The notes: generated by a model not told the origin, from the sequence alone. A stretch of DNA of 34,821 nt from a virus (IMGVR_UViG_3300022685_000010:1-34821), one strand, 5' to 3'. Shown: positions 1 to 34,821, counted from the first letter of the stretch. Translations and numbers: made by a program.

Positions 1-211
1 CCATTTCTCCGTACGCGGTAAACCAGCGAGGCGGGTGCTTTAGGCTCAGCGGGCAGCAGTCGGCCTCAACGTAGCCGCCTATGCCTTCCCAGTATGCGAG
101 CGCGTCCCGAAGGGTGCAGCGTTCGGCCAAAAATCCCGAGGCGTCAACATCCCCATGCTCGGCGCTTTCGGGCGTGATGCGTTCAAAGGTTACGCTCCAA
201 ACGTTTTTCAT
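1..211 (-). CDS. Hypothetical small phage protein, 3' end outside the window
   Basis: This is the last visible gene of the leftward small-gene operon. About 70 codons are present and the frame is still open at base 1, so the C-terminus is missing. The protein begins MKNVWSVTFE and is rich in aromatic and acidic residues, with two adjacent cysteines. I do not recognise a family. The start is well supported: AGGAAG lies 6 bases before the ATG, and the ATG overlaps the stop of the upstream gene as ATGA, so translation is likely coupled. Position in an early, non-structural cluster suggests a host-takeover or regulatory role, which is inference only. Confidence 0.72.
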   Translation of the reverse strand, partial: MKNVWSVTFERITPESAEHGDVDASGFLAERCTLRDALAYWEGIGGYVEADCCPLSLKHPPRWFTAYGEM

Positions 212-402
212 GGTGTTGCTTCCTGTGTTGCTGTGTCGTTATCGGCGCACGTTTTAAGCTGCTTTCCGTTCCATGCGTGTTCAATGAATCCGCAACCGTA
301 TTTCTCAAACAGCGCGAAGGCGCGCGAGGGCGCGCAGTTCATGCTGTTTCGTAACTCCCATGCATCGAACGGCTCAAAGCAATACTTACACTTGAGATCC
401 AT
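208..402 (-). CDS. Hypothetical 64-residue protein with an N-terminal CxxC
   Basis: This is a small soluble protein beginning MDLKCKYCFEPF. Cysteines 5 and 8 form a CxxC pair, and two more cysteines lie further on, so a small zinc-binding fold is possible but unproven. An ATG 54 bases further upstream is in frame, but it falls inside the loop of a strong hairpin (447-466) and has no ribosome site. The chosen ATG has a purine-rich AGAGAGGAAAG just before it. The gene ends in an ATGA overlap with the next gene. I do not recognise a family. Confidence 0.7.
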   Translation of the reverse strand: MDLKCKYCFEPFDAWELRNSMNCAPSRAFALFEKYGCGFIEHAWNGKQLKTCADNDTATQEATP

Positions 403-446
403 TTTTCTTTCCTCTCTCTCTGTGGTGATGGTGAATGGTTCCAACG

Positions 447-466
447 GTGCGCCCACCAGGGCGCAC
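447..466. other. Perfect 8-bp stem-loop in the gap between two leftward genes
   Basis: GTGCGCCC and GGGCGCAC pair perfectly around a 4-base loop. It lies in the only sizeable gap (403-490) of the otherwise overlapping leftward operon. No T-run follows on either strand, so it is more likely an mRNA-processing, stabilising or attenuating hairpin than a full intrinsic terminator. Confidence 0.5.
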
Positions 467-490
467 GATTTGAGCCACTAACCTCCCGTT

Positions 491-1057
491 TCAGGCTCTT
501 GAGCCCGAAAAAGCCTCGCCAAACTTCCCGCGAAACTCGCTCACGGTCATATGGCGCGCGCGGATGTCGTCATAGCCGTTGGCGAGATAGAAGGCGGCAT
601 ACACGCCCTGTCCGCTCTCGTTATGCCTGCGCGCTTCGCCTACTAAAAACGCTCCGAATCGCCCCATGGCGCGCGGTGGCACGGCCTCCAACATTGCCCA
701 ATACATCTCCCGCGTCGTTGCGATCCAGTCCTGCGGGAACGCGTCCATCGCATCCCACAAGGTAGACCATTCTGCCAACGTGCCACGTTTCGCGCGCATG
801 ACTCGCGCAACGCGGGCGCGCAGCTCCAGCGCGGCGGGTGTCCTGTAGGGCGGCAGCGCGCGGAAGTGATACAGGGCGTCAGGATGCGGGCTGCGCGTTG
901 CCAGGTCGCCTACGTAATCGCCAAGCGCAAACAGGCGCGCTATACGGAATGACTCGCAATGGATCGTATACAGAACGTCCCGCGCGTGAACGTGCGGGGC
1001 TGGCTCGTTGTATGTGCGCTCGGTCAACTCGCGCTCTCTCTGTGCTGGTGTTTTCAT
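491..1057 (-). CDS. Hypothetical 188-residue protein
   Basis: This is the largest protein of the leftward cluster, beginning MKTPAQRERE. It is soluble and Arg/Ala-rich, with no membrane segment and no catalytic motif I recognise; the middle looks alpha-helical. The start codon overlaps the stop of the upstream gene (ATGA at 1054-1057) and AGAGGAA precedes it at good spacing, so the start is reasonably secure. The coding strand contains many GCGCGC runs, giving a higher GC content than the AT-rich region that drives the operon. Function unknown. It could be an early host-interaction protein, judging only by location. Confidence 0.72.
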   Translation of the reverse strand: MKTPAQRERELTERTYNEPAPHVHARDVLYTIHCESFRIARLFALGDYVGDLATRSPHPDALYHFRALPPYRTPAALELRARVARVMRAKRGTLAEWSTLWDAMDAFPQDWIATTREMYWAMLEAVPPRAMGRFGAFLVGEARRHNESGQGVYAAFYLANGYDDIRARHMTVSEFRGKFGEAFSGSRA

Positions 1058-1377
1058 GCTGCTGTTTCCTCTGCTTGTGTGTGCTTTTTAATCGCGCTCA
1101 CGATTTCCTCATCGGTCGGGTTATCGGCGTTCTGGTAGTACGCCATGCGGTTAAATTCCCTAATGGGCTGCATGTCGTTAATCGTCTGATGGATTTCCTC
1201 GTGGGTCAGGCCAGCGTTCAGCGCATGTGCGCGCGCATTACTGTAGTTGTCGCCCCACTCTCTGCCCGTGATAAGAAAAGCGGCGCGGCTCGCTGGCGTG
1301 TAATAGCTTGTCACGCTGTAGCGGTTCCCGTTAACGTCTGCGCGGCTCACTGTGGTGTGAATCATCAATTTAATCAT
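1054..1377 (-). CDS. Hypothetical 107-residue protein
   Basis: This is a small soluble protein beginning MIKLMIHTTV. The N-terminal half looks like short beta strands (VNGNRYSVTSYYTP) and the C-terminal half is helical and acidic, with a final EET. I do not recognise a family. GAGGG precedes the ATG by 7 bases and the ATG overlaps the stop of the upstream gene. A second in-frame ATG four codons in (MIHTTV) is an alternative start with no better ribosome site. It overlaps the next gene by four bases, continuing the coupled-translation pattern of this operon. Confidence 0.7.
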   Translation of the reverse strand: MIKLMIHTTVSRADVNGNRYSVTSYYTPASRAAFLITGREWGDNYSNARAHALNAGLTHEEIHQTINDMQPIREFNRMAYYQNADNPTDEEIVSAIKKHTQAEETAA

Positions 1378-1613
1378 TTCCTGTCCCTCTCTGAATGTTC
1401 AATAAAATCAAGCGCCACCATGGGTCTGCTGGCGAGCTGCTGCATTTTCGCGTGTTGCATATGCGGCCTGACTAGCGGGTAGCGGTGGCGTATAGCATCT
1501 TTAAGGCGCTCAATCTCGCCAGCGGTCAGCCAGCTATAGACGCCATTCCCGACCAGGGTTGAGGCGCCGCGGCGCTCTATTTCCTGCATTGTTTGCGGTC
1601 TGTTGGTGTTCAT
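1374..1613 (-). CDS. Hypothetical 79-residue protein
   Basis: This is a small basic protein beginning MNTNRPQTMQ. Residues 25-45 (VYSWLTAGEIERLKDAIRHR) look like an amphipathic helix, and histidines cluster around residues 43-54. No family is recognised. AGGTGG lies 4 bases before the ATG. Both ends overlap neighbours by four bases (ATGA), so it is very probably translated as part of the coupled set. Confidence 0.66.
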   Translation of the reverse strand: MNTNRPQTMQEIERRGASTLVGNGVYSWLTAGEIERLKDAIRHRYPLVRPHMQHAKMQQLASRPMVALDFIEHSERDRK

Positions 1614-1846
1614 GCTGCCACCTGTCCGCGTGTGCTGAACGGTTTTGCGTGTTCCAGGGCGCGCTCAATGGCGCGCAATGCGTTGTGAAATTGCCCGCTC
1701 TTGTAAGGCGACCCTTTTACCCTGCGCGTGATTTCCGCGCGCAGGTTGCGGGCCACAAGCGCCAGATCGGCGCGCGTCTGCTTGTGTGCGTTTTCCGCAA
1801 ATCCCTCGCAGGCGCTCATCAGTTCCGCGTCATTTAGGTTTTTCAT
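1610..1846 (-). CDS. Hypothetical 78-residue helical protein
   Basis: The protein begins MKNLNDAELM and reads as two or three helices rich in Ala, Arg and Glu, with an ISR-like basic stretch (ITRRVKG) in the middle. No family is recognised. An ATG five codons upstream is in frame. I chose the ATG at 1846 because it makes the ATGA overlap with the preceding micro-gene that is seen throughout this operon, and because GGGGGT sits about 6 bases before it. Confidence 0.66.
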   Translation of the reverse strand: MKNLNDAELMSACEGFAENAHKQTRADLALVARNLRAEITRRVKGSPYKSGQFHNALRAIERALEHAKPFSTRGQVAA

Positions 1847-1932
1847 AACATAAACCCCCATGCGATAGCCGCCAGGGCGGCAAGTGTGATTGTGTAGGCT
1901 GCGGCGCGACTGAATACCCTGCTGGCGCTCAC
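1843..1932 (-). CDS. 29-residue membrane micro-protein with GTG start
   Basis: This is a very short gene starting at GTG. The peptide is a basic N-terminus (SASRVFSRAA) followed by one hydrophobic span (YTITLAALAAIAWGFML), so a single-pass inner-membrane peptide is likely. Support for it being real: the GTG overlaps the upstream stop as GTGA (1929-1932), its own TGA overlaps the downstream ATG (ATGA), and GGGAG lies 8 bases before the GTG. Without it there would be an 80-base hole in an otherwise gap-free operon. The same frame extends upstream, but that part would overlap the 99-residue gene. Function unknown; membrane targeting in the early phase is inferred. Confidence 0.6.
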   Translation of the reverse strand: MSASRVFSRAAAYTITLAALAAIAWGFML

Positions 1933-2228
1933 GCTCTGCGCTCCCAAGGATCGCCGTATTCTGAGGGAATCTCTTTGCCAGTATGCGCGCAGGTCATCGG
2001 GTCGCCTTCCCAATGAATGAAAGCCGCAACGGGTCGCCATTCATCATCCGGGCGCTCTGGCAAATCAAAGGTAGCGGCGCAAAGCTCGCGATTTTTCTGC
2101 ACGGCCTCAAAGCACACTGCTTCGTCATCACCCATAAGAAAAACGATTCCATAGCCGCCAGGCCATGCATACGGCCCGTATTCTAGAATCTCGTCCAGTT
2201 CTTCCAGCGTGTTAATTGCTTTATTCAT
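1929..2228 (-). CDS. Hypothetical acidic 99-residue protein
   Basis: This is an acidic soluble protein beginning MNKAINTLEE, with a tyrosine/glycine-rich segment (EYGPYAWPGGYGIVF) near residue 20 and two or three cysteines. No family is recognised. The ATG at 2228 has AGGGGA 6 bases upstream and overlaps the preceding stop (ATGA). A more upstream in-frame ATG lacks a ribosome site and would overlap the previous gene by 60 bases. Small acidic early phage proteins often bind host proteins or mimic DNA, but nothing here proves that. Confidence 0.72.
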   Translation of the reverse strand: MNKAINTLEELDEILEYGPYAWPGGYGIVFLMGDDEAVCFEAVQKNRELCAATFDLPERPDDEWRPVAAFIHWEGDPMTCAHTGKEIPSEYGDPWERRA

Positions 2229-2392
2229 GGTGTTTCCCCTGTTGAGTGGTTCCAATGTGCAAGGTTGCGCATGTAGTCGATGCACTCGCGCGCGGTGCCC
2301 ATGTAGACGATGCTGCTAGGGCCGTTCCACGCGCCATCACGGTCGGGTGATGTATGCGCAACCACAATGGCGTCTACGTCCAGCGCGGACAC
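2225..2392 (-). CDS. Hypothetical 55-residue protein with GTG start
   Basis: Read from GTG at 2392, the protein begins VSALDVDAIV when the start is written as Val (Met in vivo). It reads as a beta strand, then a loop, then a helix (TARECIDYMRNLAHW), ending in an ATGA overlap with the next gene. The GTG lies two bases after the stop of the 21-codon gene. Its own ribosome site is weak, so it may depend on re-initiation from that micro-gene. The frame stays open further upstream, but no better start is present. Family unknown. Confidence 0.55.
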   Translation of the reverse strand: MSALDVDAIVVAHTSPDRDGAWNGPSSIVYMGTARECIDYMRNLAHWNHSTGETP

Positions 2393-2393
2393 T

Positions 2394-2459
2394 TCAGGCG
2401 TCTTCGATGACAGCCGTGAAATATTGCTTGAAAATTGCTCTGGCTCTGTACTGTTTCAT
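2394..2459 (-). CDS. 21-residue basic micro-protein or leader peptide
   Basis: This is the first open frame after the leftward promoter. The ATG is preceded by GGAG at an ideal 7-base spacing. The peptide starts MKQYRARAIF and is basic and amphipathic. Its stop is two bases before the GTG of the next gene, which lacks a good ribosome site. It is therefore either a small effector or a leader that delivers ribosomes to the following cistron. Its short length keeps confidence moderate. Confidence 0.5.
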   Translation of the reverse strand: MKQYRARAIFKQYFTAVIEDA

Positions 2460-2502
2460 GCTTTTGCTCCATTTCAAATTAAAAAAATTAGCACTAATGG
2501 CG

Positions 2503-2531
2503 ATACTAATATTTATGGTTTTGGGTGTCAA
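2503..2531 (-). promoter_or_regulatory. Sigma70-type promoter of the leftward early operon
   Basis: On the minus strand there is a perfect -35 box TTGACA (2526-2531), a 17-base spacer, and a -10 box TAGTAT (2503-2508, 4 of 6 consensus). Transcription would start near 2496, giving a leader of about 37 bases before the ATG at 2459. An 8-bp dyad of the repeated TTAATGCA motif lies about 35 bases upstream (2565-2586), well placed for an activator or repressor. Confidence 0.65.
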
Positions 2532-2563
2532 CTGTTTATATACCAGCAAGCGAAAAAACCGGA

Positions 2564-2880
2564 GTTAATGCACGAAAATGCATTAAGTCATGTATTAACT
2601 TTTTGCGTAAGTTATTGAAATATAAAGAATCGTGTATTAAATGATCATGTTTTTATATATAACTCACGAAATATTGAATTAATTGCTATTAGGTCATTAA
2701 CTGGGGAAAAGTGTTGCATAACTGTATAACGATGCTCGTATGAATTAATTGTATATAGGGCTACTTATATGGAAAAAGTTAGTCATTTAATGCATTAATC
2801 TAAGACAATCAGGTACTTACGCCCAAACTTAATGCATTTTTAGTGCATAGTTAATGCATGGAAATGCGGAGTTAATACAT
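2564..2880. repeat. Array of about nine 10-bp motifs near GTTAATGCAT, both orientations
   Basis: Sites read as a 10-mer starting with G/C/T then TTAAT. Plus strand: 2564 (GTTAATGCAC), 2828 (CTTAATGCAT), 2850 (GTTAATGCAT), 2871 (GTTAATACAT). Minus strand: ending at 2578 (CTTAATGCAT), 2590 (GTTAATACAT), 2632 (TTTAATACAC), 2692 (GTTAATGACC). A full 12-bp palindrome TTAATGCATTAA lies at 2787-2798. Sites at 2565-2572 and 2579-2586 form a perfect inverted repeat with a 6-base spacer. A second motif, TGAATTAATTG, occurs at 2675 and 2741. The whole 2460-2967 region is AT-rich and holds no convincing gene before 2968. It sits between divergent transcription units, so operators or replication-origin iterons are the likely roles. 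Confidence 0.65.
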
Positions 2881-2967
2881 TCGTACAATAAAAGGTATAA
2901 CAAAACAGGGGAAAAGCGGCCTGGTTGTCAGATCACCACCATAAACGCGCCAAATCGTAGGAAATCG

Positions 2968-3075
2968 ATGTCCGCGCGCTACTGGCTCTCGCGGTGTTAT
3001 TTTGCGTTGTTGTCTGCATGGTCTATCCTTGTCGGCGTTCTTTCCTTGTGCGCCCATCTGTGGCCAGCGGAGTGA
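2968..3075 (+). CDS. 35-residue single-pass membrane protein upstream of terminase
   Basis: This is a short frame starting MSARYWLSRC followed by one hydrophobic stretch (YFALLSAWSILVGVLSLCAH), predicted as a single transmembrane helix with a basic N-terminus. AGGAA lies a few bases before the ATG. Its TGA ends three bases before the terminase small-subunit ATG. The same frame continues upstream to an ATG at 2854 inside the repeat array, but that extension is hydrophilic and lacks a ribosome site. It could be a holin, antiholin or superinfection-type peptide, or chance; no family is recognised. Confidence 0.45.
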   Translation: MSARYWLSRCYFALLSAWSILVGVLSLCAHLWPAE

Positions 3076-3077
3076 AA

Positions 3078-3704
3078 ATGTCAGCGATTCAGAAAGCACC
3101 TAACCTGGAATTATTCCAATTCATCGCGGAGCAGTACGCGCAAGGCGTGGCCATGTACAGAATTTGTGCGCTTAATGACTTTGTGCCCTCGCAGTTCACG
3201 GTGCGGCGCTGGCGGGCGGAATATCCGGTTTTTGGTCGCCTGCTTGACGAAGCCGAATCTATACGCGCAGAAAATGCGATAGAGCAGGCAATAGAGATTG
3301 CCGACAATGAAGAAATAAGCTCAGCGCATGCGCGAAACGCTATTGGCGTCCGTGAAAGGCTGGCCGCGCGCCTTGACCGCAAGAGATGGGGCAAAGCGTC
3401 CGACATGCTGCCGACAGGGGAAGGCGAAGGGCGCGGCGTGAATGGTGACCTTGACCCCGCACAGCTTGACAAGCTGGACAGTGAAGCGCTGTTTCAATAC
3501 CTGTTAAGCCGCAACGGTGCGCGCGTGATAGAGGGCGAGAGTGTGGAGCGTGAGAAAAAACTGCCAGAGCGGGACGGGGTACACCCCCCCACAGAGAACG
3601 GACGGGGTATCGGGGAGCGGGAGGCAGACCCCCCGCTACCGGCGAGCAATTCTGGTCAGGATGTCATTAGTACTAATACCGAAGAACAAGATGTTGATGT
3701 GTAA
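3078..3704 (+). CDS. Terminase small subunit
   Basis: This 208-residue protein binds the packaging site on phage DNA and delivers it to the large subunit. The N-terminal part (about residues 10-55) reads as a helix-turn-helix of small-terminase type, with the basic-aromatic recognition region TVRRWRAEYP, followed by a long helical oligomerisation segment (about 60-115, with LAARLDRKRWGK). The C-terminal 80 residues are charged, proline-rich and probably disordered. The start at 3078 has GGAG 5 bases upstream; a further upstream frame (from 2994) has no ribosome site. The neighbouring large terminase supports the call. Assignment rests on domain pattern and position rather than a strong signature motif. 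Confidence 0.8.
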   Translation: MSAIQKAPNLELFQFIAEQYAQGVAMYRICALNDFVPSQFTVRRWRAEYPVFGRLLDEAESIRAENAIEQAIEIADNEEISSAHARNAIGVRERLAARLDRKRWGKASDMLPTGEGEGRGVNGDLDPAQLDKLDSEALFQYLLSRNGARVIEGESVEREKKLPERDGVHPPTENGRGIGEREADPPLPASNSGQDVISTNTEEQDVDV

Positions 3705-3751
3705 TGCGGCGGGTGTTAGGGTTTGGTTACACACATAGGAGGTAGATGGAT

Positions 3752-3976
3752 ATGAATGATGATGTGACTTTGAAGGGCCATGAAATTGAGTGGGATACTG
3801 ATGATGACCGGGGTGTTCTTGTTGTTTGTAAACCGCCGAGTTTGGGGGAGTTGGCCGCAGATACGCTGAGGCGCAATCCTCATATGGTTGAGCAGTTAAA
3901 AAAAGACATCAGGCACACGAAAGCCGTGCTGCGTGATGCGAGGTTAAGGCTCAAGGAGCTTTCGCGGGATGACTGA
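3752..3976 (+). CDS. Hypothetical 74-residue protein between the terminase genes
   Basis: This is a small protein beginning MNDDVTLKGH, with a beta-rich acidic N-terminal half (WDTDDDRGVLVV) and a basic helical C-terminal half (KKDIRHTKAVLRDARLRLKE). AGGAGG at 3737-3742 lies 9 bases before the ATG at 3752 and only 3 before an in-frame ATG at 3746, so I prefer 3752. The end overlaps the large-terminase start by 8 bases, suggesting coupled expression. No family is recognised. A role in packaging is inferred from location only. Confidence 0.68.
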   Translation: MNDDVTLKGHEIEWDTDDDRGVLVVCKPPSLGELAADTLRRNPHMVEQLKKDIRHTKAVLRDARLRLKELSRDD

Positions 3977-5654
3977 CCACCATGACATTGATGCGTTGGT
4001 AGCGGAGGAATTGATACGCCGGCGCCGGATGCAGGAGTCGTTATTGGGTTTTGGTGAGACTATTGCGATTCCGGCTGCGCCTGTTCGCGAGGTTGACTGG
4101 TTGGATGCTGCGTTGGGCAGTTACGATGGCCTTGATCCTGAGAATCCTGATGCGGAGCCGCCGGAGTGGGTGGTTGACGATCATTTGCCGCAGCCTGGGT
4201 TGAGTTTGCCTTTGCATCACCGTGTGTTGTATCAGAAGGTTCAGGAGTGCATGGAGAAGGAGGGTGGATTTGGTCGTTTGATGGTGTTCATGCCGCCTGG
4301 TGCTGCGAAAAGCACATGCGCGACTGTGGTGAGCCCGACCTGGTACATGGGTCGTTACCCTGGTAGCCAGATCATTTTGGCTTCGTATGCTACTCCGATT
4401 GCGAAGAAGCTGGGTGGTCGCGGGAGGATGATTTGCGACCAGGACATTTACCGGAAGTCGTTCGATACTGAGATCCAGCGCAAGATGCAGGCGAAGGAAT
4501 TTTGGGGATTGACGAACGGGTCTGAGTACATGAGCGGCGGTTTGCTGTCGGGTTTGACGGGTAACAGGGCTGACGGGGTGATTATTGATGATCCGGTGAA
4601 GGGTCGTGAGGATGCTGAGTCGAAAACGATTCGGGAAAAGACGCTGGGGGCGTATGAGGATGATTTGATGACGCGCGTGAAGCCTGGCGCGTGGGCGATT
4701 TTGATTCAGACGCGCTGGGCGTATGAGGATTTGGCGGGCTCCATATTGCCGAAGGACTATGATGGCGAGTCGGGTTCGATTCCGTGTCGTGACGGGTTTG
4801 ATTGGGAGGTTTTGAACATTCCGGCGAAGTGTGAGCGGGATGATGACCCGTTGGGTCGTGAGATTGGGGAGTATTTGTGGCCTGAGTGGTTTCCGAAGAA
4901 GCACTGGCAGATGTACGAGCCTTCGTCAGCGAAGGATGGTGATGGGCCGAGTCAGCGGCGATGGGCGGCTTTGTTTCAGCAGCGTCCTCGTCCTGATGAG
5001 GGGAACATGTTTGAGGAAAGCTGGTTCAATCGTTATGAGATTGGCGAGCATCCACCGAGCCTGAACAATTACATTGCATCTGATTGGGCGACGGTTGAGG
5101 ATGAGGGTGACAACACTGAGCACGGCGTTGGCGGCCTCGACAACAAAGGCCACCTGTGGCTGTTGGATTGGTTTTACGGGAAGGTAGAAACGGACGTTGG
5201 GATTGACCGGCTGTTGAACCTGTCGAAGAAGTGGGGTGTGAAGGAGGGTTTTGACGAGAAGGGGATTATTCGTCAGGCGGTGAAGCCTGCGCTGACGCGC
5301 CGGATGAAGGACACGGGGATACGGGTGTTCATTGATTATTTGCCAAATGCGGGATCGAAGGCGAGCCGCGCGTATGCGTTCCAGAGCTTGGCTCATTCGG
5401 GCATGGTGTGGATTCCGCGGTGTCCGTGGGGTGATCGGCTGATTGAATTGCTGTGCATGTTCCCGTCTCCCGGCATCCCTGATGATGCTGTAGACGTTTG
5501 TTCGTTGCTGGGCCGTGGCCTGGAACATGCCCGATGGAGTGCGGCGAAGGTGTCACGCGAGAAGAAGAAGGGTTTGACCCCGTTCACATGGGAGTGGCTG
5601 ACGCACGGCACTGAGGGCGACGATGAAGAACGGCAGAGAAAGACATTTGGCTGA
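3969..5654 (+). CDS. Terminase large subunit (packaging ATPase-nuclease)
   Basis: This 561-residue DNA-packaging motor has an N-terminal ATPase that pumps DNA into the prohead and a C-terminal RNase H-like nuclease that cuts the concatemer. Visible motifs: a Walker A variant PPGAAKST at 109-116 (of the PPGxAKST type seen in phage terminases), Walker B VIIDD at about 204-208, a coupling motif around IQTRW at 246-250, and nuclease acidic residues in IASDW (D372) and PDDAVD (505-509). Length fits the family. The start overlaps the preceding gene by 8 bases, with AGGAG 10 bases upstream. Codon choice differs visibly from the portal and later genes, with many TTG, GGT, GTT and GAG codons. Confidence 0.93.
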   Translation: MTDHHDIDALVAEELIRRRRMQESLLGFGETIAIPAAPVREVDWLDAALGSYDGLDPENPDAEPPEWVVDDHLPQPGLSLPLHHRVLYQKVQECMEKEGGFGRLMVFMPPGAAKSTCATVVSPTWYMGRYPGSQIILASYATPIAKKLGGRGRMICDQDIYRKSFDTEIQRKMQAKEFWGLTNGSEYMSGGLLSGLTGNRADGVIIDDPVKGREDAESKTIREKTLGAYEDDLMTRVKPGAWAILIQTRWAYEDLAGSILPKDYDGESGSIPCRDGFDWEVLNIPAKCERDDDPLGREIGEYLWPEWFPKKHWQMYEPSSAKDGDGPSQRRWAALFQQRPRPDEGNMFEESWFNRYEIGEHPPSLNNYIASDWATVEDEGDNTEHGVGGLDNKGHLWLLDWFYGKVETDVGIDRLLNLSKKWGVKEGFDEKGIIRQAVKPALTRRMKDTGIRVFIDYLPNAGSKASRAYAFQSLAHSGMVWIPRCPWGDRLIELLCMFPSPGIPDDAVDVCSLLGRGLEHARWSAAKVSREKKKGLTPFTWEWLTHGTEGDDEERQRKTFG

Positions 5655-5729
5655 CTGATGGGTTACACTCTGCGGGTAGGTCGCGGCAAGATACAACGAT
5701 AACGAAGTTCAGCGACCCGGAGATATTGC

Positions 5730-6965
5730 GTGGTACAGAAGCGTAAGGTCAAGCGATTCGGGCCGGGGAACCGGCAATTCACTGTGGTTGAGGAAGGCGC
5801 AACGCTGGGCGCCCGCATTGGCGTGAACGTGTTTTGGCCTGATGGCCGGCTGGTGACTGAGGAAGAATTGCGGTCATTGGGTGGCGCCGGCGGTGAAGGT
5901 GAAGCTGGCCCGAAGGGTGACAAAGGCGACCCTGGCGCGGATGGCGCGGACGGAGCGGATGGCGCAGACGGTGCAGATGGCTCACCTGGCCCGACAGCGG
6001 TATCGACTGACGCTAATAATCTTGCAGAGCTTGGCACGGATAGCCTGCTTTTGGTTGAACATCCAGGAAGCGATGACGAGTATTATGTTCTTCGTAACGG
6101 GCTATTTACCCGTGAAAGCACTGTGTTTGTTGATAGCGATGACCCTGTAGATACTCCAGAAAATGGTGTTCGTGTTGGGGATATATGGATTCAACAACCA
6201 GCGCTCGGCTGGCTGATTGGCACGGATGGCACGGATTACGGCTATGATTCGTCCACGCCGCCACCAGGAACGCTGCTGAATAACCTGCTTGGGTACTGGA
6301 AACTTGACGAGGCATCCGGGACAAGGGCCGACTCGCAAGGCTCTAACGACATGAATGCCAGCAATGTAGCAGTCAGTTCAACGCCTGGAATTATAAGCAA
6401 TGCCGCAGACTTCGATGGATCAGCCGCCACTGACTTGCGAACAGGTGTAAACACAGGACTGGACTTTGCAAGCAGTTACAGCGTGAATTGCTGGGTGAAT
6501 TTTAATTCGCTGTCGGGTTTTCCCGTCCCTTGGAACAGAGCAAACGGTGGCGCGGGCAACCAGCCTTCTAATTCAGCGCTTACCTATGTAAGCACATCGG
6601 GTCGACTGGTTACCTTGCTGTGCAACGGTTCATCATTTAGCGGCGAGGTTGGCGGCACGACAGGAACGGTTCTTTCCACTGGCACTGACTATATGTTCAC
6701 CAGCGTTGTAGAGGATATTGGTGGCGGTCAGGTTCGTGTTACCAACTATTTAAACGGTGTGCAGGATGCGCAAAGCGCGTTTAACTGGACGCTGTACGAC
6801 AATGACGCTTTGTTCAATTTCAAGCTGGGTCGTTACCATAGCCTAAGCAATCGCAAAATGAACGGATGGGTGGACGAGGTTGGTTTCTGGCAGCGGGCGC
6901 TGACCACCACGGAAATTACGGACCTGTACAACGGCGGCGCAGGACTAAGTTACGATGACTTTTAG
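5730..6965 (+). CDS. Tail fibre-like protein: collagen repeats plus LamG-type lectin domain
   Basis: The gene starts at GTG, with GGAG 7 bases upstream. Of 411 residues, the first 50 form a small head-like region, residues about 57-88 are Gly-X-Y collagen-like (GPKGDKGDPGADGAD and so on), and residues about 185-411 form a concanavalin/LamG-type beta sandwich. That sandwich is marked by LLGYWKLDEASGT at the start and GWVDEVGFWQRALTTTEI near the end, a classical LamG C-terminal signature. Collagen stalks with terminal lectins are typical of receptor-binding fibres or head decorations. Its position just after terminase, far from the other tail genes, is unusual. It probably trimerises and binds surface glycans (inference). 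Confidence 0.75.
   Translation: MVQKRKVKRFGPGNRQFTVVEEGATLGARIGVNVFWPDGRLVTEEELRSLGGAGGEGEAGPKGDKGDPGADGADGADGADGADGSPGPTAVSTDANNLAELGTDSLLLVEHPGSDDEYYVLRNGLFTRESTVFVDSDDPVDTPENGVRVGDIWIQQPALGWLIGTDGTDYGYDSSTPPPGTLLNNLLGYWKLDEASGTRADSQGSNDMNASNVAVSSTPGIISNAADFDGSAATDLRTGVNTGLDFASSYSVNCWVNFNSLSGFPVPWNRANGGAGNQPSNSALTYVSTSGRLVTLLCNGSSFSGEVGGTTGTVLSTGTDYMFTSVVEDIGGGQVRVTNYLNGVQDAQSAFNWTLYDNDALFNFKLGRYHSLSNRKMNGWVDEVGFWQRALTTTEITDLYNGGAGLSYDDF
5934..5978 (+). repeat. Five tandem 9-bp units encoding Gly-Ala-Asp
   Basis: Five in-frame copies of a GGN-GCN-GAY unit encode the collagen-like core of the fibre gene. The copies differ only at synonymous positions, so the peptide is conserved while the DNA has drifted. 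The unit number could vary between relatives by slippage. Confidence 0.75.
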
Positions 6966-6980
6966 GCGCAGGGCTACATA

Positions 6981-7967
6981 ATGGCATTCGGCGACATAGA
7001 ACCTAAAGCACTTGGCGGCACTACCATCACGGCGCTGGTGTCCACGGGTGATGACGAGCTAACGCTGCGGACAGCCGCGCCTATCACGGGCGGCGATACT
7101 GTGCAAATACAGTTCACAGCCAACGGCGTTCCGTATGATGTGGAAACAGCCCAGGCCGACATGAGCGGCGATTACATTGCCACGGCTACCGACATCCGCA
7201 CGAACTTGGCAGCGGAGGAGGGGAACCGCATACCTGTGACGCTGACGGTTGTGGAGCTGCCAACGCCGCCTTTCTTGGCTGACGCTGTGGTATGGCTAGA
7301 CCCAACCGACAACAGCAAGATGTGGCAGGACACGGGCAAGACAACACCAGTCACGGCAGACGGCGACCCCATCGCAGTATGGGAGGACAGCAACGGCGGC
7401 GGGGATTGGGTGCAGTCTGACAACGCCCGCAGACCAACATGGAAAACTACCTATGTCCAATTCAGCGACGACTGGCTTGTCGGTCCTGACTTAACAACTG
7501 ACCTCACAACTGAGGGAACGTTTATGGCCGCAGTCCACGTTGTGGATTCTGGCGGCAGCGCAGCAGGCGGGATGTTTCATTTTAGCTCGCAAAATAGTTC
7601 ACAAAGTGCCGCGCATTGGGGGACTATAGGCTTAAACTATATTTCCATCTTATCCTCTAGCCGAACCTCAATAAATTGGAACACGACCCCGGAGATGACT
7701 GGCCTGACAGCGCTTGTTTACGGAGTGCAAAACACCACGACAGCAAGCACGTTCGTCGTTAGTGTTGATGACGTAGACACTCTGCCACAAACGCGAACAT
7801 TCCAGGCACCGAACGCGCCCGTTATCGGAGGTACGCGCCGCCTAAGCAACATCAGCAGTTGGACGGTTCCGGATGGCAGGCTTTATGGACTAGTGGTTTA
7901 CGACCAGTCTCTATCAAGTACCGACCGCACCACGGCATTCAACTATATGAACGACCTGCTGCCTTAA
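6981..7967 (+). CDS. Putative tail/adhesin protein with concanavalin-like domain
   Basis: Of 328 residues, 1-95 form a beta-rich Thr/Ala region resembling an immunoglobulin-like or baseplate-type fold. Residues about 97-328 form a lectin-like sandwich beginning AVVWLDPTDNSKMWQD, a frequent opening in phage concanavalin-like modules, and ending YGLVVYDQSLSSTDRTTAF, a second typical element. It lies 15 bases after the previous lectin-bearing gene and probably works with it as receptor-binding or decoration protein. The ribosome site is weak (AGGG), suggesting translation coupled to the gene before. Family assignment is by fold-like pattern only. Confidence 0.6.
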   Translation: MAFGDIEPKALGGTTITALVSTGDDELTLRTAAPITGGDTVQIQFTANGVPYDVETAQADMSGDYIATATDIRTNLAAEEGNRIPVTLTVVELPTPPFLADAVVWLDPTDNSKMWQDTGKTTPVTADGDPIAVWEDSNGGGDWVQSDNARRPTWKTTYVQFSDDWLVGPDLTTDLTTEGTFMAAVHVVDSGGSAAGGMFHFSSQNSSQSAAHWGTIGLNYISILSSSRTSINWNTTPEMTGLTALVYGVQNTTTASTFVVSVDDVDTLPQTRTFQAPNAPVIGGTRRLSNISSWTVPDGRLYGLVVYDQSLSSTDRTTAFNYMNDLLP

Positions 7968-8085
7968 TTCATAGCAGCAAAAAGCGAGTTAAGCACAAAG
8001 GGAACCCAGAAAAACAGGGCGACGAACATCGCAATAACATGAAGCGTGTAAATATGGGTTTTGAACGCAACAGAGGAACAGAACC

Positions 8086-8685
8086 GTGCGAGATGTAGCA
8101 AGAGTTCTAGGGCCGGATGGTGAGTGGCACGTTATTGGCGTGGCTCTGCCCACAGGCGGTGCTGCCGGAACTGTGTTGGCGAAGGCGACCGCTGATGACT
8201 ATGATTTGGCGTATCTTCCAATTTCCTCATCGGTGTATTTGTCTGTTGCAAGCATGGTGGAAGGCGGCACTGCTCCGACCTTAGCAGCGTTCGGCCCGGA
8301 CGGCACAGTTCAATGTTATGACTTTAGTGTCAATGACTTTATGTATGGCTCGATTGTCGTTCCTTCCGATGCGTTGTCTAATGCAGACGGGGTTTTTTCG
8401 GTTGACTGGACAACGGACGGAACCGATACAGAGAATGTGAAATGGGAGATCATTTACACCATTGCCCAGCCCGGAGAGGCGTTTGGGTCAGAGGTTACTT
8501 TGGAGATTGAAAGCGCCGGGCCTGGCGTTGCTTGGGAGCTTGTAAGCGATGACTCATCGGCTCAAACATTGCCTGAGCCCAGCAGTGTAATCTCTTTTAG
8601 GCTGCGCCGTATAACCAATGGCGGGACGGATAATGCGGATGCTGTTTTCGGGCTGTCGTTGAATTTGTCGTACACTAGGGTTTAG
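8086..8685 (+). CDS. Putative tail-associated structural protein
   Basis: The 199-residue frame starts at GTG with AGAGGA about 8 bases upstream. The N-terminus (VARVLGPDGEWHVIG, then LPTGGAAGTVLAKAT) is of the kind found in phage fibre tip or adapter proteins. The rest is beta-rich and acidic, with a closing SLNLSYTRV strand. It sits third in the cluster of fibre-like genes, immediately before the lysis genes. A similar GGAAGTVLAK motif is common in tail-fibre head regions. I cannot name a family, and a minor adhesin or fibre role is inferred from context. The 118-base gap before it holds no supported gene. Confidence 0.55.
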   Translation: MRDVARVLGPDGEWHVIGVALPTGGAAGTVLAKATADDYDLAYLPISSSVYLSVASMVEGGTAPTLAAFGPDGTVQCYDFSVNDFMYGSIVVPSDALSNADGVFSVDWTTDGTDTENVKWEIIYTIAQPGEAFGSEVTLEIESAGPGVAWELVSDDSSAQTLPEPSSVISFRLRRITNGGTDNADAVFGLSLNLSYTRV

Positions 8686-8699
8686 CTTGAGGAAGCATT

Positions 8700-9131
8700 A
8701 TGCAGATCGGTGAGTTTTTTACGCTTGATGAAATGACGGCGACCAGCATGCCGTTTCCGAACAAGCCGGAGCTGTTTCATATTGTCAATTCGGTTCGCCT
8801 GTGTGCATTGGTGCTTGACCCGCTGCGCCGTATGGCTGGGCCGCTTACGCCTACGTCCTGGTTTCGCTCGTCGGCGGTAAATGAGGCTGTTGGCGGTCAT
8901 CCCGGCAGTTTTCACACACTGGGATTGGCCGCTGATATTTGGAGCGGCAGGCATAGCCCGAAGGCGCTCTTGGAAATGCTCGGCGCGCTGGAATTTGATC
9001 GGGCGTGTTACTATCCCAACAAGGAATTCATGCATGTTCAGATTGCGGCGATAGGATCGTTGCCGCGCGGAGAACTATTTGTTGATCGCGGCCAAGGATG
9101 GAAGCCAATCAACGCTGACACGCGGAGATAG
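8700..9131 (+). CDS. Endolysin: M15-type D-Ala-D-Ala peptidase
   Basis: This 143-residue zinc peptidase probably cuts peptide stems of the cell wall at lysis. The M15 zinc signature is present: His72 and Asp79 in FHTLGLAADIW (H-x6-D), and a second histidine His112 in MHVQIA. The short single-domain form, with no cell-wall-binding domain and no signal peptide, fits Gram-negative phage endolysins that reach the periplasm through a holin. AGGA precedes the ATG. The adjacent holin-like gene (3 bases downstream) makes a lysis cassette. An alternative is a virion-associated peptidase, but position favours lysis. Confidence 0.82.
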   Translation: MQIGEFFTLDEMTATSMPFPNKPELFHIVNSVRLCALVLDPLRRMAGPLTPTSWFRSSAVNEAVGGHPGSFHTLGLAADIWSGRHSPKALLEMLGALEFDRACYYPNKEFMHVQIAAIGSLPRGELFVDRGQGWKPINADTRR

Positions 9132-9134
9132 GTA

Positions 9135-9626
9135 ATGCTTTGGGAGGCGATTGTTGGCAAACTCATCGGCCAGGCCGCGCCGAAGGTTGCCGATTATTTT
9201 ATCAACAAGGCTGAACGCAAGGCCGAATTCAAGCTGGAGCAGATCAGGCAGATTCATGAGATCGAGCTTCGCAAGCTAGAAGGCAAGGCCGCGTGGGAAG
9301 CGGCAAAAACAAAGCGCGCCATTCAGTCTGAGGGTTTTGACCATGAGTGGGAAAAAATGTCACTCATGCAGCACAGCAAGGGCTGGAAGCAATATTTCGT
9401 GCTAATTGTTGTGTCGATACCGGCGATTGGCGCATTTATCCCGTACTACCAGCCGTACGTTTCTGAAGGCTTTGTTTCTCTTGAGGCCACGCCCCTGTGG
9501 TATCAGGTTCTTCTGACATCCATATTCTTTGCGGTGTACGGAATTCGTGTGTACCGCAGACAGGCGTTTGAAAAAAACATTTTGCTGGAAAAGCGGGAGC
9601 CAAAGGCGACCGTTTTAGCCAAGTGA
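9135..9626 (+). CDS. Putative holin (two transmembrane segments, coiled-coil N-terminus)
   Basis: Of 163 residues, 1-80 form a charged alpha-helical or coiled-coil region (KAERKAEFKLEQIRQIHEIE). Two hydrophobic helices follow, YFVLIVVSIPAIGAFIPYY (about 88-106) and WYQVLLTSIFFAVYGIRVYR (about 122-141), then a basic tail. This resembles phage holins related to gene-transfer-agent holins, although those often have three spans. GGAG lies 7 bases before the ATG. It follows the endolysin directly, so it likely forms the membrane lesion releasing it. The long cytoplasmic helix is atypical for small holins, so another membrane role is possible. Confidence 0.62.
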   Translation: MLWEAIVGKLIGQAAPKVADYFINKAERKAEFKLEQIRQIHEIELRKLEGKAAWEAAKTKRAIQSEGFDHEWEKMSLMQHSKGWKQYFVLIVVSIPAIGAFIPYYQPYVSEGFVSLEATPLWYQVLLTSIFFAVYGIRVYRRQAFEKNILLEKREPKATVLAK

Positions 9627-9673
9627 GGCTATAATGATTCAACAAATCATAGATTTCATAAGGGGCGATCATC

Positions 9674-10285
9674 GTGAGTACAGAAATAATCGTCGCCGCA
9701 ATCGGAGCGGTGAGTACGGTGACTGCATCCTATATCTCGTACCAGAAAGGGATTCTCAAACCTTCGGGGAAGATACAGATGACGGGATCGGAAATGAGCC
9801 CACGGGGACACACGGGTCAAGCATTTTTGATGGAGTGGACGGAAATACTGGCCGAGATTCGATCAATCATGCAGGACACATCTGTGGATCGGTTTGTGAT
9901 CTTCGAGGGGATGAACGGAAGATCAAAAGTTCGCAAGGTAACGGCGTTTTTTCAGTTGCGGAGCGAAGGTCAGAGGTCTTATAAGTTCAAAAACTTTGCG
10001 ATAGATGACGATTATCGTGAAATGCTTGAGAGGGCGAAGCAATCTCCAGATGGGCTTTACCTTGAAACAAGCGAAATGGAAGATTGCCGGCTTCGTCGGG
10101 TGTATGAAACAGAAGGCGTTACGTCTGCGGTTGTCCATCACCTTTCAGAAAACGAAGAAGGCGACCGGACAAAGGTCATTTTTTGCTCATTTGCCACGCA
10201 TGAGGGTGAGCTTACACTTACCGAGCAGACGCGGTGCATCATGGTCACGAGCCAGATGAAAGAGTTCTTTCGACAGTCAACATAA
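9674..10285 (+). CDS. Membrane-anchored hypothetical protein beside the lysis genes
   Basis: The 203-residue frame starts at GTG with AAGGGG 8 bases upstream. One N-terminal hydrophobic helix (IIVAAIGAVSTVTASYI, residues about 5-21) is followed by a soluble alpha/beta domain. That domain has sequences such as SVDRFVIFEGMNG and TKVIFCSFATHEGE that recall GAF-like sensor folds; this is tentative. It lies between the holin and portal genes. Roles to consider are an accessory lysis or spanin-like protein, or a signal-sensing lysis-timing protein. It lacks a lipobox and the Pro-rich stretch of o-spanins. Function otherwise unknown. Confidence 0.62.
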   Translation: MSTEIIVAAIGAVSTVTASYISYQKGILKPSGKIQMTGSEMSPRGHTGQAFLMEWTEILAEIRSIMQDTSVDRFVIFEGMNGRSKVRKVTAFFQLRSEGQRSYKFKNFAIDDDYREMLERAKQSPDGLYLETSEMEDCRLRRVYETEGVTSAVVHHLSENEEGDRTKVIFCSFATHEGELTLTEQTRCIMVTSQMKEFFRQST

Positions 10286-10294
10286 GGCGCGCAA

Positions 10295-12442
10295 ATGGAT
10301 ATTACGGACTACAACACGGATCAAGAAGCCTTGCAGGCCAAAGAGCAGGACGATAAGGACAAGTATCGGCGGCAGATGAAGGCTCTGGTAACGAACTGGT
10401 GTGAGCGCGTTGATTTTGGCCGCAAGCACGTTGATGAGTATCGCAAGCGGTGGGCTGATGATCGGAAATGGGCCAGGGGTGATGTTGATTGGCTGGTCAG
10501 GGCAAACCTGATTGGCGCGATTATGGAGGTTTTGGCCGCGTTCCTGTACGCCAAAAACCCCGATGTGAAGGTGAGCCCTTCCGATTCTGTGAACCGTGAG
10601 CGTATCAGCGCCTACCGCGAGTTTGCACAGACCATTACCGTGATTGTCTCGCGCCTGTGGAAAGATGCCGGCCTGAAAAAGATGGGCAAAAAATGGGTGC
10701 GCCAGTCGATGACGGTCGGTATTGGCTGGCTCAAAGTTTCCATGCAGACACGCACCGAGCAAAACACGCTTGTTGAGGAAGAAATCAATGACCTGATGAA
10801 GAACATGGCGAATATTGAGGCGTATGAAGAACGCCTTGCCGCCGGTGACGAGCTTGGTGTTGATGAGCAAGAAGAACTCACAATGAAGGCCAAGATTGAG
10901 TCCAACATGAAGGCGCTGGAAGCGCAGAAGGAAATCATGGTGGCAGAAGGCCTGGTCATTGACCCTATGGCGCCGGAGGATGTGACCGTGGCGCCCGAGT
11001 GCGGGGATGTTGAGAACTACCTACGCGCGCCATGGATTGCGATTGACTACTACAAGACGAAGCACGAAACCATGACCCTGGTCGATTGGGACGATGAGAA
11101 GAAAGAGAAAAAGCTCAATCAGGCAAACCTGTACCACAAGCGCCCAAGAAACGGTGATGCGACCAATACCGGCGGCGACTACCATCCGAATTACTATCGG
11201 GACAGCGGCAGCGTAGATGCTGATGATGAGTCTGCTGAGTCCAAAGACGGATTTGTGCGCGTCACGGAAATCTGGTGCAAGGATGACGGAATGGTTTACA
11301 CCATGATCGACGGCATCAAGGATTGCTGGGCTCGTGAGCCGTATGCGCCGACTACGGGGCGCAGGTTCTATCCGGTTTTCGACCTGTGCTGCCATCCGAT
11401 TGACGGTGAGTCGTATCCCCAATCCGATGTGTACCAACTCAAAGAACTGCAAGAGGAATACAACCGGACGCGCTCAAACTATGCGGAACATCGGCAGCGC
11501 GCCGTACCTGGCCTTGTGTTCAACACGGCTTCTATTACGGAAGAATCGGTCAAAAAGCTGGAACGATCGACCACGCAGGAAATGGTAGGCATTGAATTGA
11601 CACGGCCTGATACGCCAATTCAATCTGTTATTACCCCGAAGGCGTATTCGGCGGTAGACATGAACCTGTACGATACACGCCAGATCACCGCTGAAATGGA
11701 AAAAATCAGTGGGGCTCAGGATGCCCTGCAATCGTCCGTGCAAGTCGAAAAGACAGCAACCGAGGCCAAGATTCAAGAGGCAGGGTTTGGGGCGAGAAGC
11801 GGCGCCCGCAGGGATGCCCTGGAGGACTCCCTGACGGAAATGGCCGAGTATACGGCTCAGTTGGTATTGCAGACGTTTACGCAGGCAGAGGCCATCACAT
11901 ACGCCGGCCAGCAGGCCGTGTGGGTGGACATGACCACGGATGAGGCGCTGATGATGTTTGATGTCAGCATTAAGGCCGGATCTACTGGCAAGCCTAAGGC
12001 CAACAATGATCGAGAGATTTGGGGAACCCTGCTGCCGTTGATTGAGAAAATGATTGACCGAATTGGTCAGGCGCGCATGATGGGCCAGGAATGGGCAGCG
12101 AAGCCGCTGATTGCCTTGCTCGACGAAACCATGCGCCGGCTTGATGACCCGGCAGAGATTGAGAAATTCCTGCCTGTGCCGCCGGAGCCTGACCCCGAGG
12201 CCCAAAAGCCTGATGAGGAAACGCAGGCGCAGATCATGCTCGACAAGGCTAAGACTGAGGCCGAACGGGCTGACGTTTTGAAAACGATCACGGAGACTGG
12301 CGCGTCTATCCCGCCAAATATTGCAATGATGTACCTGTTGTTTGGCGGTGATGCTCTTGCCAATCAGCAGCAAGGCATGAACGGCCAGCAGCCAGCCATG
12401 CAGGAACCCGCGCTGGAGGAAGCGCCCAACCCGGTAGAGTGA
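10295..12442 (+). CDS. Portal (head-tail connector) protein
   Basis: This 715-residue protein is close in length to the P22 portal. It forms the dodecameric ring through which DNA enters and leaves and on which the tail is built. The N-terminus (about 20-80) has the portal-like charged helix KHVDEYRKRWADDRKW followed by NLIGAIMEVLAAFLYAKNPDV. A helical acidic insert lies at about 150-220, a wing/stem core at about 350-520 with YPQSDVYQLKELQEEYNRTR, and a Gln/Pro-rich tail follows. AAGG lies 7 bases before the ATG. The following acidic scaffold and capsid genes give the standard head-gene order, which strengthens the call. Confidence 0.85.
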   Translation: MDITDYNTDQEALQAKEQDDKDKYRRQMKALVTNWCERVDFGRKHVDEYRKRWADDRKWARGDVDWLVRANLIGAIMEVLAAFLYAKNPDVKVSPSDSVNRERISAYREFAQTITVIVSRLWKDAGLKKMGKKWVRQSMTVGIGWLKVSMQTRTEQNTLVEEEINDLMKNMANIEAYEERLAAGDELGVDEQEELTMKAKIESNMKALEAQKEIMVAEGLVIDPMAPEDVTVAPECGDVENYLRAPWIAIDYYKTKHETMTLVDWDDEKKEKKLNQANLYHKRPRNGDATNTGGDYHPNYYRDSGSVDADDESAESKDGFVRVTEIWCKDDGMVYTMIDGIKDCWAREPYAPTTGRRFYPVFDLCCHPIDGESYPQSDVYQLKELQEEYNRTRSNYAEHRQRAVPGLVFNTASITEESVKKLERSTTQEMVGIELTRPDTPIQSVITPKAYSAVDMNLYDTRQITAEMEKISGAQDALQSSVQVEKTATEAKIQEAGFGARSGARRDALEDSLTEMAEYTAQLVLQTFTQAEAITYAGQQAVWVDMTTDEALMMFDVSIKAGSTGKPKANNDREIWGTLLPLIEKMIDRIGQARMMGQEWAAKPLIALLDETMRRLDDPAEIEKFLPVPPEPDPEAQKPDEETQAQIMLDKAKTEAERADVLKTITETGASIPPNIAMMYLLFGGDALANQQQGMNGQQPAMQEPALEEAPNPVE

Positions 12443-12452
12443 GGAACGGTTT

Positions 12453-13562
12453 ATGAGCAAGAAAGATGATAAAGCTGACGATCAGAACACGGTTGACGAA
12501 CAGATTGCGGCCCTGGATGAGGCGCTTGGCGTTGAAAGTACGCCCGATGAGGATGAGTCATACCCGCCCATCGACGAAGAACTCAACGTGGATGACGAGC
12601 AGGATAAGACTGAGGGGGATAAGTCGAATGGTGAGCCCGAAAATGTCGGAGAGGTTGAGGATGCTGATGAGGGCGATGCTGAACCAGAAACAGCCGCCAA
12701 ACCCGATGAGGATGAAGCCGCCGAAAAAACCGAAGAACCGTCCGATGCCGAAAAGGCATTAGCGGAAGGCTCCAAGAAGCCGTCTGATGAGTTTGGGGAA
12801 CTGGACAAAGACGCGCCGGAAAAAACCCGTGAGCGGTTCAACTCCCTGAAAGAGCGTTTTGACGAGGTTTCGGCTGAGACAGAGAAGCTGCGACAGCAGA
12901 ATTCGGAATGGGTGGAAACCATACAGTCCACCAAGACCACGCCGGAACAGTTTGGCAGAACGCTGCAATACTTGGAGGCCGTCAACAGTGCCGATCCAGT
13001 CAAGCTGGAGCAGGCGTATCAAATGATGATGGAAGAAGCCCAGGCGCTCGGCAAAATGCTTGGCAAGGAAGCGCCGGGCTACGACCCGCTGAGTGAATAC
13101 GAGGATTTGAAAAAGAAAGTCGATGATGGCTACCTTGACCGCGAAGATGCGCTTGAGATTGCGAAAGGGCGGGCCGGTCAGCGTGTGCATCACGCCTCTC
13201 AGCAGACCCAGCAGCAGCGCGAGCAGGTTGCGACAACGCAACAGCAGGCGATGGGCGAGTTGAGCGCGCTGGGCGCTGAACTGCGCGCACAAGACCCCGA
13301 GTTTGTTGCCAAGCAGGGCGAGCTACAGGGGTTCATCAAAGACATGGTGGATTCTGGAGTGGCCCCTAGCGAATGGGCAAAAATGACGCGCGCATTTTAC
13401 AAGCGCATCCCGTCACCATCCGCAGCTCCGGCGCCGCAGCGCAAGCCTGCCCCAAACAGCCTTCGTCCTGGCGGCGCATCCGAATCAAGTTCCGGCCTGA
13501 AAAAAGAACCTGGCTCCGCTTTGGAGGCATTGGACATGGCGCTTGAAAATATGGGGCAGTAG
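12453..13562 (+). CDS. Scaffold (prohead assembly) protein
   Basis: This 369-residue, strongly acidic protein begins MSKKDDKADDQN. Residues 1-130 are almost all Asp/Glu/Pro/Ala, which is disordered and typical of scaffolds. Residues about 130-310 are helical and Gln-rich (TETEKLRQQNSEW-like coiled coil, QQTQQQREQVATTQQQ). The C-terminal 60 residues are basic and proline-rich (PQRKPAPNS), fitting the capsid-binding end of scaffolds. It drives capsid assembly and is lost on maturation. GAGGAA precedes the ATG. Its position between portal and capsid is the classical scaffold site. No family signature motif is visible, so the call is by composition and context. Confidence 0.8.
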   Translation: MSKKDDKADDQNTVDEQIAALDEALGVESTPDEDESYPPIDEELNVDDEQDKTEGDKSNGEPENVGEVEDADEGDAEPETAAKPDEDEAAEKTEEPSDAEKALAEGSKKPSDEFGELDKDAPEKTRERFNSLKERFDEVSAETEKLRQQNSEWVETIQSTKTTPEQFGRTLQYLEAVNSADPVKLEQAYQMMMEEAQALGKMLGKEAPGYDPLSEYEDLKKKVDDGYLDREDALEIAKGRAGQRVHHASQQTQQQREQVATTQQQAMGELSALGAELRAQDPEFVAKQGELQGFIKDMVDSGVAPSEWAKMTRAFYKRIPSPSAAPAPQRKPAPNSLRPGGASESSSGLKKEPGSALEALDMALENMGQ

Positions 13563-13565
13563 GGT

Positions 13566-13594
13566 TTGCAATCTGCCCTTGCATGAATCATACT
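13566..13594 (+). promoter_or_regulatory. Candidate promoter in the capsid-gene leader
   Basis: TTGCAA (13566-13571), a 17-base spacer, and CATACT (13589-13594, 4 of 6 consensus) lie in a 144-base untranslated leader (13563-13706) before the capsid gene. This is the largest gap in the head cluster. The leader also has a weak AGTGC/GCACT hairpin around 13635-13655. An extra promoter would help explain high capsid output; this is suggestive only. Confidence 0.3.
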
Positions 13595-13706
13595 TTGCAT
13601 AACACCAGCCAGCAGTAAGCCGGGGTCGCGTCCGGTAGTGCAGTAAGGGCTTCGCACTCCCAGGTGGTTAGGAAATTTATTTCTCAATCATTTGGAGAGT
13701 GCAGTT

Positions 13707-14765
13707 ATGCCTTTTAACGCTGAACAAATGTCATACGCGGGCAAGTCTGCAATGGATTATCGAATCCGTAGCAAGCCCGAGGATCTTTTCAACACCGACC
13801 GGCCGCTGCTTAAAGCCCTGATGGCTAACAAGCAGACGTTCCCCGGTGCCAAACAGTACATTGAAGAAAAGCTGCGTATCACGAACGACAGCAACTTTCA
13901 GTGGTTCGGCCCGAACGGTCAGGTTTCGTACAACAACAAGCGTACCCTGGGAAACGCCAACTTCCCGTGGGCTTCTGCCCATGACGGTTTCTTCCTGACG
14001 GAAGAAGAACTGGCGGCAAACTACATCACCATGACGGATGATCGTAGTGCAACCCCGACCACGAGCGAAAAGCACCAGTTTGTGAATCTCATGAACGAGA
14101 ACACCGACACGCTGATGCTTGGCTTCAAGGAGAAGATGGATTTTGAGCTTCACCTTGACGGCTCTCAGAACGGCGAGGCGCTGGAAGGTCTGGATCATCT
14201 GATCGCAATCAACCCTGCCGCCGGAACTCTTGGTGGTATTGATCGGTCTGTTTCGGCCAATGCGTACTTCCGCAACCAGGTTCTTTTGAACATGGACGGA
14301 ACCAACGCGGATGAAATGACCGAAGGCATGGAAGTGATCTTCCGGCAGTGTACCCGTGTTGGCGGCAACCGCCCGAACCTGATTCTTGCAGGCAGCAAGT
14401 TCTATGATGCTTACCGCAAGGACAACAAGGCCAATCTTGAGCGCCAGATTACGGTTCCTCAGTCTGGTGGCGTTGGACTGGACGGCGGTGTGAACCGCCT
14501 TGGCTTCAAGGGTGTTGAAGTCCAGTGGGACCCGGTACTTGATGATCTGCAAGCGCAGGTTCCCGATGCCACGAACCCGTGGGACAAGCGGTGCTACTTC
14601 CTGAACACGCGGTTCCTGAAACTGCGCCCAATGAAGGGTCAGGACATGATTACCCGCAAGCCGCCTCGCGTCTATGACCGCTACACGCACTATTGGGGTC
14701 TGACTTGGCGTGGCGCCCTGACCACGAACCACCCTGGTTCAATGGCCGTTCTTACCATCGCCTAA
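13707..14765 (+). CDS. Major capsid protein (HK97-like fold expected)
   Basis: This 352-residue protein is the main shell subunit. The order portal, scaffold, this gene, and its moderate size are classical. Recognisable features are an acidic/aromatic N-arm (MPFNAEQMSYAGKSAMDY), a long central segment NENTDTLMLGFKEKMDFELHLDG resembling the spine helix, and a beta-rich C-terminus with YTHYWGLTWRGALTTNHPGS, a pattern common to phage capsid C-termini. The start at 13707 has GGAGAG 7 bases upstream; a TTG 15 bases earlier is in frame but less likely. It is flanked by its own leader and a strong hairpin, in keeping with high expression. Confidence 0.87.
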   Translation: MPFNAEQMSYAGKSAMDYRIRSKPEDLFNTDRPLLKALMANKQTFPGAKQYIEEKLRITNDSNFQWFGPNGQVSYNNKRTLGNANFPWASAHDGFFLTEEELAANYITMTDDRSATPTTSEKHQFVNLMNENTDTLMLGFKEKMDFELHLDGSQNGEALEGLDHLIAINPAAGTLGGIDRSVSANAYFRNQVLLNMDGTNADEMTEGMEVIFRQCTRVGGNRPNLILAGSKFYDAYRKDNKANLERQITVPQSGGVGLDGGVNRLGFKGVEVQWDPVLDDLQAQVPDATNPWDKRCYFLNTRFLKLRPMKGQDMITRKPPRVYDRYTHYWGLTWRGALTTNHPGSMAVLTIA

Positions 14766-14771
14766 CCGGCA

Positions 14772-14799
14772 GGAGCCCCCAGCGTTTGTTGGGGGCTCC
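14772..14799 (+). terminator. Strong hairpin after the capsid gene
   Basis: GGAGCCCCCA (14772-14781) pairs perfectly with TGGGGGCTCC (14790-14799) around an 8-base loop that can close two pairs further. No T-run follows, so it may be a partial terminator or a 3' stabiliser of capsid mRNA rather than a full stop. Confidence 0.6.
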
Positions 14800-14819
14800 A
14801 CAGATTAAGGAGAAACGTC

Positions 14820-15137
14820 ATGAGTAACACCATTCAGATTTTGGAAAGCGCAGCCGGTAGCACCGGCGCAAAGGCAAGCGTTGATCTTGGCGGCAAAACG
14901 CCGTTTGAGGTTGGCAAGCCGATCACCATCTCCATGTTTTCAACCGGCTCTGGCACTGCGCCTCAGTACGATGTTGAAGGATCGGACGATGATTCGACCT
15001 GGGAACTGCTTGGCAGCATTGATACTGTCGGCCTGACTACTGCGTCCGTTACCTGTCGCCGCTATCTTCGTGTTAATGTAGACACGGCGGCGGGAACTGC
15101 GGGCCTTATCAGCGCAATCGCAACCGCCACCAAGTAA
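14820..15137 (+). CDS. Small structural protein, possible capsid decoration protein
   Basis: This 105-residue protein begins MSNTIQILES and is Gly/Thr/Ala/Ser-rich and beta-predicted throughout (FEVGKPITISMFS, STWELLGSID, RRYLRVNVDT). It resembles small beta-sandwich head-decoration or fibre-head proteins, but no signature motif is seen. AAGGAG precedes the ATG by 7 bases. It is enclosed between hairpins at 14772 and 15141, which would give it its own expression level next to the capsid gene. A decoration role is inferred from position and composition. Confidence 0.6.
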   Translation: MSNTIQILESAAGSTGAKASVDLGGKTPFEVGKPITISMFSTGSGTAPQYDVEGSDDDSTWELLGSIDTVGLTTASVTCRRYLRVNVDTAAGTAGLISAIATATK

Positions 15138-15140
15138 ATT

Positions 15141-15169
15141 CACCCCCCGGTTCGCCGGGGGTGTTATTT
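15141..15169 (+). terminator. Intrinsic terminator-like hairpin with UUCG loop
   Basis: CCCCCGG and CCGGGGG pair around a TTCG tetraloop (with an outer CA/TG extension past a one-base bulge), followed by GTTATTT. This is a credible weak intrinsic terminator or attenuator between the 105- and 169-residue genes. Confidence 0.6.
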
Positions 15170-15185
15170 GAACGGAGGAAGCAAG

Positions 15186-15695
15186 ATGGCGAAGTTACGA
15201 TTTGTTGCTGTATACATTCACAAGGGGCCGATGACGAAGATCGAAAAACGGTTCCCTGAGTACGAACTGCCTGTGATGCAGGAAAAGTTTGGCTCCCTGG
15301 AGGTTCACAACGAGTATGTTGCGGACATCGCAAGCCCGGAGTCGATTGAATCAGAGATAGACCGCCTGCGCCGGCATGGCGAAGAAGAAGGCACGAAAGA
15401 AACCTTCTTCGATGCAGCTTACGGGCGCGGTAAGGCTGGTGAGCGCGAGTTTGCCAATGCGTACAAGGCTGCGTATTGGTTTGCAAGCGATGAGCCGAAA
15501 GAGTTGAAAGACCTGACCGTTGCCGAGTTGAAAAAGCTTGCTGACGAAAAGGGCATTGAAGGCTACTCGACGCTCAAGAAAGCAGAACTGATCGCGGCGC
15601 TTGAGGGTGATGAGCCCGAAGTTGCCGATGACGATCCCCCCAAGGAAGATGGGCCGGAGGATGAGGCAACCGCTGAGTCTGATCCTTTGGACTGA
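15186..15695 (+). CDS. Head-cluster protein with C-terminal Rho-N/HeH-like mini-domain
   Basis: Of 169 residues, 1-100 form an alpha/beta region (KLRFVAVYIHKGPMTKIEKR at the start). Residues about 107-142 (LKDLTVAELKKLADEKGIEG then STLKKAELIAAL) match the helix-extended-helix pattern of Rho-N/SAP/HeH domains, which bind nucleic acid. An acidic, probably disordered tail (about 143-169) follows. The start at 15186 has GGAGGA 7 bases upstream; a TTG 18 bases earlier is in frame but lies inside the hairpin tail. It could be a head-completion or DNA-contacting protein near the portal. The N-terminal family is not recognised. Confidence 0.62.
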   Translation: MAKLRFVAVYIHKGPMTKIEKRFPEYELPVMQEKFGSLEVHNEYVADIASPESIESEIDRLRRHGEEEGTKETFFDAAYGRGKAGEREFANAYKAAYWFASDEPKELKDLTVAELKKLADEKGIEGYSTLKKAELIAALEGDEPEVADDDPPKEDGPEDEATAESDPLD

Positions 15696-15709
15696 TCTTC
15701 CTTTCACCC

Positions 15710-15739
15710 GCGCCCCCCTCTGCCCGAGGGGGCGCTTTT
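15710..15739 (+). terminator. Intrinsic terminator-like hairpin with T-run
   Basis: A GCGCCCCCCTC arm (15710-15720) pairs with GAGGGGGCGC (15726-15735), one C bulged, and TTTT follows immediately. This is the best-formed of the three post-capsid hairpins, lying only 14 bases before the next start codon. Read-through must therefore occur for tail genes to be made. Confidence 0.68.
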
Positions 15740-15753
15740 ACGGGAGATAAGCT

Positions 15754-16710
15754 ATGCCTGGTGGCACTAACGGCCCCCCGATTTACACCGGGGCTCCCTA
15801 TCAACACAAATCCTCTACCCTTCTGGCGTTACGCAATCGGTTGATGATTCGGCTGAATTTTTCCGCGCAGTTGCTTGCGCCGCCGCCGGGCATGACCGAA
15901 TTGCTGAACGATTTTCTCTACGATGCTCAGGTTGATCTGTATCGTAGACCAGGCCACCCTGATCGCATCAAGCGGTGGTGGTCAATCCCGATCATTGCCG
16001 GCGAGCGGCATTATGACGTTCCCTCAATCACCACGAACTTCCGCACCGATTTGGCGTTCACCGCCGATGCGGGAGGCGATTTTGTGCAGCGCGCGGCGGG
16101 CGATTTTCAGGCCGAAGGGTTCAAGGCAGGCCAGATCATCACCATTGCTGGCGGGGCCAATGACGGCACGAAAATGACAATTGCTGCGGTTGCTACAGAC
16201 CAGCTTACGTTTGTTGAGCAAAGCGTCCTGACAACGGCAGCAGCAGGCCCAAGCGTTGCCGTGTCCACTGTGAACTACATAAGCCTGTATGAGAAAAAGA
16301 TTGACCATCTGATGCTCCAGCAGGACACGCAGTGGTGGGAAATGAAAGAAGGCATTGATCCGATGCGGTACAACCAAACATCTGCCTCAATCCCGCAATG
16401 CTACGAATGGACGGACACGCTGGAAATCTGGCCGGCGCCGGATGAAAACTACACGGTGTGGATCTATGGTGTTTTTGGCCTGCTTCCGTTCCAGGCTGAT
16501 ACTGATGTGACCACCATTGACCCTGACATGGTGTTCAATCTTGCGCTCGCGCTTGCGAAGGCGCATTACGGTCAGCAGGATGCTCAGGTGTATTTCCGCA
16601 AAGCAGAGGTTGCATTGAATCAGGTGGTGAAAGAAGGCCACGGCAACCAGAGATACATTCCTGACCCAAGGCCGCAGGGGCGCAATATTCCGAGGCCGCA
16701 GCAAGTCTGA
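15754..16710 (+). CDS. Head-to-tail adaptor (T7 gp11-like tail tubular protein A)
   Basis: This 318-residue adaptor protein docks on the portal and carries the nozzle. The helical N-part (about 20-75, TELLNDFLYDAQVDLYRR) and the C-part with the W-rich motif QQDTQWWEMKEGIDPMRYN and YGQQDAQVYFRKAEVALNQ fit the T7 gp11/P22 gp4-type adaptor family. Residues about 95-172 look like an inserted beta-rich domain (FKAGQIITIAGGANDGTKM then TDQLTF) between those parts. GGGAG lies 7 bases before the ATG. The stop overlaps the next start (TGATG), consistent with coupled adaptor and nozzle synthesis. Confidence 0.78.
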   Translation: MPGGTNGPPIYTGAPYQHKSSTLLALRNRLMIRLNFSAQLLAPPPGMTELLNDFLYDAQVDLYRRPGHPDRIKRWWSIPIIAGERHYDVPSITTNFRTDLAFTADAGGDFVQRAAGDFQAEGFKAGQIITIAGGANDGTKMTIAAVATDQLTFVEQSVLTTAAAGPSVAVSTVNYISLYEKKIDHLMLQQDTQWWEMKEGIDPMRYNQTSASIPQCYEWTDTLEIWPAPDENYTVWIYGVFGLLPFQADTDVTTIDPDMVFNLALALAKAHYGQQDAQVYFRKAEVALNQVVKEGHGNQRYIPDPRPQGRNIPRPQQV

Positions 16711-17489
16711 TGCGCTCAGTCAGCCTCACAACCAACAACGCAGGCATGACGCGCTTGCGGCGAAAGGGCAATGCCAGTCCGGGAACGCTGTACGACTGTC
16801 TCAACGCCTATATCACCATGTCAGGCACTATCAAGCCGCGCCCTGGTACACGCCTGCACAAGCAGTTGCCGGAAGGCACGTGCGGGCTTGTCGCGCACAA
16901 TGGCAAGCTGGTGGTATTCACCAGCACCCCGATTGTGGACGATGATGAGCGGTACAGCTATGTGCTGGTCAAGCATCCCATTACGCCCTCACTGAAGGCC
17001 ACAGAGTGTCATTTCGCGCAGCCTTTCATGGGCTACATTTACGCTGTCATTGAATTTGAGGACAGCCAGTATTTCCATTTCTGGATTGAGGAAGTGGACG
17101 CATGGGAGGCTGGAAAGATTTACCCAGAGGGTACGGCTGTTCTCCCGACAGCCCCAAATGGATTCCGATACGTTGCTGAACGCTCATCGCTGAATTATCC
17201 GCTGTGGGCGCCAAACGTGGCGCGGCAGGTAGGCGAGAACGTCGAGCCAACGGTTTCCAACGGATTTTTCTATCAAGTCATTGCGGTAACAGGCGATACG
17301 CCGCGCAGTGGCGGTACGGAGCCTGTGTGGCCTACTGTTGAGGGCGGCACAGTTATCGAGTCTCAGTCCGTCACTTATCAGGCTGTGCCGCCAGATACGA
17401 CTCCAGGCCCAGGTGCTGGAGAAGGCCCAGAGGGGCCGCGTTATGAAAACCCGAACTTTGGCCGCAATGCTGATGGAATTGAGCAATGA
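16710..17489 (+). CDS. Tail nozzle protein, N-terminal part (T7 gp12-like, split)
   Basis: This 259-residue protein has, at residues about 1-130, the start of nozzle proteins: a basic N-terminus, KPRPGTRLHKQLPEGTCGLV, then beta strands typical of the propeller. From about 131 the sequence changes to modules: AWEAGKIYPEGTAV and, at about 196-226, a GTEPVWPTVEGGTV-type unit found twice more in the following protein. It ends in a Pro/Gly-rich tail and an ATGA overlap with the next gene. Alone it is too short to be a nozzle (T7 gp12 is about 790 residues), so it probably acts together with the next cistrons. Confidence 0.7.
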   Translation: MRSVSLTTNNAGMTRLRRKGNASPGTLYDCLNAYITMSGTIKPRPGTRLHKQLPEGTCGLVAHNGKLVVFTSTPIVDDDERYSYVLVKHPITPSLKATECHFAQPFMGYIYAVIEFEDSQYFHFWIEEVDAWEAGKIYPEGTAVLPTAPNGFRYVAERSSLNYPLWAPNVARQVGENVEPTVSNGFFYQVIAVTGDTPRSGGTEPVWPTVEGGTVIESQSVTYQAVPPDTTPGPGAGEGPEGPRYENPNFGRNADGIEQ

Positions 17490-19237
17490 GTGTTGCTCTT
17501 TGGCAACCCAGCACCGACTATGCGTTGGGTGCAATTGTCCAGCCGACCGCTGTGCCGGAGAACGAATCCACGCCGATCACGGATGGCGGGTTTGAATCCG
17601 GCGGTGGTGATTGGACGTATAGCGGCGCAGCCGTTGTTGTTGGTGATTCGGCTGGTGCGTTTGAAGGCGATAATTACGTCAAAATGTCGCCAAACCAAAC
17701 TGGCGGCATTGCAAAGGTAGAGTCATCTTTTCTGGACGTTGAGCCGGCGCGGGGGTTCATCGCACAATGTTACTTTGACCCGCGCACCAATCCAGCAGCA
17801 AAAGGTCAGCTCCAGGCATATTTTGTCGATGCGAGCGATAATTTTGTTGCGACCCTGAAAAGCACCTTTGCATTTGGTGACGGCACTGCCGGATACCGAA
17901 AGATCGTGCTGCTTGTGCAGGTTCCTGCCAGCGCGGCGAAGGTCAAATTCATTGGTCAAGCCGAACACGATACGGGCGAAAGTGCCTTTGATTCGTTTTC
18001 GTGGAATTACACCACCACAGCAACCGGCGCGCCGCTAGGGCTGCTTTTTGAGGCTACCACGGGCGGCAAGAGCGGACTGGAAGAACCTGCGTGGCCCGAT
18101 ACAGTCAGCGCCACGGTAACGGACGGCACGGTTGAGTGGACGGCGGTACAGGCTGACACGGTGACATGGGAAGCCCGTGCGCTGCTTAAATCGGGCGATA
18201 CTGAGCCGTCATGGCCTACCGTTCCCGGTCAGATCATTCAGGACGGCACAATGCAATGGCGTTGCGAGTCGCAGGCCATTACGGATCGGAATTGCCCTCA
18301 GACCAAAGAGGTTGCAATTGGCGCCAGCAAGATATTCGCCGGCGATAATGATGTGGTGCGTTTCAGCGCAACGCTTGATCCGCGCGACTGGTCTACGCCG
18401 GAAGATGCTGGGTTCTTGCCGACCGGATTGCAGCAGGAAGGGCAGGTTGGCGTTACGGCTATGGGCAACTACCGTGGCAATCTGGTTGTCTGGAACCAAT
18501 CGTCTGTGCAGGTGTGGCAGATCGACCCTGACCCCGTAGCAATGGCCTTGCTGGATTCAATGAACGGCATTGGTAGCGCTCACCACAAGGCTGCGGAGCC
18601 TGTGTCAAACGACCTGTTCTTCCTGGCGGCGCTTGGTGTTCGCACGGTGGGTATCGCCGTTGGCGCTGAAAACCTTGCGGCTGGGGATGCTGGACTGCCG
18701 ATTGATGTGCTGGTGCAGCCGGAGGTCAATCAGACCATCGACCCCATTGCTACCTATTACCCTTCGTTCGGCCAGTATTGGCTGACGTTCCCGACCAAAT
18801 CAAATGGGCGCCCAGGGGTGTTTCCTGAAACCCCAACTGCGCCCGACCCTGGCGAGTATCAATTCAGCACGATGCAATATCCGTATGTGCTGACGGAGGG
18901 AATTGAAAGCAGCAATAGCCTCAAATCGGGCTGGGTGTTTGGCCTTGATGTTCCTGAGCTTGATGCCACGCACTCGCTGCAAAGCGGTTCGCTTCTGGAT
19001 GTGGTTGGGTACAAAGATTACACAGAGGTTCCTGAGCTTGATGGAACACACAGCCTTGAAAGCGGTACACTTGAAACGGTTGTTGGGTACAAAGATTACA
19101 CAGAGGTTCCTGAGCTTGATGGAACACACTCGCTGCAAAGCGGGGATTTGGTTGTATCAGTGCAATATATTGATTATGACGTAGACGAGGCTATCGAAAG
19201 TAGCCATTCATTGCAGAGCGGGACACTTGCCGCGTAG
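17486..19237 (+). CDS. Tail nozzle protein, middle part with lectin-like and repeat insertions
   Basis: Of 583 residues, 1-25 form a WQPSTDYALGAIV module and about 31-175 a carbohydrate-binding jelly-roll-like region (ITDGGFESGGGDWTYSG). Two GxTEPxWPT modules follow (about 192-222 and 231-262), then the conserved nozzle core at about 270-436 (VAIGASKIFAGDNDVVRFS, LDPRDWSTPE, IGSAHHKAAEPVSNDLFFLA, QYWLTF). Last come five HSLQSG-type repeats (about 472-583). In relatives the core would be followed directly by the nozzle C-terminus, which here lies in the separate gene at 21740. ATGA coupling to the preceding gene supports co-assembly. Confidence 0.75.
   Translation: MSVALWQPSTDYALGAIVQPTAVPENESTPITDGGFESGGGDWTYSGAAVVVGDSAGAFEGDNYVKMSPNQTGGIAKVESSFLDVEPARGFIAQCYFDPRTNPAAKGQLQAYFVDASDNFVATLKSTFAFGDGTAGYRKIVLLVQVPASAAKVKFIGQAEHDTGESAFDSFSWNYTTTATGAPLGLLFEATTGGKSGLEEPAWPDTVSATVTDGTVEWTAVQADTVTWEARALLKSGDTEPSWPTVPGQIIQDGTMQWRCESQAITDRNCPQTKEVAIGASKIFAGDNDVVRFSATLDPRDWSTPEDAGFLPTGLQQEGQVGVTAMGNYRGNLVVWNQSSVQVWQIDPDPVAMALLDSMNGIGSAHHKAAEPVSNDLFFLAALGVRTVGIAVGAENLAAGDAGLPIDVLVQPEVNQTIDPIATYYPSFGQYWLTFPTKSNGRPGVFPETPTAPDPGEYQFSTMQYPYVLTEGIESSNSLKSGWVFGLDVPELDATHSLQSGSLLDVVGYKDYTEVPELDGTHSLESGTLETVVGYKDYTEVPELDGTHSLQSGDLVVSVQYIDYDVDEAIESSHSLQSGTLAA
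18950..19183 (+). repeat. Three tandem 78-bp repeats (26-residue units)
   Basis: In-frame units start at 18950, 19028 and 19106, each beginning GTTCCTGAGCTTGAT. Positions 19004-19051 and 19082-19129 are identical over 48 bases. Degenerate extra units lie on both sides (peptides ESSNSLKSG and ESSHSLQSG). The units encode VPELDxTHSLxSG then a GYKDYTE linker. Recent duplication or conversion is indicated by the exact identity. Confidence 0.85.
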
Positions 19238-19246
19238 GAGTCAGAA

Positions 19247-20233
19247 ATGAGCATTAACAAAGCACCGGCCATTTGGGTTCCGAGCCGCCGGCCAATTGTC
19301 TTAAATGGGAATGTCAGTGGCCGCATGGAGGGCCGCTATAAATTTACTGTGCGCCGACCTGATGGCGAGGTTCGCCTTGAAACGGGGTGGTCAAAAAACC
19401 TGATTACCAACACAGGCATGGACAACTTTGCCAAAACGAGTGATTGGGATCGTTACTGCTATGTGGGCACGGGCAACACCGCGCCGGCAAATACAGACAC
19501 TTCACTTACCACCCCGGTTGTTGGTGGGGTGACCGACACCACGACAGGGCCGGATACGCGGGATCATGTGTTTGACGGAACCGAAGGCTACCATCGCTTG
19601 ATTCGCACCTTTCGATTTGACATTGGTGATGCAGAGGGTGTTCTCGCGGAAGTTGGTGTCGGCCCAACGGCCAGTACGTTGACCAGCCGGTCACTCATCA
19701 CGGATGGAGGCGGTACGCCGACCACAATTACTGTGCTGTCGGATGAAATTCTTGATGTGACCTACGAGTTTCGTGTATGGCACGGGCAAGATACGGCAAC
19801 GACTTCAACAATCACCCTTGATTCGGTGCTGTACAACACCACGCTCAGATGGCTGCAAGTTGCTTCAACGCCCGACCCTGGTGTCACTAATATTTGGGAT
19901 GTTCGCAGAACGGGCGCCACGCCCGGTGTGGGGGCAAGAGACACAACGCCGCCGACAAACTGGACGGACAACTGGACGGGAGCGTCGTCACCCGCAGAAA
20001 CCGCCACAAAAGCGGCTTATGTTGATGGCAATCACTATCAGGATTTTGCCTGCGTGTGGGATTACACGCGGGCGAATTACACCGATGGCATCAAGGGCAT
20101 TTATTTCTCTCATGACTGGAATTTAGCCAGCATGGCTTTTGAAAATGATGCTGACAATACGAAGGGAATCCTGAAAGACAACACGCAGGAATTGACCCTG
20201 AACTGGCGATGGAGTTGGGCGCGCAAGGCATAA
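19247..20233 (+). CDS. Tail structural protein (fibre-like), inserted in the nozzle region
   Basis: This 328-residue protein has an N-terminus (RMEGRYKFTVRRPDGEVRLE, then TGWSKNLITNTGMDNFA) resembling the conserved opening of many phage tail and fibre-attachment proteins. The rest is beta-rich and Thr/Asp-rich, ending ELTLNWRWSWARKA, a strand-like end typical of assembly domains. AGGAG lies 6 bases before the ATG. It sits between the nozzle's middle and C-terminal cistrons, so it probably belongs to the tail tip or fibre ring. Exact family not assigned. Confidence 0.65.
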   Translation: MSINKAPAIWVPSRRPIVLNGNVSGRMEGRYKFTVRRPDGEVRLETGWSKNLITNTGMDNFAKTSDWDRYCYVGTGNTAPANTDTSLTTPVVGGVTDTTTGPDTRDHVFDGTEGYHRLIRTFRFDIGDAEGVLAEVGVGPTASTLTSRSLITDGGGTPTTITVLSDEILDVTYEFRVWHGQDTATTSTITLDSVLYNTTLRWLQVASTPDPGVTNIWDVRRTGATPGVGARDTTPPTNWTDNWTGASSPAETATKAAYVDGNHYQDFACVWDYTRANYTDGIKGIYFSHDWNLASMAFENDADNTKGILKDNTQELTLNWRWSWARKA

Positions 20234-20234
20234 C

Positions 20235-21740
20235 ATGGCGATACCCCTTAACAGGCTGTCATCGTTTCCGGTAATCAGTGATTTTCTGGAGCCGTATGAC
20301 AAAGAAACTGAGTTTCTGACAGACTGGCAGAGGGGTGGCCGTGCGCTGCAAGACCCGAGCGAGGGGCTGGATGTCCAGAACTGGCAAGTGAGCCTGAGCG
20401 GCAGCGATGTGGTAATTACTCCAGAAACGATTGGGAGCCCAACTACGGCATTCACTGCATCTGGAGAGATCACAGAACTGAGCCTGGCTTTTGACCAGAA
20501 TATGCGCCCGTTTATTGCGTTTGTCGAGGATGAGGTTGCCAAGTATTACTGGTATAACCCCATCACTCAGACCAACAGCATTGAGGAAATAGCAGAGGGT
20601 GCTACGTCACCGCGCTGTGTTCTTGATGACGTTCGCAGCACACAGAACGACAACAGCCGAATCATTTTGGCGTACAACCGTGATGGGAATCTGAACTATC
20701 GGTCACAGGAAGATCGGTACGAAACCGAGTATGTTTTGACTGCGGCGCCCTCGCGCCTCTTGAAGATCGGTATGGGTGTAAACAACCGGCTGCAATTCCT
20801 GTTTGAAAACCCGAACAACATTGTTGTTCCAGGCCCGACTAACCCGCCGGAAATCACCATTCCGTATTGGGAAAGCACGGCTGGCGGCTTTATTGATCTG
20901 GACTTGGCTACTGAAAAGACATTCCTTGAGGTGTTTGGTCAAGCGTTTGGTAATGATGATGAGATCAATGAGGTTGTCACCATTTCTGAGGACAGCGGCA
21001 CTACGCCATGGAAGGTAAGAATCGACACTACGGATGGCGGCAATCTCATCCAGATCAGGGATTCTGTGGGAACGGCCCTGGCCGGAAATCTTTTCCTTGT
21101 TCGTGATAACGGTGTTGTGTTCTCGTCCCTTTCGTGGGTGGCAGGCGCTTCCGCCACGGATGAAATGAGCTTTCCGACGCGAACGCCGCTTTGGCTGGTC
21201 ATGGCTTCGGACACGGACGAACTGGTAATTCGCAAACGCGATATTTCGCCCGCCAATCCAGAACAGCCGCCGGTTCAGCCGCCCGGCGGGGGTGGCAATG
21301 ACCCAACGGACGTTACTGGCGCCGTTTCGTGGAGTTCGTTTTTTGGCGTAGCAGACCCTTTCAATGGCGGGCCTGGAAGCATCGGCAATCAGGTCAAACA
21401 GATTCCCGCCGGCGGCATTTCTGTGTGGTTCCAAGTACCCGACAGCCCGCCAAACAAATCGGTGAATTTTTTGGCAATTACCACCACGGGATCGGCGGGC
21501 CGGCCTTCGGTGTCATTGAATACGAAGGTGCAGAATTACAGCGAGCCCGTAGTCAACAATGGAACGCAGCCGACATTCGTGACAGGAAGAACGGATGGGT
21601 ACACAAACCCGACTACGCCGCCAAGCAGGACATTGGTTCTTGAAGCTGGGCGCAAGTACATCTGGAACATCAAGATGAGTGAAACTGGCCCCAATGGCGT
21701 GAATTGGGTAATCCTCAACTACTCAACGAGGACTCAGTAA
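20235..21740 (+). CDS. Tail structural protein, propeller-like
   Basis: This 501-residue protein has, at about 70-200, the pattern of a phage tail beta-propeller-like protein: ITELSLAFDQNMRPFIAFVE, KYYWYNPITQ, SPRCVLDDVRSTQNDNSRI, ILAYNRDGNLNYRSQEDRYE. Residues about 340-362 are a Pro/Gly linker (QPPVQPPGGGGND), and a C-terminal beta domain follows. AAGG lies 6 bases before the ATG, and TAATG overlaps the next start. It lies with the previous gene inside the apparent gap of the nozzle protein. A structural role in the tail is likely; specific function unknown. Confidence 0.65.
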   Translation: MAIPLNRLSSFPVISDFLEPYDKETEFLTDWQRGGRALQDPSEGLDVQNWQVSLSGSDVVITPETIGSPTTAFTASGEITELSLAFDQNMRPFIAFVEDEVAKYYWYNPITQTNSIEEIAEGATSPRCVLDDVRSTQNDNSRIILAYNRDGNLNYRSQEDRYETEYVLTAAPSRLLKIGMGVNNRLQFLFENPNNIVVPGPTNPPEITIPYWESTAGGFIDLDLATEKTFLEVFGQAFGNDDEINEVVTISEDSGTTPWKVRIDTTDGGNLIQIRDSVGTALAGNLFLVRDNGVVFSSLSWVAGASATDEMSFPTRTPLWLVMASDTDELVIRKRDISPANPEQPPVQPPGGGGNDPTDVTGAVSWSSFFGVADPFNGGPGSIGNQVKQIPAGGISVWFQVPDSPPNKSVNFLAITTTGSAGRPSVSLNTKVQNYSEPVVNNGTQPTFVTGRTDGYTNPTTPPSRTLVLEAGRKYIWNIKMSETGPNGVNWVILNYSTRTQ

Positions 21741-22222
21741 TGGCTCAGAATGATGTTTTCGTTTACACCATGAACCAGGGCGGTACGCGCGGCAAGTGGT
21801 CGCGCTATCGCTGGGACTTCGTTATCAAGTATTTTGCGCACCTTGAGGACACGCTGTATATCCGCACTGGTGATCGCGTCTACGAGGTCATTGAATACGA
21901 GCTTTATGATGACGGTGTGCCGTTTATTTCTGTGCTGCAATGGCCGTGGCTGGATTGGGGTCAGTCCGCAGTCACAAAAATGCTGACGGGTTTCGACCTT
22001 GCAGGCGAAGGTACGGTTGAGGTTGAGATTGGCTATGACCAGAATAGCCTGGACGCGTTCACGCCGAAATTTGAACTTCCCGGAGACACTTACACGGGCA
22101 GTCTTGTGCCTGTGCCTGTTGCGGCGCCAACATTCTCAATGCGTTTGACGTATCGAAGTGAAACAAATTGGGAATGGAACGCCACGAATCTTTACGTCCA
22201 AGACCATAGGCCGGGCAAATGA
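21740..22222 (+). CDS. Tail nozzle protein, C-terminal part (separate cistron)
   Basis: This 160-residue protein corresponds to the usual last domain of nozzle (T7 gp12/P22-type stabilisation) proteins: VFVYTMNQGGTRGKWSRYRW, VLQWPWLDWGQSAVTKML, GEGTVEVEIGYDQN, FELPGDTYTG, and a final SMRLTYRSETNWEWNA then LYVQD. In relatives this sequence directly continues the core that here ends near residue 436 of the 17486-19237 product. It starts at its own ATG with GAGGA 7 bases upstream, overlapping the preceding stop (TAATG). An in-frame extension 36 bases upstream is not supported. Confidence 0.75.
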   Translation: MAQNDVFVYTMNQGGTRGKWSRYRWDFVIKYFAHLEDTLYIRTGDRVYEVIEYELYDDGVPFISVLQWPWLDWGQSAVTKMLTGFDLAGEGTVEVEIGYDQNSLDAFTPKFELPGDTYTGSLVPVPVAAPTFSMRLTYRSETNWEWNATNLYVQDHRPGK

Positions 22223-22713
22223 GTTGTTTTCTGACCGAAAATGTCACGCTTTTTGACTTGCTTTGGCTGTGCAGTCGTGCGCGTGAAGATGAGATTGTGC
22301 AATACGAGGCGCTTGTTGGCCCGTGGAACCCTGATGTGGCCGCAAACGAATTCTGGATGAATCGAGGCCCGAAGTTTGCCGTCATTGATGAAGAAGGGCC
22401 GGTTGTAGCGGGAGGGTGGTCGCCCATCATTGATGGCGTTTATCAGTCGTGGATGGTGGGCCGCGAGGGCGGCTGGGATAAGCGGTGGCGCTCAATCACA
22501 AAGTATTCGCGCAGAGTGATGGATGCGATGCTTGATAAAGATGGCGGTATTGCCCGGCGGCTACAGACTTCCGCGAGTGAGTCGCGGAGCCTGGCCTGCA
22601 AGTGGTACGAGAAGGGTTTGCGCATGAAATACGAGGGTCGTTTTGAAAATTTCGGGCTCAATGGTGAGGCTATGGTAAATTATGCACTGACGAAGGAGCA
22701 GAACAATGGGTAG
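22219..22713 (+). CDS. GNAT-fold virion protein (T7 gp13-like position)
   Basis: This 164-residue protein has a GNAT acetyltransferase-like order of elements: FAVIDEEGPVVAGGW strands, then IARRLQTSASESRSLACKWYEKGLRMKYEGR, matching the end of GNAT-like proteins that sit beside the ejection genes in many podoviruses (the T7 gp13 position). Clear acetyl-CoA-binding residues (R/QxxGxG/A) are not seen, so catalysis is doubtful and a structural or assembly role is likely. ATGA overlap with the previous gene; 8-base overlap with the next. Confidence 0.65.
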   Translation: MSCFLTENVTLFDLLWLCSRAREDEIVQYEALVGPWNPDVAANEFWMNRGPKFAVIDEEGPVVAGGWSPIIDGVYQSWMVGREGGWDKRWRSITKYSRRVMDAMLDKDGGIARRLQTSASESRSLACKWYEKGLRMKYEGRFENFGLNGEAMVNYALTKEQNNG

Positions 22714-23338
22714 CAGTGGTGGTAGTGCTTCGCGTGAAGCACAACAGGCCGAGGAAGAACGCCAGCGCCAAATTCAGCAGACACAGGGACGCATTGAGGA
22801 AGTTTTTTCAAGCCCCGAACGTCAGGCGCAGATTGATGAGTACGAGGCAGCTACTCGTCAGTTTCTCATGGGCGACCTTGACCGCACAAAGGCTGACAAT
22901 GACCGTCAGTTGAAATTTGCGCTTGCCCGCTCCGGCCTTGGGGGTGGCTCAACCGCCATTGACCAGGGCCAGAATCTTGCGGAGGATTATTTGCGGGCGA
23001 TTCTGGAGGCAGACCGCCGCGCCAAAGCGTCAGCCAATAACGTGCGCCAGTCAGATCAGGACGCAAAACTGAGCCTGTTCAATCAGGCGCTTGGAGGCTT
23101 GAACATGGGTACGGCTGAAAGCAATGCGTTGCAGTCTATGCGACAAAACTTGGAGCTTGGCCGCAACCAGACCAGTGAGCAGAACTTCGACAACTTTTTC
23201 AGCGACTACGCCAGCATTTACAAGGCGAGTCGGGATGCTGATGTTCGTCGCCGCGAGCAGCAGCAATTCGGAGGCATTTACTCGCCTCAAAACGCTTTAT
23301 TTAGTCCCGTATCAGGCGGGCAGTCAGGAGGTGGGTAA
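22706..23338 (+). CDS. Internal virion (ejection) protein
   Basis: This 210-residue protein is helical and Gln/Glu/Ala-rich (REAQQAEEERQRQIQQTQGR at the start), with no membrane span and a Gly-rich tail. Segments such as KFALARSGLGGGSTAID resemble small ejection proteins next to T7 gp14-gp16-type genes. AAGGAG lies 7 bases before the ATG. The position, between the GNAT-like gene and the giant ejection gene, supports a role as a core protein sent into the cell with the DNA. No diagnostic motif is seen. Confidence 0.65.
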   Translation: MGSSGGSASREAQQAEEERQRQIQQTQGRIEEVFSSPERQAQIDEYEAATRQFLMGDLDRTKADNDRQLKFALARSGLGGGSTAIDQGQNLAEDYLRAILEADRRAKASANNVRQSDQDAKLSLFNQALGGLNMGTAESNALQSMRQNLELGRNQTSEQNFDNFFSDYASIYKASRDADVRRREQQQFGGIYSPQNALFSPVSGGQSGGG

Positions 23339-23988
23339 TGGGTACTGAAGCAGCATGGGTTCCTTTGGTGATGTCTGCCGTAGCGGCAGGCGCGTCTGAA
23401 TACAACAACCGCCGCACAGCACGAAAACAGGATCGTGAGATTGCTCAGGGTATTCGTGAGCAGGCTCAAACGCGCAGGGAGGCTACGCAGAAGGTCAACG
23501 AAGTGGTTGACAAGACCGCTGAGTCGGATGCGTCCACGTTCCGCGATGAGCGAATGTCCTCAATGCAGCGAGCGATTGCCGGAGCGCGTCAGAAGGCGCT
23601 TAACAGCGTGAATCAAGAAGGCGGCATATCGGATACGGCTGCGGCTTACCAGGGGCGCGCTGGAACGGGCGCAACCGACTACGCAGGCGCCCTTGCTGGG
23701 CTATTTAGCGTCATGGATGCAGCGGGGGATCAGAGGCTTTCTGAGCGGAACCTGAGCGGCGATGCGAACATGGATCTTGCTCGCCTTTCCGGTGATGCCA
23801 GCCAAAGCGAGTTTCTGGCGCGGCTTCGTGCAAACCGCCATCGACCCAATCCGTGGATTAATATTGGCGCGGCTGCATTGAGCGGCGCCGGGCAGGGTAT
23901 CGCCACCGGAGCCTTTGGCGGCGGTGGTGGATCCACGCATACACCTAATCGCGGCCCAAGCTACACCGGCCCGTACACAGGGCCATAG
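23338..23988 (+). CDS. Internal virion (ejection) protein with N-terminal hydrophobic segment
   Basis: This 216-residue protein has a short hydrophobic helix (WVPLVMSAVAAGASEY, residues about 7-22), then long charged helices (KQDREIAQGIREQAQTRREA), and a Gly/Pro/Thr-rich tail with YTGPYTGP. This resembles T7 gp14-type proteins that enter the outer membrane on ejection. A very strong AGGAGGT lies 6 bases before the ATG and TAATG overlaps the previous stop. It shares general layout with the gene before it, but too little identity to call them paralogues. Confidence 0.65.
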   Translation: MGTEAAWVPLVMSAVAAGASEYNNRRTARKQDREIAQGIREQAQTRREATQKVNEVVDKTAESDASTFRDERMSSMQRAIAGARQKALNSVNQEGGISDTAAAYQGRAGTGATDYAGALAGLFSVMDAAGDQRLSERNLSGDANMDLARLSGDASQSEFLARLRANRHRPNPWINIGAAALSGAGQGIATGAFGGGGGSTHTPNRGPSYTGPYTGP

Positions 23989-23990
23989 CC

Positions 23991-24917
23991 ATGAGTCAGT
24001 TTCAGGGAGTCAAGCAATTAGCGTTTAACGTGGGCTCGCGGCCTGCGCGTGACCAGCTTATCCAGCAGGGTGAGCAGCGGCGCATCATTGCCGCGCAGAA
24101 CCAGATGGCTTCCCTGGACAAGCGAATGGCTGATGCTGCGATGGCGAATCGCCAGAACAAGTTTCATGAGCAGCTTGCGGGTATGCTTGATCCGTCAGAC
24201 CCGCTATCGGCTGCAATCATGGCTGAATTGACCGGCGAAATGAAAAACGCTGAAAGCACTCGTGGAATCATGCAGCAGAATGAGGCGCGGCAGGGCGCGC
24301 TTGACATGATTGGCCCTGATGGACCGTCCAGCACGGATGCTTTTAATGCGCTGATCGGCGTTGGCTCTGACAAGATGCTTGGCGTTGGCAATGTTCGTAC
24401 TGATGACCAGGCAGACGCGACCGTGGAATACAAGCAAGCGCAAGCGGCTGAACGGAAGGCAGCGGCAGAAAAAGCACTGCGCACTGATCCAACTACAGGG
24501 CGGGCGCCTAAGAAAATGTCGGACAGCACAATTCAGCAGTTTTTCGGGATGCAATACCCAGCAGGCACAAATCCTCAGGTTGTGGCCGAAAGGATTGGTG
24601 ACTTCTATGCGTTCGCTGGTGACATGGCGTTGCAAGACCCGAAATACAGCAATGACCGGATCGCGTTTGCTGAGTACATGAAGCAGTATCCGCAAGGCGG
24701 CTACAACGCTGACAAAGCTGCGGCTGTCGTGGCTGATTCAGCTACCGGCCCAGCGCCAGAGTCCGCGGCGCCGGCGGCTTCATGGCCGGTCATTGAGGGC
24801 CGGGATGGAAAGAGCCCGGAAACGGCGTACCGGATGGACGATTTCAGTGATGATAACCCGCCGCCAAGCGGTTCCGTCTTTGTGGCCCCTGATGGCCGCA
24901 TTATGGTGATGCCGTGA
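23991..24917 (+). CDS. Internal virion (ejection) protein
   Basis: This 308-residue protein has helical, Gln/Met/Ala-rich sequence in its first 170 residues (AQNQMASLDKRMADAAMANR), and a more globular region with QFFGMQYPAGTNPQVVAERI and DRIAFAEYMKQYPQGGY. A Pro/Ala-rich linker and a small C-terminal part follow, with SWPVIEGRDGKSPETAYR and PPSGSVFVAPDGRI, a short module seen in phage structural proteins. It lies in the usual T7 gp15 position and overlaps the giant gene by GTGA. No strong ribosome site; coupling to the previous gene, 2 bases away, is likely. Function inferred from context. Confidence 0.65.
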   Translation: MSQFQGVKQLAFNVGSRPARDQLIQQGEQRRIIAAQNQMASLDKRMADAAMANRQNKFHEQLAGMLDPSDPLSAAIMAELTGEMKNAESTRGIMQQNEARQGALDMIGPDGPSSTDAFNALIGVGSDKMLGVGNVRTDDQADATVEYKQAQAAERKAAAEKALRTDPTTGRAPKKMSDSTIQQFFGMQYPAGTNPQVVAERIGDFYAFAGDMALQDPKYSNDRIAFAEYMKQYPQGGYNADKAAAVVADSATGPAPESAAPAASWPVIEGRDGKSPETAYRMDDFSDDNPPPSGSVFVAPDGRIMVMP

Positions 24918-27900
24918 GTTGGAAGGATCAACTCGTTCCGTTAGATCAGCCTGAGCAAGCAGCAGAGCCGAAGCCGCAACAAAGCTGGCGCGACCAACTG
25001 GTTCCGCTTGATGCTGCGCCGGAACCGACTGCGCCCGCGCAAAGGCCACCGGAGGCTGGTGTTCTTCAAAATGTTGTTGATGCCGGCACAAAAACCAAAG
25101 GCGCGGTTGCGAACCTCATGGCGCTTGGGTTTGATGCACTTTCGCCTGATGCGCGGCCTGATGATGTTTCGTGGATTGATGAGGCGCTGGCCGGCACTGC
25201 GTCCACGATAGGTGGCTTTACTGGCATTGATGCAATAAAAGCGTTTGGCGATGACAAAGGCGCAGATATTGCCATGTCTTACGCCAACGAGGAGCTACGC
25301 AGGCGCGCACAAGGGATGCCTGGAATTGCCGAGGAAAATCTTGGCAAATGGGGAAACCTTGCGGCAGAGTCCGTTATTGCAGCACAAGATGAACGCGCTG
25401 ATCGCGCCCTGAGTGATGAGCAAAAATGGCTCGATCAGCAGCTAGGCGAATCAATAAAGGGCGGCGCAAAAACTACAGCCCAATTCCTTTGGGACAACCC
25501 CGGTCAGATTGCTCAGCTTGGCGTTGAGTCAATTCCCTATATGCTTCCGGCGGCTGGTATCGGCAGACTGGCAGGGGTGTTTGGCAAGGGCGCTGGCATT
25601 GCTGGTTCCGTGCTTAGCGAAACGCAGATGGCGGCAATGCTTTCTCGCCAGGGCGTTGAGCAGATGATTGACGGACTGCCGGATAAAGAGCTTGCAAAAA
25701 CCGAAGCCTATCAAGTGGCGCTTGAGCAAACAGGCGACCCAGCAGCCGCGCGCGCTCTCATGCGGTCAATGGCAGGCAATGCAGCGTTTGGCACGGGCTT
25801 TGTGACCAACTTGCTCACGCTTGGCGCCTCACAGGCCGCAGGCGCTAACGTAGTCCAAGACGTTCTTGCTGGTGTCGCCAAGAAAGGCAAAGGCGGCGTC
25901 ATTGCAAGGACAGGGAAGGGCGCGGCAAAAGAGGTAACGCAAGAGGCCATACAAGAGCCCGGCGACCAGCTTGCCGAAAATGTTGGCGCAGTCGTTGCTG
26001 GCGAAAAAACTCCAGATCAGGCACTTGAGGGGCTTGCAGGCGCGTCCGTGGTTGGCGGGGCAGCAGCAGCCGGCCCCGGTGCTTTGGCCGGATTGGCTCA
26101 GGGAAAAGAGCCCGAAACACCCGAGCCAGCGCCCCCGGAGCCGGAGCCTACGCAAGACGAGATTGATGCCGAGATTGAGCGCTTGCTGGAAGAACAGCGC
26201 GCCGCAGAGCAGGCAGAAGCAGAGCAATCAGCAGCAGAGCAGGCCGCAGCGGCAGTCATTCCTCAAATGGAAACGCCCGCACAGCCCGCACAGCAGGCCG
26301 CAGCAGCCGTCGATCCGGTTAACCTTGCTGATACGCTGGGTTCCATCCTTGCAGGCGAGCAGGATGCACCAGCGCAGCCAGAGCCGGCGGTTGAGCCAGA
26401 ACCAGAACCTATTGAGCCGTTTGTCCCAGCGAACGAGGCCGAGCAGGCTGTTGTTGATGGGTGGACGCAAGAGGTTATGCAAGCTAGTGAGGCTAGGTTA
26501 ATCGCTCTTGAGGGAGAAGGCGTACAGGTTCGTGATGAAACAGGCGCGCTACTCCCGCGCGAGCAGATCGCGCAGAACTTCGCAAACCATTTTCAGGACA
26601 TGGTTGGCGAGCAGGTAGCAATGAACGAGGAGGCTGCACAAGAACCGGAGCCAGAGGCCGAAGCAGCGCCGGAGCCAGGTGTTACTGTCGGCAAGGTAGT
26701 CCGTGACGGTAAGCGTGTCGAGATTGACCCGCGCCTGAAACGTGCCGAGTATCGTGAGCCGCTTGCTGCCATGCTTGACGAGTTGGTTCCTGGGGGTGGT
26801 ATTTCTGTGGCTCCAGCAGCAGGAGCCGAAAGCCGAAGGCGCTCAGACGGGAGTGTAATGCAGGATTATGAGGACACAATCAGGACACCTTCCGTAAACC
26901 CTGATTGGTTCAAGAACAACGATCAAGGCTTTACGGTTGCTCAAGCGAAAAACGCTGTTGAGGCCGCGCTTGAAGGTCGCAACATGGGTGTGCGCCAAGA
27001 AGAATTCGTCATGGGTTTGATTGAAATAATCCGTGATAACAGGACGGGCGCCGACCCGCGCACCGGCGAACCCGCCTATGACACATGGCAAGACATGCTG
27101 CGTGACTTCCGCGAACAGCGCGACCAAGCAAAAGCGCGTGAGTTTGGGAACCTTGAGGGGTGGATGCCGGAATATCTGGAAGAATCCAACGAGGTCTACA
27201 ATCAGGCATACGAGGAATATATCAATGAGCAAATTGCCGAACAATCTGAAACAGCAAATCCGCGAGCAGGCACGGAAAGACGCGAAAGCAGAACACGCGA
27301 AACGAATGAAATCACGCCAGAGCCAACAGCCGAAGAAATCAACCGAGCCGAAGAAAAACGGCGTGATGGCGAGCGGGACGGGTTAGGTCGTGATGAGGTA
27401 ACGCCTGACCAGGGCGAGGGTGAATTATTCGCCGGCAATACGCCCGGACAGCGCCCAGAGCAGGGTGATGTGTTTGATGCCAATTCATCATCTGCAACCC
27501 AGCGTGAGCCGGCCACGGACGCACAGAAGCAGGAAATGCGCCGAATCATTGCGGAGCGGTTCCCTGAGTACGCTGATCGAATTGTGTACAAGCCGCGATT
27601 TGAAGGCGCCAAGAAAGGCTTTAAGTTTGCTGAGTATGATCGAGCAAACAAGCAAGTCATTGTTTACGAAGATTATGCGGGCCTCATGAATGAGGGCGCA
27701 CTGGTATGGCTGATTAATCATGAACTATTCCACGGCGGGCTTGATACGGCGTTCAAGCAACAGCGCATACAGGTTCTTCAAGCGGCGGCGAAAAACCCGA
27801 CTATTAGCGACCTGGCCCAGAGAATTGCACAAAAGAGAAGGGAGCCTTTCAATGAACTGGAACACACCGAAGAAGCTATTGTCGAGCTTGCTACAGCGAA

Positions 27901-30900
27901 TGAGATCAATCGACTGGAAAGGCTTGGTCGCCTATATCAAGGGTTTGTGGCGCCGGCTAGTCTCACTGGTGAAACCCAAAGCCTGATTGGCCGTTGGCTG
28001 GACACCATGCGGAACATCATGGATTCGCTGATAAACCGCGCGTCCCCAATGACCGATGGTGAAATACTGAATGTCATCCGCGTGGCTCGCGGCGGTATGC
28101 AGGAATTGGCTTCCGATACGCAACCAGCGCAGGGCCGAAACAGACTGGTCAGCGATGAAGCCAAAGCCCGCGCCGATGCAAAACTGAAATCCGGCTTGAC
28201 CAAACTCAACAGCGGCGTTGATCCTGAGTTGTGGGCGGCGATGGCCGTGAAGGCTGCGTGGCACATTGAGAACGGTGCGCGTGACTTTGCTGATTTCTCA
28301 AAGCGTATGCTGGAAGAATTTGGCGATGTTGTGCAGCCGCATCTTGATGAACTGTGGTCGCGCGGAAGGAATTACCTTGCAGGCAGGCAAGCCGCAGAGG
28401 ATGGCGAGGCAGGCGGCACTACAACGAGCCTGCAAAACCGAGTCATCAATCAGCGCCGTGAGCAGCGCGGAGAGGAACCCCTAAGCACCCCGGACAGTCG
28501 CACATGGGAAGAAGCCCTTGCCTGGGCAGAGGCGCGGGTGGCGCAAAACCCGAACGTGGTACAAGAAATTCTGGAGCGCATTGGCACTGAGCCTGATCCG
28601 CAGTTGTCTGACCGTGATAGCGCCATATTGCTGTACCGGATGCAGCAGATTCAGAATCAGCTTGCAGACTTGGATGCGCGCGTTGAAAACAGCGTGTACG
28701 CACAGCGCGAGGCAGCAGCCCTACAGGCAGAGCTATACGAGCTTGAGGTGGCAAGCCGGCAGATTGGTACGGCCACGGGCCGGGCGCTGGCGTTCCGCAA
28801 GGCAATTTTGAATAAGGAATTCACGCTTGAGCGCATGGAGCAGCGAGCCCGTGCCGATCTTGGGCGCCCGCTGAATAAAGCAGAGCGGGCAACGCTCAAG
28901 GCACGGGCTGAGAAGATCAAGGACTTTGACAAAGAGATTGATGAAAGCGAGAAGCGCGGCGAGAAGCGACAAAAGACGCGCGCTCAGTCAATCATTGATC
29001 TTATGAAGGCTGATCGGGAGAAGGTCAAAAAAGCCGCACCGAAACAGAAGCGAAAGAGCAAAGGCCCGTCTGTTCGATCCCGTTTGGACAACCGTACCCA
29101 GGAGCAGATAAATCGCGGCAAGCGAAACCTGAAAGCAGCCCAGAAAGAACTGATGAAGGCGATGGGCATGGATGGTATCAACACCAGCCTGGTGCTTGGT
29201 GTTGGCTTGCCCAAATTTCCCGAAGGCAATCCCCTGAAAGACCCGAAAGCCTACAAATCAATGGCGAAGATTGCTGGCGCGCTGGTGGACATAGGTTTTT
29301 GGCGGTCAGCACAGTTTGCAACGGAACTGGCCGGCGCGGTTGGCGACAAAATATTCTCACGCCTGCGTAGTGAGGACATTGAGCATTTGCGCGAGCAGGC
29401 CATTCAGGACGCAGAGGAGGAGGCGTTTTATCTTGACCCTGAAAGCAGCGATGAAGTCTTGCGGGAAGTTGCCACAATGGCGTTTGCAGGCGACGAAATC
29501 AGCAGCCGGTTCGTGTACCGACTGGCGCGAGCGTTCATGGAAGAAGGACTCCAGGGCGAAGATGCAATTATGGGGGCCGTGCATAAAGCACTTCAAGAAA
29601 TTAGGCCGGACATAACCGAGCGCGATGTGCGCCGTGCTTTTGTTGAGTACGGAAAAGCCAAGTACCCGTCACAAGAAGAAGTGGCGCGCGACCTGCGGGA
29701 AATGCGAACCCTGGTGCGGCTGCAAGAGTCCATTGACCGGCTTGCGGAGGACAAACTGCCGAAGCGCACGGGTATGCAGCGTGATGAGGCCACAGCGGCT
29801 ATCAGGGAGCGCCAGAAGCTACTCAACAACATGCGGAAGGAGTTTGATGCCCGCAACCCTGAGCAGGCCAGCAGGGACAGCCTGAGAGGCATGAATGAGG
29901 CGCGCTTGAAGCGGCTCCAGAACCGCATTGCTGAACTTGAGCGTCAAATCGAAACGGGCGAGAAGCCTATTCGTCCAACACCGCCGGAAGATACGCCTGA
30001 AATTGTTGAGGCCAAAGAGCAGATTGAGATTTTGCAGGCTGAGATTCAGCGTATGGAGGATGAGGCGAACCCGCCGAAAACGGATGAGCAGATCCAATTT
30101 GAGCGCCTGGAGCAAACGAAAAACCAGCTTGATCTGGTGCTTCAAAACCGACAGGCAGCAGAGCGCACAAAGGAATTTGAGCCTTTGTCGGAGCGCAATG
30201 CCGATCTGAAAAGCGAGATTGACCAGCTACGCAAGCAGGTGGCGCAGATGCGCCGTGAAATGAAGAAGGGGCCGAAGGCAGACCGTGAGGCGCGGCGTGA
30301 GCAGAAAATCATCAATGATCTGGTCAAGGCCATTGATATGTACGAAGAACGCCTTGACAACGGTGACTTTTCGCCAATCTTCGACAACAGCCCGAAGCCA
30401 GTGACGGAAAAAGTCGCTGCGCTACGCAAACTGCGCGACCAGCGAGCAGCGGTCTACCAGGCCATGAAGCGCGCGCAAAAGCCGGTGCTGACCCGTGAGG
30501 AACGCATTAACCGCATCCGGCAGGCGAACCTGCAACGCCAGATCGACGAGTATCGGCGCCGGTACAAGGAAAAGGATTTTTCCGAGCCCGAAAAGCCGGC
30601 CACGGTCATTGACGATGAGAAAACGGCCAAGCTGCGGTATGAGCGCGACCGTGAGAAGCAGCGTTACCTGGATGATTTGATTAAGTGGCGCGTGAAGGAA
30701 ATGAACGCCTTTAAGCGGTTCATGATCTATATTGGCGAGTCATTCAACTTCACGCGAGCGGTGATTACATCGTTCGACTTTAGTGCTGCGCTTCGGCAGG
30801 GCGGGGTTATCGTGCTGAGTCGCCCGATTCGTTCAGCAAAAGCCTTTGCGCCGATGTTCCGAGCAGCTTTCAGCAATCAGAAAAACCATGAAATCCTGCG

Positions 30901-32479
30901 TGGCATTGAAACGCGCCCAAATGCGCGATTCTACAAGCAGGCGGGCCTGTATCTGGCTGACATGGAAACTGCGGAACTGAGCAAGCAGGAAGAAAAATAT
31001 ATGTCGCGGTTTGCCACAAAGCAGGTGGAAATCAATGGCATTGATATTAACCCTGTGGGTGCTTCTGCGCGGGCTTACAGCACGTTCCTGAACGTACTGA
31101 GGGCTGATGCCTTCGATGCTTTACTGGATACGCTCACGGCGAACGGTAAGGCCACAGCGGAGGAAATGGAGGCCATTGCAAACTTCGTGAACGTAGCAAC
31201 AGGGCGCGGGGTAATTGGCAAGCCGTCATGGTCACAGATTCATTCTGATGCAGCCAAAGCTGGTGGGCCGCTTCTTGCAACGGTGTTTTTTGCACCGAAA
31301 TACGTTGCCTCACGGTTCAACTTTCTTGCGGGCCAGCCGATTTATCGGGCGCCCACGAAGCGGATGCAGAAAATGATCGTGCAGGAATACGCCCGGTACT
31401 TCGCCGGCGTTTCCACGGTTCTTGGGCTTGTCGCAATGGCGGCGATGGCGCTTCGTGATGAAGATGATGAGGAGCCGCTGATTAACGTTGACCCGCGCAG
31501 CACCGACTTCCTGAAAGTGCGCTTTGGCGATACCCGCTTGGATTTGTTCAGCGGCTTGCTCCAGCCTACGGTGTTTATAGCTCGCCTAGCTACAGGCACG
31601 AAAGTCAACAGCAAGGGCGAGGTTCAGGCGTTGCGCGATAACCCGTGGGGAAGTGACCTTGAAAAGGATTACGGCTCCGGCGGCGCCTTTGGTGAGATCA
31701 CCCGATTCTTACGGTCAAAGCTCGCGCCGATTCCAGGGTCAATAATCAATCTACAGCAGGGCGAAAACGTCATAGGCCAGCCGACCGACCTGCCCAAAGA
31801 ACTGCAAAGCCTAATGTTCCCGCTGACGTTCGCGGATGCCGGCGACCTTTACAAAGAGCAGGGCGTAGTTGGCGGCACGATCATGACCGGCGCTGTCATC
31901 TTCGGTGTTGGCGCCGCAACCTATGGTGATGGCGGCTGGTCGCACAAGCATGGCGAGATTCAAATGGCGCTTGATAAATTTCGTGAGGACTTTGCTGCGG
32001 CTGAAACCGACCAGGAGCGCATGGATGTCTGGATGAAGGCGAAGGCCGATCATCCGTGGCTTCTGAGCGAAGGCAATCTCAAGCGATATGCAGACGCGCC
32101 GGCCAATCGTGGCAGGTACGACAGCAAGACGGGTGAGTTTGTGCCGTACCGTGTGGGCCAGCCTGTTGTCAACAAAAAGACAGGCAAGCCTACATTGGTC
32201 GATCTGCCAGAATGGGCGCGCCGTAGCCCGCGGGATGGATCGCCGCGCAGCATTGTTCGCAAGGCCGCGCGGGAAGTCTATCAGCAGGCCACGTTTGAGG
32301 ACTTGTCGCCGGCAGCAGAGTACAGCGAAACGCTGCGCGAATTGCTGACAGAAAAAAACCCCGACGATTTGCCGGGGTCGTTTGAAAGAAGGGCGATTCT
32401 CAAAGAACTGGAAGATGCCGAAAAGGCAATCAAGCTGGAAGAACTTGAGCAGATGCGCCAGGCCGAGCGAGGTGGCTAG
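24914..32479 (+). CDS. Giant internal virion / large polyvalent-type protein with HELFH motif
   Basis: This 2521-residue protein starts at GTG, overlapping the previous stop (GTGA). Regions: a duplicated decapeptide SWKDQLVPLD/SWRDQLVPLD at 2-11 and 24-33; hydrophobic segments about 199-225 and 285-330; an acidic Pro/Gln linker about 396-510; a zinc-peptidase-like HELFH at 936-940; and a module WHIENGARDFADFSKRM about 1103-1139 of a kind repeated in phage polyvalent proteins, with a weaker second copy near 1447-1480. Long coiled coils span about 1663-1883, and a C-terminal domain about 1930-2343 has hydrophobic spans near 2162 and 2317. It occupies the T7 gp16 position, so it is probably ejected into the cell. 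Predicted peptidase activity is unproven. Confidence 0.8.
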   Translation: MSWKDQLVPLDQPEQAAEPKPQQSWRDQLVPLDAAPEPTAPAQRPPEAGVLQNVVDAGTKTKGAVANLMALGFDALSPDARPDDVSWIDEALAGTASTIGGFTGIDAIKAFGDDKGADIAMSYANEELRRRAQGMPGIAEENLGKWGNLAAESVIAAQDERADRALSDEQKWLDQQLGESIKGGAKTTAQFLWDNPGQIAQLGVESIPYMLPAAGIGRLAGVFGKGAGIAGSVLSETQMAAMLSRQGVEQMIDGLPDKELAKTEAYQVALEQTGDPAAARALMRSMAGNAAFGTGFVTNLLTLGASQAAGANVVQDVLAGVAKKGKGGVIARTGKGAAKEVTQEAIQEPGDQLAENVGAVVAGEKTPDQALEGLAGASVVGGAAAAGPGALAGLAQGKEPETPEPAPPEPEPTQDEIDAEIERLLEEQRAAEQAEAEQSAAEQAAAAVIPQMETPAQPAQQAAAAVDPVNLADTLGSILAGEQDAPAQPEPAVEPEPEPIEPFVPANEAEQAVVDGWTQEVMQASEARLIALEGEGVQVRDETGALLPREQIAQNFANHFQDMVGEQVAMNEEAAQEPEPEAEAAPEPGVTVGKVVRDGKRVEIDPRLKRAEYREPLAAMLDELVPGGGISVAPAAGAESRRRSDGSVMQDYEDTIRTPSVNPDWFKNNDQGFTVAQAKNAVEAALEGRNMGVRQEEFVMGLIEIIRDNRTGADPRTGEPAYDTWQDMLRDFREQRDQAKAREFGNLEGWMPEYLEESNEVYNQAYEEYINEQIAEQSETANPRAGTERRESRTRETNEITPEPTAEEINRAEEKRRDGERDGLGRDEVTPDQGEGELFAGNTPGQRPEQGDVFDANSSSATQREPATDAQKQEMRRIIAERFPEYADRIVYKPRFEGAKKGFKFAEYDRANKQVIVYEDYAGLMNEGALVWLINHELFHGGLDTAFKQQRIQVLQAAAKNPTISDLAQRIAQKRREPFNELEHTEEAIVELATANEINRLERLGRLYQGFVAPASLTGETQSLIGRWLDTMRNIMDSLINRASPMTDGEILNVIRVARGGMQELASDTQPAQGRNRLVSDEAKARADAKLKSGLTKLNSGVDPELWAAMAVKAAWHIENGARDFADFSKRMLEEFGDVVQPHLDELWSRGRNYLAGRQAAEDGEAGGTTTSLQNRVINQRREQRGEEPLSTPDSRTWEEALAWAEARVAQNPNVVQEILERIGTEPDPQLSDRDSAILLYRMQQIQNQLADLDARVENSVYAQREAAALQAELYELEVASRQIGTATGRALAFRKAILNKEFTLERMEQRARADLGRPLNKAERATLKARAEKIKDFDKEIDESEKRGEKRQKTRAQSIIDLMKADREKVKKAAPKQKRKSKGPSVRSRLDNRTQEQINRGKRNLKAAQKELMKAMGMDGINTSLVLGVGLPKFPEGNPLKDPKAYKSMAKIAGALVDIGFWRSAQFATELAGAVGDKIFSRLRSEDIEHLREQAIQDAEEEAFYLDPESSDEVLREVATMAFAGDEISSRFVYRLARAFMEEGLQGEDAIMGAVHKALQEIRPDITERDVRRAFVEYGKAKYPSQEEVARDLREMRTLVRLQESIDRLAEDKLPKRTGMQRDEATAAIRERQKLLNNMRKEFDARNPEQASRDSLRGMNEARLKRLQNRIAELERQIETGEKPIRPTPPEDTPEIVEAKEQIEILQAEIQRMEDEANPPKTDEQIQFERLEQTKNQLDLVLQNRQAAERTKEFEPLSERNADLKSEIDQLRKQVAQMRREMKKGPKADREARREQKIINDLVKAIDMYEERLDNGDFSPIFDNSPKPVTEKVAALRKLRDQRAAVYQAMKRAQKPVLTREERINRIRQANLQRQIDEYRRRYKEKDFSEPEKPATVIDDEKTAKLRYERDREKQRYLDDLIKWRVKEMNAFKRFMIYIGESFNFTRAVITSFDFSAALRQGGVIVLSRPIRSAKAFAPMFRAAFSNQKNHEILRGIETRPNARFYKQAGLYLADMETAELSKQEEKYMSRFATKQVEINGIDINPVGASARAYSTFLNVLRADAFDALLDTLTANGKATAEEMEAIANFVNVATGRGVIGKPSWSQIHSDAAKAGGPLLATVFFAPKYVASRFNFLAGQPIYRAPTKRMQKMIVQEYARYFAGVSTVLGLVAMAAMALRDEDDEEPLINVDPRSTDFLKVRFGDTRLDLFSGLLQPTVFIARLATGTKVNSKGEVQALRDNPWGSDLEKDYGSGGAFGEITRFLRSKLAPIPGSIINLQQGENVIGQPTDLPKELQSLMFPLTFADAGDLYKEQGVVGGTIMTGAVIFGVGAATYGDGGWSHKHGEIQMALDKFREDFAAAETDQERMDVWMKAKADHPWLLSEGNLKRYADAPANRGRYDSKTGEFVPYRVGQPVVNKKTGKPTLVDLPEWARRSPRDGSPRSIVRKAAREVYQQATFEDLSPAAEYSETLRELLTEKNPDDLPGSFERRAILKELEDAEKAIKLEELEQMRQAERGG
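32352..32378 (-). terminator. Intrinsic terminator for the recT operon, antisense inside the giant gene
   Basis: On the minus strand, ACCCCG (32378-32373) and CGGGGT (32363-32358) pair around a 9-base loop, followed by TTTTTT. It lies about 100 bases past the recT stop, within the coding sequence for the C-terminus of the giant protein. On the plus strand there is no T-run after the hairpin, so it stops only leftward transcripts. Confidence 0.7.
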
Positions 32480-33441
32480 AACAAAGGCTGGTCATCACCC
32501 TCGTCAACTAGCTCGCCCTCAATGGGCTCAGACTCAGGCGGTTTGGGCTCGTCCTTCTTTTTGGTTGCCTTTTTCTTTTTGCTGGCTTTTTTCTTTTTCG
32601 GCTTGGCTTCCTCGGCGGGCGGGTTGTCGGTCACTTCCTCCGCTGGCAAATCGTCCAAAGAGGGAGCCTTTTTCGGCTTCGGAAGGCTGGTTGATGCCTT
32701 CTTTGCAGGCTTCCGTACTTCGGCCTGGATGTCCCTTGCTGCCGTGCTGGCTTCGCCAAGATCGAATTGCTCATTGTCACGGTCGATCAGCCCTTGCAGG
32801 CGCGTATCATCATCCGGCAATGGCAGGTATTTGAACAGGCGCTTGGCGGGTGTCTTGCGGTGCATTTCGCCTTCAAACTTACTCCACGGCCCGCCAGATG
32901 CCTTTGACAGTGATTTGACGTAATTCAGCGCATCAATGTCCATCACTTCGCGGTACATGCGCCCATCGGGGCCGGTGGCAATAGCGTAAGCACCGATCAG
33001 GGCGCCGCGAGGCTGACCCAAAGGAGCCGGCTTGTGTGACAGGCTTGGCTCATCGCCCAGCTCATAATCGAAAGAATCATTCTCGTAGATCAATTCGGCG
33101 CGGATGTCGAACCCGTGATTTGCGAGGCGCTTACGCAACCCCGCGATCATTGGTTGCCATTGAACCTTTTTGACCCACTGGTCATTAACCTTCTGGTTAT
33201 AGACCACCAGGGCGCCTTCGCGCTTGTCGGGGATGAGCCCGTCCTGCGCGGCCCGCTGGCATGACAAGAACAGGCTCCGGCTATCAGCCTGCAAAAGCTG
33301 TGGATCCTCCTGAACTGCACGAATGACAACGGCGGTGAATTTGTCGATGTCTACATCGTCGGGAAGCTGGCTTGCGAGCCCTTGTTGCGCCGGATCGGAA
33401 AGCAGGCGCTCTTTGAATACTGTCAGTTGTTGGTTGCTCAT
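32476..33441 (-). CDS. recT: RecT-family single-strand annealing protein
   Basis: This 321-residue recombinase anneals complementary single strands made by the adjacent exonuclease. RecT signatures: RAAQDGLIPDKREGALVVYN (64-82), VQWQPMIAGLRKRL, GALIGAYAIA, and WSKFEGEMHRKTPAKRLFKYLP (186-207). Residues about 243-300 are a Lys/Pro-rich disordered tail, ending in an acidic tip VDEGDDQPLF that resembles the SSB C-terminal tip. The start at 33441 has GAGGA 7 bases upstream; longer frames upstream overlap the exonuclease gene. The stop overlaps that of the convergent giant gene. It follows the exonuclease by 10 bases, forming a RecE/RecT-type pair. Confidence 0.9.
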   Translation of the reverse strand: MSNQQLTVFKERLLSDPAQQGLASQLPDDVDIDKFTAVVIRAVQEDPQLLQADSRSLFLSCQRAAQDGLIPDKREGALVVYNQKVNDQWVKKVQWQPMIAGLRKRLANHGFDIRAELIYENDSFDYELGDEPSLSHKPAPLGQPRGALIGAYAIATGPDGRMYREVMDIDALNYVKSLSKASGGPWSKFEGEMHRKTPAKRLFKYLPLPDDDTRLQGLIDRDNEQFDLGEASTAARDIQAEVRKPAKKASTSLPKPKKAPSLDDLPAEEVTDNPPAEEAKPKKKKASKKKKATKKKDEPKPPESEPIEGELVDEGDDQPLF

Positions 33442-33451
33442 TGTGTGTTCC

Positions 33452-34315
33452 TCAGTCCTGTGCCCATGACGGATACAGCAGCGGCGTGATGTCCGTGTCG
33501 TACCCAGGCCATTCGTCTTTTTCCATGCACTCAGCCATGCGGTTGAGCAATGGTCGATACGAGCCGCGCCCGCGCAAAATGGTTTCACCACTGCACTCAA
33601 ACAGTTTGAGGCCGTGCGGCGGGTCAGGCTCAAAGCAGGCGATAATGAACGGCTCTTGCACTTCGATGCCTGCCCACCGGCATACGTCCAGATAAAACGC
33701 GGCCTGCCGGAAGTACCCGTAATTGTACGCGCTGCGCTGGAACGCATTGGGCCGCGCATCTGCGGATGTTTTCAAATCCACAATAATGATGCGACCGTTA
33801 ATTTCGGCCAGATAGTCCACTTTGCAGCGGCACAGCAGGCCGGTTACGGGGTCTTTCCCAAACACGGCCTTTTCAGCCAGTCCGTTTGCGAGCAGGTTTT
33901 TTAGCTCGGCATGGTTACGGATATGCTTCGCTGTTTCCTTGTAGGCAGCAGTCTGGTCTGCGGTAAAGATCGTGCGGCCATTGGCCTGCGCGTCGAACGT
34001 GGCCCAAAGCTCCATCTTGTCCATTGATGCTTCAGATGGATTTTTGGCGTTATATACGGCTTTGCTGGGCCGTGCTGGCGCGTCTGCCGGCAAGGTGAAG
34101 TAGTTTTCATCAAACACTTCCGGCTCCAAGATCAGGCAATGAAGCGCCTTGCCTTTTTCTTTGGCCGGCGTGGTTTCCCACGGCGTTTTCAGAGATTCCT
34201 TGTAATGGGCGGGGCTGCGCGCGAATTGCGACAGCGCGGAATTGCTGATACCTGGCGATGAGAAGTATTGCTCATCTTTCATGTCGTAAATGCCCGGTTC
34301 AATCGTTTTGGTCAT
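33452..34315 (-). CDS. PDDEXK exonuclease (RecE/exonuclease VIII-like)
   Basis: This 287-residue nuclease resects double-stranded DNA ends for RecT. Motifs of the RecB-like PDDEXK fold: GKALHCLILEPE (His59), CKVDYL (Asp167), IIVDLKTS (Asp180, Lys182), and QAAFYLD (Q204-x3-Y208). The N-terminus (GIYDMKDEQYFSSPGISNSA, then LSQFARSPAHYKE) is typical of RecE C-terminal-type phage proteins. GAGG lies 7 bases before the ATG. Together with RecT it probably serves replication-linked recombination and repair of phage DNA. It is transcribed leftward from the divergent control region. Confidence 0.88.
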   Translation of the reverse strand: MTKTIEPGIYDMKDEQYFSSPGISNSALSQFARSPAHYKESLKTPWETTPAKEKGKALHCLILEPEVFDENYFTLPADAPARPSKAVYNAKNPSEASMDKMELWATFDAQANGRTIFTADQTAAYKETAKHIRNHAELKNLLANGLAEKAVFGKDPVTGLLCRCKVDYLAEINGRIIIVDLKTSADARPNAFQRSAYNYGYFRQAAFYLDVCRWAGIEVQEPFIIACFEPDPPHGLKLFECSGETILRGRGSYRPLLNRMAECMEKDEWPGYDTDITPLLYPSWAQD

Positions 34316-34343
34316 GGTGTTGCCTCATGTGAGTGAGGTTTGA

Positions 34344-34372
34344 AGTGTATACACATGCGTTAACGTGCGCAA
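34344..34372 (-). promoter_or_regulatory. Candidate leftward promoter of the exonuclease-recT operon
   Basis: On the minus strand TTGCGC (34367-34372), a 17-base spacer and TACACT (34344-34349, 4 of 6) are correctly placed about 23 bases before the exonuclease ATG. The -10 overlaps the palindrome GTGTATACAC, a likely repressor site. Confidence 0.45.
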
Positions 34373-34388
34373 GTATTGCAACGTGCAA
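34345..34388. promoter_or_regulatory. Cluster of three palindromes, likely operators
   Basis: GTGTATACAC (34345-34354), CGTTAACG (34358-34365) and the interrupted dyad TTGC-AACGT-GCAA (34376-34388) lie between the exonuclease and Cro-like genes, overlapping both divergent promoters. The Cro-like protein next door is the natural candidate to bind them. Confidence 0.5.
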
Positions 34389-34404
34389 CAAGGTGTACTA
34401 CAGT
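34376..34404 (+). promoter_or_regulatory. Candidate rightward promoter of the Cro-like gene
   Basis: TTGCAA (34376-34381), a 17-base spacer and TACAGT (34399-34404, 4 of 6) would start transcription near 34411, about 27 bases before the Cro-like ATG. The -35 lies inside the TTGC-GCAA dyad, so the site can be blocked by an operator-bound protein. Confidence 0.5.
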
Positions 34405-34437
34405 AGCACCCTGTATTCGCAAACAGTGAGAACCAAA

Positions 34438-34656
34438 ATGAAGCAAAAACACATGACCCCTGCGGAAGTAGTGCATGAGCATCTTGGCGTTCGACCGTTG
34501 GCCCGAAATCTCAAACTCAGCCCTGCGGCTGTGCAGCGCTGGAAGAAAACGGGCGAGGTTCCTTTGGCGCATTGGAAGAAGATCGAAGAACTCTCTGGCG
34601 GCACTATTACCACGAAAGAACTGGCCTATGGCCGAACGGTGATTGACGATGAGTGA
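34438..34656 (+). CDS. Cro-like helix-turn-helix regulator
   Basis: This 72-residue protein resembles phage Cro or YdaS-type antirepressor regulators. The helix-turn-helix lies at about 15-50: VRPLARNLKLSPAAVQRWKK then a turn and LAHWKKIEELSG. The small size, the position beside divergent promoters and the three nearby palindromes fit a Cro-type switch protein that would regulate early transcription and the exonuclease-recT operon. The ribosome site is weak (GAGAA). The next gene overlaps its end by 8 bases, as with cro and downstream replication or early genes in lambdoid phages. Confidence 0.75.
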   Translation: MKQKHMTPAEVVHEHLGVRPLARNLKLSPAAVQRWKKTGEVPLAHWKKIEELSGGTITTKELAYGRTVIDDE

Positions 34657-34821
34657 TCTGATAGGGGGTGTGTACCCGAAAAAGCGGCACGAAAATACGC
34701 CCGACTATGTGCTGGGAAAATTCTCAATCAATGTTGAGCAATTCCGCGAGTGGATGCAGCGCTACCTGAAAGAGAATCCCGGCAAGGAATGGGTCAACAT
34801 TGAAATGAAACTGTCCAGGGG
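34649..34821 (+). CDS. Hypothetical early phage protein, 3' end outside the window
   Basis: Fifty-seven codons are visible, beginning MSDLIGGVYPKKRHENTPDY and continuing with a pattern (LGKFSINVEQFREWMQRYL) typical of small early phage proteins of unknown function, where GKFSINVEQF-like beta strands recur. The start overlaps the Cro-like gene by 8 bases. No function is proposed. Confidence 0.6.
   Translation, partial: MSDLIGGVYPKKRHENTPDYVLGKFSINVEQFREWMQRYLKENPGKEWVNIEMKLSR

Follow-up and report, generated by a model that had tools for sequence, protein, structure and literature searches.

Nozzle genes and their junctions

The tail nozzle encoded in the window, the whole 34,821-base stretch of DNA analysed here (an IMG/VR viral record assembled from sequence data, without an isolate), is probably produced from three translationally coupled cistrons. 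Their products would be rebuilt non-covalently into one podoviral nozzle, with the second junction serving as a plug-in site for receptor-binding modules. With somewhat less assurance, we propose that the assembly is a natural split β-propeller: a DNA-gating nozzle composed of three chains, in which one blade is closed between two chains and the junction forms an exchangeable socket, also for a complete fibre cassette common with long-tailed and N4-like phages.

The genes from 15754 to 22222 are all co-directional and tightly packed. The first encodes an adaptor of the SU10 type, and the nozzle genes are located directly behind it. The first-pass annotation had placed the nozzle N-terminus, core, and C-terminus in separate genes at 16710–17489, 17486–19237, and 21740–22222; open reading frames occur at exactly these coordinates, and their products have collinear matches in the nozzle of phage RHph_N65. 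The features of the region are:

15754–16710, + strand: head-tail adaptor, SU10-adaptor-like, immediately 5' of the nozzle (Pfam PF24175 SU10_adaptor, E 1.3e-8, above cutoff)
16710–17489, + strand: nozzle chain 1, N-terminal nozzle part (residues ~1–130) and CBM-like repeats (collinear RHph_N65 20–136 match; phrog_20658 repeat, residues 166–221)
17486–17489, + strand: break 1, ATGA start/stop overlap within the inserted CBM-like array (sequence; junction survey of 80 split relatives)
17486–18271, + strand: chain 2 residues 1–262, inserted CBM16-like jelly roll and CBM-like repeats (independent fold in a model; CBM16 matches for the same region of L114, a single-chain relative; phrog_20658)
18272–18796, + strand: chain 2 residues 263–437, nozzle core with predicted propeller blades (RHph_N65 258–421 profile match; 53–76% identity with relatives)
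18899–19231, + strand: chain 2 residues 472–582, five ~26-residue HSLQSG repeats, proposed fibre-docking tail (repeat HMM; periodicity)
19238–21739, + strand: break 2, the entire insertion that parts the core cistron from the C-terminal one (compared across the 99 dereplicated loci)
19247–20233, + strand: fibre cassette gene 1, phrog_4176 family, probable fibre connector (E 4.8e-59; relatives in 91 phage records)
20235–21740, + strand: fibre cassette gene 2, phrog_4950 family N-domain and variable C-terminal region (E 4e-47 over residues 5–190)
21740–22222, + strand: nozzle chain 3, putative C-terminal blade strands and platform (RHph_N65 421–565 profile match; 57% identity to the L003 chain)
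22219–22713, + strand: downstream boundary gene, phrog_4177 / internal virion protein phrog_308 (family match)

Profile comparison with hhalign aligned the N cistron to residues 20–136 of the RHph_N65 nozzle (P 95.2, E 2.8e-8), residues 280–436 of the core cistron to 258–421 (P 97.9, E 3.6e-13), and the C cistron to 421–565 (P 97.2, E 3.6e-11). The matches are in order and non-overlapping, and therefore the three pieces are one nozzle, cut twice. By this comparison, the cistrons encode the N-terminal, middle, and C-terminal parts of a single podoviral tail nozzle rather than members of unrelated families, in line with the original reading.

A tblastn search with the core cistron found the single-chain nozzles of two named phages, Rhizobium RHph_N65 and Microcystis Mae-Yong1326-1; the nozzle of Mae-Yong1326-1 is annotated as 'packaged DNA stabilization protein'. 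Among the matches listed, these two (loci L006 and L005) are the named phages closest in sequence to the window nozzle. Their nozzle genes are accompanied by capsid, adaptor-like, and acetyltransferase-like genes, as in the window; each nozzle is, however, encoded by one continuous gene, of 587 and 465 aa, respectively, instead of three cistrons. Across 50,697 phage records, tblastn with the N and C cistrons gave a CBM-repeat match and no other relatives, and the sole match in a DNA-level phage search was Piffle (2%). The family may aid the annotation of N- and C-terminal nozzle pieces, which have no informative database match.

The start of chain 1 is coupled through TGATG at 16708–16712, chains 1 and 2 meet in an ATGA overlap at 17486–17489, and chain 3 begins at GAGGA and TAATG, the latter at 21738–21742. 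The phrog_4176 gene starts with a ribosome site and an ATG at 19247. The junctions are as clean and free of frameshift scars as previously described. In all three chains, codon positions 1 and 2 vary less than position 3, with third positions near saturation; this pattern is expected for functional genes and indicates constraint.

Break 1 and the CBM-like insert

The core cistron had been read as nozzle. This assignment applies to residues ~263–437, as the first 262 residues are an insert that combines CBM-like repeats with a jelly roll; the nearest solved folds include CBM16. The insert of the window core chain folds independently in the model, and CBM was the sole match above noise in a profile search by sequence against the PDB. 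The phrog_20658 repeat is present in both chain 1 and chain 2, which shows that the array continues across break 1 and that the break is located inside it. The nozzle of RHph_N65 has an insert of ~115 residues at the equivalent position. In a model of the single-chain relative L114, junction 1 is in or next to a low-confidence linker (residues 222–234) within the inserted array.

Break 2 and its inserts in relatives

Relatives were gathered by scanning for conserved peptides with profiles of the C, N, and core parts, and the best 80 loci were taken per scan. Loci were counted only if the N, core, and C parts were all present, and the resulting frequencies are therefore not those of a population. 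Among the matches listed, at least 157 loci contain the three parts: 25 are fully fused, 71 are split between N and core only, 61 are split at both junctions, and none has a fused N and core with a separate C. In the three-cistron loci counted in this way, the N, core, and C parts are still recognisable and keep their order. Removal of near-copies at 95% reduced the 157 loci to 99, the window included.

Among the dereplicated matches listed, 19 loci are fused and 41 are split between N and core, without an insert at the core/C junction. Another five have an in-chain insert of 241–1402 nt, 20 have an insert attached to the core and a separate C cistron, and 14, including the window, carry the fibre cassette. 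The N/core junction is split in 80 of these 99 loci and the core/C junction in 34. All core/C splits among the matches listed (34/34) have 444 nt or more inserted at the junction, and all insert-free core/C junctions (60/60, at most 52 nt) belong to one continuous chain. In these relatives, the core/C break always accompanies an inserted host-binding module, which gives the nozzle the look of a natural plug-in socket. Fused nozzles, in-chain inserts, splits with an insert, and splits with the cassette are all represented in the family, a complete series in which the evolution of protein splitting can be studied.

By sequence comparison, break 2 falls at a position where relatives hold nothing, an in-chain insert, or the fibre cassette. 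The relatives nearest to the window among the matches listed (L002/L003 and L011) have other inserts at junction 2, and such inserts are fused to the core chain in relatives. A maximum likelihood tree, calculated by a quick method with SH-aLRT support only and with long outgroup branches, gives at least 13 changes of the core/C state, six of the N/core state, and at least five of the cassette, all unpolarised (splitting or re-fusion). Near-identical nozzles, on short branches of the tree, differ at junction 2: L027 and L036 have no insert, L029 and L039 have in-chain inserts, and L037 is split. Similarly, L051 and L056 carry the cassette and L071 an in-chain insert; L073 is split and L075 lacks an insert. 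The histories of the two breaks differ, as break 1 is widespread and has no link to fibres, whereas break 2 is recurrent and an insert is always present.

The inserted fibre pair and the HSLQSG repeats

The HSLQSG repeats and two whole genes previously noticed between the core and C pieces correspond to a five-unit array and to genes of the families phrog_4176 and phrog_4950, both labelled tail fibre protein. By family match, the genes are a known mobile fibre pair; both are present, adjacent, and in the same order in the window and in its cassette relatives. The idea of a modular nozzle carrying extra tail proteins is upheld in that, among the loci compared, no core/C break occurs without an inserted module, but the inserted genes are this specific mobile pair with a companion array, not arbitrary tail genes. 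Over residues 201–501, the phrog_4950 gene product shares 31% identity with the end of the insert that is fused to the core chain in L003.

The units of the array are ~26 residues long. Its self-offset score of 225 was reached by none of 500 shuffles, and a repeat HMM, built partly from these units, matched the window array with E 4.3e-26. Periodicity was evaluated in 11 arrays (the window, six relatives, and four other phages), each of which scored above all of its 500 shuffles; four control segments showed nothing unusual. In locus L128, the array is a separate ORF, and the gene order is core, repeats, phrog_4176, phrog_4950, and C. In Luteibacter sp. SG786, a member of the family has one gene between the core and C cistrons.

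The fibre pair is found in siphoviruses, Schitoviridae, Zobellviridae, and phiKMV, the last with the first member only (gp40, matched by phrog_4176 alone). In each case examined, the protein before the pair ends in, or consists wholly of, an array of ~24–26-residue repeats; an array of ~26-residue units is located upstream of phrog_4176/4950-type genes in Pfeifenkraut, Piffle, Melvirus, and phiKMV. Piffle, Pfeifenkraut, and Melvirus resemble the window in the families of the pair, their order, and the preceding array. In the records of other phages examined, however, the pair follows other tail or core genes, never a nozzle core, and no nozzle piece is located 3' of it.

The repeat-unit HMM of the window array did not match the repeats of Pfeifenkraut, Piffle, or Melvirus. 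Homology of the units across phage types was considered and dropped, since the units are mutually non-significant, and we term the arrays analogous. The unit sequences are too divergent between phage types for a common profile; therefore, we infer a shared role from position, length, and periodicity. By this analogy, the arrays may have a fibre-docking role in common. A conflict between cassette and nozzle trees was likewise dropped as a sign of transfer; among the matches listed, the fibre genes of the window are closest to those of L014, a member of the sister clade.

Structure models and comparison with solved nozzles

In L114, the N, core, and C parts form one natural chain of 826 aa, the model of which has a pLDDT of 81 and a pTM of 0.64. 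Over residues 1–826, the model resembles the nozzles of Pa223 (Z 24.8), SU10 (Z 22.5–23.1), and P22 (gp10, Z 22.1), the muzzle of phicrAss001 (Z ~21), and T7 gp12 (Z ~17). According to the model, L114 belongs to the nozzle fold class of P22 gp10, SU10 gp17, and T7 gp12; the propeller and platform fold was obtained for this single-chain relative, not from the window chains themselves. Modelled alone, the window core chain has a pLDDT of ~80 in the CBM insert and ~30 in the nozzle core. The poor lone-core model fits a need for chains 1 and 3, but a thin alignment would explain it equally simply. Junction 2 in the L114 model is a tight hairpin turn between neighbouring strands 654–661 and 664–671. 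Separate C chains start with a strand matching L114 664–671, which in the window is MAQNDVFVYTMNQ.

The solved nozzles that match the L114/window family are single chains, whereas the split here coincides with inserted host-binding modules. One continuous polypeptide, usual in the class of P22 gp10, T7 gp12, and SU10 gp17 and perhaps not obligatory, is not what the window encodes. The SU10 nozzle protein gp17 (Kuravirus; PDB 7z47/7z4b/7z4f) has a fold in common with L114, and an adaptor of the SU10 type is encoded upstream of the nozzle in the window. Extra domains are inserted between blades 2 and 3 of gp17, and its propeller carries a fibre dock loop with three tryptophans that binds a fibre trimer (PMC9509320). 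However, gp17 is a single polypeptide whose dock loop is short and whose fibre gene lies outside the nozzle gene, whereas the window has three chains with the fibre genes inside. P22 gp10 and the Pa223 nozzle (PDB 8eap, 9nwi) match the L114 fold, and the P22 nozzle is located below the adaptor, as here, but they are single chains of ~470–512 residues lacking the inserts of the window. T7 gp12 has a platform, a seven-bladed propeller, and an inserted tip domain; it is a single chain, and T7 fibres dock between the fibre docks of adaptor and nozzle (PMC6702177). In the open-access literature searched, we found no description of a split nozzle.

Proposed assembly and alternative explanations

We hypothesize that junction 2 is an exposed hairpin able to accept insertions. 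Some modules would remain in-chain, and others would bring a stop and a restart, upon which the C-terminal part would become its own coupled cistron. The three chains would be produced in near-equal amounts and fold together. Strand pairing between chains would close the blade, with the opening strand of chain 3 set against the final nozzle strand of chain 2, and six such trios would assemble into the nozzle, a predicted hexamer. The module inserted in the window would comprise the repeat tail, a connector, and a fibre, and would suspend the fibre from the nozzle; its repeats may hang from the blade edge and dock the phrog_4176/4950 fibre, by analogy with the dock loop and short fibre of SU10. 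Receptor-binding modules could be swapped without disturbing the nozzle, because the junction would already be an open chain end. If true, this would be a route for short-tailed phages to swap their receptor-binding machinery while keeping the nozzle.

It is conceivable, if rather unlikely, that the nozzle is split but that the phrog_4176/4950 fibre is anchored elsewhere, on the adaptor or a different part of the tail, with the repeat tail serving otherwise. The long fibres of SU10 and the fibres of T7 use adaptor docks, and the phrog_4176 gene of phiKMV has no adjoining nozzle gene. Against this, several unrelated phage types have a ~26-residue array ahead of these genes, and here the array is fused to the nozzle core; the core chain also bears the other inserts found at this junction. 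We regard as very unlikely that the N and C chains, encoded as they are by separate genes, now do separate jobs, as chaperones or decoration, outside the assembled nozzle: in the L114 model both parts are needed to complete the single-chain fold, three-cistron loci (those missing a part being excluded from the count) retain N, core, and C in order, and the codon-position pattern signals constraint.

Still less probable is recoding, by a −1 frameshift or readthrough, that would yield a continuous N–core protein and make the split only apparent. The core is in the −1 frame relative to N at 66 of 80 N/core junctions, as a −1 frameshift needs, but ATGA-type overlaps produce the same frame relation without one. 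Slippery heptamers are scattered near seven of the 80 junctions of split relatives and absent from that of the window. Moreover, in ten relatives N and core share a reading frame but are separated by a TAA or TAG, and other genes fill 2.5 kb at break 2. In a record assembled from sequence data, without an isolate, one could suspect an error of sequencing or assembly, or decay of the nozzle gene; an error would have been indicated by a continuous gene in close relatives. Close relatives carry the same split, and distant ones are continuous; the ORFs and overlaps are clean, and all three chains are constrained. The recurrence of the arrangement in many independent contigs excludes an assembly or sequencing error, and the probability of error or decay is negligible. 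The split locus L176 is located on a 2.6-Mb Luteibacter contig, a bacterial chromosome, and therefore metagenome assembly is excluded as the general cause.

Nozzle and adaptor genes of related loci

The nozzle, a tail-tip protein, is encoded in loci L136 (positions 4736-7531) and L138 (2177-4972) by three open stretches in a single frame, corresponding to the N-terminal part, a jelly roll, and the core together with the C-terminal part. The first break is TAA and the second TAG in both loci. The C-terminal nozzle domain of a Rhizorhabdus MAG (L177, 5580-8657) was matched as two parts, and approximately 400 residues seem to interrupt it within the chain.

The family phrog_5107, labelled 'amidase' (lysis), weakly matches both the single-chain nozzle of Mae-Yong1326-1 (L005, 6569-7966) and chain 3, the C-terminal nozzle cistron, of L003 (12298-12777). 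Since the two matches are collinear in position, phrog_5107 may be a nozzle family wrongly labelled as an amidase. The nozzle of Rhizobium phage RHph_N65 (L006, 3251-5014) carries the name '6-phosphogluconate dehydrogenase protein', an annotation that appears to be wrong.

The head-tail adaptor gene encodes 1132 residues in L019 (3402-6800), where adaptor-like parts flank repeats that appear Kelch-like by eye. The adaptors of L012 and L013 seem to be duplicated in part.

Fibre-associated genes and a large open reading frame

Repeat arrays form separate small ORFs ahead of the phrog_4176 fibre gene in L128 (2978-3391) and phiKMV (L179, 4562-5002). The latter, ORF39, is annotated as hypothetical and looks like such a repeat array.

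The window gene at 5730-6965, with collagen-like tail-fibre families among its matches, directly follows the terminase, is distant from the remaining fibre genes, and perhaps represents a second fibre system. Positions 24914-32479 of the window constitute one ORF of 2521 residues, of which residues 917-1395 produced a DarB-like antirestriction match (E 1.1e-15).
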